A stretch of 64,000 nucleotides of DNA from Thermanaerovibrio velox DSM 12556 (lineage in GTDB: Bacteria; Synergistota; Synergistia; Synergistales; Synergistaceae). Below, piece by piece: positions 1 through 64,000 of this stretch (position 1 is its first letter; each line of letters starts with the position of its first letter). The translations under genes and the position numbers were made by a program. The DNA lies in the NCBI RefSeq assembly GCF_000237825.1, contig NZ_CM001377.1:310001-374000 (forward strand), written 5' to 3'. The notes beneath the pieces were generated by a model that ran no database searches, was not told where the DNA came from, and saw only the letters and a program-made list of their open reading frames with translations.

Positions 1-1
1 G

Positions 2-1345
2 AAGGCACAGAAGAAGCTGCGCCGCTTCGTCGAGGGCCACGAGCACGCCATCCGGCTCAAGGCCGAGATCATGGTGGACCACTTCCACGAGCAGGTAATT
101 GCCAAGGGCAAGATTGGCGGCCAGGCGCGGGCGATGGTGGTGACCGGCAGCATCGAGCGCGCCATCCAGTACTTTCATGCTTTTCAAGCCTACCTTCAAG
201 AGCGCAAAAGCCCCTATCGGGCGATTGTGGCCTTCTCGGGTGAGCACGAGCATGGCGGCGTCAAAGTCACTGAAGCGAGTTTGAACGGCTTTCCTTCGAA
301 TCAAATCGCCGACAAAATCCGGGAAGACCCCTATCGGTTTCTGATCTGTGCCGATAAGTTCCAGACCGGCTACGACGAGCCGCTCCTGCACACGATGTAC
401 GTGGACAAGGCGCTCTCCGGCGTCAAGGCGGTGCAGACCCTTTCGCGCCTCAACCGCGCCCACCCCCAGAAGCACGATACGTTCGTGCTCGACTTCGTGA
501 ACGACCCGGAAACGATCCGCAAGGCTTTCGAACCATACTACCGGACGACGATCCTTGCGGATGAGACCGACCCGAATAAGCTCCACGACCTCAAGGCTGA
601 CCTCGACAGTTACGAGGTGTACGCGCCCGAACAGGTGGAAGAGCTGGTGCGTCTCTACCTGGGGGGCGCCGACCGCGACCAGCTCGACCCGATTCTCGAC
701 GCCTGCGTGGCCGTCTATGTCGAGCATCTCGACGAAGACGGGCAGGTGGACTTCAAGGGCAAAGCCAAGGCGTTTCTGCGGACATACCACTTTCTTTCTT
801 CAGTCCTCCCATACTCTCACGCTCCATGGGAGAAGCTTTCCATCTTCCTTGAGTTCCTGGTGCCCAAGCTACCGGCGCCAAAAGAGGAAGACCTTTCAAA
901 GGGCATCCTCGAGGCGATTGACATGGATAGCTACCGAGTCGAAAAGCAGGCGAGCATGCGGATAGCGCTTCCCGATGCCGATGCCGAGATCGAACCGATA
1001 CCCACTGCGGGTGGTGGGCACAAGCCTGAACCAGAACTCGAACGGCTTTCCAACATCATTAAGGCGTTCAACGATCAGTTCGGCAACATTCCGTGGACTG
1101 ATGCCGATCGGGTGCGCAAACTCATTACTGAGGAAATTCCGGCGCGTGTTGCTGCTGACTCCGCCTATCAGAACGCTCGGAAGTTCTCGGACAAACAAAA
1201 CGCCCGCATCGAACACGACAAGGCGCTCGTTCGCGTGATGACAGCGCTGCTTCAGGACGATACAGAGCTATTCAAACAGTTCAGCGATAACGACGGCTTC
1301 CGTCGCTGGCTGACCGATACGGTGTTTGCGTTAACTTACGAGTAA
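2..1345 (+). CDS. hsdR: Type I restriction endonuclease subunit R, C-terminal part (5' end outside window)
   Basis: The frame is open from the window edge, so the N-terminal nuclease domain and the first helicase lobe lie outside. The visible 447 residues hold the second helicase lobe: a DKFQTGYDEPLLHTMYVDK stretch and the motif VI sequence QTLSRLNRAHP, both typical of HsdR translocase subunits, then the helical C-terminal region that contacts the methylase core. HsdR drives ATP-dependent DNA translocation and cleavage of unmodified DNA. The stop is natural-looking, but the next gene begins 22 bases later in the middle of a different family, which suggests a deletion junction. Isoleucine is mostly ATC/ATT and arginine CGC/CGG, unlike the ATA/AGG habit of genes from 3225 on, so horizontal transfer is likely. 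The family call is secure; whether the gene is intact upstream cannot be seen. Confidence 0.88.
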   Translation, partial: KAQKKLRRFVEGHEHAIRLKAEIMVDHFHEQVIAKGKIGGQARAMVVTGSIERAIQYFHAFQAYLQERKSPYRAIVAFSGEHEHGGVKVTEASLNGFPSNQIADKIREDPYRFLICADKFQTGYDEPLLHTMYVDKALSGVKAVQTLSRLNRAHPQKHDTFVLDFVNDPETIRKAFEPYYRTTILADETDPNKLHDLKADLDSYEVYAPEQVEELVRLYLGGADRDQLDPILDACVAVYVEHLDEDGQVDFKGKAKAFLRTYHFLSSVLPYSHAPWEKLSIFLEFLVPKLPAPKEEDLSKGILEAIDMDSYRVEKQASMRIALPDADAEIEPIPTAGGGHKPEPELERLSNIIKAFNDQFGNIPWTDADRVRKLITEEIPARVAADSAYQNARKFSDKQNARIEHDKALVRVMTALLQDDTELFKQFSDNDGFRRWLTDTVFALTYE

Positions 1346-1367
1346 AGCGGCTCTCTTAGCGCAGCCG

Positions 1368-2222
1368 ATGATTTTGCATCACCTCCCGCGGTTTCTTGCC
1401 CGCCAAATGGGAGAAGACCGCACCGCCAAGATCGCACTGATCGTGGTGGACGGCCTTGCCATGGACCAATGGCTGGTGGTCCGGGATGCCCTTGCCTCAC
1501 GTCGGCCCGGTTTTGGATTCCGGGAGCAGGCGGTCTTTGCTTGGGTGCCTTCGCTTACCTCAGTGTCGCGCCAGGCCACCTTCGCCGGCAAGGCTCCCAT
1601 CTTTTTTCCGAGCAGCATTCAGACGACGGACAAGGAACCTGCGTTATGGGCCCAGTTCTGGGCGGATAATGGCCTTACGCCAAACGAGGTGGTCTACCTC
1701 AAGGGGCTGGGCGACGGTAATCTGGAAACCGTTTCCGAAGCGCTTTCTCATCCCAAGGCAAGGTTCGCCGGGCTGGTGGTGGACAAGGTCGACAAGATCA
1801 TGCACGGGATGGAAATGGGCACTGCCGGGATGCACAACCAGGTGCGCCAGTGGGCCAAGCAGCCGTACCTGAACACACTCATTGATCTGCTCTTGGATCG
1901 GGGCTTCCGTGTCTATCTGACCTCTGATCATGGCAACATCGAGGCGGAAGGTTGCGGTCGTCCATCCGAAGGGGCTGTGGCGGACCTGCGCGGCGAACGA
2001 GTCCGCATCTATCCCACCCCGGCCCTTCGCGGAAAGGTGAAAGAACGCTTTCCAGCCGCGTTGGAATGGGGTACCGTTGGCCTCCCGGAGGACTTCCTCG
2101 CCCTGCTGGCCCCTGCGCGGCAGGCGTTTGTCCAAGAAAAGCAGCGCACTGTGAGCCACGGCGGCGTTTCGGTGGAGGAACTCATCGTCTCTCTGATCCA
2201 AATTGACAGGACGGGGGAATGA
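1368..2222 (+). pseudogene. pglZ: PglZ-domain alkaline-phosphatase-like protein, BREX type 3-like, N-terminus missing
   Basis: The 284 residues match the C-terminal phosphatase half of PglZ. A metal-binding IALIVVDGLAMDQW segment lies near residues 23-36, a LTSDHGNIEAEG metal site near 183-194, and VSHGGVSVEEL near the end. PglZ is a core BREX anti-phage protein. Full-length BREX-3 PglZ proteins are roughly twice this length, and LHHLPRFLARQ normally lies in mid-protein. The frame is open back to 1335 but has no recognisable N-terminal half, and hsdR stops only 22 bases upstream with no clear ribosome binding site. I read this as a truncated remnant formed by deletion, though a reduced expressed protein is possible. 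It overlaps the following gene by ATGA. Codon use matches hsdR and not the core genome. Confidence 0.72.
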
Positions 2223-2683
2223 CCAGACGGACCGACCAGATCGGATTTAGTCAGCGAGTGCGTCTGGAATGGCTTGAGCAGACGGCCAACCTGGTCTTGG
2301 CAGGGAATGCCAAGGCTGCGGTCAACGAAGCCCTGCAGGAGTTGCTGAAGGACAAGGTGTCCGTTGCCGGACAGGCCGAGCGTGGCAATCGTGAGAAGAT
2401 AATCACGATTCTCCTGAAGACGTGGCTGACGGTTCCGAGCGAACTCGAGTCGTTGCGCATCGAAGGACTGGAACTACTCAAACGTGTTCCTCGACGCGAT
2501 CATCTGGCCATCCACTGGGGGATGGTCATGGCGGTCTACCCGTTCTGGTCGAACGTAGCCACCCAGACTGGCCGTCTCCTGAGGCTTCAGGGTTCCGCTG
2601 CGGTGGCTCATGTTCAGCGCCGGGTTCGGGAGCAATACGGCGAGCGGTTTAACAAGGAACCTGAGGGCTGGAAGAAACGTTAG
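2219..2683 (+). CDS. BrxA-like protein, probably C-terminally shortened
   Basis: A 154-residue protein whose start overlaps the pglZ stop (ATGA), the order expected for BREX type 3, where brxA follows pglZ. The segment HLAIHWGMVMAVYPFWSNVA followed by GRLLRLQGS and QRRVREQYGER resembles BrxA/DUF1819-type small helical DNA-binding proteins. Those usually continue for some tens of residues with an RxVLRSFVDW-like tail that is absent here, since the frame stops at 2683 after GWKKR. Neither other forward frame downstream restores a recognisable tail, so the 3' end was probably lost at the island boundary. The assignment comes from context plus remembered family features; another small defence-island protein is possible. 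Confidence 0.5.
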   Translation: MTRRTDQIGFSQRVRLEWLEQTANLVLAGNAKAAVNEALQELLKDKVSVAGQAERGNREKIITILLKTWLTVPSELESLRIEGLELLKRVPRRDHLAIHWGMVMAVYPFWSNVATQTGRLLRLQGSAAVAHVQRRVREQYGERFNKEPEGWKKR

Positions 2684-3224
2684 AAGGGCCGGATACAGGA
2701 TTTCCCGCCAGGAGACATATTGGATCATCCCCGCTGCAGCAGGTCAAAAGGAGGTATGGGGACGGAAAGGGGCGATGAGTTTTTTTAAGGCCTCATCCAT
2801 CCCCTCAAAGGCCATCCAGCCAATTGATCGCCCCCATCGGTGAGCTGCGGTGAGTTGATTTGCTCTTCGGTTTTAACCTTGCGGTCTTGACGAATGGCAT
2901 AAGATGCGATAACGTCAATCGGGTCAAAAATAGCCCGACCAGGGGCTGAGATGTTGTCGTGCCTAGAGGATTGGGTCCGGTTGGGCGGCTGTAAGACCAG
3001 AGACAGGGAAAGGAGGTCCCGGTAGGGTATGGAAGATCCCAGTAGTAGATCCTGCGTGCCCTTATGCAGCAAGTCTTCATGCCAAAACTACATACCCCCC
3101 TCCGGGACACCTGCTTCCGTGGGTTTCAGGGGCTTTGTAGGGGTCAGTTAACCCTTTATGCGCCTTGCCTGAGCCCTGCGGCGCCTTGCTGGCTCCCGGA
3201 TAGGGTAGACAGGAGGTGTTTCCC
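2684..3224. other. 541-bp gap at the boundary between defence remnant and core genome
   Basis: No convincing gene is present. A 95-codon minus-strand frame (2785-3072) reads ISAPGRAIFDPIDVIASYAI in its middle and could be a fragment of a lost gene, but it has no recognised family and no clear ribosome binding site. I see no tRNA, att-like direct repeat or insertion sequence end that would explain the island boundary. The 3' part (about 3100-3210) is the leader of mgtE. It is GC-rich with short complementary segments but does not match the M-box magnesium riboswitch as I know it. Confidence 0.4.
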
Positions 3225-4616
3225 ATGGGAAGGGCGGAGGCCAAGACCCTGGAGAGAATCGACGACATAGCTTCTTTCCTGGATAGGAATCCCAATCAGT
3301 TCTTGACGGTTATAAGAGAGGCCCACCCGGCGGCGGTGGCGGAGTATCTGTCGGAGCTTCCTTTCGAGGAGGCATTGGGGATACTGCGAGGACTTGACGT
3401 GTCCCGTATGGGGGAGATATTCAGCCACCTGGACGAGGACATGCAGCTCCGGGTGTTTCAGTCCTTCAGCCGGGAGGAGAGGGTTAACCTACTCCTTGAG
3501 ATGTCCCCCGATGACCGGGCGGACCTCTTCAAGGCCCTGCCGGAGGAGAGCCAGACGGCCCTTCTGCCCGCCCTGGCGCAGGTGGAGAGGGAGGACATAA
3601 GGCGCCTTGCCTCCTACGAGGAGGGCACCGCTGGGGCGGTCATGACCTCCGACTACGCCACCATATCGCCCGAGATGACCGCTCAGGAGGCGATCGAACA
3701 CCTTCGGGAGATAGCCCCGGACAGCGAGACCATATACTACACCTACGTGGTGGATGACCAGCACCGGCTGCAGGGGTTCGTCTCCCTTAGGGAGCTCATC
3801 CTGGCCCCCAAGGACGCTAAAGTGAAGGACTTCATGAAGAAGGACCCCATATTCGTCCGGGTGGATGACGACCAGGAGGAGGCGGCAAGGAAGATACAGA
3901 AGTACGACCTCATAGCCCTCCCGGTGCTCAACGACGACGACGTCATGGTGGGCATAATAACCCACGACGATGCGTTGGACATAATAACCCAGGAGCAGAC
4001 GGAGGACATAGAGAAGCTCATGGCCATAGGGGGTGCTCACGGGGAGATGCCGTACCTCAAAACCCCAGCTTGGGTACACTTCAAGAACCGGGCCGCCTGG
4101 ATTGTGGCCCTTGCCGCCTTGGGCTTCGTTTCGGGGATGATAATCCATTCCTTCGAGTCCACCTTGATGAGCCTCATGATACTGGCCCTTTACATGCCCA
4201 TGGTGGCGGACACGGGAGGCAACACCGGAAGCCAGGCGGCCACCGTGGTGGTTCGGGCGCTGGCGCTGGGGGAGATAACCTACGAGGACTTTTTCAAGGT
4301 GCTGTTCAAGGAGTTCAAGATATCCTTGATGTTGGCCCTGGTCCTTGGGATCATATCCTGGATCAAGGTCATGTACCTGTCCCAGGGTAGCACGATCCCT
4401 GCGGGCTTCTCCCTCTTCAACATAGCGGTGGCCATAGCCCTGGCGCTGGCCATTCAGGTGGTTAGCGCCACCCTGGTGGGGGCGGTTCTCCCCATGCTGG
4501 TCCATCGGCTAGGACAGGACCCGGCGGTGGTGGCAAGCCCGGCTCTTACCACCATAGTGGACATAACGGGGCTTATAATATACTTCAGCACCGCCAAAAT
4601 AATCCTGGGATTGTGA
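3225..4616 (+). CDS. mgtE: Magnesium transporter MgtE
   Basis: A 463-residue inner-membrane Mg2+ channel with the full MgtE architecture. An N-terminal superhelical domain (about 20-130, with the SRMGEIFSHLDEDMQLRVF and MSPDDRADLF repeats) is followed by two CBS domains (about 135-255) and a five-helix membrane domain (about 285-463) with the pore motif PMVADTGGNTGSQAATV. The cytosolic domains sense Mg2+ and gate the pore. The ATG at 3225 is preferred because AGGAGGT at 3211-3217 sits 7 bases upstream; an in-frame GTG at 3216 lies inside that Shine-Dalgarno. ATA and AGG codons are common, so this is the first gene of core-genome character. It stands alone and ends at a strong terminator. Confidence 0.96.
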   Translation: MGRAEAKTLERIDDIASFLDRNPNQFLTVIREAHPAAVAEYLSELPFEEALGILRGLDVSRMGEIFSHLDEDMQLRVFQSFSREERVNLLLEMSPDDRADLFKALPEESQTALLPALAQVEREDIRRLASYEEGTAGAVMTSDYATISPEMTAQEAIEHLREIAPDSETIYYTYVVDDQHRLQGFVSLRELILAPKDAKVKDFMKKDPIFVRVDDDQEEAARKIQKYDLIALPVLNDDDVMVGIITHDDALDIITQEQTEDIEKLMAIGGAHGEMPYLKTPAWVHFKNRAAWIVALAALGFVSGMIIHSFESTLMSLMILALYMPMVADTGGNTGSQAATVVVRALALGEITYEDFFKVLFKEFKISLMLALVLGIISWIKVMYLSQGSTIPAGFSLFNIAVAIALALAIQVVSATLVGAVLPMLVHRLGQDPAVVASPALTTIVDITGLIIYFSTAKIILGL

Positions 4617-4642
4617 TGACCGGCCTGGAGATTTCATCTAGG

Positions 4643-4669
4643 AGGGGCCCCCAAGGGGCCCCTTTGACC
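4643..4669 (+). terminator. Terminator after mgtE
   Basis: A perfect 9-bp stem (AGGGGCCCC at 4643-4651 and its complement at 4655-4663) with a 3-base loop is followed by a short T run. It separates mgtE from the antiterminator gene. Confidence 0.75.
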
Positions 4670-4791
4670 TTTCAATGTAGGGGATATACCATTAACTTGG
4701 GCTGAGATATCCCCAGCCCCTGCCCTAACGGTGGTTTTTGACTTCCATGGACCTTAAAGTTCCGAAACCATGTCCCTTGGGTGGTGGTCAA

Positions 4792-5637
4792 GTGCTCAAG
4801 ATCCAGAAGGTGCTCAACAACAACGTGGTGATAGCCCTGCACCGTTCGGGGTACGAGGCGGTGCTGGTAGGTCGCGGATTGGGGTTTGGCAAGCATCCAG
4901 GGGACGGGGTGGAGGAGGACTCGGCAGAGAAGGTCTTCGTCCTTAAGGACCCAAGGGAACGCATAAGGTATGCCCGGGTTCTGGAGGAGGTGGATAAACC
5001 CTTCGCCGCCCTGGTGACCCAGGGCATAGCCATGATGGAGGACCTGCTTGGAACCACCCTGGGGGAGAGGATCCACTGGAGCTTGACGGACCACCTTTTC
5101 TTCGCGGTGAAGCGCCTCAAGGAGGGCATAGCGGTTAAGAACCCTTTCCTAAGGGAAGTGGAGGTGCTGTATCCAAAGGAGTACGCCGCCGCCCAGGCCA
5201 TGATCCGCTGGCTCTCCGAGGAGATAGACCTTCCCATGCCGGAGGACGAGACCGCCTTTGTGGCGTTGCACGTGCACAGCGCCATGGGGGGAGAGAGCCT
5301 AAGCCAGGTGTCCCGGAAGAACAACATAATATCCCAGATGATAAAGATCACCGAAGAATCCCTTGGCTTCACCCTAAATCGCAAATCCCCCCAGTACATG
5401 AGACTCATAAGGCACTTAAGCTTCTTCATAGACCGTATAGAGGGCTCCATGGAGGGAGACCCCATGGATTCGGTGGAGGAGATGATGCGAAAGGAACACC
5501 CCATCCCCTACGGCATAGCGGCTAAGCTGTGCCTCTTCCTTCAGAACGCCCTGGGCAAACCCGTTCCCAGGGCGGAGACCGTATACTTGACCATCCACAT
5601 TCAAAGGCTATATAATTCCACAAAACATAGCGAATAG
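4792..5637 (+). CDS. BglG/LicT/GlcT-family transcriptional antiterminator
   Basis: A 281-residue RNA-binding antiterminator. Residues 1-55 form the CAT RNA-binding domain (LKIQKVLNNNVVIA and GRGLGFGKHPGD), followed by two PTS regulation domains (about 65-170 and 175-281) carrying the histidines that PTS proteins phosphorylate (for example near VALHVHSAMGG and LTIHIQRLY). Dimers bind a RAT RNA hairpin and prevent terminator formation. The GTG at 4792 is chosen because the CAT domain must begin at LKIQKVLNNN; the 18 upstream codons add nothing family-like. A matching RAT/terminator pair lies 23 bases downstream, in front of the PTS gene, so this is the local antiterminator. GlcT versus LicT subtype cannot be fixed, although the EIICBA partner favours GlcT. 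Confidence 0.9.
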   Translation: MLKIQKVLNNNVVIALHRSGYEAVLVGRGLGFGKHPGDGVEEDSAEKVFVLKDPRERIRYARVLEEVDKPFAALVTQGIAMMEDLLGTTLGERIHWSLTDHLFFAVKRLKEGIAVKNPFLREVEVLYPKEYAAAQAMIRWLSEEIDLPMPEDETAFVALHVHSAMGGESLSQVSRKNNIISQMIKITEESLGFTLNRKSPQYMRLIRHLSFFIDRIEGSMEGDPMDSVEEMMRKEHPIPYGIAAKLCLFLQNALGKPVPRAETVYLTIHIQRLYNSTKHSE

Positions 5638-5659
5638 TCACACGTTACCAGTTCCGTTA

Positions 5660-5691
5660 TCGCGTGTTACCGGCTTTTCGGGCATGAGCGA
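5660..5691 (+). promoter_or_regulatory. RAT antiterminator RNA hairpin
   Basis: The RNA folds as TCGC/GCGA outer stem, TG/CA middle pair, TTA versus G asymmetric internal loop, then a CCG/CGG stem capped by GCTTTT. This matches the conserved features of the ribonucleic antiterminator bound by LicT/GlcT proteins (TG-TTA-C...G-G-CA). Its 3' half (5679-5691) is exactly the 5' arm of the downstream terminator, so the two structures are mutually exclusive. Confidence 0.82.
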
Positions 5692-5733
5692 GGCGGTGCC
5701 GAATAAGGCGCTGTTTCGCTCATGCCCGTTTTT
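5679..5733 (+). terminator. Conditional terminator in the PTS leader
   Basis: A perfect 13-bp inverted repeat (CGGGCATGAGCGA at 5679-5691 and its complement at 5716-5728) is followed by TTTTT at 5729-5733. It ends 25 bases before the PTS gene start and competes with the RAT hairpin, so transcription into the PTS gene should depend on the active antiterminator. Confidence 0.88.
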
Positions 5734-5758
5734 ATATCCTTATTTGGGGGGATGTGAA

Positions 5759-7741
5759 GTGTTAAAGGGATCGTTTGGTAAGCTTCAGCGGATAGGTCAG
5801 GCACTGATGTTGCCGGTGGCCATCCTTCCCGCCGCGGGGTTCCTCCTGGCGGTTGGGTTCAGCCTCAAGAGCCCCACGGTGCTGGAGATGGCACCGTTCC
5901 TGGCGGGGCCGGGGTGGAGCAAGCTTGCCACCATGATGGCCTCCGCGGGAGGAGTGGTGTTCGATAACCTGGCGCTGCTCTTTGCGGTGGGCGTGGCGGT
6001 GGGTTTGGCGGGACTCTCTGGGGTTGCCGCCCTGGCTTCGATCGTGTGCTATCTGGTTATGAACGCCACCATGAGCGCCGTGGGGGGCTTCACGGTGGAG
6101 ATGGTTCTCAAGGGGGGCAACCCATCTTACGCCCTGGTGATGGGCATACCGACCCTGCAGACCGGCGTTTTTGGCGGCATCCTGTGCGGCCTCGTGGGTG
6201 CCTGGTGCTACGAGAGGTTCTACAAGATAGAGCTGCCCCAGTTCCTGGGCTTCTTCGCGGGCAAGAGGTTCGTCCCCATAGCCAGCGCCTTTGCGGGTTT
6301 CCTCCTGGGAGTGGCCATGTTCTTCCTGTGGCCCTTCGCCCAGAAGGGGCTTAACAGCTTCTCCAACGCCATAATGGGCTCCGCCATGCCGGTGGCGGTG
6401 TTCCTCTTCGGCATGATCAAGCGGCTTCTCATACCCTTTGGGCTCCACCACATCTTCTACGCCCCCTTCTGGTTCGAGTTCGGGGAGTACAAGAACCTGG
6501 CGGGGGAGATAATCCGGGGGGACATAAGGATATTCTTCGCCCAGCTTAAGGACGGTGTGCCCCTTACGGCAGGCTTCTTCCTGGGGGGTGAGTTCCCCAT
6601 AATGATGTTCGGCCTTCCCGCTGCGGCGCTGGCCATGTACCACAACGCCAAGCCGGAGAACAAGAAGATGGTGGCGGGGCTGCTGGCCTCCGCGGCTTTG
6701 ACCTCCTTCCTCACCGGCATAACCGAGCCCATAGAGTTCGCCTTCCTCTTCGCCTCCCCGCTGCTCTACTTCATCCACGCGGCGCTTGACGGGCTCTCCT
6801 TCCTCTTGCTCTACATATTCAAGGTACACCTGGGCTACACCTTCTCCGGCGGTGCCATAGACTTCGTGCTCTTCGGCATCGTGCCCGGCAAGGAGAAGTG
6901 GTGGCTCGCGGTGCTTCTGGGGCTTGGCTTCGCCGTGGCCTATTACGTGATCTTCACGTTCTTCATCCGTTTCTTCGACCTCAAGACCCCCGGCAGGGAA
7001 GATGTCTCCCTGGACTCCAACAACGGTTCGTCCTCCAAGGCCCCCACGGAGCTTGCCGCCAAGGTCCTGGAGGCCCTGGGAGGAGCGGGGAACCTGGAGA
7101 GGCTGGACGCCTGCATAACCAGGCTCAGGATATCCGTCAAGGATCCCAAGGTGGTGGACAAGGAGGCCCTGAAGGCCCTTGGGGCCACCGGGGTTATGCA
7201 GGTGGACCGCAACTTCCAGGCCATCTTCGGCACCGCCTCGGAGGCCATCAAGGAGGAGATACTGCACATAGCGGGCCGCAGCGAGGGTCGTAGGGTCAAG
7301 GTGGCCTCCCCCATGTCCGGCAAGGTGGTGGACCTGTCGGAGGTGCCGGACAAGACCTTCAGCGAGAGGATGGTGGGTGAGGGCTTTGCGGTGATCCCCA
7401 CCGACGGACTGGTGGTCTCCCCGGTGGACGGCAAGGTAACCCTGGTGTTCCCCACCATGCACGCCGTGGGCATAACCTCCAACGAGGGCCTGGAGGTGCT
7501 GGTTCACGTGGGCATAGACACGGTGAAGCTCAACGGTGAGGGTTTTAAGGCCCTGGTCTCCCAGGGGGATGAGGTTAAGAAGGGACAGCCCATACTGGAG
7601 GCGGACCTCAAGGTCATATCCGCCAAGGCGCCGTCCATAGTCACCCCGGTGGTCTTCACCAACCTCAAGGGAGCTGGTATGGTCACCCCCTTCAAGGGAG
7701 AGGTCAAGGCCGGGGAGGATGGGGCCAACGTGGTCCTTTAA
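5759..7741 (+). CDS. ptsG: PTS glucose/N-acetylglucosamine-family transporter EIICBA
   Basis: A 660-residue fused PTS permease. The membrane EIIC domain (about 1-400) has GITEPIEFAFLFASPLLY, typical of the glucose family. It is followed by EIIB (about 425-505), with the phosphocysteine in LDACITRLRISV, and by EIIA (about 520-645), with its histidines in MHAVGI and VLVHVGIDTV. It imports and phosphorylates a hexose using phosphate from HPr. The GTG at 5759 follows GGGGGGATG and gives the canonical N-terminus LKGSFGKLQRIGQALMLPVA; an in-frame TG-type start at 5684 would lie inside the terminator hairpin. Glucose versus GlcNAc specificity is not certain; the EIIC sequence looks closer to glucose. 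Expression is predicted to be controlled by the RAT switch. Confidence 0.92.
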   Translation: MLKGSFGKLQRIGQALMLPVAILPAAGFLLAVGFSLKSPTVLEMAPFLAGPGWSKLATMMASAGGVVFDNLALLFAVGVAVGLAGLSGVAALASIVCYLVMNATMSAVGGFTVEMVLKGGNPSYALVMGIPTLQTGVFGGILCGLVGAWCYERFYKIELPQFLGFFAGKRFVPIASAFAGFLLGVAMFFLWPFAQKGLNSFSNAIMGSAMPVAVFLFGMIKRLLIPFGLHHIFYAPFWFEFGEYKNLAGEIIRGDIRIFFAQLKDGVPLTAGFFLGGEFPIMMFGLPAAALAMYHNAKPENKKMVAGLLASAALTSFLTGITEPIEFAFLFASPLLYFIHAALDGLSFLLLYIFKVHLGYTFSGGAIDFVLFGIVPGKEKWWLAVLLGLGFAVAYYVIFTFFIRFFDLKTPGREDVSLDSNNGSSSKAPTELAAKVLEALGGAGNLERLDACITRLRISVKDPKVVDKEALKALGATGVMQVDRNFQAIFGTASEAIKEEILHIAGRSEGRRVKVASPMSGKVVDLSEVPDKTFSERMVGEGFAVIPTDGLVVSPVDGKVTLVFPTMHAVGITSNEGLEVLVHVGIDTVKLNGEGFKALVSQGDEVKKGQPILEADLKVISAKAPSIVTPVVFTNLKGAGMVTPFKGEVKAGEDGANVVL

Positions 7742-7767
7742 CCCCTAACCCTAAAGGTAAAGAAGAT

Positions 7768-7795
7768 GAGGGGCCCCCGAACTTGGGGGCCCCTC
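7768..7795. terminator. Bidirectional terminator between the PTS gene and an antiporter gene
   Basis: A perfect 11-bp stem (GAGGGGCCCCC at 7768-7778 and its complement at 7785-7795) with a 6-base loop lies between two convergent genes. T runs are poor on both sides, so efficiency is uncertain. Confidence 0.65.
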
Positions 7796-7827
7796 GCATA
7801 TGCGTTCCCTTGGGGAACGGTCTTGGT

Positions 7828-9246
7828 TTAAAGGGGGCTTATGACACCCTTGGCCATGAGGTAGACCGCGGTCACCGCGGCGGCGCAAAGTCCAAGGAGC
7901 AGCGCCGTCTCCACGGCGCCGAAGGCCTTGGCGTTGTTCTCCCTCTTGGCCTTCCAGTAGAAGACGGCACCGGGGGCGTAGAGGATGGCGCACATGAGAA
8001 GATATTCAAGGCCCGCAGCGTAGATTAGCCACAGGGCGTAGACCGAGGCCACAAGGCTTATGAGGAGCTCGAAGCTTTTGGACTCATCCTGGCTGTACCC
8101 CTCGCCGGTGGAGGAGAGCTTGAGCTGGTACAGGGCGCTGAAGAGGTAGGGCACCAGTATGGCGGCGCTGGCTATGGTGTAAAGCGCCTGGTAGGTGCTC
8201 TCGGACACCAGGGTTATGAGAAGGAAGAGCTGGATGAGCCCGTTGGTGATCCAAAGGGAGTTCACCGGGGCCTTGTTCTCGTTCTCCTTGGCGAAGAAGG
8301 AGGGAAGCACCTTGTCCTTGGCGGCCACGTAGGGGATCTCCGCCGCCAGCATGGTCCAGCCCAGGGTGGCCCCGGAGAGGGATATGATGAGCCCAAGGTT
8401 GATTATGGTGGCGCCCCAGCTGCCCACCATCCTCTCCAGGATGTAGGCGGTGGTGGGGTTTTGCAGCTTGATGAGCTCCTCCCGAGGCATGACGCCCAGC
8501 GATGCCAGGGAGATCACCACGTACAGGGCCAGGGTGCCAAGGAGCCCTATCACCGTGGCCTTGCCCACGTCGGACTTCTTCTCCGCCCTTCCGGAGAGCA
8601 CCACCGCCCCCTCCACGCCGATGAAGACCCACAGGGTTACCATCATGGTGCTGCGAACCTGCTCAAGCACCTTGCCCCAGTCCAGGGCGCCGCCGGTACC
8701 CCAGAAGTCGGCGTTGAAGATGTCCGCCTTGAAGCCCAAGACCGCCATCAGAGCGAAGAGGATTATGGGCACCAGCTTGCCCACGGTGGTTATGAGGTTC
8801 ACTATGGCGGCGTCCCTAACGCCCCGGAGCACCAGGAAGTGGATGCCCCAGAGGATCACCGAGGCCCCCGCCACCGCCATGGTCTTGTTGCCGAAGGCGG
8901 GGATGAAGTAGGCGATGGCCTCGAAGAGCAGCACCAGGAACGCCACGTTGCCAAGCCAGGCGCTGAGCCAGTATCCCCAGGCGGAGTTGAAGCCGATGAA
9001 GTCCCCGAAGCCCGCCTTGGCGTAGCTGTAGATACCGCCGTCCAGCTCGGGCTTGCGGTTGGCCAGGCTCTGGTAGGTAAGTGCCAGGGCTATCATCCCT
9101 ATGCCGGTTATGAGCCATCCCAGTGCTATGGCCCCGGGTCCGGCGTTTCGCGCTATGTCGGAGGGCAGGGAGAAGACCCCTGCCCCTATCATGGAGCCTA
9201 TGACCAGGGCCACCAGGGAGAACAGGCCCAACTTCTTATCTGACAT
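7828..9246 (-). CDS. arcD: Arginine/ornithine antiporter, APC family (copy 1, downstream of arcA)
   Basis: A 472-residue inner-membrane protein of the basic amino acid/polyamine antiporter branch of the APC superfamily, with about 12-13 hydrophobic segments. The signature [20 protein letters not shown] begins near residue 10, and [23 protein letters not shown] is also typical. It probably exchanges external arginine for internal ornithine (or citrulline), feeding the deiminase encoded directly upstream on the same strand. The ATG at 9246 lies 7 bases behind an AAAGGTG Shine-Dalgarno; a GTG three codons earlier overlaps it. The gap to arcA is 102 bases with only a weak GC-rich hairpin, so the two are probably cotranscribed. 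Lysine/cadaverine-type exchange cannot be excluded from sequence alone, but the arcA linkage makes arginine likely. Confidence 0.87.
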   Translation of the reverse strand: MSDKKLGLFSLVALVIGSMIGAGVFSLPSDIARNAGPGAIALGWLITGIGMIALALTYQSLANRKPELDGGIYSYAKAGFGDFIGFNSAWGYWLSAWLGNVAFLVLLFEAIAYFIPAFGNKTMAVAGASVILWGIHFLVLRGVRDAAIVNLITTVGKLVPIILFALMAVLGFKADIFNADFWGTGGALDWGKVLEQVRSTMMVTLWVFIGVEGAVVLSGRAEKKSDVGKATVIGLLGTLALYVVISLASLGVMPREELIKLQNPTTAYILERMVGSWGATIINLGLIISLSGATLGWTMLAAEIPYVAAKDKVLPSFFAKENENKAPVNSLWITNGLIQLFLLITLVSESTYQALYTIASAAILVPYLFSALYQLKLSSTGEGYSQDESKSFELLISLVASVYALWLIYAAGLEYLLMCAILYAPGAVFYWKAKRENNAKAFGAVETALLLGLCAAAVTAVYLMAKGVISPL

Positions 9247-9348
9247 TTGTATCACCTTTCCCTTATGTAGGTTTATTCGTTTAGATTTTTATTTCACAAA
9301 GCCAGGGGAGCCCCAAGGGCCCCCCGCGGTTGAAGGCAGTGCCTTTGC

Positions 9349-10581
9349 TTATATGTCCTCCCTGACCAGGGGCATGCTCATGCACCTGGGGCCGCCGCGG
9401 CCCCTGGAGAGCTCGGAGCTGGGGACGATGTGGGTCACGATGCCGTGGTCCTGGAGGATCTGGTTGGTGACGTAGTTCCTGGAGTAGACCACCACCTTGC
9501 CGGGGGCGATGGCCAGGGTGTTGGACCCGTCGTTCCACTGCTCCCGGGGGGCGTCGATGGGATCGCCGCCGGCGCAGCGGATCAGGGTGACCTTGTCAAG
9601 CCCCAAGGCCTTGGCAAGGATGGTCTCCAGGGTGGAGCGCTCCTCCTCTATGTGAATGCCGCTGCTGTTGGGGGTGATGGAGAACACCTGCAGCGGGCCC
9701 TCGATTTCGGGATGGATGGTGAACTTGTCCCGGTCCACCATGGTGAACACGGTGTCCAGGTGCATGAACGCCCTCTTCTTAGGTATGTTGAAGGCAAGCA
9801 CCTGCTTGTAGGTGCTGCGCTCATCGCTGAAGAGCTTCCTCGCCAGCTTCTCCACGGAAGCGGCGTCGGTCCTCTCGGATATGCCTATGGCGAGGACGGA
9901 GGGACTTAATACCAGCTCGTCGCCGCCCTCGATGGAAGTGGTCTCGGTCCTGTCGTACCAGAAGGGGACGTCGCAGTCCTTGAAACGGGGGTGGTGCTGG
10001 AAGATGTACTTGGCGTAAAGGGTCTCCCGGTTGCGGGTCTCGGTGCGCATGTGGTTCAAGGTGATGCCGGTGCCGATGGTGGCGAAGGGATCCCTGGTGA
10101 AGTAGAGGTTGGGCATGGGATCCACCACCAGGGGATTGTCGGTGTCCAACCTGTCAGCCAGGGACAAAAACTTGAGCTCCTCCCTGGGGAGCTCGGTTCG
10201 TCGCACCCCCGCCATGGTCTGGGCCACCATGGCCTTCACATCCATGGAGAGGAAGAACTCCCGAAGCATCTCCCGGGTGCCGTCTCCAGGGATCTTGGCT
10301 TCCTTGAGGTACTCGTCGATGAAGGACTCCCTTACCGCCTTGTCCTCCAACGCCTCCGCCGCCAGGTCCTCCAGGTACAGCACCTCCGCGCCGTTGTCCT
10401 TGAGCACTTTGGCGAAGGCGTCGTGCTCCTCCTGGGCTATCTTGAGGTAGGGGATGTCGTCGAAGAGCAGACGGGCCATGAGGTCCGGGGTGAGGTTCTC
10501 AACCTCCTTGCCTGGACGGTGCAGAAGCACCGAACGAAGGCGCCCTATTTCCGATGTTACCTTGAGGGGTGAGGGCTTCAA
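9349..10581 (-). CDS. arcA: Arginine deiminase
   Basis: A 410-residue cytoplasmic enzyme that hydrolyses arginine to citrulline and ammonia, the first step of the arginine deiminase pathway. Family landmarks are all visible: [15 protein letters not shown] near the N-terminus, [13 protein letters not shown] mid-protein, the histidine in [12 protein letters not shown], and the catalytic cysteine in [10 protein letters not shown] close to the C-terminus. The start is TTG at 10581, behind AAGGAGGA with a 6-base spacer. It heads an arcA-arcD unit. The genes for ornithine carbamoyltransferase and carbamate kinase, needed to gain ATP from citrulline, are not in this window, so they must lie elsewhere or citrulline must be exported. 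Confidence 0.95.
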
Positions 10582-10651
10582 TTTTATTCCTCCTTACTTA
10601 AAATTATCGGGTCTTTACAAGGTTTTTCACCCTTAAAAGCCCACGACCATT

Positions 10652-10679
10652 ACCTTACCAAATAAACCGCTATTGTCAA
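10652..10679 (-). promoter_or_regulatory. Candidate promoter of arcA
   Basis: On the minus strand a perfect -35 TTGACA (10679-10674) is followed by a 16-base spacer and TAAGGT (10657-10652). It lies about 70 bases upstream of the arcA start. The -10 is a poor match, so this is tentative. Confidence 0.5.
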
Positions 10680-10818
10680 TCGGTTCATGATAGTGGTTGC
10701 AATGATTCTAAAATTGATTTAGATATAGGTCGCTGGTGTTTGTAGGGGGTGGTTTGCCTCGTGGATCCCCATCCCCTGTTGGGGGTTGATTGGTCGATAG
10801 CCCATAGGATGATAAAAA

Positions 10819-10837
10819 TCAAGGGCCCAAAGGGCCC
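10819..10837 (-). terminator. Terminator after antiporter copy 2
   Basis: A perfect GGGCCC/GGGCCC stem (10823-10828 and 10832-10837) with an AAA/TTT loop is followed on the minus strand by TTGATTTTT. Confidence 0.65.
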
Positions 10838-10896
10838 CTGGAAGCTTACGCTGTTTTAGCGATTAGTGATTATGGTTTAGCAGAGATCCCCGGCTG

Positions 10897-12315
10897 TTAG
10901 AGGGGTTTGATGATGCCGAGGGCCATAAGCACGATGGCCGCTATGGCGGCGATGCACAGGGCGGTGAGCACCACGATCTCAAATGTGCCGAAGGCCTTCT
11001 CGTTATTCTCCCTCTTGGCCTGCCAGTAGAAGATGGCCCCTGGGGCGTAGAGGATGGCGCACATGAGCAGGTACTGCAGCCCCGCCCCGTAGAGGAGCCA
11101 AAGGGAGTATATGGATGCTATGGTCCCTATGGTGAAGTCGAAGGCGGTGGACTCCCTTCTCCCGTACCCCTCGCCGGTGCTGGCGATCTTGAGGAGGTAC
11201 AGGGCACTGAAGATGTAGGGCACCAGTATGGCGGCGCTCGCCACGGTGTAGAGGGCCTGGTAGGTGCTTTCGGATACCAGGGTTATTATGAGGAAGAGCT
11301 GCACGAGTCCATTCGTTATCCAAAGGGAGCTTGCGGGGGCTCCGTTGTCGTTCTCGAGGGAGAAGAAGTAGGGGAACACCTCGTCCTCGGAGGCAACGTA
11401 AGGTATCTCCGCCGCCAATAGGGTCCAGCCCAAGCTTGCCCCTGCCAGGGACACTATGAGCCCCAGGTTTATGATGACTGCACCACCGCTTCCTATGAGC
11501 CTTTCGAGGATGTATGCGGTGCTGGGGTTCTTAAGCTGTATCAGCTCCTCCCGGGGCATTATCCCCAAGGATGCAAGGGATATGATTACGTACAGGACCA
11601 GGGTGCCGAGCAACCCTATAACCGTGGCCTTACCAACGTCGGTCTTCTTAGCCGCCCGTCCTGAGAGCACCACCGCACCCTCCACGCCGATGAAGACCCA
11701 CAGGGTTACCATCATGGTGCTGCGCACCTGCTCAAACACAGGTCCGAACTGGAAAGGACCACCGGTTCCCCAGAAGTCTGTCTTGAAAAGGTCCAAATTG
11801 AAGCCCAAAAGGGCTATGAAGGCGAAGAAGATTATGGGCACCAGCTTACCAACGGTGGTGATAAGGTTAACGATGGCGGCCTCCCTTACGCCGCTTAAGA
11901 CCAGGAAGTGGATGGCCCACAGCACCACCGAGGCTCCGATGACCGCTGCCACCCGGCTCTCGAATAGGGGCACGAAGTAGGACACCGCGTCGAATAGCAG
12001 GATTAGGTAGGCCACGGTGCCGAGCCAAGCGCTGAGCCAATAGCCCCATGCGGAGTTGAAACCTATGAAGTCCCCGAACCCCGCCTTGGCGTAGCTGTAT
12101 ATACCACCGTCCAGCTCGGGCTTTCGGTTCGCCAGGCTCTGGTAAGTGAGCGCCAGGGCTATCATCCCTATGCCGGTTATGAGCCAACCAAGGGTGATTG
12201 CACCGGCGCTGGCGTTCTGAGCTATGTCGGAGGGCAGGGAGAACGCCCCCGCCCCTATCATGGACCCTATGACCAGGGCCACAAGGGGGAAAAGGCCCAA
12301 CTTCTTCTTAGACAT
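10897..12315 (-). CDS. Arginine/ornithine-type antiporter, APC family (copy 2)
   Basis: A second 472-residue paralogue of the antiporter at 7828, identical in length and highly similar throughout ([63 protein letters not shown]). The ATG at 12315 is chosen because all three copies share an AGGTG-type Shine-Dalgarno followed about 7 bases later by ATG. It stands as its own transcription unit between two gaps and ends at the terminator near 10823. Differences concentrate in loops (for example [11 protein letters not shown] in place of GALDWGKVLEQ), so specificity could differ. Retention of three intact copies points to divergence or dosage. Exact substrates are not shown by the sequence. Confidence 0.85.
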
Positions 12316-12892
12316 TGCTACCACCTTTCTTTTTCGGACCAGCGCGTGTTGTGAGGTTCTAAGCCCTATGGTTAGAGGCTGATTGACCCTACTTAACTAT
12401 ATACCATTAACCGGCGTAAATGGCCACCAACCAAACGTATCATTAGCCCCTCGGGAGGCGTTAACTTCTCTGTGACGGCTAAGGCCCTCGCCTCCACTCC
12501 TGCGGGACATGTGGTTTTTTTGTTGACATGGTGGTAACACCGCCTTTTCATAGGGCGATCACCCAAAAACTAAAAAACTGCACGGGGACGTAGAAGCCCT
12601 CCCCGCACCGCCGCTCCAAGACAAACCCAAATCCCCACGCATCTCGGTCAATGTAATAGTCGCCGTAACACATGAGGATTTAGATTTGCACTATTATTTT
12701 TTATTATACTGAACAAGCGCCATTAGGTCTACATGTATTACCACGTTTGCTCTTTTTCGCTGCCCTGTCTTAAGGGCTTGGGGCCGGTGGTTTTGGGGGA
12801 GGGTTGGATGTTTTGGATTGGAGGCGGTTGTCCCCCGGGAACCTTGGGGTCTTGAAGGGGTTCCCGGGGGTTGTGCCCTATGGGCTTGGGTT
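12316..12892. other. 577-bp gap between antiporter copies 2 and 3
   Basis: Much longer than needed for a promoter. It holds a perfect 12-bp inverted repeat at 12832-12843 and 12859-12870 (CCCCCGGGAACC and complement) just after copy 3; with no T run it may be an RNA-stabilising hairpin. A TATAAT-containing AT-rich stretch lies near 12697-12712 (minus-strand sense), and a possible 41-codon minus-strand frame at 12548-12673 is listed separately. The rest is unassigned. Confidence 0.5.
12548..12673 (-). CDS. Possible 41-residue small protein or leader peptide
   Basis: An ATG-initiated minus-strand frame upstream of antiporter copy 2. Its product starts MCYGDYYIDRDAWGFGFVLE, is rich in aromatic residues, and includes three arginines encoded by CGA/CGG, codons unlike the AGG habit of the genome. 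There is no good Shine-Dalgarno. The AT-rich segment just upstream contains TATAAT and could be a promoter. It could be an arginine-sensing leader peptide, a remnant of a lost gene, or chance. I do not recognise it. Confidence 0.22.
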   Translation of the reverse strand: MCYGDYYIDRDAWGFGFVLERRCGEGFYVPVQFFSFWVIAL

Positions 12893-14311
12893 TTATAGCG
12901 GTTTTATTATCCCCTTGGCCATGAGGTATATGGCTATGATTGCGGCGGTGCATAGGAACAGGAAGAAGGTGATCTCGGTGGGGCGGAAGGGCTTCTCCCC
13001 CACCTCCCTTTTGGCCTGCCAGTAGAAGATGGCCCCTGGGGCGTAGAGGATGGCGCACATGAGCAGGTACTGCAGCCCCGCCGCGTAGAGAAGCCACAGG
13101 GAGTACAAGGAGGCCACTAGGCTTATGATGAAGTCGAAGGCGGTGGACTCCCGTCTTCCGTAGGTCTCCCCGGAGGTGGCGAGCTTTAGCAGATAGAGGG
13201 CGCTGAACAGGTACGGGACCAGTATCGCCGCGGTGGCTATGGTGTACAGCGCCTGATAGGTGCTTTCAGATACAAGGGTTATAAGAAGGAAGATCTGTAT
13301 GAGCCCGTTGGTGATCCAAAGGGAGCTCACCGGGGAGCCGTTGCTGTTCTCCCAGGAGAAGAAGTAGGGGAACACCTCGTCCTCCGCCGCCACATAGGGT
13401 ATCTCCGCTGCAAGCAGGGTCCAGCCCAGCGTGGCCCCGGACAGGGATATGATGAGCCCCATGTTTATGAGCGCCGCGCCCCCCGCCCCGACCAGCCTCT
13501 CCAGGATGTAGGCGGTGGTGGGGTTCTTGAGTTGTATCAGCTCCTCCCGGGGCATGACCCCAAGGGATACCAGGGATATGAGTATGTAAAGCCCCAGGGT
13601 GCAAAGAAGGCCTATCACCGTGGCCTTCCCAACGTCCGTCTTCTTTGCCGCCCGGCCGGATAGGACCACCGCGCCCTCCACGCCGATGAAGACCCAAAGG
13701 GTCACCATCATGGTGCTGCGCACCTGCTCAAGCACCGATCCGAACTGGAAGGGGCCCCCGGTCCCCCAGAAGTCCGCTTTGAAGAGGTCCGAATTGAAGC
13801 CTATGAAAGCCATGGCGGTGAAGAAGATTATGGGAACCAGCTTGCCAACGGTGGTTATCAGGTTAACTATGGCGGCCTCCCGGATGCCGCTCAGGACCAA
13901 CAGGTGGATGGACCAAAGCACCACCGATGCCCCCGCCACCGCTATGGCCCGGTTCTCGAACACCGGGAAGAAGTAGGCCACCGCCTCGAATAGCAACACC
14001 AGGTACGCCACGTTCCCAAGCCAAGAGCTTATCCAGTAACCCCAGGCGGAGTTGAAACCTATGAAGTCCCCGAAGCCAGCCTTGGCGTAGCTGTAGATGC
14101 CGCCGTCCAGCTCGGGCTTCCGGTTGGACAGGCTGTGGTAAGTGAGGGCCAGGGCTATCATGCCTATGCCGGTTATGAGCCATCCTATTAATATGGCCCC
14201 AGGACCTGCGTTACGGGCTATGTCGGAGGGCAGGGAGAAGACCCCCGCCCCTATCATGGACCCTATGACCAGGGCCACCAGGGATAAAAGACCCAGTTTC
14301 TTCTTGGACAT
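12893..14311 (-). CDS. Arginine/ornithine-type antiporter, APC family (copy 3)
   Basis: The third 472-residue paralogue, with the same APC topology and motifs as the other two ([40 protein letters not shown]). The ATG at 14311 is preferred over the ATG two codons earlier, because it puts the GGTGG Shine-Dalgarno at the same distance as in its siblings. It resembles copy 2 more than copy 1 in loops such as GPFQFGSVLEQ and [28 protein letters not shown], which suggests two successive duplications. A consensus-like promoter lies just upstream and overlaps the 3' end of the neighbouring exporter gene. Substrate specificity is inferred only from the family and the nearby arcA. Confidence 0.85.
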   Translation of the reverse strand: MSKKKLGLLSLVALVIGSMIGAGVFSLPSDIARNAGPGAILIGWLITGIGMIALALTYHSLSNRKPELDGGIYSYAKAGFGDFIGFNSAWGYWISSWLGNVAYLVLLFEAVAYFFPVFENRAIAVAGASVVLWSIHLLVLSGIREAAIVNLITTVGKLVPIIFFTAMAFIGFNSDLFKADFWGTGGPFQFGSVLEQVRSTMMVTLWVFIGVEGAVVLSGRAAKKTDVGKATVIGLLCTLGLYILISLVSLGVMPREELIQLKNPTTAYILERLVGAGGAALINMGLIISLSGATLGWTLLAAEIPYVAAEDEVFPYFFSWENSNGSPVSSLWITNGLIQIFLLITLVSESTYQALYTIATAAILVPYLFSALYLLKLATSGETYGRRESTAFDFIISLVASLYSLWLLYAAGLQYLLMCAILYAPGAIFYWQAKREVGEKPFRPTEITFFLFLCTAAIIAIYLMAKGIIKPL

Positions 14312-14482
14312 TCCCATCCACCGTCCCTTGGTGAGTTTTATGCGACCGCGGGGCCTGTGGCCTCCACGCCTCCTTTGTATTGAAGCGCGAAACGACCAAC
14401 GTTTTTGTGTTTTTAGCCCATTGCACTGCCAGGATGAACGCGAGTCAACTTTCACCCGTTCTGGATACCATCGTGTCGATTT

Positions 14483-14511
14483 ATGTTAGCATGCTACTTA
14501 TCTTGGGTCAA
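14483..14511 (-). promoter_or_regulatory. Promoter of antiporter copy 3
   Basis: On the minus strand TTGACC (14511-14506), a 17-base spacer and TAACAT (14488-14483) form a good sigma-70-type promoter about 170 bases upstream of the antiporter start. The -35 box lies inside the last codons of the exporter gene. Confidence 0.6.
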
Positions 14512-16749
14512 TGATGAGATGCTTCCAATCTGGCTATCCAGGCAGATCGTGCGGTGGAACAGGTGCTGCAGCTCCTTCTTGTGGGAGCACATGATCACCG
14601 TGGGAGTGTTGGGTAGTCCCATGAGGTTTGAGAGCACCCTCTTCTCCGTGGCATCATCCAGGGAAGCGGTGGCCTCGTCCAGGATTACTATGTCCGGTAA
14701 ATCGTATATGCAGCGGGCGATCATGAGCCGCTGGGTCTCACCGCGGCTTAAGGTCACCCCCTTAGGCCCTATGGGGGTCCTAAGGCCTTCGGGAAGGGAA
14801 ACCACGAGGTCCGAAAGCCCTGCTATCTCAAGGGCCCATAGGACTCTTTCCTCCGAGGCCTCCTTCCCAAGGGATACATTCCATCCCAGGGAGCCCCACA
14901 AGGGCCTTGATTCCTGCAGGACCCATCCCACCCGCTTCCTGAAGGCCCTTAGGGTTCGTCCCGTCAGCTCCAGGCCACCCAAAAGGACCTGGCCTTCCGT
15001 GGGCATCAGGAGTCCCGCCGCAAGCTTGAGCAGCGTTGACTTGCCGCAGCCACTCGGGCCGGTGACGAGAAGCCATTCCCCCGGCTCGATCCTTAGGCTC
15101 AGCCCCCTTATGACATCCCTGCGGTGGTACCTGAACCGCACGTCCTGAAAGACCAGCGGTCCCTTGGGCAGGGTGCTTTCGCCGTCCTCTTCCTCCTCGG
15201 CGTTGGAGATATTGGACAATCGTCTTGCCCCAGAGGATGCCTCCCCCGCCTCCAAGAGGGATCCCAGGGCGGTTTCAAGGGGTACCGACAGCTGCCCCGC
15301 CGCGAACTGAACCGCCATCAGCCTGCCGATGGACATGTCCCCCGAGGCGGCCGCCGCGGCGGTGAGATACGACGCCAGAAGGTACTGCCCCTCCCTTATC
15401 ACGGAAGATCCGAACCTCATAAGGACCCAGGCGGCGTGTCTCTTGACCGACCACGATGAAGCCTCCTTGTCCGCTGCCTCCCACCTGGAGAGGAGCGCGC
15501 TCCCAACCCTTGGGTGTCTTGAGTCCCAAATGGACAGCCCGGTCTCCGAGGCCTGTTCTCGGTACCTTATGAATGCCTCCTGGGCAATGCGGTCCGATTC
15601 TTCCGTGAAGCTCCTCATCCGCCAGCTCCAGATCACCGTTATCGCGGAGCCCGCCGTGAAGGCCAGGCTCGATGGGGCCGACAGGACCCAAACCGCCCCC
15701 AGAATCCCCAGGAAACCAAGGATCCCCAGGAGGGCCGATGGGATGGATCTGCCGATGACCCGCCCCAGCCGAGCGGAGTCCTCCATCAGCTGCATCAGGT
15801 CCCCGGGGGAGAAGCTCCACGGGGGAACCCCACGGGGCGTGCCGCGGGTGACCTTGCGGGCCAAAAGGAGGTCTAGGGCGGACCTCTTGGCCTCCTCTAT
15901 CCGCTTGGACGCCAGGTCCTTCGCGGCGTTGAACGTGTGGCGTCCAGCCATCAGTGCCCCCTGGGCCAGGAGCAGGAGGGCCGCCGTTGGGATGCCGTCA
16001 TGCCCCTTTTTGAGGCTCAACCTCATGTCCAGCAGTGCCTTTGATATGATCGGGTAGCACCACTGGAGGGCCAGTAAGATCGCCCCCGCGGCGCCCAGGA
16101 CCGCCCACGCCCCCGGGGGACCGCTGGGACCTAGGACCTTCTGCGGTCCATTTGCGTGCTTAGCGTGCTCCGGGTGGAGGAGACCTCTCATGGACCCCGC
16201 AAGCCATGAGGTGAGGTTCTCCCCGGTGGGGCGGCTTGGCTCGCAGCAGCCTTGGATCCCCACCGAAAGGGCATAGCCCGCTCCCCCAGGCTGGGCCGCT
16301 TCGCTTGGACCGTCCGGCTCATGGAAGCGGAACCGGAACTGCTGATATGTCATCAGGGTCCTTCCCTCTGCCGGATCCGACAGGATGAACCATGCTTCAT
16401 CTCCAACGTGCGCCACCTCCCATAGAACCGCGAAGTGGCATCCGTCAAGGCGCACCACCGCCGGGGTCTTGACCTGGTCCCCCAGGGAGTCCGCAGGGCA
16501 CCTGTACAGCCCGCATGCAATGCCCGCGTCCTCCAGGACGTCCCAGATGTCACCCATGGACTTAAGCCCCTTGGGGACCTTGGGCTTCATCTCCTCCAGC
16601 CCCGCGGCCTCAAGGAGCATGGCGGCGCACGCGTCCCCGCACCCGTCCCGTCCTACCTGGAGCTCCAGGGGGAAACTCTTGAGCTTCCTCTTTATGCGCA
16701 GGAGGGCCAGGATGTTCCAGGGCGTATTAGAAAATTTAAATCCCCTCAT
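14494..16749 (-). CDS. C39 peptidase-containing ABC exporter (RiPP leader cleavage and export)
   Basis: A 751-residue peptidase-containing ABC transporter. The C39 domain (about 28-140) has catalytic Cys37 in QVGRDGCGDAC, His105 in LDGCHFAVLW and Asp125 in LSDPAEGR. A membrane domain follows (about 215-500). The ATPase domain has Walker A GPSGCGKST (564-572), signature LSRGE (668-672), Walker B IVILDEATASLD (687 on) and the switch histidine in MCSHKKE (723). Such proteins cut leader peptides after a double glycine and export the core across the inner membrane. The ATG at 16749 overlaps the radical SAM gene's end, implying translational coupling. The membrane part is divergent and rather alanine/glycine-rich. 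The signature has R in place of the usual second G. Its likely cargo is the precursor encoded at 18370-18537. Confidence 0.88.
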   Translation of the reverse strand: MRGFKFSNTPWNILALLRIKRKLKSFPLELQVGRDGCGDACAAMLLEAAGLEEMKPKVPKGLKSMGDIWDVLEDAGIACGLYRCPADSLGDQVKTPAVVRLDGCHFAVLWEVAHVGDEAWFILSDPAEGRTLMTYQQFRFRFHEPDGPSEAAQPGGAGYALSVGIQGCCEPSRPTGENLTSWLAGSMRGLLHPEHAKHANGPQKVLGPSGPPGAWAVLGAAGAILLALQWCYPIISKALLDMRLSLKKGHDGIPTAALLLLAQGALMAGRHTFNAAKDLASKRIEEAKRSALDLLLARKVTRGTPRGVPPWSFSPGDLMQLMEDSARLGRVIGRSIPSALLGILGFLGILGAVWVLSAPSSLAFTAGSAITVIWSWRMRSFTEESDRIAQEAFIRYREQASETGLSIWDSRHPRVGSALLSRWEAADKEASSWSVKRHAAWVLMRFGSSVIREGQYLLASYLTAAAAASGDMSIGRLMAVQFAAGQLSVPLETALGSLLEAGEASSGARRLSNISNAEEEEDGESTLPKGPLVFQDVRFRYHRRDVIRGLSLRIEPGEWLLVTGPSGCGKSTLLKLAAGLLMPTEGQVLLGGLELTGRTLRAFRKRVGWVLQESRPLWGSLGWNVSLGKEASEERVLWALEIAGLSDLVVSLPEGLRTPIGPKGVTLSRGETQRLMIARCIYDLPDIVILDEATASLDDATEKRVLSNLMGLPNTPTVIMCSHKKELQHLFHRTICLDSQIGSISSLTQDK

Positions 16750-18373
16750 CCTCCGCGGCCCTCTCGATGGAGTCAACGGTGAGCACCCCCACGTTGACGC
16801 TGGGGTCTTTGGCGAGCTCCTCTATCCTCCTTGCAACCCCCGGAAGCTCTATGGACAGGGCGAGGAAGCACCTCATCCGGAAGGCGGTCTCGGCCCTTAT
16901 GGCCCGGCACTCCGCCGGGGAGGGGTTGATGAAATCCCAGCGCTCTTCGGAGCCCGTGATCCTCGATGCGGCGCACACCGGGCAGAGCCTAACCGCCCAG
17001 CAGGAGGAGCAGTGACGGGTGACCGTTTCCCCGTAGGATAGGTATAGGTTTGCCAGGGCCATCCTGTCTATGCCCCCTTCCACGTGTCCTATGGAGGGAA
17101 CCTCCGCCTTGTGGCAGATGGAAAGGTTGCCGTCCGGGAGCACCATCAGGTTGTCCACCCCCATGGGGCAGGTGAGGGTTAGCTTTAGGGGGTCGTAAGG
17201 AAGCGGCCTTTGAAAGGACATCCTGGCAAATGGATAAAGCGGCGCCGCCTTGGGGCTTGCGGGGAAGGACCGGTCGTCTTTCGCCGTTTCCAGCATCTCT
17301 TCGATCATCCGCTCCCCCTGAAGGCGTACCCTTTCGATCACCCCCTGGGGGTCCCGCACGAAGACCCCTTCCCGCCTTTCCGGGAAGTGCACGCTTCTAA
17401 GGGCCCCTAGGGACTCGGTGAAGGAGCGGCATCTTTGGACGTCGTGCCGGTCCGTGAGAACCCCGAAAATCGATACCCGCCGGGAGAAGTATCTGGGGTA
17501 CAGCTCCTTTATCCTCATCAGGTTCCGGAATGCGGTGTCAAAGGTGCCGGTTTGGTCCTCGAGGACCCGGCAGAGGTCGTGCTGGTCCTTGGGGCCGTCC
17601 AGGCTTGCGAAAAGGGTGATGTCGTGCCGTACCAGGAAGTCGATCATGTCATCGGTCATGATTGACAGGTTGGTGTTCATGGAGAACCGCAGGGATTCCC
17701 TTGGGATGCCCAGCTCCCCCCAGGGAAGGTTTAGGAATGCCTCGGCGGAAAGCCTTACGGTTTGGAAGTTCAAAAGCGGTTCCCCGCCGTACCAGGAGAG
17801 CCCCGGGGGGCATACCCTGAGCGCCCAGGCCCTTGCCCTTTGCGAGAGCTTTAGGAACACCCGAGAGTACATGCCGAAGTAGAGCTCCAGTCCCTTTCGG
17901 GCGGTGTGGATGTCCATGTGGCGCAGCGGCCCCGGGGAGGTCATGTGGGTTCCCCGGCAGTAGGTGCACCGGAAGTTGCAGCGGTCCGTGACCTTGAGGC
18001 AGAACTTGCGGATCAGCACTTGGGATGTGTAGCGGTCCACCAGGGCCGCCGCCTCCGCAAGGGAAGAGGGGCCTATACTGGGGAGCGGCCCTTTGGGCAG
18101 GAACCCCCGGTCCACTAGATCCCTCAAGCTGCGGCCTGCTTGGTCCTTGGGGGTTTTAGAGGGATCCTGGAGGAAGCTGCGTGCCGATTCCAGCTCCTCC
18201 TTGGACATGAGCACCCCCATGTGGGAAGCGCCGTCGTAGACCAGCCGGATTCCCCTGTGATTTATCGCTATCCCCATTGGGTGATGGGGCGACAGTTTTT
18301 CGAAGCCTTCAAAGCCCTCAAGGGGAGGCGGGGGAGCTGCCCCCTCCTCCCCTGCGCCGTGGAGGTGGGTCAT
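16736..18373 (-). CDS. Radical SAM/SPASM peptide maturase
   Basis: A 545-residue enzyme. An N-terminal part (about 25-110) resembles the precursor-recognition region of peptide maturases (KLSPHHPMGIAINHRGIRL). The radical SAM core has the cluster motif C132-x3-C136-x2-C139 in KVTDRCNFRCTYC and a GGEP-type SAM site in LSWYGGEPLLNF. The C-terminal SPASM domain has cysteines in LTCPMGVDN, LSICHKAEV and HCSSCWAVRLCPVC for auxiliary clusters. It should install thioether or other radical crosslinks in the cysteine-rich precursor encoded immediately upstream. The ATG at 18373 shares four bases with the precursor stop (ATGA), which fixes the start; longer in-frame extensions would run through the precursor gene. 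Nearest class by memory: Cys-rich-peptide/ranthipeptide or sactipeptide maturases. The exact chemistry is unknown. Confidence 0.88.
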   Translation of the reverse strand: MTHLHGAGEEGAAPPPPLEGFEGFEKLSPHHPMGIAINHRGIRLVYDGASHMGVLMSKEELESARSFLQDPSKTPKDQAGRSLRDLVDRGFLPKGPLPSIGPSSLAEAAALVDRYTSQVLIRKFCLKVTDRCNFRCTYCRGTHMTSPGPLRHMDIHTARKGLELYFGMYSRVFLKLSQRARAWALRVCPPGLSWYGGEPLLNFQTVRLSAEAFLNLPWGELGIPRESLRFSMNTNLSIMTDDMIDFLVRHDITLFASLDGPKDQHDLCRVLEDQTGTFDTAFRNLMRIKELYPRYFSRRVSIFGVLTDRHDVQRCRSFTESLGALRSVHFPERREGVFVRDPQGVIERVRLQGERMIEEMLETAKDDRSFPASPKAAPLYPFARMSFQRPLPYDPLKLTLTCPMGVDNLMVLPDGNLSICHKAEVPSIGHVEGGIDRMALANLYLSYGETVTRHCSSCWAVRLCPVCAASRITGSEERWDFINPSPAECRAIRAETAFRMRCFLALSIELPGVARRIEELAKDPSVNVGVLTVDSIERAAEDEGI

Positions 18374-18537
18374 GACGCGAAGGTGCTCAGCATGTTGCTG
18401 TCCCTGGTGGAGGTCATGGTGTCGTCGGTTACGGAGTCCATGGAGCAGGTGCATTCGCACTCGCAGTCGCAGGTCTTGCCTCCGGTTATGCGGTCTCCCT
18501 CATCCCGGCCCAGCTCGGTTATCCTCCTCAAAGGCAT
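18370..18537 (-). CDS. RiPP precursor peptide with double-glycine leader and CxCxCxCxC core
   Basis: A 55-residue peptide. Residues 1-20 form a charged leader ending in RITGG, a typical C39 peptidase site. The predicted 35-residue core begins KTCDCECECTCS: five cysteines, each separated by one residue. It continues as an acidic, Thr/Ser/Asp/Asn-rich tail that reads TMTSTRDSN before MLSTFAS. The ATG at 18537 has AAAGGGGG about 9 bases upstream, and the stop overlaps the maturase start by ATGA. The neighbouring maturase and C39 exporter supply what a radical-SAM RiPP needs. The cysteine spacing and hydroxyl/acidic acceptors suggest a nested thioether peptide of the sactipeptide/ranthipeptide kind. 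Activity (antimicrobial, signalling or metal binding) cannot be predicted. Confidence 0.85.
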   Translation of the reverse strand: MPLRRITELGRDEGDRITGGKTCDCECECTCSMDSVTDDTMTSTRDSNMLSTFAS

Positions 18538-19097
18538 CTTAAAACGCCCCCTTTCGGGAAGTTTATTAATATTATCCGCCCCCGGGAAGGCTAAGTAAAG
18601 AGCGCTCAACCCCTTGGGCGAAGGCCCCGCGTGGTGCGCCCCCCGGTGGGCCTTTGGGTGCCCCTTGGGCGGCCCAGCTTGCCCTTCGGGGAAGAAGGTG
18701 TTTTCCCCGGGGAGTATGGCGCTCACCGCTGGAGGTGTTGTACCGCGGTCCCTGGGCTTCCCCCATGGGCCCCCGTGGTTCCCGCCCTCGGCGGACGCCG
18801 GGCGCTAAAGGGTCTGCCCATGAGTCCCTTGGAGGGGTGGAGAGGATTTGGTGCTCTGGGCCTTCCATGGGGACTGCGGCCTTAGGGGCCTTGGGGTTAA
18901 CTTTAATCTTAGAGTGCATTATATCACTTGACCTGCGTCATCTCCCTGTGGTAATTCGATGAACAAGAGGTGCAGTTTTTGTAATATTTTATAAAAAATA
19001 GAAGAGGTGGTCTTTGGCCCCAGGGGATCCTGGTTTTGAGAATCTTTGCATCGTCGGTTGAAAATCCCGTGTTTGCGTTGAAGGGGGAGTGATTCGT
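18538..19097. other. 560-bp divergent intergenic region between the RiPP cluster and TRAP operon 1
   Basis: The part nearest the precursor (18570-18900) is very GC-rich, with several short complementary segments rich in CCCC/GGGG. Frames on both strands there are proline/glycine-rich and unconvincing. The AT-rich part (18900-19010) holds the extended -10 promoter toward the RiPP genes. Facing the TRAP genes it has a weaker candidate: TTGACC near 18928, 18 bases, then TAATTC. The long GC-rich leader may be a regulatory RNA. Confidence 0.45.
18918..18926 (-). promoter_or_regulatory. Extended -10 promoter of the RiPP cluster
   Basis: On the minus strand TG-A-TATAAT is a perfect extended -10 element. 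No good -35 lies upstream. It is the only strong promoter signal facing the precursor gene and implies an untranslated leader of roughly 375 bases. Confidence 0.55.
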
Positions 19098-20171
19098 ATG
19101 AGCCGTTTAAGGAACCTTTTGTTTTTTGTTCTTGCCGTTCCGTTCGTATGTGGGATTACCGTGCCGGCCATGGGGGCGGAGCAGTACAAGTTCAAGATGG
19201 CCACCTTCTATCTTAAGGGTGACTCGGCCTTTGACGTTATCGATCACTTCCGTCAGCTGGTTTGGAAGAAGACCAACGGCAATGTGCGCATAGATGCCTT
19301 TCAGGCGGGGGAGCTTGGTTTCCCGGTGACGGAGATACTGGAGGCCACCTCCAGGGGTGTGGTGGAGATGGCCATATTCTACCCCAACTACAAGGCCGCC
19401 CAGGATCCGGTGATGGCCCTGGCGGGTGGCAGGCCAGGCCCGGTGTACAACTTCAAGGAGCAGCAGGCCCAGGTCAACGCCACCAAGGACCTCATAGAGA
19501 AGAGCTTCGGGCGCTTCGGGGTTAAGTACGTGGGCCCCATGATATATGGGGAGCCGGAGATACTGGTGACCCGAAAGCCCGTGGCTGCCCTTAAGGACCT
19601 GAGGGGCAAGATGCTGAGGGCCTCCGGGATGGCGGCGGAGTTCTACACCGCCATGGGGGCTCAGGCCATGATGATGTCCTCCGGAGAGCTGTACCAGGCG
19701 CTGCAGCTTGGGACCATAGACGGCCTTGAGTGGACCGACTACACCGCCAACTACAAGCTGGGATTCCACGAGGTGGCCAAGAACGTGCTGGAGCCCTCCA
19801 AGGGGGTAAACCTCCACAGCGAGGCGGCGGTGCACGCCTTCCTGGTGGTGAACCCGGCGGTGTGGGGTAAGCTTCCGAAGGAGTACCAGAAGGCCATACA
19901 GGAGGCCTGTGACGAGGCCTACCGCTGGAGCGACTCCCATATGGCTAAGCTCAACAGGGACTACAAGCAGAAGTGGATAGCCTCCGGCGCCAAGGTCTAC
20001 CAGCTTCCCAAGGCGGATCAGGATAAGGTCATAGAGGTCAGCACCAACATCTTGGCGGGCTACGCCTCCAAGTCCCCGGACGCCAGGGATTTCTGCGTGA
20101 GGCTAGTTAAGTTCTGGAAGGACATGGGCTATCAAAATTGGAGCAAGGCCCTGGAGGGCAAGATGAAGTGA
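19098..20171 (+). CDS. dctP: TRAP transporter substrate-binding protein DctP (system 1)
   Basis: A 357-residue periplasmic protein. A signal peptide (about 1-27, LLFFVLAVPFVCGITVPAMGA) precedes a DctP/TAXI-like solute-binding fold with KMLRASGMAAEFYTAMGAQ, the substrate-contact region of DctP proteins, and SSGELYQALQLGTIDGLEWTD. It captures an organic anion or amino-acid-like solute and delivers it to the DctQM membrane complex. The ATG at 19098 has AAGGGGGA about 10 bases upstream; a GTG at 19089 lies too close to it. It heads a dctPQM operon. The substrate is not predictable; the tryptophan-rich GLEWTDY pocket region recalls keto- or amino-acid-binding TRAP proteins. Confidence 0.88.
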   Translation: MSRLRNLLFFVLAVPFVCGITVPAMGAEQYKFKMATFYLKGDSAFDVIDHFRQLVWKKTNGNVRIDAFQAGELGFPVTEILEATSRGVVEMAIFYPNYKAAQDPVMALAGGRPGPVYNFKEQQAQVNATKDLIEKSFGRFGVKYVGPMIYGEPEILVTRKPVAALKDLRGKMLRASGMAAEFYTAMGAQAMMMSSGELYQALQLGTIDGLEWTDYTANYKLGFHEVAKNVLEPSKGVNLHSEAAVHAFLVVNPAVWGKLPKEYQKAIQEACDEAYRWSDSHMAKLNRDYKQKWIASGAKVYQLPKADQDKVIEVSTNILAGYASKSPDARDFCVRLVKFWKDMGYQNWSKALEGKMK

Positions 20172-20288
20172 TCCAAGGCCCTTAATGGGGGTCATAGATG
20201 TCCGGGGCCGCGGGTTGCCGGTCCGCGCCCCCGGCTTTTATTACCCTATAAGGCCCGGTTTAAACCCATGAAGCTGGAGGGTGATAGG

Positions 20289-20789
20289 TTGAGCTTGATA
20301 GACCGCATCAGCGCTTTGGTGGGAAAGGTGCTCATGTACATCACCTTGGCCATAGTGGCGGTGGTGGTGTACGGGGTTGCGGTGAGGTACTTCGTCGGAA
20401 GGGCCGATGTTAGGGCCATGTTCCTATCCGTTTGGATGTATGGGACCCTCTTCGTGATGGGGGGAGCTTATACTCTCCTTGAGAAGGGGCACGTTTCGGT
20501 GGACATAGTCTACACCAGGCTTCCTTCGGGGGCTAAGCGGTTTTTGGATCTCATCAACCTGGTCATAATATTGGCTTGCTGCGGTGTGATCCTGTACGTC
20601 AACTTCCCCATAGCCCATCAGTCGTTCCTGCTCCGGGAGGTGGACTCCAGCCTTGGGGTGGTGTTCGCCCCCCCCATATGGTGGTTTAAGTGGGTCCCGG
20701 TGGTGGGAGTTGTCCTAATGGGGCTTCAAGCTTTGTCGCTTTTCATCCGGCGTTTGAAATCCAAGGACGTCCCCGAAGGAGGTATGTAG
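20289..20789 (+). CDS. dctQ: TRAP transporter small permease DctQ (system 1)
   Basis: A 166-residue inner-membrane protein with four predicted transmembrane helices, including VLMYITLAIVAVVVYGVAVRYF and the second-helix region with GTLFVMGGAYTLLEKGHVSVD, a DctQ hallmark. It pairs with DctM to form the permease. The TTG at 20289 is favoured because GGAGGGTGA sits 8 bases upstream; an ATG at 20268 lacks a Shine-Dalgarno and would add seven residues. A 117-base gap follows dctP, and dctM starts 5 bases after the stop. Confidence 0.85.
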   Translation: MSLIDRISALVGKVLMYITLAIVAVVVYGVAVRYFVGRADVRAMFLSVWMYGTLFVMGGAYTLLEKGHVSVDIVYTRLPSGAKRFLDLINLVIILACCGVILYVNFPIAHQSFLLREVDSSLGVVFAPPIWWFKWVPVVGVVLMGLQALSLFIRRLKSKDVPEGGM

Positions 20790-20794
20790 AGCCC

Positions 20795-22102
20795 ATGTCA
20801 GAGTCTTACGCCCCCATAGTGATGTTCGCCGCCCTCTTCGGGATGATACTCATCAACCTCCCGGTGGCCTTCGCCCTCTTCGTAACTTCAATGGTCTTTG
20901 GGGTTGTCTACTGGGGATGGGGCGGGCTTTACGTGGTCTTCCAGGGCATATGGACCCTCATGAACAACTGGGCCCTGGTGTCCCTGCCGCTTTTCGTGTT
21001 CATGTCCGCCATACTGGAGAAGAGCGGGGTGGCGGAGGAGCTCTTTACCACCCTCTATGACCTCTTCGGAAAGGTGAGGGGTTCTCTTGCCATCGTGGCG
21101 GTGCTCTTCGGTTACCTCATAGGGGCCATGTCGGGAGTGATCGCCGCGGCGGTTTCCGCCATGGCGCTCATCCTCTTCCCGGTCATGGAGAAGAACCGCT
21201 ACGACAGGCGCCTTTCCATTGGCTCCCTCCTGGCGGCGGGATGTCTTCCCCAGGTGGTCCCCCCAAGCTTCAACATGATAGTCTACGGCTCCGTGGCGGG
21301 GGTTTCGGTGGGCAAGCTCTTCGCCGGGGGCCTTGGAGTTGGCCTGGTGATGGCGTTGGTCTTCATCGCCTACATATGGGTATACAGCACCTTGAACAAG
21401 GACAGGGTGCCGGTCATAGCGGAGGAGATCCCCTTAAGGGAGAAGATGGCCTCCCTCCGGTTCATAGTGGGCCCCTTCCTAATAATAATCGGCGTGCTGG
21501 GATCCATATTCTCCGGAATGGCCACCCCCACCGAGGCCTCGGGGGTCGGGGCTTTCCTGAGCCTTTCTTACGTGGCCTTGAGAAGACGCCTTAAGGGGGA
21601 TGTGCTCAAGGACTCCCTGTTGGTGACCCTCAAGGTCACATCCATGGCCTGCTGGATAATGGCCGCCGGTTCCGCCTTCAGCTCCGTGTTCAGCGGGATA
21701 GGCGGAAGAGCCCTGATGGTGGGCTTTCTAACCTCCATGCCGGCGGCTAAGTTCTCGGTCTTGGCCTTCTCAATGGCCATAATCTTCGTTCTAGGCATGT
21801 TCATAGACCCGGTGTCCATAATAATGATCATGACCCCGATCCTCACCCCTGCGGTGGTGGAGCTGGGCTACGACCCAATCTGGTGGGGCATCGTCTTCTG
21901 CTCCCTCCTGCTTCTCTCCTATATAACCCCCCCGGTGGGGTTGGGGCTCTACTACTTCAAGGGGGTCGCCCAGGATGTGCCCATGGATGAGATCTGCAAA
22001 AGCGTTCTTCCCTTCGTGATCCTCATGTTCCTTGCGGTGGTGATCATCGTCCTGTTCCCCGACAGCGCCATGTGGTTCGTGAGGAACCTGGGCAGGAGCT
22101 GA
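20795..22102 (+). CDS. dctM: TRAP transporter large permease DctM (system 1)
   Basis: A 435-residue inner-membrane protein with about 12 hydrophobic segments. It has the DctM features FGYLIGAMSGVIAAAVSAMALILFPVM, GMATPTEASGVGAF and IDPVSIIMIMTPILTPAV. It is the Na+-coupled transport subunit that takes solute from DctP. The ATG at 20795 has AAGGAGGT 11 bases upstream. The upstream in-frame extension overlaps dctQ and is rejected. The operon ends at a strong terminator 48 bases later. Confidence 0.93.
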   Translation: MSESYAPIVMFAALFGMILINLPVAFALFVTSMVFGVVYWGWGGLYVVFQGIWTLMNNWALVSLPLFVFMSAILEKSGVAEELFTTLYDLFGKVRGSLAIVAVLFGYLIGAMSGVIAAAVSAMALILFPVMEKNRYDRRLSIGSLLAAGCLPQVVPPSFNMIVYGSVAGVSVGKLFAGGLGVGLVMALVFIAYIWVYSTLNKDRVPVIAEEIPLREKMASLRFIVGPFLIIIGVLGSIFSGMATPTEASGVGAFLSLSYVALRRRLKGDVLKDSLLVTLKVTSMACWIMAAGSAFSSVFSGIGGRALMVGFLTSMPAAKFSVLAFSMAIIFVLGMFIDPVSIIMIMTPILTPAVVELGYDPIWWGIVFCSLLLLSYITPPVGLGLYYFKGVAQDVPMDEICKSVLPFVILMFLAVVIIVLFPDSAMWFVRNLGRS

Positions 22103-22149
22103 TACAGGCATAGGCCGCGGCGGGCATCTTCTCCTAACTTCAGCTACCA

Positions 22150-22193
22150 AACAACCCCGTGGGGCATTACAAAACCCCCGCGGGGTTGTTTTT
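22150..22193 (+). terminator. Terminator of TRAP operon 1
   Basis: A perfect 10-bp stem (AACAACCCCG at 22150-22159 and complement at 22181-22190) ends in TTTTT. Confidence 0.88.
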
Positions 22194-22206
22194 ATGGCAT
22201 AAAATG

Positions 22207-22234
22207 TTGATTTTTAGTTACAATAAATTATCAT
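22207..22234 (+). promoter_or_regulatory. Promoter of chemoreceptor 1
   Basis: TTGATT (22207-22212), a 16-base spacer and TATCAT (22229-22234) lie 24 bases before the chemoreceptor start. Confidence 0.5.
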
Positions 22235-22257
22235 CATCGTAACTCTAGGGGGATTTT

Positions 22258-24093
22258 ATGGATGGATACCTGCTGAAGATGAGGGGGGTGTTAAGAATGG
22301 AAAGGGTGCTCAGAGGTTTCTCCATAAGGGCCAGGCTTTGGTTCCTGCTCATCGGTTTGGTGATAGCCATGGGGGGTGTTTCCGCCTTCCTCCTGTCAAG
22401 ACTGGATATGGCCAAGGGGGAGGCAGACAAGATGTACTCCTTTGGGGCCTCGGGGATGCGCTGGGCCATGTCCGCCATGGCAAGCGGGGAGATGTCGGTC
22501 ATAAACAGCTACCGGTCTTTGAACTCCCGTACCCCCGAGGACCGGGAGAAGTGGGCAAAGGAGTCGGTAACGTCCATAGAGGAGGCCTTGGAGTACCTGG
22601 ACCGTTACAAGGCCACCCTCAGGGCAGGGGATCTTGGGAGCCTTAAGGCCTACGAGGAGGCAAGGGCGGCCCTGGAGGCTATGAGGGAGGTTAACATAAG
22701 GGTAGAGGAGATGACCTCTTCCGGAGCTTCCGAGGAGGAGATAAAGGCCTTCCTTGGGGCATCAAGGGAGAAGACCCAGAGGGCCATAGGCGCGTTGGAG
22801 GAGCTGGTGGGGGTTTCCCAGCGGGTGATGTCCTCTTCAAAGGAGGGACTTGATCGCTCGGTGGGCAATGCCAAAAGAGTGGCGGTGTCTATCTCCCTGC
22901 TGGTGGCCCTTCTGGCGCTGCTGGTAGGGATTGGGGTAACCCTCTCCATATCAAGGCCCTTGACAGCCATGGTGAAGAAGATCGAGGACATGGCAACCAA
23001 CCTGGACCTCAGGTTCGGTGATCCCGGCAGCTACGGGGACGAGATAGGGATCCTGGGGGTGTCCTTGGCTAAGATGTTCCGCCACTTCGAGGAGATAATC
23101 CACCAGGTGCGGTCCATATCCCAGAGCGTGAGCGATCAGGCGGAGACCTTCTCCGCCACCGCCGAGGAGGCCAACGCTTCGGTGCAGGAGGTCCGCTCCC
23201 AGCTGGAGCTCACGGTTTCCCGCATAGATGACCTGGCCTCCGGCTCCGAGGAGGTATCCGCCAGCGTGGGTGAGGTGGCCTCCGCGTCGTCCACCGCCGC
23301 CCAGCGGAGCACCGAGGTGGCGGAGCAGGTGGTGAAGGCCAAGGAGCAGCAGGACGCGGGGATGGCCTTCGTAAGGCAGGCGGTTGAGTCCATAGGCAGC
23401 GTGGCGGAGAAGGCCAGAAGCTCCATGGAGATGGTGGAGAAGCTGCACGAGAGGGCCAACACCATACAGGCCATAGTGGCCCAGATAGGGGGCATAGCGG
23501 ACCAGACGAACCTCTTGGCGTTGAACGCCGCCATAGAGGCCGCCCGGGCGGGTGAGCACGGCCGGGGCTTCGCGGTGGTGGCGGAGGAGGTGCGCAAGCT
23601 GGCGGAGGAGTCCGCCCATGCGGCCAAGAGCATATCGGACATAGCGGAGGCCATATCCCAAGACCTCAACGTGGTGGTGGAGTCCGTGGAGGACAACGCC
23701 AAGGGGGCGGACCAGGTAAGGGAGCTGTCCCAGAAGGTGCTGGAGGTCTTTGAGCGGATAAGCGAGAGCTTGAGCGGCATATCCATGGCGGCCCAGGACA
23801 TGGCGGCCACGGCGGAGGAGGAGGCGGCAAGCGCGGAGGAGATAGCCTCGGTGATCCAGGGCATGGCGGACAAGACGAGGGACGTGCACGACGCCACCTC
23901 GGTGGTGGCGTCCCAGATAAGGGACGTCTCCCAGGTGGCGGAGCAGGTGGCTCAGGGGGCTACGGAACTTGCGGCCATAGCGGAGAAGCTGGACCGGGAG
24001 ATATCCCGCTTCAAGGTGAGCGGGAAGGAAGGGGCGGGCCGTCTATCCCCTTCCTACAGCCCTTACCCGGCCCTTGACGCCTCAGCCTCTTGA
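22258..24093 (+). CDS. Methyl-accepting chemotaxis protein 1
   Basis: A 611-residue transmembrane chemoreceptor. The first membrane helix (about 25-45, [20 protein letters not shown]) is followed by an extracytoplasmic helical sensor (about 50-200), a second helix (about 205-228, [20 protein letters not shown]), a HAMP linker, and a long coiled-coil signalling domain. The signalling hairpin tip is [21 protein letters not shown] followed by [17 protein letters not shown]. It relays ligand binding to CheA/CheW. The ATG at 22258 has AGGGGGA close upstream; an ATG at 22297 (MERVLRGF) also has a good GAGGGGGG and would drop 13 residues. It stands between the TRAP operon and a two-component pair, so it could sense the same solute, but this is only positional. 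Confidence 0.92.
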
Positions 24094-24123
24094 TGGGGCC
24101 CAGGTGCCGATGTGGAATAAGGT

Positions 24124-24168
24124 CCCCCTTTCGTCTATCATTTAAACATGGTCTTAGACGAAAGGGGG
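24124..24168 (+). promoter_or_regulatory. Perfect hairpin that covers the ribosome binding site of the next gene
   Basis: CCCCCTTTCGTCT (24124-24136) pairs perfectly with 24156-24168. The 3' arm contains the AAAGGGGG Shine-Dalgarno of the response regulator starting at 24175. No T run follows, so it is more likely a translational control element than a terminator. Confidence 0.6.
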
Positions 24169-24174
24169 GCTTCC

Positions 24175-24861
24175 ATGGTTCCCTACGGGGCGGTGATAGC
24201 CGAGGACGACCGTTCCATGGTGAGGCTCTACAGGGCCTTCATGGAGGGGGTGGAGGGGATAAGGCTAATTGGGGTGGCCTCTTCCGGGGATGAGCTGCTC
24301 GATTACTTCCGAAGGGGCGGCAGGGCGGACCTTTTAATCCTTGACATATACCTTGAGGGGGCCAATGGACTGGCGGCGTTAAGGCAGATCCGAGCCCTTA
24401 GGGCGGAGGTGGACGCCATAGTGGTGTCCTCCGAGGGGGCCCCCAGGGTGGTTGGGGAGGCCATGAGGCTTGGTATCTTCGACTACCTGATAAAGCCCTT
24501 CGGGGCATCCCGGTTCAGAAAGGCCATGGAGGACTTCGTGGCCTTCCGGCGCCGGCTTGAGAGGCTTGACCAGAGGCTTTCCCAGGACGACCTGGACAGG
24601 CTCTTCCCCCGGGGGGACTCGGGGGAGGAGTTGCCCAAGGGCCTTCACAGGGCCACGCTGAAGGGAATATTATCCTGCCTGTCCTCCAAGGGGGAGATGA
24701 CCAGTGAGGATTTGGCGGAGGAGCTTGGACTTTCTAAGTCCACGGTGCGCCGATACCTGGACTACCTGATCCGGGAGGGGGAGGTGGAGCTTAAGCTGAA
24801 GCACGCGGGCAGGGGCAGGCCCGTTAACCTCTACGTCCCGGTGGTGGGAAATGCCGGTTGA
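24175..24861 (+). CDS. Response regulator, DcuR/CitB-like
   Basis: A 228-residue protein. The N-terminal receiver domain (about 5-120) has acidic pocket residues in AEDDRSM, the phospho-acceptor aspartate in LLILDIYLEGANG, and the switch lysine in YLIKPFG. The C-terminal winged helix (about 160-225) reads MTSEDLAEELGLSKSTVRRYL. This layout matches CitB/DcuR regulators that answer carboxylate-sensing kinases, although the partner encoded next door is a hybrid kinase of a different type. The ATG at 24175 has AAAGGGGGG 6 bases upstream; an ATG at 24148 lies in the loop of the preceding hairpin and has no Shine-Dalgarno. Likely to be regulated at translation by that hairpin. Confidence 0.88.
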   Translation: MVPYGAVIAEDDRSMVRLYRAFMEGVEGIRLIGVASSGDELLDYFRRGGRADLLILDIYLEGANGLAALRQIRALRAEVDAIVVSSEGAPRVVGEAMRLGIFDYLIKPFGASRFRKAMEDFVAFRRRLERLDQRLSQDDLDRLFPRGDSGEELPKGLHRATLKGILSCLSSKGEMTSEDLAEELGLSKSTVRRYLDYLIREGEVELKLKHAGRGRPVNLYVPVVGNAG

Positions 24862-24904
24862 TCTGGCTGGATCTCGTCGGTGAAGCTGGAAGGAGTGGAT
24901 CGAT

Positions 24905-27571
24905 ATGCCCTTTGGTTATGAGGGGTCGGGTTTCCTGGACTTTCCGCTGTTGGATCTTTTGCACTCCTGCCCTGACCCCATATGGTGCATCAGGACATCG
25001 GACCGCAAGTGGATGTTCCTAACCCTTGGCATGGAGGAACTCCTCAGGATGCCCATTCCGGATTTCCTGGTCCGTTTCAGCCTGGGCATGGTGATACATC
25101 CCGATGACATGGGCGCGTTCAACTCCTTTTTAGAAGAGGCCCAATCGGACGGCAGTGCCTCCGTGGAGATCCGGATGATCCGGGGGGATCAGAGCGAGGT
25201 ATGGGTTGCCCTGCGGGCGGTGGGGCATCGTGACGATAGCGGGGTCTGCAAGTACCTGGTGGGGATAGCCCGGGACGTGTCGGAGCTGAGGCGCTACCAA
25301 CAAGAGCTCAGGAAGTCCGAGCTCAAGTGGAAGACCGTGCTTGACAATGCCGGGGAGGCGTTCCTCACGGTGGACCGCTCCGGCAGGATAACCTACGTCA
25401 ATAAATCCTTCGAGACCATTCTGGGGTACGACAGGAATAAGGTAGTTGGGGAGTCCCTTTGGGCGCTGGTACCGGAGGATCAGAGGTCCATCATAGATTA
25501 CCAGTGGAGCTTAAGGAACATACGGTGGCAGAGAAGGTATGAGATAGAGCTCCTAAGATCTGATGGTTCCAGGATCCCGGTGAGGATAATAGCTACCGTG
25601 GTCAAGGGGTTCTCGAGCGATCCGGAGGACTACCTGCATTTCGGCTTTATAGATGACCTTACCCAGGAGAAGCGCATATACAGGGAGCAGAAGGACCAGC
25701 TGAAGTTCCTTAAGACCCTTCTTGACACCATACCCAACCCAGTCTTTTACAAGGACGCAAAGGGGCGCTATCAGGGGTTCAACAGGGCGTTTCAGGAGCT
25801 GTTTGGGCTTGGGGACGGGGATTTCCAGATGGAGCCCGAGGTCCTGCCTGAGGAGTTTGTGGCCCGGGACGTCAGCTCCGACATGGAGCTGCTTAAGAAC
25901 CCTGGCACCATGAGCTTCGACTTCTCCATGGGGTCCGACGATGACCGGAGGGACTTCGTGATACGGAAGGCGTCTTTCTTTGACCACTGCGGCAGGGTGG
26001 GCGGCTTCGTGGGGGTCATGACCGAGATCACTTCGATGAAGAGGATGGAGAGGGTGCTAAGGGAGGCTAAGGAGAGGGCGGAGGCTTCCTCCAGGGCCAA
26101 GATGGCCTTCGTGTCCCACATAAGCCACGAGATAAGGACCCCCATGAACGCGGTGGTGGGGCTGTCGGAGGTGCTCCTGGAGGAATGCAGGGATCCGGAT
26201 ATGAGGAGGGATCTGGAGCTCATCCACCAGGCCTCTTCGTCCCTCATGGACATACTGGGGGACATCCTGGACATCGCCGCCGTGGAGGCTGGGAAGCTTA
26301 AGCTGGAGATGGTCCCCTTCTCCATAGAGGAGGTGTGTTCCCCCATCTTCAGCCTCATGGGTGCCGAGGCGGAGCGCAAGGGGCTTGACTTCGTGCAGCG
26401 CATAGATCGATCCGCCCGGGGTTTCTTCCTGGGGGACCCGTTGAGGGTGAGGCAGCTTTTATGGAACCTTTTGAGCAACGCGGTGAAGTTCACCGAGCGA
26501 GGTACTGTGTCCACCCGGATAACCTGGAAGGACGGGGGAGTTCTGTTCGTGGTGTCCGACACGGGGGTTGGGATAGACGAGGAGCACCTGGACCGGATAT
26601 TCGGTTACTTTGAACGTGGAGAGGACCTTTTAACCCGCCGGCTCCCGGGCACTGGGCTTGGTCTTGCGCTTTGCAAGAGCTTGGTGTTTCTAATGGGTGG
26701 CACCATAGAGGTTAGGAGTAGCAAGGGGGAGGGGAGTGAGTTCTCCTTCTGGCTGCCCCTTGAGAGGGCGTCGGAAGCGGCCTTGCCGAAGAAGGACCAG
26801 GAACCGGAAGTGCCGGAGCTCCCGAAGGGGCTCAAGGTGCTTTTGGCGGAGGATAACTGGGCCAACCAGCGTCTCATGACCACCGTGCTTCGCCGGATGG
26901 GACTTGACGTCCTATGCGCCTCCGACGGGAAGGAGGCCTTGGGGATATTTGAGCAGGAAGGGCCCTTTGACATGGTGCTCATGGATGTCCAGATGCCCGT
27001 GATGGATGGCCTTGAGGTGACCCGCCGTATAAGGGGGATGGAGAAGGGCTCCGGCCGGAGGACCCTGATAGTGGGGCTTACCGCCTTCTCATCCCCTGAG
27101 GACCGGAAGGCCTGCGTGGAGGCCGGGATGGACCGTTTCCTGGCCAAGCCGGTCTCACCCTCAAGGCTCCGCAAGGAGCTTGGCCGTATTTGGGCCTTCA
27201 CTTCCAAGGAGAAGTCCCTGATAGATCCAGCGGTTCTGCTGGAGATGGCGGACGGCTCAAAGGAACTGGCCAAGGACTTTGCAAGCGACGTGCTCAAGAT
27301 GATCCCTTCCTACGTGAGCTCCCTCGAGAGCGCCGTGGAGTCCGGGTTATCCGCCGAGGGGGTGGCGGATAAGGTGGAGAAGTCCCTCCACCGGCTCAAG
27401 GGCACCGCAGGATACCTTGGGGCGTTGTCCCTGGAAAAGGACCTGGCGGATATGCTCCACCGGTGGAGGGATAGGGGAAATCTTCAGGTTTTGGAGGGCC
27501 TCCCGGACCTGATCGATAAGCTTAAGGGACTTGAGGAGGAGCTTAAACGTTACCTGGGAGATGACGCCTAG
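24905..27571 (+). CDS. Hybrid sensor histidine kinase with PAS domains, receiver and HPt
   Basis: An 888-residue, apparently soluble kinase. It has three PAS-type sensor segments (about 10-130, 145-260 and 265-385), then HisKA with the phospho-histidine in FVSHISHEIRTPMNAVVG (about 405-420). The HATPase domain has NLLSNAVKF, DTGVGI and GTGLGLALC. A receiver domain (about 645-765) has its aspartate in MVLMDVQMPVMDG, and a C-terminal HPt domain has the histidine in SLHRLKGTAGYLG. This is a complete internal phosphorelay (His-Asp-His) that would hand phosphate to a separate response regulator, plausibly the one encoded 43 bases upstream. No membrane helix is visible, so the signal is cytoplasmic. 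The ATG follows GGAAGGAG. The gene end overlaps the convergent yjbQ gene by four bases. Confidence 0.94.
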   Translation: MPFGYEGSGFLDFPLLDLLHSCPDPIWCIRTSDRKWMFLTLGMEELLRMPIPDFLVRFSLGMVIHPDDMGAFNSFLEEAQSDGSASVEIRMIRGDQSEVWVALRAVGHRDDSGVCKYLVGIARDVSELRRYQQELRKSELKWKTVLDNAGEAFLTVDRSGRITYVNKSFETILGYDRNKVVGESLWALVPEDQRSIIDYQWSLRNIRWQRRYEIELLRSDGSRIPVRIIATVVKGFSSDPEDYLHFGFIDDLTQEKRIYREQKDQLKFLKTLLDTIPNPVFYKDAKGRYQGFNRAFQELFGLGDGDFQMEPEVLPEEFVARDVSSDMELLKNPGTMSFDFSMGSDDDRRDFVIRKASFFDHCGRVGGFVGVMTEITSMKRMERVLREAKERAEASSRAKMAFVSHISHEIRTPMNAVVGLSEVLLEECRDPDMRRDLELIHQASSSLMDILGDILDIAAVEAGKLKLEMVPFSIEEVCSPIFSLMGAEAERKGLDFVQRIDRSARGFFLGDPLRVRQLLWNLLSNAVKFTERGTVSTRITWKDGGVLFVVSDTGVGIDEEHLDRIFGYFERGEDLLTRRLPGTGLGLALCKSLVFLMGGTIEVRSSKGEGSEFSFWLPLERASEAALPKKDQEPEVPELPKGLKVLLAEDNWANQRLMTTVLRRMGLDVLCASDGKEALGIFEQEGPFDMVLMDVQMPVMDGLEVTRRIRGMEKGSGRRTLIVGLTAFSSPEDRKACVEAGMDRFLAKPVSPSRLRKELGRIWAFTSKEKSLIDPAVLLEMADGSKELAKDFASDVLKMIPSYVSSLESAVESGLSAEGVADKVEKSLHRLKGTAGYLGALSLEKDLADMLHRWRDRGNLQVLEGLPDLIDKLKGLEEELKRYLGDDA

Positions 27572-27981
27572 ATGCCTATTACCTTCACCACCACCCGCTT
27601 GCGCCTTTGGCCGTCGAACTCGGCGTAGAAGACCCTTTCCCAGGGTCCTAGGTCAAGCTTGCCATCCGTAACGGGGATGACCGCCTGATGGTGCACCAGG
27701 ATCCGCTTTAGGTGAGCATCCCCGTTGTCCTCCCCCGTGAGGTGGTGCTGGTAAGAGGGGTCCTCCGGGGCCAGGCGCTCCAGCCACTCCATTATGTCCT
27801 TGTGAAGCCCTGACTCGTTGTCGTTTACGATTATCCCAGACGTTATATGCATTGCGGAGACCAGCATGAAGCCGTCGGATATGCCGCTGCGCTCGAGGAT
27901 CTCGTCGAGAAGCGGGGTTATGTGAACCAGCTCCTTCCGCCTTGGGGTGTTCATCCATAGGTACTCGGTGTGGCTCTTCAA
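27568..27981 (-). CDS. YjbQ family protein (UPF0047)
   Basis: A 137-residue protein of the YjbQ/UPF0047 family, described as having thiamin phosphate synthase-like side activity; its true role is unsettled. Family signatures are GFMLVSAMHITSGIIVNDNESGLHKDI, with metal-binding histidines, and HHLTGEDNGDAHLKRILVHHQ, followed by LDLGPWERVFYAEFDGQR. The start is TTG at 27981 behind AGGAGGG with an 8-base spacer. It is convergent with the hybrid kinase, overlapping its last four bases, and divergent from mntP. Confidence 0.92.
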   Translation of the reverse strand: MKSHTEYLWMNTPRRKELVHITPLLDEILERSGISDGFMLVSAMHITSGIIVNDNESGLHKDIMEWLERLAPEDPSYQHHLTGEDNGDAHLKRILVHHQAVIPVTDGKLDLGPWERVFYAEFDGQRRKRVVVKVIGI

Positions 27982-28128
27982 CTTCTCATCCCTCCTATGG
28001 GAATCCGTGGCTGTTCAGGGCTTGTCCCTGGGCTTGTCGCCGACCCAGCGGGTTTTTATCTTCCCGTGGTATGGTAGTAGAATATGCGAGTTTTTGTTAT
28101 CTCATCAAGCCGGATGGGGGTATGTTTT

Positions 28129-28689
28129 TTGGATCTCCTATTCTCGTTGGCCCTTGGGCTCAGCCTCTCCATGGACGCCTTTGCTGTGTCCTGCGCCATG
28201 GGGGTTTGCGGACTGTCGGACATGAAGGGGGCGCTGAAGCTTTCCCTTAGCTTCGGGTTCTTCCAGGCCATCATGCCTTTATTGGGTTGGCTGGGGGCAA
28301 GCTCCTTCGGTAAATATCTTGGGAGGGTGGACCACTGGGTTGCCCTTGGGGCCTTGTCCTTTGTTGGAGTGAAGATGATCTTGGAGGGCCGGGAGAAGCT
28401 GAGGGGAGAGACTTGCCCCGCCAGCCTAGATCTTGGACCTGGCCGGCTCTTGACCCTTTCCATAGGCACCAGCATCGACGCCCTGGCGGTGGGGGTTGGG
28501 TTCATTGGGATGAGGCTTAACGTCCCCTTCACCTCTGCTGTCATAGGCCTTGTCACCTTCCTGGTCTGTCTTTTGGGGGTGCTGGGATCCGGACGGCTCT
28601 TCAAACCCCGGGGAGGGGCTTTTGAGATAGCCGGTGGAGCGGTGCTCATCATCATAGGGGTGAAGATCATGCTGGAACACCTCGGGTAG
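28129..28689 (+). CDS. mntP: Putative manganese efflux pump MntP
   Basis: A 186-residue inner-membrane protein with six hydrophobic helices in two repeats. The family motifs ALGLSLSMDAFAVSCAMG and LSIGTSIDALAVGVGF carry the metal-coordinating aspartates. It exports Mn2+. The TTG at 28129 is chosen because GGGGG lies 8 bases upstream and the resulting length and N-terminus (LDLLFSLALGLSLSMDAF) match the family; upstream in-frame ATG codons at 28084 and 28114 would add an unrelated tail. I saw no yybP-ykoY-type manganese riboswitch in the short leader. Confidence 0.9.
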   Translation: MDLLFSLALGLSLSMDAFAVSCAMGVCGLSDMKGALKLSLSFGFFQAIMPLLGWLGASSFGKYLGRVDHWVALGALSFVGVKMILEGREKLRGETCPASLDLGPGRLLTLSIGTSIDALAVGVGFIGMRLNVPFTSAVIGLVTFLVCLLGVLGSGRLFKPRGGAFEIAGGAVLIIIGVKIMLEHLG

Positions 28690-28726
28690 TGACCGGAGGA
28701 CTATTTTAAAATAAACATTAATAGGA

Positions 28727-28732
28727 TATAAT
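28727..28732 (+). promoter_or_regulatory. Perfect TATAAT 8 bases before an ATG (possible leaderless start)
   Basis: A consensus -10 hexamer lies in an AT-rich stretch with only a weak -35. The expected transcription start falls at or next to the ATG at 28741, so a transcript from here would have almost no leader. Confidence 0.4.
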
Positions 28733-28771
28733 AATTCCTCATGAGGGCTTTGTTGAGATCTTTGTTGGTTT

Positions 28772-29785
28772 TTGGGCTGGCCCTGTGGGGCCTTCTGTGG
28801 GTCGGTTACTTACTTAGGAGTCGTGCCTGCCGGGTGGTGTGGAGAGTTGCTCTACAGCTTGAAGCTTCCCCTTGAGCCAAGGGCGCCGGTGGAGGCGGTA
28901 TATCCCGACGGTAGGCGGGTTTTCTTGGGTACCGTTCGGCTCATCCCGTGGAAGACCCGCTATCCGGGCTTCACCGCCAGTCGGAACGGCAGCGGTGGGG
29001 AGGTGATAGCCTCCGGGGCCAATGCGCTCCACCTGCTGTTGGATGTTGAGAAGGGGAAGGGCAGGACCCTTAGCATAATACCGTCCAGCACGTTTGTGGC
29101 GGTGGCGGGCACCGGTTCAAGCCTGGTGGTTGAGGGTGTGGGAGGCATAGGGCTGTTTGGCCGTTACGCCCCCCCGGTGGGTTCCAGGGTCTATGTGGTG
29201 AACCGGTTGGGTTATAGGATACCCTTCAGGTCCAAGGACCTGCTCAAATATGGGGCATCCCTGGAGATAGACGTGGAGGCCCCGGCGGAGGATGCGTCGT
29301 ACATAAGGTTTGAGAACTGGGAGGGGGGGCATGTTTATCTGGCGGTTAACGGGGAGGAGTGCCCCGTGGCGGTGGTGGAGAAGCCCTTCGACAGCTCCGG
29401 GCGATTCCTGGGCACCCTGTATCAGGTTCAAGGAGGGGTTAGGGCCAATCACCCGGGGGTGATATGCGTGAGCACCAGCCCCCTGGGGGAGATAGGGGGA
29501 TTCCAGATAGTCCCTTTGGGTCACGTTTACGACCATGAGATGAGAAAGGTTAGGAACATGGGGCAGTGGATGATCGTGAGAGGGTTGTCGTTTGAGCGAT
29601 TGGAGGGAACGTATCCCCTCTTCTCCGGCCTCATAAGGCCCTTTGACAGGAGCTACGGCGGGAATGTCGGGAGGGTGCTGTGCATGATGGGGGATAGCTC
29701 GGAATGGCAGGACCTCCCGGAGGCACTGGGCGTTCAGCCCGGGGTCTTCAGTGACGTGAAAGAGATAAAAATACTCCTTAAGTAG
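28772..29785 (+). CDS. Unrecognised protein, probable exported, with an apparent frameshift at its N-terminus
   Basis: The main frame encodes about 337 residues rich in beta-type sequence (for example VEAVYPDGRRVFLGTVRLIP and SLEIDVEAP), with no domain I can name. Its first residues are odd. In the +1 frame an ATG at 28741 encodes a clear signal-anchor (MRALLRSLLVFGLALWGLLW) that runs to a stop near 28875, while the main frame lacks any good start before TTG 28847. The simplest reading is one exported protein whose leader and body are separated by a one-base frameshift near 28800-28870, real or a sequencing error. Otherwise the product begins at TTG 28847 and is cytoplasmic. A terminator follows at 29802. 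Confidence 0.55.
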   Translation: MGWPCGAFCGSVTYLGVVPAGWCGELLYSLKLPLEPRAPVEAVYPDGRRVFLGTVRLIPWKTRYPGFTASRNGSGGEVIASGANALHLLLDVEKGKGRTLSIIPSSTFVAVAGTGSSLVVEGVGGIGLFGRYAPPVGSRVYVVNRLGYRIPFRSKDLLKYGASLEIDVEAPAEDASYIRFENWEGGHVYLAVNGEECPVAVVEKPFDSSGRFLGTLYQVQGGVRANHPGVICVSTSPLGEIGGFQIVPLGHVYDHEMRKVRNMGQWMIVRGLSFERLEGTYPLFSGLIRPFDRSYGGNVGRVLCMMGDSSEWQDLPEALGVQPGVFSDVKEIKILLK

Positions 29786-29801
29786 GGCAAGGGTAAAAAT
29801 C

Positions 29802-29828
29802 AAGAGGGCAGGGGTTTCCTGCCCTCTT
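29802..29828. terminator. Bidirectional terminator
   Basis: A perfect 11-bp stem (AAGAGGGCAGG at 29802-29812 and complement at 29818-29828) with a 5-base loop lies between convergent genes. Confidence 0.75.
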
Positions 29829-29889
29829 GTCTTGTGTCTAGATCTTCTTAGCGTCTAGACGGGTGTCCCCCTCCCCCTGGGGTACTCCG

Positions 29890-30735
29890 TCACCGTTGAT
29901 AGACGTATCTTATGCCCTGGAACTCCGCCGGTTCCTTCTCGGTCCCCAGTGTGAGCGCCCCCTGGGCGGCGGATATGCGCTTGAGCTTCACCGGGAAGGG
30001 CATCCCGGACAGGTCCAGCAGGGGCTGGGCGTCGCGGATGGCCTTCCGGATCTCCTCCATTTGGGTCTCCGAGCCGTTCACCTTCACGGTGTAGTCCTTG
30101 AGCTCCACCGCGGACTGGTCCTTGATCGAGAGAGCCCCGTCCAGCCGGACCACCGCGGATATCCCCTTGGAGCAGAAGGTCCCGGAGGCCCTGAGCCTTC
30201 CGTCCTGGAACTCCACGTTCAGCCCCTTCCATGAATTTTCGCCGGAGCCCATGATCGCGTCCTTGAGGAAACGGTTCACGTCTTGATCGGTAACGGAACA
30301 CTGGAACAGTCCCTCTATGGCGGTGAAGGGATACCCGCCCTCATCCCCTTTGGGGTTTATCTTCACGAAGAAGGCCTCCATGGCTATCTGGTCCACCCTG
30401 ACCCCTGCCGCCTTGGCCCCCCGGGCTAAAATGTACATATGCCTTGCTTCCCCGTTGGTCGGTTCTTGGTCTAAGACCACCACCATCTCCTCGGGCAAGA
30501 GGGATCTTACGAGGTCCTTCAACAGGGCCTCCCCTTGGGAGGAGGGGGAGAAGTCCCCTGAGAGGATCCTATCCTCCCCTGCCAGGGCCTGGGATCCCCA
30601 GGGGCTCAAGTGGATCGTTCCGAAGAGGACGGCGATGATCCCCGCGGTGAGCAACATGTAAGCCCTTTTCACGGAGCTCTTGGGGTTTTCGAGTCCTCCC
30701 TGTTGGTTTTTAAACTTTAACTTTAGTGGGTTCAA
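29890..30735 (-). CDS. DUF2993/LmeA-like phospholipid-binding domain protein
   Basis: A 281-residue protein. One N-terminal membrane anchor or signal (about 24-52, YMLLTAGIIAVLFGTIHLSPW) is followed by a lipid-binding-like DUF2993 domain. Repeated beta stretches such as VTDQDVNRFLKDAI, LNVEFQDGRLRASGTF and LDGALSIKDQSAVELKDYTV match the LmeA pattern of tubular lipid-binding proteins. The start is TTG at 30735 behind GGGAGG. The protein would act at the outer face of the inner membrane or in the periplasm. Its neighbours (an unrecognised exported protein and a nicotinamidase) do not indicate a role. Confidence 0.7.
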   Translation of the reverse strand: MNPLKLKFKNQQGGLENPKSSVKRAYMLLTAGIIAVLFGTIHLSPWGSQALAGEDRILSGDFSPSSQGEALLKDLVRSLLPEEMVVVLDQEPTNGEARHMYILARGAKAAGVRVDQIAMEAFFVKINPKGDEGGYPFTAIEGLFQCSVTDQDVNRFLKDAIMGSGENSWKGLNVEFQDGRLRASGTFCSKGISAVVRLDGALSIKDQSAVELKDYTVKVNGSETQMEEIRKAIRDAQPLLDLSGMPFPVKLKRISAAQGALTLGTEKEPAEFQGIRYVYQR

Positions 30736-30864
30736 CCTAATCCGCCTCCCTCGTGGTCTTGGGTCCCCTGTGGGTGAGCCCTGTTCGGGGCCTTGCGGCC
30801 CCTTTAGGGGTTAGGGGTGTGGGTGTTCGCGTAGATATTCCAGGTGCTTTGCGATAGTCAATGA

Positions 30865-31476
30865 TCAATGGTCCAGCTGGCTGGATGTGACGATCTTTAT
30901 CCACCTTTGGATCATGGCCTCCTTGGCCCTTTCGAACCCCTCTGGGCTTATGGGTCTTACGCCGTCCTCGAGGAAGAAGACGGAGAAGCCCGCTTCGGCA
31001 GCGTCCATGGCGGAGTAGAAGGCGCAGTAGTCTCCCGCCAGCCCCGCCACCCAGACCTCCGTCACCCCCCGTTCCCTCAGGTAGCCCGCGAGCCCGGTGG
31101 GCCTGATCTTGAGGTTGTCGAAGAAGGCGCTGTAGCTGTCCACCTTGGGATCGGTGCCCTTGCGGATTATGAGTTGGATCGGCTCCTGCCTAAGTTCATT
31201 GGAGATCATGGCCCCCTCGGTGCCCTGCACGCAGTGGTCTGGCCACAGGGTCTGGGGTTGTCCGTTCAGGTGGATCGACTGGAAGGCATCCTTCCCCTCA
31301 TGGCTGGAGGCGAAGCTGAGGTGCCCCTTGGGGTGCCAGTCCTGGGTGGCCACTACCAGGGGGAAGCGGTCCATGATCTTGTTTATGACCGGTATCACCA
31401 GGTCCCCATGGGGCACCGGAAGGGCGCCGCCGGGCAGGAAGTCGTACTGCACGTCCACCACCAGTAGGGCTCTCAT
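30865..31476 (-). CDS. pncA: Nicotinamidase / isochorismatase-family amidase
   Basis: A 203-residue cytoplasmic hydrolase that converts nicotinamide to nicotinate for NAD salvage. The catalytic triad is visible: aspartate in LVVDVQYDFLPGG, lysine in IIRKGTDP and cysteine in LAGDYCAFYSAMDA. The metal-binding set is in TQDWHPKGHLSFAS. The usual nicotinamidase motif GLATDYCV is GLAGDYCA here, a mild variation. The start is ATG at 31476. Pyrazinamidase-type assignment follows from the metal site, which generic isochorismatases lack. Confidence 0.88.
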   Translation of the reverse strand: MRALLVVDVQYDFLPGGALPVPHGDLVIPVINKIMDRFPLVVATQDWHPKGHLSFASSHEGKDAFQSIHLNGQPQTLWPDHCVQGTEGAMISNELRQEPIQLIIRKGTDPKVDSYSAFFDNLKIRPTGLAGYLRERGVTEVWVAGLAGDYCAFYSAMDAAEAGFSVFFLEDGVRPISPEGFERAKEAMIQRWIKIVTSSQLDH

Positions 31477-32018
31477 GGGATCACCTCTTTTCGAGTTTTT
31501 GGGTCAATTTGAATCATTTGAGTCAAGAGATTCCGCCCGCGTGAATCCGCGGCGGTGTCTCAATGTTACGCGTTTGAAAAAGCTATCACAATAGGGCAAT
31601 GGGGAAATTGGGAAATTGGGCAGACGGTGCATTTTGTTTATACATTTTATGCGTTTGCTCGTTCATGCCCTTGCACCTTCGTGCTGATCCTCTTTGTCGG
31701 CGTTGTCCTTTGGGGCCTGGGGGCAAACTACTTGATGTTTGCCTTGGGGTGGGTGGAAGGTTCGGAGCACTTGACGTATCAGTCAAGCCAATGTATGGTT
31801 TTCTTGTAATATCTGAAATATCAATCGTTATTTAAAATAAATTCGATTTAGTTTTATTCCCCGCGTATTCTGGGGGGATTAGGTTATTTTTTGTCTTTGT
31901 TAGCGAGTATGGTGGATTTTTTATTCGTTTGGACTTGGATGAGGGGGTGGTACATGGCCTGGTGGTTGATTTCGTCTGCAGTTTGATATTTTACATTTCA
32001 AAGGGAGGGGTTGTGGCT
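31477..32018. other. 542-bp intergenic region upstream of TRAP operon 2
   Basis: AT-rich compared with its surroundings. Frames of up to 84 codons at 31555-31835 show no family features or ribosome binding sites and are probably not genes. It holds the candidate regulator site at 31809-31822. The long AT-rich segment (31800-31930) would fit a regulated promoter. The signal peptide gene start follows AAAGGGAGGGG. Confidence 0.5.
31809..31822. promoter_or_regulatory. Candidate GntR/FCD operator in front of TRAP operon 2
   Basis: ATATCTGAAATATC differs by one base from ATATCTGATATATC at 35465-35478, in front of the gntR gene. It overlaps a plausible -35 region (TTGTAA at 31804). Confidence 0.6.
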
Positions 32019-33008
32019 ATGAAGAGATTGATAATGGGGCTTCTGGCGTTCCTGGCCTTCGCGCCCGCCGCGTTCGGGGCGGAGATCACCCTTAAGTTCG
32101 CCGGCCAGTACCCGGCGGACCACCCGGGAAGCAGACTCATGAGAGACATAGCCTCGGAGATACTGAAGCGAACCAACGGCAGGATTGCCGTGAGGGTGTA
32201 CCCCGGGAACCAGCTGGGGGACTACACGCTGGTTTACGAGGAGCTCATAAAGGGCACCATAGACATGGCCCTCATATCGGTTCCCAGTCAGTTCGATCCT
32301 AGGCTTGAGCTCATGTACGTGAACGGCTACGTCCGGGGTTACGACTCCGCCAAGAAGATATTCGCCCCCAATGGATGGCTCTTCAAGAAGATGGACGAGC
32401 TCAACGGACGGCTTGGGGTCAAGCTCCTGGGATTCTACGTGGAGGGAATGATAGGGACCGGAACCACCAAGCCCGCCAAGGACCCCTTAAATCCCAAGGT
32501 GGACAAGGGCATCCTCTGCCGGGTTCCCAACATGGACGTGTACAAGCTAGGGGCCGAAGCTATGGGTTACAGGACCATAACCATACCCTACGCGGACGTC
32601 TATCAGGCCATGCAGACCGGGGTCTGCGACGGGGTCAACGGCTTTGCCACCACCGCGGCCCTCACCGCACTGGGCGACGTGATCAAGTACTGGTACGCCA
32701 CCAACTACTCCATGGAGTGCATCAACTTCTTCATGAGCAAGAAGGTGTGGGACAGGCTCAAGCCCGAGGACCGGAAGGTCATAGCGGACGTTATGACCAA
32801 GGCCACTATAAAGAGCATCGACGAGGCCAAAGCCCTGGACGAGGCCTCCATGAAGGCCATGGAGAAGAAGGGCATAAAGGTCTTCCGCTACAGCGAGGCC
32901 CAGCTGCTCCCCATATCCAAGGCCATAGCGGAGAGCTGGCCCAAGCTGGAGAAGAAGATGACCCGGGAGCTCATGGACGAGTTCAGGAAGAACCTGGCCC
33001 CCAGGTAA
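32019..33008 (+). CDS. dctP: TRAP transporter substrate-binding protein DctP (system 2)
   Basis: A 329-residue periplasmic binding protein with a signal peptide (about 1-21, LIMGLLAFLAFAPAAFGA). DctP features are HPGSRLMRDIASEILKRTNGRIAVRVYPGNQLGD and YADVYQAMQTGVCDGVNGF, the helix at the substrate cleft. The ATG at 32019 has AAGGGAGGGG 8 bases upstream; the 30 codons upstream in frame add nothing. It heads the second dctPQM operon. The shared operator with the GntR regulator and its glycyl radical genes suggests the cargo is the substrate of that enzyme. Confidence 0.9.
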   Translation: MKRLIMGLLAFLAFAPAAFGAEITLKFAGQYPADHPGSRLMRDIASEILKRTNGRIAVRVYPGNQLGDYTLVYEELIKGTIDMALISVPSQFDPRLELMYVNGYVRGYDSAKKIFAPNGWLFKKMDELNGRLGVKLLGFYVEGMIGTGTTKPAKDPLNPKVDKGILCRVPNMDVYKLGAEAMGYRTITIPYADVYQAMQTGVCDGVNGFATTAALTALGDVIKYWYATNYSMECINFFMSKKVWDRLKPEDRKVIADVMTKATIKSIDEAKALDEASMKAMEKKGIKVFRYSEAQLLPISKAIAESWPKLEKKMTRELMDEFRKNLAPR

Positions 33009-33175
33009 TGGATCCAGGTCCCAGGGGCCCCGCCTTGTCCTTTGCCCCGCGGGGTCCCTGGGGCAGACCTGATTGATCCGTCCTATGGATCCGCCGGCGG
33101 CGCCTTCTCCCGCGAAAGTTATCTGGGCCGCTCGGCGGTCATTGGGTCTACGGTATAGGGAAGGGAGTGTTAGGC

Positions 33176-33778
33176 TTGGAAGATTTGAACCCGGTGGTCC
33201 TGGATCCTCCCGCTGCTCCTTGCGGGGCATCTGAGAATGAGAGGAGATCTCGTGGGTGGCCTTTGTTGGAGGCCTTGGGGCAGAGGTTTTTCGGCACCAT
33301 ATGCATGGTCATGTCGATTATCTTGGCCCTCATGATAGGGGCCGCCACCCTTATGAGGTACGTCTTCAGGACGGACCTTTACGGCTACGAGGAATGGGTT
33401 AAGCTCTTCGCCTTCTGGCTCTACTTCTCCGGCGCCGCCTACGGGGCCCTCAACGGCACCCACGTGTCCGCCGACATAGTGAACTCCTACGTGCCCGATG
33501 GGGTTTTCAAGCGCACGCTGGTGCTCCTTAAGAACCTCATAACCGTAGGGGTGTCGTCCCTGTTCCTCTACTACGGTTACGACTTCTTCATGTTTGGCTT
33601 CAGGGGGCCCCTTGGGAACGGGATAGCGGTTCCCATGACCACCGTTTGGCGGATACCCCTCTGGACCTCTTACGTCGCCATATTCGGCGGTATGGCTTTC
33701 ATGGTCCTCTATTTCGTAAGGGACCTATGGTGCAGCCTGGTTAATCTCGTGGAGGCTTGGGGAGGAATGAATAAATGA
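33176..33778 (+). CDS. dctQ: TRAP transporter small permease DctQ (system 2)
   Basis: A 200-residue inner-membrane protein with about four helices. The diagnostic segment is FAFWLYFSGAAYGALNGTHVSADIV, and the first helix carries LMRYVFRTDLYGYEEWVKL. The N-terminal 35 residues are hydrophilic and longer than in many DctQ proteins. The TTG at 33176 puts AAGGGA 9 bases upstream; a GTG at 33167 is nearly inside it. The stop overlaps the dctM start (ATGA). It lies 167 bases after dctP. Confidence 0.85.
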   Translation: MEDLNPVVLDPPAAPCGASENERRSRGWPLLEALGQRFFGTICMVMSIILALMIGAATLMRYVFRTDLYGYEEWVKLFAFWLYFSGAAYGALNGTHVSADIVNSYVPDGVFKRTLVLLKNLITVGVSSLFLYYGYDFFMFGFRGPLGNGIAVPMTTVWRIPLWTSYVAIFGGMAFMVLYFVRDLWCSLVNLVEAWGGMNK

Positions 33779-35091
33779 TATACGTTGCCCTCGTTGTCCT
33801 CATGTTCTGCCTGCTCATCGGCGTCCCCGTGCCGGTGAGCTTCATGGCCTCCGCCGCCTGGCTCATCTTCTTCGGAGGCCCCGACGGCTCCGGGTACGAT
33901 CCGAGCCAGCTGCTGCCCTACGGCTTTGCCCAGATGAACTCCGTGTCCCTCATCGCCATCGCGATGTTTATAATGGCGGGGGGCATAATGGAGAGGGGCC
34001 GCATAGGGGAGAGGCTCATAGACCTGGTGGATGTTTTCGTTGGACACCTCAAAGGGGGGCTTGGGATAGTGGGCACCATATCCTGCGCGGTCTTCGGCTC
34101 CATATCCGGCGCCGCCTGCGCCACCCTGTCCTGCATAGGCAGCATAATGTTCCCCCGGTTTGAGGCCGGAGGGTATCCCAAGGGACACGCGGCGGCGTTG
34201 ATGTCCAACGCGTCCCTCCTGGGTCTGCTGATACCCCCTAACGCCACGCTCATAATATTCGCCTGGATAAGCGGGCAGTCCATACTGGCCTGTTTCCTTG
34301 CCACCGTGGTGCCCGGGTTGCTTGCCACCACCTTGATATGTCTTGTCAACCTGTACATACTTAAGGATAACCCATCAGTCCTGGTCTCCCAGCGCAGGAG
34401 CCTGCCGGAGAGGTTTAAGCTCCTTAAGGTCCGCTCCAAGGGGGCGATCCCGGCGCTGCTATTGCCCGTGATAGTGCTGGGCGGGGTCTACGGGGGGATA
34501 ATGACCACCACCGAGGCCTCCGCCGTGGCGGTCCTGTACTCCATACCGGTGGCCCTTTGGGTTTACCGGGGCACCGACTGGAGGGGGCTTGCGGGGGTTA
34601 TCGTGGAGTCCGCCATAACCACCGGCGTCATAATGGCCATGTTGTATTCGGTGTCCATGTTGTCCCGGCTCTACGTCCTCGAGGACCTGCCCAGCAAGAT
34701 GCTTTACCTCTTCGAGTCCATATCCACCAACAAGTGGGTAATAATGGGAATGATAAACGTGTTCCTGGTCATAATGGGCATGCTTATGGACGACATAAGC
34801 GTGGTGGTGCTGACCACCCCCATAATGATGCCCATAATAGCCAAGCTGGGGTTCAACCCCATACACTACGCGGCGGTGGTGGGGGTCAACACCGCCCTGG
34901 GCTGCATAACCCCCCCGGCGGCGCCGGTGCTTTACCTGGGGGGGCGGCTTGCCAAGGCCCCCATAAACGAGATGATGGGGCCCGCTCTTAAATTCATGCT
35001 CCTCTGCTGGGTACCGGTCCTCCTCTTCACCGCCTACGCGCCCAAGCTGGTGCTGTTTCTTCCTCACCTGCTTCTGGGGGTGCCGTGGTGA
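33775..35091 (+). CDS. dctM: TRAP transporter large permease DctM (system 2)
   Basis: A 438-residue inner-membrane transport subunit with DctM signatures: GTISCAVFGSISGAACATLSCIGSIMFP, GGIMTTTEASAVAVLY and VVVLTTPIMMPIIAKLG. The ATG at 33775 overlaps the dctQ stop and the gene's own stop overlaps a small downstream frame (TGATG), so four genes appear translationally coupled. The ATP-independent, ion-driven transporter should import the DctP-bound solute. Confidence 0.93.
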   Translation: MIYVALVVLMFCLLIGVPVPVSFMASAAWLIFFGGPDGSGYDPSQLLPYGFAQMNSVSLIAIAMFIMAGGIMERGRIGERLIDLVDVFVGHLKGGLGIVGTISCAVFGSISGAACATLSCIGSIMFPRFEAGGYPKGHAAALMSNASLLGLLIPPNATLIIFAWISGQSILACFLATVVPGLLATTLICLVNLYILKDNPSVLVSQRRSLPERFKLLKVRSKGAIPALLLPVIVLGGVYGGIMTTTEASAVAVLYSIPVALWVYRGTDWRGLAGVIVESAITTGVIMAMLYSVSMLSRLYVLEDLPSKMLYLFESISTNKWVIMGMINVFLVIMGMLMDDISVVVLTTPIMMPIIAKLGFNPIHYAAVVGVNTALGCITPPAAPVLYLGGRLAKAPINEMMGPALKFMLLCWVPVLLFTAYAPKLVLFLPHLLLGVPW

Positions 35092-35237
35092 TGGTGAAGC
35101 CCAATCCCTCCACCTTCGCAGGGCTGGCCTGCATCGGCTTCCTCGGCGCCGCGGTGCTCACGGACCTTCCATGGCTTTACGCCCTCTCCGCCGGGGTCGG
35201 AACAGTATCAAGGGTGCTGAGGAAGAGAGGGCTTTGA
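35091..35237 (+). CDS. Small membrane protein coupled to dctM
   Basis: A 48-residue frame beginning at the ATG that overlaps the dctM stop (TGATG), with GGGGG a few bases upstream. It encodes MVKPNPSTFAGLACIGFLGA, then a second hydrophobic stretch (LPWLYALSAGVGTV) and a basic tail (SRVLRKRGL). It could be a one- or two-helix accessory subunit. I recognise no family. Codon use (GGC, GCC, AGG, TCC) fits the neighbours, and translational coupling supports expression. Confidence 0.5.
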   Translation: MVKPNPSTFAGLACIGFLGAAVLTDLPWLYALSAGVGTVSRVLRKRGL

Positions 35238-35263
35238 CCTGTCCTCCCTTTGATAAACAAAAC

Positions 35264-35292
35264 TTGAAGCCCCTGACCGCTAAATTTATAAT
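35264..35292 (+). promoter_or_regulatory. Strong promoter upstream of gntR
   Basis: TTGAAG (35264-35269), exactly 17 bases, then a perfect TATAAT (35287-35292). Transcription would start near 35299, run through a hairpin at 35342-35377, and reach gntR about 200 bases later. Confidence 0.65.
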
Positions 35293-35341
35293 CCTGTAAT
35301 CCTAAGGTGGGATGGGGCTTGGATTTTTCTGGATCCTGATG

Positions 35342-35380
35342 TATCAGACTCCCCGTCTCTTCCGAGGGAGTCTGATATTT
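35342..35380 (+). terminator. Hairpin with T-rich tail in the gntR leader
   Basis: A perfect 11-bp stem (TATCAGACTCC at 35342-35352 and complement at 35367-35377) is followed by TTTAT. It lies downstream of the 35264 promoter, so it may be an attenuator or a simple terminator. Its arms contain TATCAGA/TCTGATA, which also occurs in the candidate operator. Confidence 0.5.
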
Positions 35381-35464
35381 ATAGGGCAGCCTGGGGTGGC
35401 TTCCATCGGTTTTATCGGCTGTTTAGGCGGGAGTAACGCCCCTTTGTTCCCTCGGTTGCCCTTG

Positions 35465-35478
35465 ATATCTGATATATC
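35465..35478. promoter_or_regulatory. Candidate GntR autoregulatory operator
   Basis: ATATCTGATATATC lies between TTGATA (35462) and TAGAAT (35484), a second candidate promoter 20-30 bases before the gntR start. Binding here should block it. A one-mismatch copy lies at 31809 before TRAP operon 2. Confidence 0.6.
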
Positions 35479-35508
35479 TATGTTAGAATACACAAGGGGG
35501 GCTTTCCA

Positions 35509-36216
35509 TTGGAGCTTAACCTCAAGTCGCTCCGGGAGCAGGTGTACGAGTATTTGAAAAGGGAGATGAACGAGGGGCGGCTCAAGCAGGGCTCGTTCCT
35601 CGATCTCAACGAGATAAGCAGGAACCTTGGCATGAGCAAGACCCCTTTGAGGGACGCCCTGTTTCAGCTGGAGGCGGAGGGGTTCGTCACCATATACCCA
35701 AGGCGGGGAATCATGGTGAACCCATTGGATCTCAAGAAGATAAAGAACATCTATGAGATCCTTGGGGCCCTGGAGGGGGCGGTGGTGGTCAACGAGGCCC
35801 TGAAGTTCACGGACCAGCACGTTAGAAGGATGGAGGCCCTCAACGAGGAGATGAAGGAGGCCCTTGGGGGCGACGACTTCAACCGCTTTTACAAGCTGAA
35901 CCTTGAGTTCCACAACACCTATCTTGGGCTGTCGGACAACCAGGACCTGCTTCACACGGTGCGGATCCTCAAGGAACGGCTTTACGACTTCCCCAGGAGC
36001 AAGGGGTTCGTGAAGGAGTGGGAGCTCAACTCCGTGAAGGAGCATCAGGAGCTTGTGAGCCTCCTTGCCAGGAAGGACTTCAACGGGGCCGCGGAGTTCA
36101 TAAGGGACGTTCACTGGTCCTTTGAGGTGCAGGAGCGGTTCATAAGGAAGTACTACTTCGCTAGCCAGTGGGAGCTGGACCCCATAAAGGAGTCCAAGGA
36201 GGAAGGTTCCATTTAA
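35509..36216 (+). CDS. GntR-family transcriptional regulator, FCD (FadR) subfamily
   Basis: A 235-residue DNA-binding regulator. The winged helix (about 5-70) carries LDLNEISRNLGMSKTPLRDALFQLE and VTIYPRRGIMV. The all-helical FCD ligand domain (about 80-215) has the metal-site histidines in NLEFHNTYL, SVKEHQELV and FIRDVHWSF. It probably senses the substrate of the glycyl radical enzyme or a product. The start is TTG at 35509, behind AAGGGGGG with an 8-base spacer. It is followed 42 bases later by the activase gene in the same direction, so the regulator, activase and dehydratase form one operon. It is predicted to control itself and TRAP operon 2. Confidence 0.9.
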   Translation: MELNLKSLREQVYEYLKREMNEGRLKQGSFLDLNEISRNLGMSKTPLRDALFQLEAEGFVTIYPRRGIMVNPLDLKKIKNIYEILGALEGAVVVNEALKFTDQHVRRMEALNEEMKEALGGDDFNRFYKLNLEFHNTYLGLSDNQDLLHTVRILKERLYDFPRSKGFVKEWELNSVKEHQELVSLLARKDFNGAAEFIRDVHWSFEVQERFIRKYYFASQWELDPIKESKEEGSI

Positions 36217-36258
36217 CAGGGCGGCCCTTAGCGACCGCCCGAGGGGGCGGTGCATCGT

Positions 36259-37170
36259 ATGAAGGGTTTCGTCTACGACGTAAAACGCTACTCCATCCAC
36301 GATGGTCCGGGCATAAGGACCACCTTTCACCTTAAGGGGTGCCCGTTGAGGTGTCTTTGGTGCCACAACCCGGAGAGCTGGGAGTTCGGCCCCTCCCTTT
36401 CCTACTCCTTGGAGAGGTGTGTGGCCTGCGGGCGGTGTGTCAGCTCCTGCCCTAGGGGGGCCCTGGAGCTGGTCGAGAAGGTTGCCATAGATCGCTCCAG
36501 GTGTGATCTTTGCGGTCTATGCGCGGATCGGTGCCCCACCGAGGCGCTCAAGGTGGTGGGGTTTCAAATGACCCCCGAGGAGGTCCTGTCCGCGGCGTCG
36601 AAGGACGAGATCTTCTTCGACGAGTCCGGCGGTGGAGTGACCTTTTCGGGCGGGGAGCCCCTCTCCCAGCCGGAGTTCCTCCTGGAGGCGGTGGGGTTGC
36701 TGAAGGAAGCGGGGTTCCATGTGGCCCTGGACACCAGCGGTTACGCTCCGGTTGACGTGGCCCTTAAGGGCGCTTTAGCGTCGGACCTCATCCTCTATGA
36801 CCTTAAGCACATGGACGACCAGCAGCATCGGCGGCTCACCGGAGTGGGCAACGGTCCGGTGCTGGAGAACCTCCGAGCCATCGTTGACGCGGGCTGCGGG
36901 GGGAAGATATGGATAAGGTTCCCCCTCATACCCTCGCTTAACGATCAACCCTCCAACATAGCCCTCATGGGGAAGACCATGTTGGAGCTTGGGCTTCATA
37001 GAATTCACGTGCTTCCATATCACTCTGCGGGGGTGCAGAAGTACCGCCGCTGTGGGTTGGACTATGGGCTTGCGGAGTTTCCGGAGGTTGCCCCCCCGTC
37101 CGCGGGGATGATCGAAGACGTGTCGGGGATCCTTATGAAAATGGGCTTGGAAGTCAAGGTAGGAGGGTGA
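36259..37170 (+). CDS. Glycyl radical enzyme activating enzyme (radical SAM)
   Basis: A 303-residue radical SAM protein. The PFL-activase-type cluster motif is in GCPLRCLWCHNPES (CxxxCxxC), preceded by SIHDGPGIRTTFHLKG. A ferredoxin-like insert (about 55-100) has two CxxCxxC sets, CVACGRCVSSCP and CDLCGLCADRCP. The SAM-binding motif is TFSGGEPLSQPEFL. It abstracts a hydrogen from the conserved glycine of the enzyme encoded next. The ATG at 36259 has GAGGGGG 11 bases upstream; a GTG at 36250 is an alternative. Its stop lies 5 bases before the dehydratase start, within the Shine-Dalgarno region, so expression is coupled. Confidence 0.93.
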   Translation: MKGFVYDVKRYSIHDGPGIRTTFHLKGCPLRCLWCHNPESWEFGPSLSYSLERCVACGRCVSSCPRGALELVEKVAIDRSRCDLCGLCADRCPTEALKVVGFQMTPEEVLSAASKDEIFFDESGGGVTFSGGEPLSQPEFLLEAVGLLKEAGFHVALDTSGYAPVDVALKGALASDLILYDLKHMDDQQHRRLTGVGNGPVLENLRAIVDAGCGGKIWIRFPLIPSLNDQPSNIALMGKTMLELGLHRIHVLPYHSAGVQKYRRCGLDYGLAEFPEVAPPSAGMIEDVSGILMKMGLEVKVGG

Positions 37171-37175
37171 TGAGG

Positions 37176-39536
37176 ATGAACGAGCGGATAGCGAGGCTGA
37201 GGGAGGAGAGCTTTTCTACGAAGCCCAGCATCTCCATTGAGCGGGCGCTCATAGTGACGGACTTCTACCGGGAGAACTACGGCAAGTACTCGACCCCGGT
37301 CATGAGGGCCTTGAACTTCAAGAACCTCTGTGAGAAGAAGACCATCTACATAGGTCCCTTGGAGCTCATAGTGGGGGAGAGGGGGCCGAGGCCCAAGGCG
37401 GTGTCCACCTTCCCGGAGCTCAACTGCCATTCCGCGGAGGACCTCCGGATACTCAACTCCCGCCCCATGACGAGCTACTCGGTGTCCGAGGAGGACATAA
37501 GGCTTTACGAGGAGAGGGTGATACCCTACTGGCGGGGCAGGTCCCTGCGGGACAAGGCCTTTGAGAGGATGCCAAAGGAGTGGCTGGACCTTTACGAGGC
37601 GGGTTGTTTCACCGAGTTCATGGAGCAGCGGGCCCCGGGGCATACCGCCCTTGGGGGGAACATATACCAGATGGGGCTCGAGGACTTCAAGGAGAGGATA
37701 AGGTCCGCGAGGAACTCCATAGATTGGCTCAACGACCCCCATGCCATGGCCAAGGACGAGGAGCTGAAGGCCATGGAGATAGCCTGTGATGGGGCCATCA
37801 TCTTCGCCTTAAGGCATGCGGAGGAGGCGGAGAGGATGGCTGCGGTGGAGGATGACCCCAAGAGGCGGCAGGAGCTTTTGAGGATAGCGGAGGTTTGCAG
37901 AAGGGTTCCCGCCAAGAGCCCCAGGGACTTCTGGGAGGCCCTTCAGATGTACTGGTTCTGCCACCTGGGGACCATAACGGAGCTGAACGGATGGGACGCC
38001 ATGTCGCCTGGTCACCTGGACCAGCACCTGGAGCCCTTCTACCGCAGGGGCCTGGAGGACGGGACCCTCACCCGGGAGGCCGCCAAGGAGCTCTTGTCCT
38101 GCTTCTGGATAAAGGTCAACAACACCCCGGCCCCTCCAAAGGTGGGGGTGACCGCCCAGGAGAGCGGCACCTACAACGACTTCACCCAGATAAACCTCGG
38201 GGGTGTGAGGCGCGACGGTTCCGACGGCACCAGCGAGGTATCGTACCTGATACTTGAGGTCCTGGACGAGCTGCAGCTCCTGCAGCCCCAGGTCAGCGTC
38301 CACATATCCCAGAGGACGCCGGAGCGGTTCCTCAAGGCCGCCGCGAGGGTGATCCGCCGGGGCTCCGGGTATCCGTCGGTGTTCAACTCGGACCTTGTGG
38401 TGCAGCAGCAGGTCCGCATGGGCAAGTCCGTGGAGGATGCCCGGGAGGGGGGCACCAGCGGGTGCATAGAGACCGGGTGTTTCGGCAGGGAGGCCTACAT
38501 ACTCCACGGTTACCTCAACGTGCCCAAGATACTGGAGATAACCCTTAACGACGGGGTGGACCCCCTGACGGGCAAGAGGATAGGGATCCCCACCGGCGGG
38601 CCTTCGGCCTTCGAAAGCTTTGAGGACCTTTACCGGGCCTTTGAGAGGCAGCTTCAGTACGTGGTGGACGTGAAGATCCGGGTGGACAACTACCTTTCCG
38701 CCATGTTCGCCCAGTACGCCCCCGCTCCCTTCCTCTCGGTGCTGATAGAGGGGTGCATAGAGAGCGGCAGGGACTATTACGACGGGGGTCCCAAGTACAA
38801 CACGGACTACATCCAGTGCTGTGGCATAGGGACCGTGACGGACAGCCTGTCGTCCATAAAGAAGCACGTGTTCGAGGACCGGCGCTACACGTTGGATGAG
38901 ATGGTCTCCGCCTGCAACAGCAACTGGATGGGTTACGAGGAGATGCGCCAGTACGTGTGGAACCGAACGCTGTTCTTCGGCAACGATGACGATTACGCGG
39001 ACGACATAATGAGGCGGGTCTTCGAGTCCCTGGTGGGGGCCATAGAGGGGAAGAGGTCCCCCAAGGGGCCCACCTATCACATAAACATGCTGTCCACCAC
39101 GTGCCACGTCTACTTTGGTAAGAAGCTTGGGGCAACGCCTAACGGTCGTTTTGCCCACATGCCCGAGTCGGACGGCACCTCCCCGTCCCACGGGGCGGAC
39201 AGGAACGGCCCAACGGCGGTGATAAAGTCCCTGTCCAAGATGGACCAGGTGAAGTCCGGGGGAACCCTTCTCAACCAGCGGTTCCTGCCGTCGGTGCTGG
39301 CGGGAGAGGAGGGGCTGGATAAGCTTTGCCGACTCATAAGGACCTACTTCAGGCTTGGGGGGCATCACATACAGTTCAACGTGGTGGACTCCGAAACCCT
39401 CAGGGATGCCCAGCGGAACCCGGAGAACTACCGGGGGCTTCTCGTCAGGGTGGCGGGGTACAGCGATTACTTCGTGGACCTGGACCGGTACCACCAGGAG
39501 GAGATAATAGCCAGGACCGCCCAGGAGGAGATCTGA
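37176..39536 (+). CDS. hypD: HypD-like glycyl radical dehydratase (probable trans-4-hydroxy-L-proline dehydratase)
   Basis: A 786-residue glycyl radical enzyme. The active-site loop GGTSGCIETGCFG has Cys430 and Glu432; Asp274 is in NGWDAMSP, Ser330 in AQESGTY, His156 in APGHT, Tyr446 in YILHGY and Phe148 in FTEFMEQ. The glycyl loop RVAGYSD has Gly761. Against the catalytic residues I recall for Clostridioides difficile HypD (C434, E436, D278, S334, H160, Y450, F152, G765), each sits exactly four positions earlier, strong support for the same chemistry: dehydration of trans-4-hydroxyproline to pyrroline-5-carboxylate. Another HypD-like substrate cannot be excluded. No pyrroline-5-carboxylate reductase lies in the window. 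The ATG at 37176 is 9 bases behind AGGAGGG. Confidence 0.78.
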   Translation: MNERIARLREESFSTKPSISIERALIVTDFYRENYGKYSTPVMRALNFKNLCEKKTIYIGPLELIVGERGPRPKAVSTFPELNCHSAEDLRILNSRPMTSYSVSEEDIRLYEERVIPYWRGRSLRDKAFERMPKEWLDLYEAGCFTEFMEQRAPGHTALGGNIYQMGLEDFKERIRSARNSIDWLNDPHAMAKDEELKAMEIACDGAIIFALRHAEEAERMAAVEDDPKRRQELLRIAEVCRRVPAKSPRDFWEALQMYWFCHLGTITELNGWDAMSPGHLDQHLEPFYRRGLEDGTLTREAAKELLSCFWIKVNNTPAPPKVGVTAQESGTYNDFTQINLGGVRRDGSDGTSEVSYLILEVLDELQLLQPQVSVHISQRTPERFLKAAARVIRRGSGYPSVFNSDLVVQQQVRMGKSVEDAREGGTSGCIETGCFGREAYILHGYLNVPKILEITLNDGVDPLTGKRIGIPTGGPSAFESFEDLYRAFERQLQYVVDVKIRVDNYLSAMFAQYAPAPFLSVLIEGCIESGRDYYDGGPKYNTDYIQCCGIGTVTDSLSSIKKHVFEDRRYTLDEMVSACNSNWMGYEEMRQYVWNRTLFFGNDDDYADDIMRRVFESLVGAIEGKRSPKGPTYHINMLSTTCHVYFGKKLGATPNGRFAHMPESDGTSPSHGADRNGPTAVIKSLSKMDQVKSGGTLLNQRFLPSVLAGEEGLDKLCRLIRTYFRLGGHHIQFNVVDSETLRDAQRNPENYRGLLVRVAGYSDYFVDLDRYHQEEIIARTAQEEI

Positions 39537-39588
39537 TACCCCCTCCTTTAGAAGTAGACGGAGCGGTTGTGAAAGTGATAATTTTCTT

Positions 39589-39613
39589 GGGGGAGCCCGG
39601 GGCTCCCCCTTTT
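39589..39613 (+). terminator. Terminator of the gntR-activase-hypD operon
   Basis: A perfect 9-bp stem (GGGGGAGCC at 39589-39597 and complement at 39601-39609) with a 3-base loop and a TTTT tail. Confidence 0.85.
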
Positions 39614-39768
39614 CTCGAATATGTGCTATCTTGTAGTGGTTCGCTGGTAAGGGACAAATTCTCGTTTTACCGACTTTTTATGCCAGTTTTGCGGTTTTTA
39701 GACTTGCAAATGCAGCATGAATCGACGGTTTAGCGACTTGTCTCGGGCGGTACTGTTTTTCGTGAGTT

Positions 39769-39777
39769 TGTTATAAT
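39769..39777 (+). promoter_or_regulatory. Extended -10 promoter of nifJ
   Basis: TG-T-TATAAT is a perfect extended -10 about 104 bases before the start codon; the -35 region is weak. Confidence 0.6.
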
Positions 39778-39880
39778 GATCCCAATGGGGCAGGATGCGA
39801 AGGCGGGCAGAAGATTAATGGACAATAGACCCCCTGTCCCCGGCCCCTTGGGACGGAGGAAATCAAGGAGGTAGGATAGG

Positions 39881-42800
39881 ATGCGACCGAAGGTTACGCT
39901 GGATGGCAACGAAGCGGCGGCCTACGTGGCCCACGCGACGAGCGAGGTCATAGCCATCTATCCCATCACCCCGTCGTCTAACATGGGGGAGTGGGCGGAT
40001 CAGTGGAGCGCCGAGGGCAGGCCCAACATATGGGGCGCGGTTCCTACGGTGGTGGAGATGCAGAGCGAGGCTGGCGCCAGCGGGACCTACCACGGGGCCC
40101 TTCAGGCGGGAGCTTTGGGCACCACCTTCACCGCCTCTCAGGGGCTTCTCCTGATGATCCCCAACATGTACAAGATAGCCGGTGAGCTCACCAGCACTGT
40201 TATGCACGTGTCCGCCAGGTCCGTGGCGACTCACGCGCTCTCCATCTTCGGTGATCACTCGGACGTCATGGCCGCTAGGTCCACCGGTTGGGCCCTCTTG
40301 TGCTCCGGCTCCGTCCAGGAGGTTATGGACCTTGCGCTCATAGCCCAGGCGGCCACGTTGGAGGGGCGCATTCCCATCCTCCACTTCTTCGACGGCTTCA
40401 GGACCAGCCATGAGGTGGCCAAGGTGGAGCAGGTCACCTACGATGACATGAGGGCCATGGTGGACGATGACCTTGTGCGGGCCCACCGGGAGCGGGCTCT
40501 TAACCCCGATGACCCCATAATCCGCGGGACCGCCCAGAACCCCGACACCTTCTTCCAGTCCATGGAGTCCAGGAACCCCTACTACATGGCCATGCCCGAC
40601 ACGGTGCAGCGGGCGATGGACAAGTTCGCCAAGATAGTGGGGCGCCAGTACCGGCTGTTCGACTACGTGGGTGCCAAGGACGCGGAGAAGGTAATAATAA
40701 TGATGGGATCCGGCGCCGAGGTGGCCCACGAGTGCGTGGACTACCTGGTTGAGCGGGGCGAGAAGGTGGGGCTCATCAAGGTCCGGCTTTTCAGGCCCTT
40801 CAGCGTGGAGCACCTCCTGCGGGCCCTTCCCGCCACCGTGAGGTCCGTGGCGGTGCTTGACCGCTGCAAGGAGCCCGGCGCCGGCGGCGAGCCCCTGTAC
40901 AAGGACGTGGTGGAGGCCCTCGCCAACCGGCCGGAGATAATGGTGGTGGGCGGCCGTTACGGGCTGTCCTCCAAGGACTTCACCCCCGCCATGGTGAAGG
41001 GGGTCTTCGACGAGCTGGATCGTCTGGAGCCCCGGAACGGCTTCACCGTGGGCATAGAGGACGACGTGACCTACCTCTCCATCGACTACGATCCCTCCTT
41101 CGTCACCGAGGATCCCAAGACCGTCAGGTGCCTGTTCTACGGCCTTGGCTCCGACGGGACCGTGGGGGCCAACAAGAACTCCATAAAGATCATAGGCGAG
41201 GAGACCGACTACAACGCCCAGGGCTACTTCGTCTACGACTCCAAGAAGTCCGGCGGCCTTACCATAAGCCATCTCCGGTTTGGACCCAAGCCCATCAGGG
41301 GCTCCTACCTGGTGGGCAGCGCCAACTTCGTGGCGTGTCATCAGTTCTCCTTCATAGAGCGGCTTAACGTGCTGAAGAGGGCCGCCAAGGGTGGGGTGTT
41401 CCTGCTCAACAGCCCCTACGGGCCCGATGAGGTCTGGGACCACCTGCCCAAGACCATTCAGAGGGAGATCATAGAGAAGCAGCTCAAGTTCTACGTGATA
41501 GATGCGGTTTCCATCGCCAAGGAGACCGGCATGGGAGGCCGCATCAACACCATCATGCAGACCTGCTTCTTCGCCATAAGCGGGGTGCTCCCCAAGGACG
41601 AGGCCATAGAGCAGATAAAGAAGTCCATCAAGAAGACCTACGGCAAGAAGGGCGACGCGGTGGTACAGAAGAACATCGAGGCGGTGGATGCCACCCTTGC
41701 CCACCTGCACGAGGTGAAGGTGCCCGACAAGGTTACCAGCACCTTCGACCTTAAGCCCCCCATGTCCGAGTGGGCCCCCTGCTTCGTGAAGGAGGTCCTG
41801 GGGCCCATGCTCATAGACGAGGCGGACTCGGTCCCCGTTTCCGCCCTGCCCCCCGACGGGACCTACCCCACCGGCACTTCTCAGTACGAGAAGCGCAACA
41901 TAGCCATAGACATTCCCGTGTGGGACCCCGAGGTGTGCGTCCAGTGCGGCAAGTGCTCCCTGGCGTGCCCCCACGCGGCCATAAGGGCCAAGGTGTACGA
42001 TCCCAAGTTCCTGGAGGGGGCCCCTAAGACCTTCAAGTCCGCGGACGCCAAGTGGAAGGACTTCCAGGGCATGAAGTACACCGTGCAGGTGGCGCCGGAG
42101 GACTGCATAGGCTGCGGGCTTTGCGTACAGAACTGCCCCGCCAAGAACAAGGCCAACCCGGAGTGGAAGGCCATAAACATGGAGTTCAAGCTGCCCTTGA
42201 GGGACCAGGAGGCGGAGAACTGGGACTACTTCCTGGCCCTTCCGGACGTGGACAGGAGCAAGCTGAACAAGTCCACCGTTAAGGACATCCAGCTCCTGCG
42301 CCCCCTCTTCGAGTTCTCCGGGGCCTGCGGCGGCTGCGGCGAGACCCCGTACCTGAAGCTGGCCTCCGCCCTCTTCGGAGACAGGATGATGGTGGCCAAC
42401 GCCACGGGCTGCTCCTCCATATACTGTGGCAACCTGCCCACCACCCCCTGGACCTACAACGACCTTGGCAGGGGCCCCACATGGAACAACTCCCTCTTCG
42501 AGGACTGCGCCGAGTTCGGCCTTGGGTTCCGGCTCGCGTTGGACCAGAAGGCGGACTATGCGAAGATCCTCCTCAAGAGGCTTGCTCCCCAGATAGGGGA
42601 TGAGCTGGTCACCGCCATATTGGAGGCCCGGCAGGTCACCGAGGAGGAGATAGAGGCCCAGCGGGAGCGGGTGGCCATACTGGAGGACAAGCTCTGTGAG
42701 ATAGGGACCCCCGAGGCGGTGGAGCTGCTGTCCGTGGCCTACGCGCTGGTGAAGAAGAGCGTGTGGATCGTGGGCGGCGACGGCTGGGCCTACGACATCG

Positions 42801-43408
42801 GCTACGGCGGGTTGGACCACGTGATATCCATGAACAAGAACGTGAACATCCTGGTGCTTGACACGGAGGTCTACTCCAACACCGGAGGCCAGATGTCCAA
42901 GTCCACCCCGAGGGGTGCGGTGGCTAAGTTCGCCGCCGGGGGCAAGAGGACCGGCAAGAAGGACCTGGCTCTCATGGCCATGACCTACGGCCACGTGTAC
43001 GTGGCTAGGGTGGCCATGGGGGCTAACGACAGCCAGTGCGTGAAGGCCTTCCTGGAGGCGGAGGCTTACGACGGTCCGTCTCTAATCATCGCCTACAGCC
43101 ACTGCATCAACCACGGCTTCGACCTGAGGTACGGGTTCGAGCAGCAGAAGCGGGCGGTGGAGTCCGGGCACTGGATCTTGATGCGCTACAACCCGGAGCT
43201 TGCCAAGGAGGGGAAGAACCCCCTAATATTGGACAGCAAGGAGCCCACCCTGCCGCTCAAGGACTACGTGTACAACGAGACCCGCTACAACTCGCTCAAG
43301 AAGATGCACCCCGAGGTGGCGGAGGCCCTATTGGCGGAGGAGGAGAAGGAGCTTCGCCAGCGCTGGCGCCTCTACAAACACCTGGCGGAGATGCCCGTGG
43401 AGGGCTAG
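39881..43408 (+). CDS. nifJ: Pyruvate:ferredoxin (flavodoxin) oxidoreductase
   Basis: A 1175-residue single-chain enzyme that oxidises pyruvate to acetyl-CoA and CO2 with reduction of ferredoxin, the central reaction of anaerobic amino acid fermentation. The domains run in the usual order: N-terminal pyruvate-binding (YPITPSSNMGEWADQW), a transketolase C-terminal-like domain, the gamma domain (GLGSDGTVGANKNSIKII), and a two-cluster ferredoxin domain (CVQCGKCSLACPHA and CIGCGLCVQNCPAK). The C-terminal TPP domain has the cluster cysteines of GACGGCGETPYLKL and the diphosphate site GDGWAYDIGYGGLDHV. The ATG has AAGGAGG upstream, and a perfect terminator follows. Family assignment is certain; pyruvate is favoured over other 2-oxoacids by domain order and length. 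Confidence 0.97.
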   Translation: MRPKVTLDGNEAAAYVAHATSEVIAIYPITPSSNMGEWADQWSAEGRPNIWGAVPTVVEMQSEAGASGTYHGALQAGALGTTFTASQGLLLMIPNMYKIAGELTSTVMHVSARSVATHALSIFGDHSDVMAARSTGWALLCSGSVQEVMDLALIAQAATLEGRIPILHFFDGFRTSHEVAKVEQVTYDDMRAMVDDDLVRAHRERALNPDDPIIRGTAQNPDTFFQSMESRNPYYMAMPDTVQRAMDKFAKIVGRQYRLFDYVGAKDAEKVIIMMGSGAEVAHECVDYLVERGEKVGLIKVRLFRPFSVEHLLRALPATVRSVAVLDRCKEPGAGGEPLYKDVVEALANRPEIMVVGGRYGLSSKDFTPAMVKGVFDELDRLEPRNGFTVGIEDDVTYLSIDYDPSFVTEDPKTVRCLFYGLGSDGTVGANKNSIKIIGEETDYNAQGYFVYDSKKSGGLTISHLRFGPKPIRGSYLVGSANFVACHQFSFIERLNVLKRAAKGGVFLLNSPYGPDEVWDHLPKTIQREIIEKQLKFYVIDAVSIAKETGMGGRINTIMQTCFFAISGVLPKDEAIEQIKKSIKKTYGKKGDAVVQKNIEAVDATLAHLHEVKVPDKVTSTFDLKPPMSEWAPCFVKEVLGPMLIDEADSVPVSALPPDGTYPTGTSQYEKRNIAIDIPVWDPEVCVQCGKCSLACPHAAIRAKVYDPKFLEGAPKTFKSADAKWKDFQGMKYTVQVAPEDCIGCGLCVQNCPAKNKANPEWKAINMEFKLPLRDQEAENWDYFLALPDVDRSKLNKSTVKDIQLLRPLFEFSGACGGCGETPYLKLASALFGDRMMVANATGCSSIYCGNLPTTPWTYNDLGRGPTWNNSLFEDCAEFGLGFRLALDQKADYAKILLKRLAPQIGDELVTAILEARQVTEEEIEAQRERVAILEDKLCEIGTPEAVELLSVAYALVKKSVWIVGGDGWAYDIGYGGLDHVISMNKNVNILVLDTEVYSNTGGQMSKSTPRGAVAKFAAGGKRTGKKDLALMAMTYGHVYVARVAMGANDSQCVKAFLEAEAYDGPSLIIAYSHCINHGFDLRYGFEQQKRAVESGHWILMRYNPELAKEGKNPLILDSKEPTLPLKDYVYNETRYNSLKKMHPEVAEALLAEEEKELRQRWRLYKHLAEMPVEG

Positions 43409-43433
43409 GTTTTAAAGGCCCTGATGGCATGCC

Positions 43434-43465
43434 GGGCGGGGGGGAGGTTCCCCCCCGCCCTTTTT
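43434..43465 (+). terminator. Terminator after nifJ
   Basis: A perfect 11-bp stem (GGGCGGGGGGG at 43434-43444 and complement at 43450-43460), a 5-base loop and TTTTT. Confidence 0.9.
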
Positions 43466-43531
43466 AAATTTGCGGAAAGTTCGCAAAAGAAGGCGGCGAA
43501 AGATCCTTAACCACCCTGGAGGTGTTTTAAG

Positions 43532-45043
43532 TTGTCCGAGGAGAAGATGATCAACGGCAACGGTCAGAGGCGTGCCTACGTTAAGGTGGCGGAGGCCCCC
43601 CGGGAGGAGAGAAGGGATTTGGCGATGAGGAACCCCTTTGACGTCCCCAAAAGGACCATCGGCATAACCGAGACCGCTTTTAGGGACGCCCACCAGTCCA
43701 TAATGGCCACCCGTCTTAGGACCGAGGATATGATCCCCATAGCGGAGGTCATGGACCAGGTGGGGTACCACTCCATGGAGGTTTGGGGAGGGGCCACCTT
43801 TGACGCCTGCATGAGGTTCCTGGACGAGGACCCATGGGAGAGGCTCCGGGAGATCCGCCGCCGGATGCCCAACACCAAGCTCCAGATGCTCCTTAGGGGT
43901 CAGAACCTGGTGGGCTACAGGCACTACGCGGACGACGTGGTGCGGGAGTTTGTAAAGCGCGCCATAGGCAACGGCATAGACATCATAAGGGTATTCGACG
44001 CTCTGAACGACTTGAGGAACATGGAGGTGGCGGCGGACCAGGTGAAGCGAGAGGGAGCGCATCTTCAGATGGCCATCTCCTACACCATATCCCCGGTCCA
44101 CACCCTGGAGGCCTTCGTCAAGCAGGCGGAGGACATGGTGTCCATGGGGGCGGACTCCATATGCATCAAGGACATGGCGGGGCTTTTGTCCCCCACCGAG
44201 GCGGGGCGGCTCGTGCACGCCATAAAGTCCCGGATAGGCAAGGTGCCACTGCAGGTTCACAGCCACTACACCAGCGGTTTTGCCGCCATGACGTACCTTG
44301 CCTCCATAATGGCCGGGGCGGACGTGGTGGACTGTGCCATATCCCCCTTCTCCATGGGCACCAGCCAGCCCGCCACGGAGACCATGGTGGCGGCCCTTGC
44401 GGGAGGACCCTATGACACGGGCCTTTCCCTGGAGAAGCTGCTTCCCGTGGCGGAGCACTTCTCAAAGCTTAGGGAGAAGTACTCCAAGCTCATAATGGGA
44501 GTTCAAGGGGTGGACATAAACATCCTCATCTACCAGGTCCCGGGGGGGATGTACTCCAACCTGCAGAGCCAGCTCAAGGAACAGGGGGCCCTTCACAAGC
44601 TCAAGGAGGTCCTTGAAGAGGTTCCCAGGGTGAGGAAGGAGATGGGGTATCCTCCCCTGGTGACGCCTACCAGCCAGATAGTGGGAAGTCAGGCGGCGGC
44701 CAACGTGCTTGTGGGGGAGAGGTGGAAGGTGGTTCCCAAGGAGGTGCGTCAGGTGTTCCAGGGCTACTACGGCAGGACTCCCGCCCCGGTTGACCCGGAG
44801 ATACTGAAGAAGGTTCTGGGAGACGAGGAACCCATAACCTGCCGCCCAGGGGAGCTCCTGGAACCGGAGCTTGATAAGGCCAGGAAAGAGGTGGAGCCCT
44901 GGATACTTCAACCGGAGGACGTGTTGTCCTACGTTCTTTTCCCCCAGGTGGCCAAGGACTTCCTGCCCCGCAAGTACGCCCGGGTCACCCTGAGGGACGT
45001 GGGGCTCGGGGAGCTCAAGGAGGAAGCGGCCTACCCGGTTTAA
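43532..45043 (+). CDS. Carboxyltransferase subunit: oxaloacetate decarboxylase alpha / pyruvate carboxylase subunit B, without biotin domain
   Basis: A 503-residue HMGL-like TIM-barrel carboxyltransferase. The opening ITETAFRDAHQSIMATRLRTEDM, the catalytic region LLRGQNLVGYRHYADDVV, the metal-site histidines in VHSHYTSGFAAM and the KD in SICIKDMAGLL are characteristic. The conserved PycOadA helical region follows (GYYGRTPAPVDPEI). The protein ends shortly after, with no biotinyl lipoyl-like domain (no MKM site), so a separate biotin carrier must serve it. It interconverts pyruvate and oxaloacetate through carboxybiotin, as part of a decarboxylase Na+ pump, a two-subunit pyruvate carboxylase or a transcarboxylase. 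The start is TTG at 43532, 8 bases behind GGAGGTG. Confidence 0.88.
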   Translation: MSEEKMINGNGQRRAYVKVAEAPREERRDLAMRNPFDVPKRTIGITETAFRDAHQSIMATRLRTEDMIPIAEVMDQVGYHSMEVWGGATFDACMRFLDEDPWERLREIRRRMPNTKLQMLLRGQNLVGYRHYADDVVREFVKRAIGNGIDIIRVFDALNDLRNMEVAADQVKREGAHLQMAISYTISPVHTLEAFVKQAEDMVSMGADSICIKDMAGLLSPTEAGRLVHAIKSRIGKVPLQVHSHYTSGFAAMTYLASIMAGADVVDCAISPFSMGTSQPATETMVAALAGGPYDTGLSLEKLLPVAEHFSKLREKYSKLIMGVQGVDINILIYQVPGGMYSNLQSQLKEQGALHKLKEVLEEVPRVRKEMGYPPLVTPTSQIVGSQAAANVLVGERWKVVPKEVRQVFQGYYGRTPAPVDPEILKKVLGDEEPITCRPGELLEPELDKARKEVEPWILQPEDVLSYVLFPQVAKDFLPRKYARVTLRDVGLGELKEEAAYPV

Positions 45044-45183
45044 TGGAGCAGCTTGATGGAGCAGCGGGACCCATAGGCGGATACCTTAGGTCCCGCTCTT
45101 TGTGTTTTTGGTGTATAATCTAAAGGGATTTTTTCTAGCAAGTGGGGATTCCAGGTTTTCAGATGGGGGAGGAGGGATGGACT

Positions 45184-47226
45184 TTGAAGAGGAGCATGAT
45201 CTATCGCATGATGTTGCCCTTGTTGGCGGTTTTTTCCCTCTTTGCACTTTCCATTGGGCTTACCCTCAAATCTGCCCAGGACAGCTCGGAGGACGGGGTT
45301 TTGATAAATCTCGCGGGACGTCAGAGGATGTTGGCCCAGAAGATGGCCAAGGAAGTGGCTATGTACAGCGTCTCCCAGGATACCTCCTTTTGGGACCAAG
45401 CGCGGAGCACCGGGGAGGTCTTTGAGGTCACTCTTAATGCCCTGCTAAAGGGCGGTAGGGTCCCCTTGACCCTGGACGGCTCCTCCTCCGTGGAGATCCC
45501 GCCTGTTTCAGGCAACGTCCGGTCCTACCTTGAGGAGGGCCTAAGACTTTGGGATGCCCTGAAGGGGGCCCTGGGGAGGTTGGCCCAAGGGGACCAGGGG
45601 GCCCTTAAGGAGGTCATGGACATGACCCCTCAAGTTGTTAAGGCGATGGACCAGGCCACCGGGGCTCTTCAAAAGGACTCGGAGGCAAGGGTTCGTCGGG
45701 TAATCCGTATTCAGGAGATCTCCCTTCTCCTGAGCCTACTTACCCTGGTGGTGGGGATCCTTTACTTCCGGCGGATGGTGTCCCCCATAAGAAGGATGGC
45801 GGAAAGGGCCTCCAAGATGGGATCCACCGACGGGGACCTCACAGTAAGGGTGCCGGTGGAGTCCATCGATGAGACCGGCGCCCTTGCGGAGGGGCTCAAC
45901 CGCTTTGCCGAGTTTGCCCGCTCCAAGTTCTACGCCCTTTCTAAGGCCTTCCAGGACTTCATGGCGGCCTTTTACGGAGTGCAGCGGTCTTTGGACGCCT
46001 TTTCCAAGGAGCTTGACGCCGTGCGCACTAAGGCCTCCGAAGGTTCCCGGGCGGCGGAGAACATAAACCATGCGGTGGAGCAGCAGTACGCCAGCTCCGA
46101 GGAGATAGCCTCCACTGCCCAGGCCTTGGCCCACTCGGCGGAGCAGCTTAATGAGGCGGTGTCCATGGTGGTCTCCCGGGCCAGGGACGGGGAGGAGAGG
46201 CTCAAGGATGCGGTGGATTTGATAAAGGGCATGGAGGACCGGGTGTCCAACGTGTCCCAGAGGGCCTCTTCCCTGGCGGAGCAGGCAAAGGTGATAAACT
46301 CGGTGGTCCAGGTGATCACCGGCATAGCGGAGCAGACCAACCTTTTGGCGCTGAACGCCGCCATAGAGGCCGCCCGGGCGGGAGAGGCGGGCCGGGGCTT
46401 CGCGGTGGTGGCGGAGGAGGTCCGCAAGCTTGCGGAGGAGAGCAAGGGGGCGGCGTCCAAGATAGAGGAGAGGTTGGGCCAGATAGTGGGAGGGATAGGG
46501 GATACGTCCAAGGACATATCCGTCATGTCGGAGGAGATGGACCGGGTGGCGGGCGGCATATCTAGCGTGGCCTCCTACATGTCCCAGATATTGGACGGGA
46601 TGAGCTCGGTGAACGATGCCTCCCAGAGCGTGGCCGCCGGGGCGGAGGAGCTGAGCGCCTCCTCCCAGGAGATGGCTGCCGGGGCTGAGCGGGTGTCCCA
46701 GTACGTGGCGGATCTCACCTCCATGGTGGAACAGGTGGATAGGATGTCGGTTAAGCTGGGGGAGGGCATGAGATCCGTGGTGTTGAACCTTAAGGGGGCC
46801 ATGGGGACCGGGGAAAAGGTTCTTAAAGACATGGCAGGGCTTAAATACACCACCTGCGATGACTTCGCCGCCATGTGCGATCTTGCGGTGGAGGGCCATA
46901 GGCGCTGGGTGGATGCCCTTAAGAGCTACATAGACGGAGGGGAGTTCTCCATAGAGGTGGACCCCACCCGGTGTCGCTTCGGGGTCTTCGTTTCCGTGGT
47001 TACGCCGCCGGCCTCGGTGGTGGACCGCTGGCAGGAGGTTTTAACCCTCCACGAGGAGCTCCACCGCATCGGGCACCAGATAAACCGGGCCGTGGAGGGA
47101 AAGGATGCCGCTGCCGTTCAGGACCTCTACAGGAGGGCCCAGGAGGTTAGCTCCAGGTTAACGTCGCTGCTCACTCAGCTCAGCAGGACCTGTTCCGCAG
47201 GATCCGCCCTGGCTTTAGGCGCTTAA
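45184..47226 (+). CDS. Methyl-accepting chemotaxis protein 2 with PilJ-type sensor and C-terminal CZB domain
   Basis: A 680-residue receptor. The first helix is [20 protein letters not shown]. The periplasmic domain has the PilJ/NIT-like signature [19 protein letters not shown], shared with nitrate/nitrite-type sensors. A second helix ([17 protein letters not shown]), a HAMP domain and the signalling tip [21 protein letters not shown] follow. The last 110 residues form a chemoreceptor zinc-binding (CZB) domain: [16 protein letters not shown] and [11 protein letters not shown] supply the three-histidine, one-cysteine zinc site. CZB domains sense zinc or oxidants such as hypochlorous acid. The TTG at 45184 is preferred because GGAGG lies 8 bases upstream. 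Confidence 0.9.
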
Positions 47227-47254
47227 GGGTTATGGCTTTAAAAAGACATGTTTG

Positions 47255-47296
47255 CCGCCCCGGGGTGGTGGGGTTAACTCCCCCGGGGCGGTTTTT
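47255..47296 (+). terminator. Terminator after chemoreceptor 2
   Basis: A perfect 11-bp stem (CCGCCCCGGGG at 47255-47265 and complement at 47281-47291) ends in TTTTT. Confidence 0.88.
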
Positions 47297-47437
47297 ATTT
47301 TAAATAACGGGTTCCGTCCTTTGGCTTTTATGGTTCAAAATATTCTCCTTTTGTTGGGTTTTTTATAGCATATAGACACGGTGGGGAAGAGGTTTCCTCA
47401 TCGCCGAGACCAGTCCAGCAAGAGGAGGTAGATGAGG

Positions 47438-47611
47438 ATGACGTACCTTTCGGTGTTGGTGTTCTGCCTTTCGGTCTTCGGGGTCTTCGAGCTGTTGGAC
47501 CTTGCGGGCTTGGGGCTTGCTGCCCTGGTACCCCCCAGGATCCGTCACGCCCTCTTCGGAGCCATAAGCCTCTGCCTGTCCTTCATAGTTATGGCCCCCC
47601 TCTCCATATAA
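47438..47611 (+). CDS. Small two-helix membrane protein
   Basis: A 57-residue frame, starting MTYLSVLVFCLSVFGVFELL, with a second hydrophobic segment (ALFGAISLCLSFIVMAPLSI) after a short PPRIRH loop. AGAGGAGGT lies 7-9 bases before the ATG at 47438, an excellent ribosome binding site, and the frame sits between two strong terminators, so it is a self-contained unit. Codon use fits the genome. It matches no family I know. Confidence 0.6.
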   Translation: MTYLSVLVFCLSVFGVFELLDLAGLGLAALVPPRIRHALFGAISLCLSFIVMAPLSI

Positions 47612-47938
47612 GTTAAATTATCCTCTGAGGTTTGAAGCTGAATATGATGACCAACGACGCATAGGGCCCCTCCCGGGAGGGGCCCTTAAACTTTTTTATC
47701 CCTTCGGTTTGTGCTTTGAGTTTGTATCCCGTGCCGGTCATAGGCTTTAAGGGATCATTCACATCAAGCCTTTGTGCCCCAAGGGCACTGGAAACCGTAA
47801 TCTGTAATGGCCTAACGATCCGGCCCTCGGCGGTTGACAGCGGCGCCCTTCAGGGGTAACCTCTTTCGAAGCTCGTACCACTCATCACTCATCAATCATC
47901 AAAAAAATCCCGGTTGCCTCAAGGGTGGGGTTTTGTGT
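47612..47938 (+). other. 327-bp gap upstream of the FCD regulator
   Basis: It holds the terminator at 47663. Further on there is a run of short ATCA repeats (ctcatcactcatcaatcatc near 47880-47899) and the AAGGGTGGGG ribosome binding site. No other gene or clear promoter was found. Confidence 0.45.
47663..47697 (+). terminator. Terminator after the small membrane protein gene
   Basis: A perfect 24-base palindrome (47663-47686, AGGGCCCCTCCC and its complement) is followed within ten bases by TTTTTT. Confidence 0.82.
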
Positions 47939-48721
47939 ATGGATAGGTCTTTGGCCGTGGAGCTCAAGGTTTTGATGATCGTGCGGGACTCACCGGTTCC
48001 CATGGGAGCTGGGGCCATAAAGCGGGAGTTGGAGAGGCGTGGGGTCTTCCTGTCCGAGGCCACGGTTGGACGGCTGCTTTCGGACCTTGAAGTGAGGGGG
48101 ATGCTCCGTAAGGACAGGAACAAGGGGCGTCACCTGACGGAGCTTGGGCTCAACCGTCTTGCCCTTCTGGAGAGAAACAGCCTGAGCAGCGCCATGGCCA
48201 TGGACCTGGTGGACTCGATCCTGTCCCGGGAGGGGGAGCGGATCCTGGAGCTTCTTGAGGCCCGGAGGGCGGTGGAGCAGGAGGTGGCCCGTCTTGCGGC
48301 CCTGAGGGGCACACCGGATCAGATAAGGGCCCTGTGGACCTCGGTGGAGTGCATGGAGGAGGCGGTCCGCATGGGGAACCCCGTGTGGGAGGAGGACTCC
48401 AGGTTCCACCGGATGCTGGCCATGGCGTCGGGGAACCGTCTTTTGGTCTCCGTGGTGGAGCTTCTCCGCCAGAACCCCTTTGAGGCCAGGGAGCTCGAGA
48501 TGGTGCGCCGCAAGGCGGGAAGGCTCTCCAACTCGGACCACCGGTCCATAATGGAGGCGGTGTCAAACCACGACCCCGACGAAGCGGAGATGGCCATGCG
48601 CCGCCACATAGACAACCTGGTGGCGGACTGCAGGGCCCTCATAGGGGCAAGCCAGCCGAGCAGGAGGGTTGAAGAAACGGTCCCTGACCCTTGGGGCCGT
48701 GGTTTCGGCAATGATAGATAA
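47939..48721 (+). CDS. Transcriptional regulator with winged-helix and FCD ligand domain
   Basis: A 260-residue regulator. The winged helix (about 5-70) reads VLMIVRDSPVPMGAGAIKRE and SEATVGRLLSDLEVRGMLRK, more like the RNase R/NrpR-type HTH than a classical GntR helix. An FCD-like all-helical domain follows (about 85-235), with EDSRFHRMLA and MRRHIDNLVADC supplying metal-site histidines. The ATG at 47939 has AAGGGTGGGG about 9 bases upstream. It precedes the livKHMGF genes by 34 bases and probably controls amino acid uptake. Its ligand is unknown. Confidence 0.8.
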   Translation: MDRSLAVELKVLMIVRDSPVPMGAGAIKRELERRGVFLSEATVGRLLSDLEVRGMLRKDRNKGRHLTELGLNRLALLERNSLSSAMAMDLVDSILSREGERILELLEARRAVEQEVARLAALRGTPDQIRALWTSVECMEEAVRMGNPVWEEDSRFHRMLAMASGNRLLVSVVELLRQNPFEARELEMVRRKAGRLSNSDHRSIMEAVSNHDPDEAEMAMRRHIDNLVADCRALIGASQPSRRVEETVPDPWGRGFGNDR

Positions 48722-48755
48722 AAACTGCAAAAAATTTTTTGGGGAGGGGATCTAT

Positions 48756-49916
48756 TTGAGGATTCTAAGGGGTCTTGCGGGCGCTTTGTTGGCCTTGGGG
48801 ATTACGGCCTCCTGTGCCATGGCGGGAGGGGAGATAAAGATAGGCCACTCGGTTTCCCTCACGGGGGGGGCTTCCATGTGGGGACAGTCGGAGAGGCTGG
48901 CCCTTGAGCTCTTGGTGAAGAAGATAAACGCCCAAGGTGGAGTCATGGGCAAGAAGTTGAAGCTTATAAGCTATGACAACCGTAACGACCCGGTGGAGTC
49001 GGTCAACGTGGCCCGGCGGCTTCTGGACGAGGGAGCGGTGGCCATAATAGGTCCCGCCCAGAGCGGCAACGCCATCGCCACCGCTCCGGTGGTGGAGAGG
49101 GCCAAGGTGCCCATGGTGGTCACCACCGCCACCAACCCATACGTCACGGTGGACAAGAGGACCGGCAAGACCCGGAAGTTCGTCTTCCGTCCCTGTTTCA
49201 TAGACCCCTTCCAGGGCACCGTGGCGGCGCGCTTCGCCTACCGGGACCTTAAGGCCAGAAGTGCCGCGGTGCTATACGACGTGGGTTCCGATTACGGCCA
49301 GTGGCTTGCCAAGTACTTCGAGGACGCCTTCGCCAAGGAGGGGGGCAAGGTGGTGGCCAAGGAGGCCTTCAGGACCGAAGAGCTGGATTACCGGGCCCAG
49401 CTCGGCAAGATAAAGCAGCTTAATCCGGACGTGATCTTCATCCCCACCAGCCAGAAGGAGGCCGCCATGGCGGCAAAGCAGGCTCGGGACCTCGGCATAA
49501 AGGCCCGGCTCCTTGGCACCGACAACTGGGGAAGCCCGGACCTCATCGACCTTGGGGGCAGCGCCGTCCACGGGAGCTACTTCGTGAACCTCACGGATCT
49601 CTCCGACCCGGACATAGTGGGCTTCGTCAAGGAGTACAGGAAGGCCTACGGGGCGGATCCGGTGCTGCCCAACCCCGTGATGGCCCAGGACGCCTTGCTC
49701 TTGTTGGTGAACGCCATGAAGACCTCCAAGAGCCTGGACGGCGAGGCCCTGGCCAAGGTCATGGAGTCTACAAAGGGCCTCAAGGTCACCAGCGGGGTCT
49801 TGACCATAGACCCCAAGACCCACGATCCGCTGGACAAGCCGGCGGTGATCCAGAAGGTGGATGTTAAGGCAAAGGCCTTCGTGTTCGTGAAGAAGTTCGA
49901 CCCCCGCCAGCGCTGA
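48756..49916 (+). CDS. livK: Branched-chain amino acid ABC transporter substrate-binding protein
   Basis: A 386-residue periplasmic binding protein of the Leu/Ile/Val family. A signal sequence (about 1-28, ILRGLAGALLALGITASCAMA) precedes the Peripla_BP_6 fold: IKIGHSVSLTGGASMWGQSE, IIGPAQSGNAIATAPV and AAVLYDVGSDYGQWLAKYF. The cysteine at ASC could be a weak lipobox, so lipoprotein anchoring is possible. The TTG at 48756 follows GGGGAGGGG and gives a proper signal peptide; an earlier in-frame ATG would put 29 hydrophilic residues before it. Ligand specificity (Leu/Ile/Val or another amino acid) is not resolved. Confidence 0.9.
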   Translation: MRILRGLAGALLALGITASCAMAGGEIKIGHSVSLTGGASMWGQSERLALELLVKKINAQGGVMGKKLKLISYDNRNDPVESVNVARRLLDEGAVAIIGPAQSGNAIATAPVVERAKVPMVVTTATNPYVTVDKRTGKTRKFVFRPCFIDPFQGTVAARFAYRDLKARSAAVLYDVGSDYGQWLAKYFEDAFAKEGGKVVAKEAFRTEELDYRAQLGKIKQLNPDVIFIPTSQKEAAMAAKQARDLGIKARLLGTDNWGSPDLIDLGGSAVHGSYFVNLTDLSDPDIVGFVKEYRKAYGADPVLPNPVMAQDALLLLVNAMKTSKSLDGEALAKVMESTKGLKVTSGVLTIDPKTHDPLDKPAVIQKVDVKAKAFVFVKKFDPRQR

Positions 49917-49949
49917 ACCCTGGCGGGATAACCCGGACGCTCCGATGCG

Positions 49950-49980
49950 CCTCCCCGGAGGACATGCTCCTCTGGGGAGG
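49950..49980 (+). terminator. Hairpin between livK and livH (probable attenuator)
   Basis: An imperfect stem (CCTCCCCGGAGGA at 49950-49962 against CTCCTCTGGGGAGG at 49967-49980) ends in a weak T-rich stretch. It sits where many importers make more binding protein than permease. Confidence 0.5.
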
Positions 49981-50033
49981 GTTTAGTCCTTTTAAGCCCT
50001 TAAATTAAAAGCGCGAGAGGCAGTGATGAACCC

Positions 50034-50906
50034 TTGTTGCTTCAGACCCTGATTACGGGCCTTTCCGTGGGAGGCATATACGCCCTCATGGCCCTGGGAT
50101 ACTCCCTGGTTTTCAGCGTTCTTAACTTCAGCAACTTCGCCCACGGGGCGGTTATCATGCTCGGGGCCTACATAGGCCTTGGGGCGGCGGTGAGATTAAA
50201 CTTCGGGCTCGGCATGGTGCTCTGCGCCAGCGCCCTTGGGGCGGGGCTCATAGCGGTGGCGAACGAGAAGCTGGCCTACTCCGCCATAAGGCGCAAGGGC
50301 TCTCAGCCCCTTTACCTCATGATATCCGCCATGGGGTGTGCGGTGCTCCTGGAGAACCTGGTGTACGCCCTCATAGGCTCCCGGTTCCACTCTTACCCGG
50401 AGTTCTTCGCCCGCCGGGTGGTAAGGGTTTGGGGGGCTTCGGTGAGCCTCATGGACCTTTGGGCCTTTGGATTCTCCCTTATGGCCATACTGGGGCTTCA
50501 CATGTTCCTCACCCGCTCTAGGACCGGCATGGCGGTTAGGGCGGCGGTGCAGGACATGACCATGTGCTCCGTCATGGGGGTTGACGTGGACCGGGTGATA
50601 TCCCTGGTCTTCTTCATGGCCGGGCTCTTCGGCGGCCTTTCCGGCGTTTTCCTTGGCATGAGGTATCTTGTCTACCCCACCATGGGCTGGATAACCAACA
50701 AGGCCTACATAGCGGCGGTTATAGGCGGCCTTGGAAGCCTGCCCGGGGCCCTCTTGGGGGGGCTCATGCTGGGGGTGATGGAGACCTTTGTTTCCACCTA
50801 CGTCTCCAGCGTGATGAGGGACATCTTCAGCTTCGGTCTGCTGGTTCTGCTCTTGATCCTGATGCCGAACGGGATCCTGGGCCGGCGTTCCGCGGAGAGG
50901 ATATAG
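50034..50906 (+). CDS. livH: Branched-chain amino acid ABC transporter permease LivH
   Basis: A 290-residue inner-membrane permease with about eight helices. LivH features are LITGLSVGGIYALMALGYSLVFSVLNFSNFAHG at the start, RTGMAVRAAVQD (the ATPase contact loop) and VIGGLGSLPGALLGGLMLGV. It begins at a TTG (50034); the ribosome binding site is weak (GAGAGG 13 bases upstream or GTGAT nearer). The livM gene starts four bases after the stop. Confidence 0.93.
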   Translation: MLLQTLITGLSVGGIYALMALGYSLVFSVLNFSNFAHGAVIMLGAYIGLGAAVRLNFGLGMVLCASALGAGLIAVANEKLAYSAIRRKGSQPLYLMISAMGCAVLLENLVYALIGSRFHSYPEFFARRVVRVWGASVSLMDLWAFGFSLMAILGLHMFLTRSRTGMAVRAAVQDMTMCSVMGVDVDRVISLVFFMAGLFGGLSGVFLGMRYLVYPTMGWITNKAYIAAVIGGLGSLPGALLGGLMLGVMETFVSTYVSSVMRDIFSFGLLVLLLILMPNGILGRRSAERI

Positions 50907-50910
50907 GGTC

Positions 50911-51780
50911 ATGGACTACCTGTCATCCATCCTGTCCCTTGGTGCCATAAACGCCATAGCGGTGCTGGGGCTTTCCATATTCACCGGTTTCACCGGCATG
51001 TTCTCCCTGGGGCACTCCGCCTTCGTGGGCATCGGGGCTTACGTGTCCGCCGTCCTCACCTACTACTATTTCGTCCCCTTCCCCCTGGCGCTTTTGGGGG
51101 GAAGCCTTTCCGCCGGGCTTATAAGCTGCGTGGTGGGAGCTCCGGCGTTGAGGGCCGACTTGAGGAGCGACTACTTCGCCATAGCCATACTGGGCTTCGG
51201 CGAGGCCTTCCGGGTGGCGGTGGAGAACCTGGACATAACCAACGGAGCTAGGGGCCTGCCCGGCCTGGACCCCTTGTCCACGCCACTTTGGATCTTCGGT
51301 TCCCTCGGGGTGTGCCTCCTCCTGGCGGTGAACTTCGTCCGCTCCCCCCTGGGCCGATGCTGTGCCGCGGTGCGGGAGGACCCGGTGGCGGCCCAGATGG
51401 CGGGGGTGAGCCTCTTCCGCGTCCGCCTGGGGTCCCTGATGGTGAGCGCCCTGCTCTGCGGCCTTTCCGGGGGGCTCATGGCCCATTACCTATCCTTCGT
51501 GCAGCCCTCTATGTTCACCCTCACCCAGTCCACCATGCTGCTGGCGGCGGTCATCGCCGGGGGGATGGGAAGCCTCAGCGGGCCGTTGATAATGTCCTTC
51601 CTGTTCGTGGCGCTTCCGGAGGCCCTCCGGGTGGCTCAGATTTGGCGTCTTGTGGCCTATGGGTTTGTCCTGGTGGCCATGATGATCTTGAGGCCTTCGG
51701 GGCTGATGGGGTATCGAGAGCTGTGGGACCTGATTCCCCGGTCCCTTGCGTGGAGGTGTCGCCGCCGTGCTGGAGCTTAA
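50911..51780 (+). CDS. livM: Branched-chain amino acid ABC transporter permease LivM
   Basis: A 289-residue inner-membrane permease, the partner of LivH. Signatures are LSIFTGFTGMFSLGHSAFVGIGAYV, ITNGARGLPGLD and the ATPase contact region SPLGRCCAAVREDPVAAQMAGV, ending with AAVIAGGMGSLSGPLI. The ATG at 50911 follows livH directly. The 3' end overlaps livG by 14 bases. Confidence 0.93.
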   Translation: MDYLSSILSLGAINAIAVLGLSIFTGFTGMFSLGHSAFVGIGAYVSAVLTYYYFVPFPLALLGGSLSAGLISCVVGAPALRADLRSDYFAIAILGFGEAFRVAVENLDITNGARGLPGLDPLSTPLWIFGSLGVCLLLAVNFVRSPLGRCCAAVREDPVAAQMAGVSLFRVRLGSLMVSALLCGLSGGLMAHYLSFVQPSMFTLTQSTMLLAAVIAGGMGSLSGPLIMSFLFVALPEALRVAQIWRLVAYGFVLVAMMILRPSGLMGYRELWDLIPRSLAWRCRRRAGA

Positions 51781-52522
51781 GGGGGTATCTAAACGTTTCG
51801 GGGGGCTTAGGGCCCTGGACTCCATGAGCATGTACGTCCCAGAGGGCTCCATAAGGGGGCTTATAGGGCCGAACGGGGCGGGTAAGACCACGGTTTTCAA
51901 CGTGGTGACCGGGGCGGTGCGGCCCGACTCCGGGGAGGTTTTCTTCCAGGGTAGGTCCATAACTGGTCTCATGCCCCACAGGATAGTCCGAAGGGGCATA
52001 TCGAGGACGTTCCAGAACATAAGGCTCTTCCAGCGCCTGTCGTGTCTCGAGAACGTGTGCATCCCGATGCTCCAATCCGAAGGGCCGGTTAAGTCCCTCA
52101 TGGGGTTCCTGGGTGACCGGGAGCGGGACAGGAAGGCCAGGGGGCTGCTTGAGCTGGTGGGGCTTGGGGATGTGATGGACCGGCCCGCTGGGACCCTTCC
52201 CTACGGCCTCCAGAGGAAGCTGGAGATAGCAAGGGCCCTTGCATCGTCCCCTAAGCTGTTGCTCCTGGACGAGCCCGCGGCGGGCATGAACCCGGAGGAG
52301 TCAAGGGGCCTGGCGGACTTCATAGCCCGGGTGAGGGACCGATTCGGGCTCACGGTGGTGCTCATAGAGCATCACATGGACGTGGTCATGAGGATATGCG
52401 ACAGGATAACGGTGATGAACTTCGGCTCCGTGCTCTTCGAGGGCACCCCGCAGGAGACGGTGCGCTCGGATCTGGTTTTGGAGGCTTATCTTGGAAGGTC
52501 GAGGGTGCCTTGTCATGCTTGA
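51767..52522 (+). CDS. livG: Branched-chain amino acid ABC transporter ATPase LivG
   Basis: A 251-residue cytoplasmic ATPase: Walker A GPNGAGKTT, signature LPYGLQRKLEIARAL (LPYGLQR in place of LSGGQ, as is usual in LivG), Walker B LLLLDEPAAGMNP and the switch histidine in IEHHMDVVM. The GTG at 51767 is 8 bases behind TGGAGGTG and overlaps livM; the ORF extension upstream of it is not needed. Confidence 0.94.
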   Translation: MLELKGVSKRFGGLRALDSMSMYVPEGSIRGLIGPNGAGKTTVFNVVTGAVRPDSGEVFFQGRSITGLMPHRIVRRGISRTFQNIRLFQRLSCLENVCIPMLQSEGPVKSLMGFLGDRERDRKARGLLELVGLGDVMDRPAGTLPYGLQRKLEIARALASSPKLLLLDEPAAGMNPEESRGLADFIARVRDRFGLTVVLIEHHMDVVMRICDRITVMNFGSVLFEGTPQETVRSDLVLEAYLGRSRVPCHA

Positions 52523-53219
52523 TGTCCGCGGGTTGTTCGTGAACTACGGGAAGATACAGGCCCTCAGGGGTGTCTCCCTTACCCTGGGTGAGGGAGAGGT
52601 GGTGGCGGTGGTGGGGTCCAACGGGGCGGGCAAGTCCACCCTCATATGGACCCTTGCGGGGGTCATAACCCCCGCGTCGGGAAGGCTGGTGTTCAGGGGA
52701 AGGGATCTTCCCGGCAAGGCCTCCCAGGTGGCCCGGCTTGGCATAGGGTTGGTTCCGGAGCGTCGTAGGCTTTTCCAGGACCTCACGGTCCGGGAGAACC
52801 TTCTCATGGGGGCCTACACCAGGACCGATGAGCAGGCCAAGGCCGCCATGGAGGAGGTGCTGGACCTATTCCCCCCCGTGGCGGACAAGCTCTCCGTCCG
52901 GGCCGGTTCCCTCTCCGGTGGGGAACAGCAGATGGTGGCCATAGGAAGGGCCCTCATGTCCCAGCCATCCCTGCTGTTGATGGATGAACCCACCCTTGGG
53001 CTTTCCCCGCTTATGGCGGACCGGGTCATGGAGGCGATACTTGAGGTCAACCGCCGGGGGGTCTCGGTGCTGCTGGTGGAGCAGAACGCCCATAGGGCGC
53101 TGGAGGTTTCCCGTCGGGCCTACGTCTTGGAGGGCGGAGATGTGGTCAAGGAGGGCCGATCCGAGGACCTCTTGGATGATCCGGCGGTGCGCCGCGCTTA
53201 CCTCGGGGATTACGCCTAA
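52515..53219 (+). CDS. livF: Branched-chain amino acid ABC transporter ATPase LivF
   Basis: A 234-residue cytoplasmic ATPase: Walker A GSNGAGKST, signature LSGGEQQMVAIGRALM, Walker B LLLMDEPTLGLSPL and the LVEQNAHRAL H-loop region (LivF-type, with Q-N in place of the usual H context). The ATG at 52515 lies within the end of livG (eight-base overlap). It completes a full livKHMGF importer that ends with an inverted repeat. Confidence 0.94.
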   Translation: MLDVRGLFVNYGKIQALRGVSLTLGEGEVVAVVGSNGAGKSTLIWTLAGVITPASGRLVFRGRDLPGKASQVARLGIGLVPERRRLFQDLTVRENLLMGAYTRTDEQAKAAMEEVLDLFPPVADKLSVRAGSLSGGEQQMVAIGRALMSQPSLLLMDEPTLGLSPLMADRVMEAILEVNRRGVSVLLVEQNAHRALEVSRRAYVLEGGDVVKEGRSEDLLDDPAVRRAYLGDYA

Positions 53220-53270
53220 GAGAGGTCACGACAAGGGCCTTAAGGGCCCGGATGGGACCTCAAGGGGAGA

Positions 53271-53307
53271 GAGGAGGGGAGGCTGGCCATGGAGCCCTCC
53301 CCTCCTC
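53271..53307. terminator. Inverted repeat between convergent livF and gpmA
   Basis: A perfect 12-bp stem (GAGGAGGGGAGG at 53271-53282 and complement at 53296-53307). There is no T run, so termination strength is uncertain. Confidence 0.5.
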
Positions 53308-53338
53308 TGGTGAACGTGGGACCAGTGATGGCCTTGAG

Positions 53339-54088
53339 CTACTTCTTAGCCTTCCCCTGGTTTGCCACCGCCTCCTGGGCCTTGGCTATCTCATCCGGGT
53401 CCCCAAGGTAACGGTGGGATATGGGCTTGAAGTTCTCGTCAAGCTCGTAGAGAAGCGGGATGCCGGTGGGTATGTTGAGCTCCAGTATGTCCTGATCGGA
53501 CACCTGGTCGAGGTACTTCACCAGGGCCCTTATGCTGTTCCCGTGGGCCACCAGTATGACCTTACGGCCCTCCTTGAGGGACGGCACGATCTCGTCGTTC
53601 CAGCAGGGCAGAACCCGGGCCACCGTGTCCTTGAGGCACTCCCCGAGGGGCACCAATTCCCTGGGGAGCCCGGCGTAACGGGGATCCCTGATGGGGTCCC
53701 TCTCGTCCCCCTCGTTCAGCATCGGGGGCCTTACATCGTAGCTGCGGCGCCATATCTTTACCTGTTCGTCCCCGTACTTTGCGGCGGTCTCCGCCTTGTT
53801 AAGCCCCTGGAGGGCCCCGTAGTGGCGCTCGTTAAGCCTCCAGCAGGGCTTCACCGGTATCCACATGAGGTCCATCTCCTCCTGGATGAGCCACAAGGTC
53901 CTTATGGCCCTTTTGAGGACCGACGTGTAGGCCAGGTCGAAGGTGAAGCCCTCCTCCTTAAGGGTTCTCCCCGCCCTACGGGCCTCCTCGATGCCCTTGG
54001 GTGAAAGGTCCACATCGGTCCATCCGGTGAACCGGTTCTCCTGGTTCCATAGGCTCTCCCCGTGTCTTACCAGAACTATCTTGTACAA
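53339..54088 (-). CDS. gpmA: 2,3-bisphosphoglycerate-dependent phosphoglycerate mutase
   Basis: A 249-residue glycolytic enzyme interconverting 3- and 2-phosphoglycerate. The phosphohistidine motif is [24 protein letters not shown]-type and second-histidine features are [14 protein letters not shown] and [16 protein letters not shown]. Length matches the dPGM family. The start is TTG at 54088, behind AAAGGATGG. It is a single gene convergent with livF and divergent from the PatB-like gene. Confidence 0.95.
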
Positions 54089-54179
54089 TTTATGTCACCA
54101 TCCTTTGGTGTTGTTCTCAGTCTCTGAGACTCCCGTAAATGATATTCTCATGTCAAAGGGCTTGCAACCTTGGGATAGA

Positions 54180-55403
54180 ATGGTGGTGAGGGATATACAC
54201 AAATTCGACGATCCTTATTTTGAGGAGTTCCAGCGTTTGGTGGACAGAAGGGGTACGGGGTGCAAAAAATGGGACCTGTTGGACAAGATCTTCGGTGAAC
54301 ATCCGAAGGGGATGCTGCCCTTCTGGATAGCGGACACGGAGTTCCGGTCCCCGGACCCGGTCATAGGGGCCCTGAGGGACCGGGTGGAGCACGGGGTATT
54401 CGGCTATCCGGTGAGGGACGGCCAGGTGTCCCAGGCGGTGGCGGAGTGGTGGGGTCGAAGGCACCGTTTCGATGTGGACCCCCGCTGGGTGTGCCACAGT
54501 CATGGGGTGATGGGCGGTATAGCGGTGAGCCTTAGGGTTTTCACGTCCCCAGGGGATCCGGTGGTGGTGCAGACCCCCATATATCCCCCCTTTAGGTGGG
54601 TGGTGGAGAACAACCAGCGTCGGCTGGTTGAGAATCCCCTGGTGGAGCGTGATGGCGTGTATCGAATGGACCTTGCGGGCTTGGAGAGGGCCTTTAGGGG
54701 AGGGGCCAGGGCGATGCTGCTCTGCAGCCCCCACAACCCGACCGGAAGGGTGTGGACCAGGGAGGAGCTTCGGGAGGTTGCGGGGCTGGCGGAGCGCTAC
54801 CGGGTTCTGGTCATATCGGACGAGATACACGGGGACCTAGTATACCCGGGGGATCATGCCCACATCCCCTTCCCTTCGGTAAGCCCCTGGGCACTCGATA
54901 ACTCCCTGCTCTTTGCGTCCCCCAGTAAGTCCTTCAACCTGGCGGGGTTCTACACCGCCTACGCCATAATCCCCGACGGCGCCAAGAGGAAGGCATATGA
55001 GGCGGAGATGAACCGGCTATTCATGGATCAGGGCAACGAGCTTGGTCAAGTGGCCATGAAGGCCGCCTATCTGGAGGGGGAGGCTTGGCTTAACGGGCTT
55101 GTTCGGTACCTTGAGGGAAACCGAGGGCGTGCGGTGGAGTTCCTCAGGGGTATGAGGGGAGTGCGGGTGACCATTCCGGAGGGCACGTTCCTGATGTGGA
55201 TAGATTTCGGGGGGATGCTCCGGGGCAGGGGCCTCACCGCCGGGGAGTTCCTAAAGGGGGCGGGGGTTGCCTTGAACAAGGGGGAGTCCTTTGGGGAGGG
55301 GTTTGAGCTTTACGGCCGGCTTAACTTCGGTTGCCCCAGGCAGATGTTGGATGAGGGGCTTCAAAGGATCCGCAGCAGGGCCGAAGAGCTTGGGCTCCTT
55401 TGA
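54180..55403 (+). CDS. PatB/MalY-type PLP-dependent cystathionine beta-lyase / aminotransferase
   Basis: About 407 residues of the fold-type I MalY/PatB family: the N-terminal signature VDRRGTGCKKWD, then LPFWIADTEFRSPDPVI, the NPTGRVW motif and VISDEIHGDLVYPG, with the PLP lysine in FASPSKSFNLAGF. These enzymes cleave C-S bonds of cystathionine or cysteine conjugates. The start is uncertain: ATG 54180, GTG 54183/54186 and ATG 54150 are all in frame. The longer extension upstream overlaps the divergent gpmA gene and is rejected. A short palindrome (AGTCTCTGAGACT) lies just upstream in the divergent promoter region. Confidence 0.85.
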   Translation: MVVRDIHKFDDPYFEEFQRLVDRRGTGCKKWDLLDKIFGEHPKGMLPFWIADTEFRSPDPVIGALRDRVEHGVFGYPVRDGQVSQAVAEWWGRRHRFDVDPRWVCHSHGVMGGIAVSLRVFTSPGDPVVVQTPIYPPFRWVVENNQRRLVENPLVERDGVYRMDLAGLERAFRGGARAMLLCSPHNPTGRVWTREELREVAGLAERYRVLVISDEIHGDLVYPGDHAHIPFPSVSPWALDNSLLFASPSKSFNLAGFYTAYAIIPDGAKRKAYEAEMNRLFMDQGNELGQVAMKAAYLEGEAWLNGLVRYLEGNRGRAVEFLRGMRGVRVTIPEGTFLMWIDFGGMLRGRGLTAGEFLKGAGVALNKGESFGEGFELYGRLNFGCPRQMLDEGLQRIRSRAEELGLL

Positions 55404-55490
55404 CTTCACCTCCCTTGTGCCCTGCAGATGTAGATTGGGCCGTTTGGTGCTGTCCTTGTCCGTGCTGAGTTTAGGGGGGTGTGAGGTCAA

Positions 55491-56279
55491 TTGGCGGGTG
55501 AGAGGTTCTGCAGGTTTTATGTCCCCGGTGATGGGACGGAGCGCTTTGGCGTGTTTGGCCGCTCGGGTGGAGAGGAACGGGTGGAGGAGGTCTCCGGGGG
55601 GCCCTTCGGGCCTTTCGAGAGGACCGGTTTGAGCTTTGCGCTTGGGGATGTGCGGTTTTTGCCTCCCGTTAAGCCCGGGTCCGTATACTGCGTGGGGCGC
55701 AATTACGCGGAGCACGCGTCGGAGCTTGGCAATTCGGTGCCCCAGGAGCCGCTGGTGTTCCTTAAGCCTGTTACCTCCCTCATAGGTTCCGGTGAGGCGA
55801 TAAGGCTTCCCCTGTGGGCGGGGAGGATAGACTATGAGGGGGAGCTTGCGGTGATCATCGGCAGAAGGTGCAGGAACCTGCGGGAGGATGAGGCCTTGGA
55901 TGCGGTCCTGGGTTACATCTGCTTCAACGACGTTACCGCCAGGGAACTTCAGCGCAAGGACGGCCAGTGGACCCGGGCCAAGGGTTTTGACACCTTTGCC
56001 CCGATCGGTCCCTGGGTGCTCTTGGGCGGCTCCATGGAGGGGCTGGGGGATCTGGTGACCCGGGTTAACGGAGTGGAGGTTCAGCGGGGGTGTTTTGCGG
56101 ACATGGTCTTCCCGGTGGGCAGGATAATATCCTACATAAGCAGTTTTGCCACCCTCATGCCCGGGGACGTGATAGCCACCGGTACCCCGGCGGGCGTGGG
56201 GCCCCTGAGGCCCGGCGACCGGGTGGAGGTCTTTGTGGAGGGCATAGGGTGTCTTTCAAACCCCTGTGAGGGCTGCTGA
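55491..56279 (+). CDS. Fumarylacetoacetate hydrolase family protein
   Basis: A 262-residue FAH-fold enzyme. The C-terminal catalytic domain (about 65-258) has YCVGRNYAEHASELG, the metal-binding residues in IDYEGELAVIIG and the DVTARELQRKDGQWTRAKGFDTFAPIGPW block. FSTLMPGDVI-type (here FATLMPGDVIATGTPAGVG) closes it. Such proteins hydrolyse C-C bonds of acylpyruvates or decarboxylate oxaloacetate; the exact substrate is open. TTG 55491 follows GGGGGGTGTGAGGT. Confidence 0.9.
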   Translation: MAGERFCRFYVPGDGTERFGVFGRSGGEERVEEVSGGPFGPFERTGLSFALGDVRFLPPVKPGSVYCVGRNYAEHASELGNSVPQEPLVFLKPVTSLIGSGEAIRLPLWAGRIDYEGELAVIIGRRCRNLREDEALDAVLGYICFNDVTARELQRKDGQWTRAKGFDTFAPIGPWVLLGGSMEGLGDLVTRVNGVEVQRGCFADMVFPVGRIISYISSFATLMPGDVIATGTPAGVGPLRPGDRVEVFVEGIGCLSNPCEGC

Positions 56280-56409
56280 CGGACTGGGTCGTTGAACTGG
56301 GGCCCCGCAGGGGGTAAGATCTAACTGGGTTTGGCGGGTTATGTGATCGATTTTCTTTGTTCTTCCCGTCAAATTCTTAAATTCGACCTTTTCATCAGGG
56401 GGGATGGGC

Positions 56410-56844
56410 ATGAGCAGCAAGGTATGGGTTGTAATAGAATTTGACGGAGACAAGTACGACGCCCACGTCTTCACCAGCCAGAATGACGCGGAGCACTATG
56501 CCAATGAGAGGCTTGGTGGCGAGGGAGTGTGTGCCTGCTCTTCCTGCTGTCCCACCGTGGTGGTGGTCCCTTCGGTCCTGGTGGGGCGGGAGGAGATTAA
56601 GGGCAAGGTTGAGGACTGGGGGGTGCAGGTGCCGGACGTGAACGAGTCCTTCGTGGAGGGCCTCATGGAGGAGATCGACTGGGAGGGCATCGACGTGGCG
56701 CCCGAGGAGGTCCGGGAGAGGTTTATCAAGGAGAAGGGCCATGAGGTCCGCAGGGAAGCCTGCGAGATCCTAAGGGAGTTCCTCATGGACGAGCTGAAGG
56801 ACTACATCGAAAGCCAGTGCCACTGTGACGATCAGGAGGGTTGA
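56410..56844 (+). CDS. Unrecognised 144-residue cysteine-containing protein
   Basis: An N-terminal beta-rich segment (SSKVWVVIEFDGDKYDAHVF) is followed by a compact cysteine cluster GVCACSSCCP, a charged acidic/basic helical part, and a tail ESQCHCDDQEG. The cysteine clusters suggest metal or cluster binding. The ATG at 56410 sits 6 bases behind GGGGGG; an ATG at 56404 has no spacer. The stop overlaps the next gene (TGATG), so the two form a coupled pair. I do not recognise a family. Confidence 0.65.
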   Translation: MSSKVWVVIEFDGDKYDAHVFTSQNDAEHYANERLGGEGVCACSSCCPTVVVVPSVLVGREEIKGKVEDWGVQVPDVNESFVEGLMEEIDWEGIDVAPEEVRERFIKEKGHEVRREACEILREFLMDELKDYIESQCHCDDQEG

Positions 56845-57104
56845 TGAACTTGTCGGACGGCCGGGATTTGGCGGATTTGATAGAGGAGACCTCCGTCCTT
56901 CGCAAGGCGGTGGCGGAGGAGCTCTTGTCCATAGACGGTCTCTTGCGTAGTCTTGCCGCATCTCATGAGCCGGGGGTGAGGTTCGCCATATCCCACGCCC
57001 TGGCCTGCAAGAGGCAGTGGCTTTTTGAGCTTTGGGCGGCCCTTCAGGAGCTGGACGAGGGTATCTTCTCCGGCTGTGGGGAGTGTGACTGCGGAAGGCT
57101 TTGA
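56844..57104 (+). CDS. Unrecognised 86-residue helical protein with C-terminal CGECDC
   Basis: Mostly alpha-helical (LADLIEETSVLRKAVAEELL and CKRQWLFELWAALQELDEG), ending in SGCGECDCGRL. Its ATG overlaps the preceding stop, and the AGGAGGG Shine-Dalgarno lies in the preceding gene. The cysteine-pair tail echoes that of its partner, so the two may bind the same metal or each other. No family was recognised. Confidence 0.6.
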   Translation: MNLSDGRDLADLIEETSVLRKAVAEELLSIDGLLRSLAASHEPGVRFAISHALACKRQWLFELWAALQELDEGIFSGCGECDCGRL

Positions 57105-57324
57105 GGTTTTTAGGACGCGAGAGTCATGGTCCCATTTGACGAGGTCTTTGTGCCTTGGGGGTTAGGGATCCTGTGCGCCTTTCCCCTTTGTCCCTCGGGC
57201 GGGCCGCCGCCGCGTGGACCTGCCCATGTAGGGGTGTTTCCCCTTTTTATTACGGGGGCTTTTAGGGGGTTGCAAGGGGCTTTAGGGGATGTTAAAGGTG
57301 GAAGCTCATGGGGCGAAGCTCATG

Positions 57325-57352
57325 GGGCGGGTTTCAACCCCGCCCTTTCTTT
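57325..57352 (+). terminator. Terminator before the ylxM operon
   Basis: A GGGCGGG/CCCGCCC stem (57325-57331 and 57339-57345) with a 7-base loop is followed by a long T-rich run. Confidence 0.8.
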
Positions 57353-57395
57353 TTTTCCGTTTCTCGGCGGTTTTGGACCTGTCAAGGAGAAGATC

Positions 57396-57424
57396 TTGAC
57401 AGGTCTTGTCCTGGGTGTTAGATT
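57396..57424 (+). promoter_or_regulatory. Promoter of the ylxM-ffh-rpsP-khpA-rimM-trmD-rplS operon
   Basis: Perfect TTGACA (57396-57401), 17 bases, then TAGATT (57419-57424), 35 bases before ylxM. The -35 lies inside the 3' arm of a perfect 10-bp inverted repeat (57377-57386 and 57395-57404). Confidence 0.75.
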
Positions 57425-57458
57425 ACACTGGCTGCTTTTTGGCGGGGAGGTTCTCTTG

Positions 57459-57827
57459 ATGGACGACCTTTTGGACCAGCGGTTGAGGCTTTGTGACCTT
57501 TATGACCTTTACGGGGGGCTTCTCACGCCCAAGCAGAGGCGGGCCTTTGAGCTGGTGGTCCTGGAGGACTGTTCCCTGTCCGAGGCGGCGGCGGAGCTCA
57601 GCGTTAGTCGTCAGGGGGCTCATGACCTGGTGCAGCGGTCGAGGGAGCACCTTTTGTCCGCCGAGGAGGCCATGGGGCTTTTGGCGGAGAGGGATCGTCT
57701 CCATGGGGAGATAGAGAAGCTGGTGGACCGTTACCGTGGGGAACTGCCTTCGGGCTTTGTAGAGGAGCTTTTAGGTATCCTGGGGCGCAAGGAGGGACAG
57801 TGGGATGTTCGACTCCCTGAAGGATAG
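57459..57827 (+). CDS. ylxM: YlxM-family sigma-70 region 4-like HTH protein
   Basis: A 122-residue helical protein with an HTH resembling sigma factor region 4: LTPKQRRAFELVVLEDCSLSEAAAELSVSRQGAHDLVQR. YlxM is encoded next to ffh in many bacteria and is thought to act with the signal recognition particle. The ATG at 57459 lies 8 bases behind GGGGAGG. It overlaps ffh by 23 bases, which implies coupling. Confidence 0.88.
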   Translation: MDDLLDQRLRLCDLYDLYGGLLTPKQRRAFELVVLEDCSLSEAAAELSVSRQGAHDLVQRSREHLLSAEEAMGLLAERDRLHGEIEKLVDRYRGELPSGFVEELLGILGRKEGQWDVRLPEG

Positions 57828-59148
57828 GTTTGAGAAGGTCTTTTCCTCCCTTAGGGGCAAGGGGAAGCTTACGGAGGAGGATGTGAACCTGGCGCTCAGG
57901 GAGGTTAGGTTGGCCCTCCTGGAGGCGGACGTTAACTACAAGGTGGTGAAGGACTTCGTCGAGCGGGTTAGGGCCCGCGCCACCGGACAGGATGTGTTGT
58001 CCTCCATAACCCCGGCCCAGCAGGTTTACGCCATCGTCTTCGGGGAGCTGCTGGACCTTATGGGAAGGGATGTCAAGCCCTTGTCCATATCGCCCAAGCC
58101 CCCTACGGTGTACATGATGGTGGGGCTTCAGGGTTCGGGTAAGACCACCACCGCCGCCAAGATAGCCCTCAAGATGAAGCGGTCTCACAAGCCCATGTTG
58201 GTGGCCTGCGACCTTCGCCGGCCCGCCGCGGTGGAGCAGCTTCGGGTCCTTGCGTCTTCCATAGGGGTTCCCTTTGTGGGCCCCGAGGAGGGGGAGATCG
58301 ACCCGGTCCGGGTGGCTCGAAGGGCCATGGAGAGGTGTTCCGAGAGCCTGGTGGACCTGGTGATCATTGACACCGCCGGAAGGTTCCAGATAGACGAGGA
58401 GCTCATGGAGGAGGTACGGGTCCTCAAGGAGTCGGTGAAGCCTCACGAGGTGCTCCTGGTGGTGGACTCCATGACCGGTCAGGAGGCGGTGTCCGTTGCT
58501 CAGGTCTTCAACGAGCGCCTTGGGCTCACCGGCGTAGTTCTGACCAAGCTTGACGGTGATGCCAGGGGTGGTGCGGCCCTCACCATAAAAGCGGTGACCG
58601 GTACGCCGGTGAGGCTGGCGGGGGTTGGCGAGAAGGTGGAGGACCTGGAGGCCTTCGATCCCAACCGCATGGCCCAGCGGATACTGGGCATGGGGGATGT
58701 GGTGGGGCTTTTGGAGAGGGTTCAGCAGGCTGCCTCGGAGGAGGACGTGGAGCGTCTTTCCGAGAGCCTCAAGAAGAACCGCTTCACCTTGGAGGACATG
58801 CTTATCCAGCTCAGGCAGGTTCAGAAGATGGGGCCTTTGGAGAAGGTTATAGAGATGCTTCCAGTGCCGGGGGCGTCGAAGGCTTTAAAGGACGCCCAGG
58901 TGGACCCCAAGCGGATCAAGCACATGGAGGCCATAATCCTGTCCATGACGCCTGCGGAGAGGAGGCGGCCGGAGATAATAAAGGGTTCCCGGCGGCGCAG
59001 GATAGCCCAGGGTTCCGGCACGTCGGTTCAGATGGTGAACCAGCTGCTGCATCAGTATGAGCAGATGAAGGACCTGATGAAGGCCTTCGGCAAGGGATCC
59101 CGGAAGGGATTCCGGATTCCCCAGGGGCTCAAGGGTCTTTTCAGATAA
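57805..59148 (+). CDS. ffh: Signal recognition particle protein Ffh
   Basis: A 447-residue GTPase that binds signal sequences and 4.5S RNA for cotranslational targeting. The N and G domains (about 1-295) have [43 protein letters not shown] and [13 protein letters not shown]. The methionine-rich M domain (about 300-430) ends in the RNA-binding part [20 protein letters not shown]. The ATG at 57805 has AAGGAGGG upstream, inside ylxM. Confidence 0.97.
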
Positions 59149-59201
59149 GGTTCGTCCCTTCCGGGGGCGTAGACCTATTTAAACAGGAGGTGTGTAGATC
59201 A

Positions 59202-59468
59202 ATGGCGGTTCGCATACGTTTTACCCGTCAGGGTAGGAAGAAGAGTCCCTTTTATCGTTTGGTGGTGGCGGATTCCCGCTCCCCCAGGGACGGAAAGTTC
59301 ATCGAGCTCATCGGCACTTACAATCCCATGACGGATCCGGCGGATCTCAAGGTGAACGAGGAGAGGGCCCTCTACTGGCTCAAGCAGGGTGCCACCCCCT
59401 CCGATACCGCTAGGGCGGTTCTTAAGAAGACCGGCGTCTGGGACAAGTTCACCGCCGAGAAGGCTTAA
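59202..59468 (+). CDS. rpsP: 30S ribosomal protein S16
   Basis: An 88-residue protein, [20 protein letters not shown], then [13 protein letters not shown] and [22 protein letters not shown] at 59202 behind ACAGGAGGTG; standard position after ffh. Confidence 0.97.
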
Positions 59469-59484
59469 GAGGGTTCAGGCTGCC

Positions 59485-59757
59485 ATGCCCGACTACGCCG
59501 CTCTGGTGGAAGGCATAGTGAAGGGGCTGGTGGACTTGCCCGATTGTGTTCGGGTGTCCGAGGTTAGGAATGGCTCCGGTTCCGTCCTGGTCACCGTGAA
59601 GGTGGCGGAGCAGGACATGGGACGGGTGATAGGGAGACGTGGTTCCACCATAAACGCCATAAGGCTCGTGGCCAAGGCCGCGGCGGTGAAGGCTAAGGAA
59701 CGGGTGGATGTTGAGGTGGACGAGGAGGAAGGCCCTGTTCATGGAGAAGAGCTCTAG
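59485..59757 (+). CDS. khpA: KH-domain RNA-binding protein KhpA
   Basis: A 90-residue single KH domain with the GxxG-type loop in VIGRRGSTINAIRLV. It binds RNA and is usually encoded between rpsP and rimM. The ATG at 59485 gives the family N-terminus MPDYAALVEGIVKGLVD. Its 3' end overlaps rimM by 17 bases. Confidence 0.93.
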   Translation: MPDYAALVEGIVKGLVDLPDCVRVSEVRNGSGSVLVTVKVAEQDMGRVIGRRGSTINAIRLVAKAAAVKAKERVDVEVDEEEGPVHGEEL

Positions 59758-60289
59758 GTCCCGGGTGATAGTGGGACGGATAGTGGGTACCCACGGTGTG
59801 AAGGGGTCTTTGAAGCTCAAGCCCCTTACGGACTACCCGGACCGTTTCCTGGACATGGATAGCCTCTATCTGGAGTTGCCGGAAGTTCGGGGCCGCAGGC
59901 GTCCTCCCAGGGAGCTGGCGGTGCAGGAGATGCGCTTTCAGGAGGGCAAGGACCTCTTCATAGTGACCCTTGAGGGGATCCACACGATGGAGGACGCGGA
60001 GGAGCTCAAGGGGGCCCTGGTCACCGTGGCCCCGGAGGATCGGGTGCCCCTGGAGGAAGGGGTCTACTGGATAGACGACATCCTAGGCCTTCAGGTGGTT
60101 GACCACGACACCGGGGACGTGCTCGGTCTGGTGGAGGGGGTCCTCCCCACCGGGAGCAATGACGTCTATGAGATCCGTACCCCCGACGGTGCCCTCAAGA
60201 TGATTCCCGCCATCAAGGACGTGGTCATTCAGGTGGACCTTGAGGCGCGGGTGATGAGGGTTCACCTGTTGGAGGGGCTTTGGGATTGA
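59741..60289 (+). CDS. rimM: Ribosome maturation factor RimM
   Basis: A 182-residue 16S rRNA processing factor. The N-terminal RimM domain (about 8-90) begins VIVGRIVGTHGVKGSLKL, and the PRC-barrel-like C-terminal part has LGLVEGVLPTGSNDVYEI and MIPAIKDVVIQVDLE. ATG at 59741, 8 bases behind GAGGAGGAAGG inside khpA. Confidence 0.95.
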   Translation: MEKSSRSRVIVGRIVGTHGVKGSLKLKPLTDYPDRFLDMDSLYLELPEVRGRRRPPRELAVQEMRFQEGKDLFIVTLEGIHTMEDAEELKGALVTVAPEDRVPLEEGVYWIDDILGLQVVDHDTGDVLGLVEGVLPTGSNDVYEIRTPDGALKMIPAIKDVVIQVDLEARVMRVHLLEGLWD

Positions 60290-60301
60290 GGTTTTGACGG
60301 G

Positions 60302-61417
60302 ATGAGGATAACCGTCGTTACCGCCTTTCCGGATCTCATAAGGGGCTACCTGGGCTTCAGCGTCATTGGCCGGGGGGTGTCCTCCGGGGCCCTGGAGGTC
60401 CAGGTGTTGGATCTTAGGGACTTCGCGGAGGGCAGCTACCGCCAGGTGGACGATTACAGCTTTGGCGGCGGCGGGATGGTGCTGATGGCGGAGCCCTTGA
60501 CCAGGGCTCTGGTGTCAGCGGATCCTCAGGGGGATGCCTTTGTGGTGTACCCGAGCCCTCAGGGGGTGCATCTCCATCAGGAGTTGGTGGAGGAGCTGGC
60601 GTCGAAGGAGCACCTGGTGCTGGTCTGCGGCCACTATGAGGGCGTTGATGAGCGGTTTGTGAGGGAGCACGTGGACCTGGAGATATCGCTGGGTGACTTT
60701 GTGCTCACCGGAGGGGAGCTTCCCGCCATGGCGGTTTTGGACGCGGTGGCCCGTCTGGTGCCCGGCGTGGTGGGCCGCATGGAGGCGGTGAGGGAGGACT
60801 CCTTTTACAGGGGTTTTCTGGACCATCCTCACTACACCAGGCCGGCGGTGTGGCGGGGGATTAAGGCCCCGGAGGAACTGCTTGGGGGTGACCACGGGGT
60901 CATCGAGGAGTTCCGGCGCCGGGAGAGGGTTCGCAGGACCTTGGAGCGGCGTCCGGACCTTTTGGCCAGGACCGGGCTGAACGGGCATCTCAACGGTGGG
61001 TTCTACGTCTACGTGGGCGAGGAGGGGGAGGATCCCTTTAAGCTGCTTCCCCTGTGTGGTGCCTTCGGGGGGGTGAGGCTTCTGGCCCACCGTTCCATCA
61101 AGGGGGATCAGCCGGGAGAGGGTGTGAAGTTCTTCCCATCCTTCGGGGCCGCCCTGAGGTGGATAACCTCCCGGGAGAGGGCGAAGCCCCTTGTCCTTAC
61201 TGCCGGAGAGGGCGGGGACTTCAAGTGGTTGTCCGCCAAGAGGAGGGTCCTTGAGTACCTGGGACCCTCGGTGATCGCCCTGGGAGGGCGGTTCGAGGGG
61301 GACGTGCTGCTTGGGGTGCCTAGGTCCTCGAGGGGGCCGGTGAGTTTGGGGGAGACCTTGTGCCACTGGCTCACCCGGTTCTTCCAGGTGGATGATCCCG
61401 GACGGCAGGGTGGTTGA
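60302..61417 (+). CDS. trmD: tRNA (guanine37-N1)-methyltransferase TrmD with an extra C-terminal domain
   Basis: A 371-residue protein. Residues 1-235 are TrmD: MRITVVTAFPDLIRGYLGFS, the knot motifs LVCGHYEGVDERF and ISLGDFVLTGGELPAMAVLD, and DSFYRGFLDHPHYTRPAVWRG. It methylates G37 of tRNA. The usual glycine-proline loop is YSFGGGGMVLMAEP, with G in place of P. The last ~130 residues (from GGFYVYVGEEGEDP) are not part of standard TrmD. They resemble the SPOUT-like RNA methyltransferase family (Methyltrn_RNA_4) encoded beside trmD in Thermotogales, ending DVLLGVPRSSRGPVSLGETL. The fusion call rests on remembered features and could be a lineage-specific extension. Confidence 0.92.
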   Translation: MRITVVTAFPDLIRGYLGFSVIGRGVSSGALEVQVLDLRDFAEGSYRQVDDYSFGGGGMVLMAEPLTRALVSADPQGDAFVVYPSPQGVHLHQELVEELASKEHLVLVCGHYEGVDERFVREHVDLEISLGDFVLTGGELPAMAVLDAVARLVPGVVGRMEAVREDSFYRGFLDHPHYTRPAVWRGIKAPEELLGGDHGVIEEFRRRERVRRTLERRPDLLARTGLNGHLNGGFYVYVGEEGEDPFKLLPLCGAFGGVRLLAHRSIKGDQPGEGVKFFPSFGAALRWITSRERAKPLVLTAGEGGDFKWLSAKRRVLEYLGPSVIALGGRFEGDVLLGVPRSSRGPVSLGETLCHWLTRFFQVDDPGRQGG

Positions 61418-61562
61418 TGGTCCTGGGATGTAAGTGGGGAGTCTGAAGATCCTGGTCTGGCGTCCCTAGGGGTTTTGGGGTTTTCATGTGGTCAGCGTTT
61501 TGGATGCAGCCTGTTTGGGCTCATAATCGAGATAGACGAATATCAGCGAGGAGGGAAAGAAG

Positions 61563-61919
61563 ATGATAGATCCGCGCATCGCCTTGGTGGAGAAGAGGTA
61601 TTCCAAGGCCGATCCCGTGCCCCCTTTCAGGCCCGGTGACACCGTGAAGGTGCACGTTAAGGTTAAGGAGGGTAACCGGGAGAGGATTCAGGTGTTCGAG
61701 GGTGTTGTGATAGCCCGTCAGCACGGTGGCATAAGGGAGAACTTCGTGGTGAGGAAGGTCTCCAACGGCGTGGGTGTGGAGAGGATATTCCCCGTCCACT
61801 GCCCCAGCGTTGACAAGGTTGAGGTGGTGCGTCGCGGCCGGGTGCGCAGGGCGAAGCTCTACTACCTGCGCAAGCTCTCCGGCAAGGCGGCCAGGATAAA
61901 GGAGCGTCGGGAGTTCTAG
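61563..61919 (+). CDS. rplS: 50S ribosomal protein L19
   Basis: A 118-residue protein with the L19 block [39 protein letters not shown] and [23 protein letters not shown] at 61563 behind AGGAGGGAAAG. It follows trmD by 145 bases and closes the operon before a 16-bp-stem terminator. Confidence 0.96.
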
Positions 61920-61948
61920 CCCGTTATCAAGGGCTTTGGGCGGTTCAC

Positions 61949-61999
61949 AGCGAGCGTCCCACCCCGCCGGGATCGGCGCGGGTGGGACGCTCGCTTTTT
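61949..61999 (+). terminator. Strong terminator of the rplS operon
   Basis: A perfect 16-bp stem (AGCGAGCGTCCCACCC at 61949-61964 and complement at 61980-61995) followed by TTTTT. Confidence 0.92.
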
Positions 62000-62139
62000 G
62001 TTTCTTGGCTCATGGGGTGCGGCAAGGAAATCATAATTACAAAGTGATGTCACATCGGTGTGGTTAGTTAGATGGTTTTAAAAATACAGGCCTTTAGGGG
62101 GAGTGTTGCAGGGATAGGTTTTTTATTGCTAGCTTAACC

Positions 62140-62161
62140 TATGTTTGAGGACTCAAACATA
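62140..62161. promoter_or_regulatory. 22-bp palindromic operator candidate
   Basis: TATGTTTGAG-GA-CTCAAACATA is a perfect palindrome with a 2-base centre, 32 bases before the DUF4198-type gene. The size and position suit a dimeric repressor, possibly metal-responsive. Confidence 0.6.
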
Positions 62162-62193
62162 TGCTGTCCTAAGATCGAGGAGGTGTTCCATAG

Positions 62194-62937
62194 ATGTTCC
62201 GTACCGCACGCCGCTTATGCGGACTATTGGCATTAACCGTCGCCATGACGGTACCGTCCCTTGCCAGCGCTCACGGTGTTTGGATAGGGGAGCAGCAGTC
62301 GAAGATGACCATAATCCTTGGGGAAGGCGCCGCAAACGACGCTTACGACCCGTCAAAGGTCAAATGGGTCAGGGCGTATGGAGATGGCACAGGTCAAGTA
62401 CCTGTGGAAATTCAGAGGCTCCAGGACCACGTGATAATAACGAAAGCCCCTGGCGCTCAGATAATCACCCTGGCGTTCGACCACGGATACTGGTCCCAGG
62501 ATAGCTCCGGCAAGTGGCATAATAAACCCAAGTCACAAATCAACAACCCCGTAGGAGATGGCATGAGGGCCCTCAAGTTCTCCACATCCTACATCGGCCC
62601 TTCCGCATCCCCCGCCGTTATTCCTGACCTTGACCTGCAGGTGGTTCCGTCGGTAAACCCGTTGTCCCTCAAAAAGGGGGACAGCCTCAAAGTAAGAGTC
62701 CTGCTCCACGGGAAGCCGGTTAAGGGTGCCTCCCTGTACCCGGACTTCATCGGAGATGTGGATGTGTCGGTTAAGACCGATAATGACGGCTACGCCATCG
62801 TAAGGGTTCCATCAGCGGGGCTAAACGTGATAGGCGCAAAGGTGAACGTGGAAAACCCGGATAAATCCGACAGGGACGGGGAGAAGATAAACTACTTCGC
62901 CACCTTGGTTTTTAATCTACAAAAGGACGAGGACTAA
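62194..62937 (+). CDS. Exported DUF4198-type (metal-uptake-related) protein
   Basis: A 247-residue protein with a clear signal peptide (about 1-25, LLALTVAMTVPSLASA). Cleavage after ASA would expose an N-terminal histidine (HGVWIGEQ), as in DUF4198 periplasmic proteins linked to nickel/cobalt-type uptake. The middle is beta-rich, and the C-terminal part has the DUF4198-like LKVRVLLHGKPVKGASLYPDF and DGYAIVRVPSAGLNVIGAKVN. ATG at 62194 behind AGGAGGTG. A palindromic operator lies just upstream and a terminator just downstream, so it is a monocistronic regulated unit. Metal identity is unknown, and no ECF transporter genes are adjacent. Confidence 0.75.
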   Translation: MFRTARRLCGLLALTVAMTVPSLASAHGVWIGEQQSKMTIILGEGAANDAYDPSKVKWVRAYGDGTGQVPVEIQRLQDHVIITKAPGAQIITLAFDHGYWSQDSSGKWHNKPKSQINNPVGDGMRALKFSTSYIGPSASPAVIPDLDLQVVPSVNPLSLKKGDSLKVRVLLHGKPVKGASLYPDFIGDVDVSVKTDNDGYAIVRVPSAGLNVIGAKVNVENPDKSDRDGEKINYFATLVFNLQKDED

Positions 62938-62940
62938 AAA

Positions 62941-62974
62941 ATGGGGGCATCCCTTGGGATGCCCCCATTCTTGG
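62941..62974. terminator. Terminator between the DUF4198 gene and trpA
   Basis: A perfect 13-bp stem (ATGGGGGCATCCC at 62941-62953 and complement at 62956-62968) with a 2-base loop, between convergent genes. Confidence 0.8.
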
Positions 62975-63036
62975 CTTTTGAGGTTTGTGGCGGGCAAAGT
63001 TGCAAAAGCCATGGGATCACGCAGGGCTTTAGGTCC

Positions 63037-63822
63037 TCAAGGTCCTAGGACGGCCCTCATTTTGCTGGTAAGATGCCGTACTTCCTCAAGTAGGCGCTCC
63101 TTGTCCTCCTGGTGCTTACTAACCAGGTCCATTATGGCGCTTCCAACCACCACTCCCTCCGCCAGAGCTGCCGCCCTCTGGGCTCGTTCGGGGTCCTTTA
63201 TGCCGAAGCCCACCACCGTAGGTATGCTAAAATGTCTCCTGACCCGCCGGAGGTAGCCCTCCATGTCCTCGTGAAGGTCCTTATGGGATCCGGTGGTCCC
63301 CAGCATTGAGACGCAATACACGAACCCCTTGGCATCTCTTCCCATCTCCTGGAGACGCTTCTCCGGCGAGTTGGGGGATACCATGGGGATGTTTATCAGT
63401 CCCTCACGATCCAGGGCAGTCCTTAGGCCTTTCCCTTCGTCGAACGGGAGGTCCGCCACGATAACCCCATCGATCCCGGCTTCCGCGGCCCGGCGGGCAA
63501 ATCGCTCATACCCATACCGCAGGATGGGATTCACGTATCCCATGAGAAGCAGCGGTACCTTAACGGAGTTCCTTAGGGTTTCTGCCAAATCCAGCACCGA
63601 GGCGAGGGTGGTTCCCCTCCTCAGTGATCGCTGTCCAGAGGCCTGTATGATCGGCCCGTCAGCCAGCGGGTCAGAGAATGGTATCCCCAGCTCCAATATG
63701 TCGGCTCCCGAACTTTCCAGGGTGGAGCAGATATCCGCGGAGGTGTTAATGTCCGGGTCCCCTGCCATTACGAAGGCGATGAGGGCCTTGCGGTTTTCGA
63801 ATGTTTTTTTAAGGCTGTTCAT
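63037..63822 (-). CDS. trpA: Tryptophan synthase alpha chain
   Basis: A 261-residue TIM barrel that cleaves indole-3-glycerol phosphate and passes indole to Trp[37 protein letters not shown] (with catalytic Glu and Asp), [18 protein letters not shown] and the [14 protein letters not shown] phosphate site are all present. ATG at 63822 with GGAGGCGAT upstream. Its start overlaps the trpB stop (ATGA), so the pair is coupled. Confidence 0.96.
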
Positions 63823-64000
63823 GGGTTATCGCCTCCAACGATGGATTTAACAGAATGCCTGTCCTTGTCGCCCCTTCCGGAGAGGTTTACGACCACCACT
63901 TGGTCCTTGTGGAGATCTGAGGCAAGGCGGATTGCATGGGCCACCGCATGGGCGCTTTCCAGGGCCGGTATGATCCCCTCCAGGCGGGATAGGATGAAGA
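63819..64000 (-). CDS. trpB: Tryptophan synthase beta chain, C-terminal end (continues past window)
   Basis: The last 59 codons of trp[22 protein letters not shown] and [17 protein letters not shown] are the conserved C-terminal TrpB sequence. The stop overlaps the trpA start by ATGA. The rest of the gene, including the PLP lysine, lies beyond the window edge. Confidence 0.95.

Follow-up and report, generated by a model that had tools for sequence, protein, structure and literature searches.

A rare radical SAM peptide cassette in Thermanaerovibrio velox with a near-constant, cysteine-rich core

A minus-strand operon on the chromosome of Thermanaerovibrio velox DSM 12556 joins the gene of a 55-aa precursor to those of a 545-aa radical SAM/SPASM enzyme and a C39-peptidase ABC exporter, and the question it raises is what kind of peptide such a cassette makes and whether it belongs with any of the known RiPP families. 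Within the window, the whole stretch of 64,000 nucleotides that was analysed, all three genes lie on the minus strand where a preliminary description had put them: the precursor at 18370..18537 (stop codon counted in), the maturase at 16736..18373 and the exporter at 14494..16776 (760 aa counted from a TTG start). Ahead of them, on the same strand, 18571..18599 matches a sigma-70-like promoter (TTTACT-17-GATAAT), and the stretch 18538-18599 is 92% identical to that of a second Thermanaerovibrio (G002), against 68% for the intergenic DNA further upstream. The maturase starts in an ATGA overlap with the precursor end, and the exporter frame shares 41 nt with the end of the maturase. The preliminary description had drawn attention to this overlap and to the nested starts, which are indeed found in T. 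velox, but the ATGA overlap is restricted to Thermanaerovibrio and is not a general trait, other loci having a hairpin-bearing gap between precursor and maturase. Homologous clusters lacking the precursor frame, which had been named as grounds for doubt, were looked for, and the frame is present in 8/8 loci, each from a different genome. From its sequence the T. velox RiPP cassette is real and intact, and we consider it likely that it represents a new and rare three-gene family, with thioether chemistry, a hairpin topology and a cleavage site as proposed below.

The precursor (18537-18370) reads MPLRRITELGRDEGDRITGG as leader followed by KTCDCECECTCSMDSVTDDTMTSTRDSNMLSTFAS as core. The leader, residues 1-20 (18478..18537, minus strand), ends in a Gly-Gly at residues 19-20 that is invariant in seven aligned precursors, whilst its identity to the leaders of other Synergistota families is 25-40%. 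Three residues on from the Gly-Gly begins CDCECECTC, so that the predicted core, residues 21-55 (18373..18477, minus strand), opens with the CxCxCxCxC block C23-C31 (18445..18471, minus strand), whose cysteines are the proposed thioether donors; the double-glycine leader and the five alternating cysteines at the core start had both been read from the letters alone. Across the six frames of the window this motif is seen a single time, against 0/200 residue shuffles of the translated frames, and four of its five cysteines are invariant across the seven aligned precursors. Towards the C-terminus lies an invariant tail, D38-A54 (DDTMTSTRDSNMLSTFA; 18376..18426, minus strand), which is proposed as an acceptor strand. 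That the precursor fits no named family still stands after profile searches, which found no NCBIfam family for four precursors (E 1 or E 0.01) and no Pfam family, and the core sequence strings had no match in the literature searched.

The exporter carries a C39 peptidase domain (16324..16674, minus strand; Pfam 27.8 bits, gathering score 22) with Q40, C46, H114 and D134, all invariant in six homologous exporters, which bears out the intact Cys/His/Asp triad reported earlier. TTG would be the likelier start of this gene, as the internal ATG at residue 10 is not kept in the sister species. The homologous exporters score 103-110 bits for C39 and 72-76 bits for the membrane domain, the latter giving 16.7 bits in T. 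velox, under the Pfam gathering score of 28. The T. velox protein (14494-16776) is thus much more diverged than its homologues and has an extended N-terminus, yet the catalytic and ATPase residues are retained. With a Gly-Gly ahead of the core and, in the same operon, a C39-ABC exporter that has its Q/C/H/D residues, the C39 domain would be expected to cut after the Gly-Gly, and a 35-residue product would then be exported.

In the maturase both the radical SAM motif (CX3CX2C, C132-C139; 17957..17980, minus strand) and the set of SPASM cysteines (C402 to C489, as CX12GX4C, CX2CX5CX2C and C; 16907..17170, minus strand) are complete, and this SPASM radical SAM gene adjoins that of a Cys-containing precursor, as is looked for in sactipeptide genes. 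The last SPASM pair is CX2C instead of the usual CX3C across the family, and also in a CcpM-like enzyme of the IMG/VR contig L090. The five readable maturases form one clade with full support on a long branch, although the tree program warns of long branches nearby. An AlphaFold2 model of the enzyme (mean pLDDT 83.7) opens with three strands and then helices, at about residues 34-88 (18110..18274, minus strand), an order that may mark an RRE; its top match in the PDB is CteB (E 1e-15), and the sequence search agrees. The best profiles for the maturase are CcpM, QhpD, RumMC and others including PapB and SCIFF, all far under cut-off (CcpM gives 152.8 bits on the T. velox enzyme, cut-off 500). 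The Cys-rich sactipeptide/ranthipeptide group had been offered as the closest relative, and at the level of the maturase this proves true, the nearest profiles including established thioether-forming enzymes, albeit below cut-off. The family, which is absent from NCBIfam and Pfam, is most probably thioether-forming, and its links may go to C-alpha, as defines sactipeptides, or to C-beta or C-gamma, as in ranthipeptides.

Metal-binding CxC repeats are likewise built of alternating cysteines. With its acidic spacers (CDCECECTC, CDCSCDCTC) the cysteine block looks like such repeats, and AlphaFold2 predicts the unmodified precursor to be disordered, with no hairpin and no structure (pLDDT 50), as would suit cysteines that stay free and bind metal in a metallothionein- or metallophore-like manner while the radical SAM enzyme acts on different residues (by epimerisation, for example) or on only a few of the cysteines. 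It would seem very unlikely that this is the case, given that thioether-forming enzymes are among the nearest profiles and that the nearest structure, CteB, is itself a thioether-forming maturase; furthermore, the most conserved part of the peptide is the cysteine-free tail and not the Cys block alone.

Amongst the known thioether families CcpM/CLI_3235 (TIGR04068; SacP23 of Paenibacillus polymyxa) gives the highest-scoring NCBIfam profile with all the maturases tested (152.5-174.5 bits), and this system also has a Cys-rich core behind a short leader. Membership was rejected, the 152.5-174.5 bits of four maturases comparing with a cut-off of 500 and the precursor going unrecognised by the peptide profiles. 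The partners of SacP23 in its cluster are a subtilase, a separate ABC transporter and proteins of TIGR04066 and TIGR04069 (PMC10731318), whereas the cassette described here has the C39-ABC exporter alone. Because the maturase falls short of the cut-off and the described cluster has different partners (PMC10731318), the cassette is, by these measures, not CLI_3235-type. Ruminococcin C (RumMC) provides the second or third best maturase profile, and membership was likewise rejected (NF035951; 109-136 bits, cut-off 720); its CxC donors lie in nested hairpins, with links Cys22-Asn35 and Cys24-Glu31 (PMC8172795), and its cysteines form two separate pairs, whereas the cassette peptide has five alternating in one block. 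CteB, to which the maturase comes closest among solved structures in both sequence and fold, belongs to the SCIFF/thermocellin (CteA-CteB) system, where six cysteines are spread across 45 residues in place of the five alternating ones; here too the scores (TIGR03974; 69-109 bits, cut-off 425) led to rejection. SCIFFs are widespread, which has been argued to count against an antimicrobial role (PMC8326336). PapB/freyrasin resembles the cassette in a core rich in Cys and Asp, but the freyrasin donors are spread in repeats and not gathered in one block, and membership was rejected at 84-89 bits (NF047865; cut-off 340). Finally, the GG_samocin maturases (TIGR04148; 98-113 bits) suggest by name and profile Gly-Gly peptides modified by radical SAM enzymes, but the cut-off of 300 is not reached and no profile recognises the precursor.

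Other arrangements of radical SAM genes and small frames were seen on further contigs. On L090 (IMG/VR contig 3300038679_000359) two CcpM-like radical SAM genes lie on opposite strands (1717-3706 and 4012-6392), each adjoining a protein of 162-171 aa that ends in KTGF[DN][IV]xxLSNA, and the plus-strand enzyme has the CX2CX5CX2C SPASM variant, as in the cassette family. L091 (IMG/VR contig 3300033149_003115, classed as viral) has at 4499-4816 a 105-aa frame made nearly all of CxxC repeats, immediately preceding a PapB-like radical SAM enzyme (4833-6113; 280.6 bits, cut-off 340). In a Spirochaetaceae MAG (L035, 7372-9414) seven Cys-rich small frames that share the leader KPQSxETxENxxVYxCE, or one close to it, are found downstream of a radical SAM gene.

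How the cysteines might be linked can be considered from the core itself. In nearly all known sactipeptides the donors are N-terminal and are joined to acceptors nearer the C-terminus, so as to form a hairpin (PMC8326336); ruminococcin C sets a precedent for doing this from a CxC pair (PMC8172795). T, D and N are acceptor types known from ranthipeptides (PMC8326336). In the T. velox precursor the donor cysteines (C23-C31) lie in the N-terminal part of the core (residues 21-55), and T, D or N stands at residues 38, 40, 42, 44, 46 and 48; this period-2 run was spotted post hoc, is equalled by 1.8% of tail shuffles and is just three long in the tail of a Chlorobiaceae precursor. It may be speculated that T40, T42, T44, D46 and N48 serve as acceptors, although the AlphaFold2 prediction for the unmodified precursor contains no hairpin. 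The fullest form of the proposal, in which five alternate-position donors would be joined to these residues rung by rung as a fully laddered beta-hairpin, a new class of thioether peptide held near-constant in three Synergistota families as a signal or fixed-function molecule, we regard as unlikely to be right in all its parts; five adjacent rungs would be unusual, as sactipeptides generally have one to four links (PMC8326336). The thioethers might instead join neighbouring residues and form un-nested rings, as in streptosactin (PMC8172795); freyrasin has six Cys-Asp links (PMC8326336). Within the Cys block, however, no acceptor lies at least three residues off without crossing other donors, and it is the tail that is conserved, so that separate rings of this kind are improbable.

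A further element of the locus is a GC-rich RNA hairpin 3' of the precursor stop, present in 6/6 loci examined. In T. velox it occupies 18321..18353 (minus strand), within the first maturase codons, and five other loci have a strong hairpin at the equivalent position; it is intergenic in four loci and overlaps the start of the maturase in both Thermanaerovibrio copies, where the modelled enzyme has a low-confidence extension. Folding energy is better than that of shuffles in five loci (z -2.1 to -4.6) and weakly so in T. velox (z -1.6, 11/200 shuffles equal). Three base pairs are changed on both sides between the two Thermanaerovibrio hairpins and none in slid versions, although a shuffle control of the covariation gave 73/500 and with two sequences only the comparison is not decisive. 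A search of Rfam found no known RNA. The hairpin may keep expression of the precursor higher than that of the enzymes.

Precursor and maturase are adjacent in 7/188 Synergistota genomes, T. velox and six others from four genera and three families in all, and in one Chlorobiaceae MAG, which has all three genes of the cassette. The precursor profile gave seven true matches and the maturase profile found 5/188 Synergistota genomes, missing two because the gene is broken by Ns or by a contig end; the exporter comes next in line at every locus whose contig extends far enough. Weak Synergistota precursor matches (L104-L106) were read as chance, and the small Cys-rich frames next to the distant maturases of L005-L037 included no similar precursor. 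Searches with the precursor gave no relative in IMG/VR, phages, plasmids or a sample of 326 genomes from L035's phylum. No close maturase was found in 391 genomes from the class of L005, in 345 from L025's phylum, or in the remaining genomes of the phylum (393) and the order (97) to which the Chlorobiaceae MAG belongs. As samples of other groups yielded nothing further, the family is rare within what was searched, these wider searches being genome samples, most without a positive control, by which absence is not proved.

Gene neighbourhoods vary from locus to locus. The arginine deiminase and TRAP regions of T. acidaminovorans have aligned ends lying about 295 bp apart, with no cassette between them, whereas at the same site T. 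velox has about 8.4 kb carrying two antiporter genes and the cassette. Within the window (7828-14455) three arginine-ornithine antiporter paralogues flank arginine deiminase, two of them without a counterpart at the T. acidaminovorans site.

Such a scattered distribution, together with the absence at the T. acidaminovorans site, would suit an accessory weapon, and the same cassette can be read as making a bacteriocin of the sactibiotic type, with the exporter doubling as self-protection. A Gly-Gly leader with a C39-ABC exporter is a common bacteriocin architecture, and antimicrobial activity is known for ruminococcin C and thuricin CD (PMC8172795). No recurrent separate immunity gene was seen beside the cassette, however, and in three families the leader and enzymes change around a near-static core, although bacteriocin cores usually diversify; we therefore think this role rather unlikely.

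The extent of this conservation can be seen by comparing T. velox with the other Synergistota families, in which core identity is 74-86%, rising to 94-100% over 16 residues of the tail, and DDTMTSTRDSNMLST is the same in every core. Identity to other lineages is only 36-41% for the maturase and 25-27% for the exporter, the values for the other Synergistota families alone being 37-41% and about 27%. Between the window and G058, 16 of 37 core codons have synonymous and 5 non-synonymous changes, and as the codon changes between families are largely synonymous it is the peptide itself that is kept. DNA identity between the two Thermanaerovibrio species is 99% for the core, 78-86% for the maturase, 70% for the exporter and 68% for the upstream intergenic region, and even the Chlorobiaceae precursor retains the GG, four alternating cysteines and MLxxFA. 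Since the product part is near-unchanged beside enzymes that are now about 40% identical, the exact structure of the peptide probably matters. Conservation favours a product of fixed structure, perhaps a signal, over a diversifying bacteriocin, albeit not decisively, and a role as a conserved signal, or as another peptide of fixed function that is not an antibiotic, is as yet speculative.

A survey of anaerobes in 2014 listed no RiPP cluster for Synergistota (PMC4289311), and the cassette adds a rare, probably thioether-forming RiPP family for this phylum. The system is small, its host is a cultured thermophile, and its diverged maturases would act on almost the same substrate; a ladder of five adjacent donors, if true, would put to a demanding test how a SPASM enzyme selects its donors and acceptors and in what order it links them. 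A near-frozen core set against a drifting leader and drifting enzymes is not what typical bacteriocins show, and it makes the family a good test case for non-antibiotic roles of radical SAM peptides.
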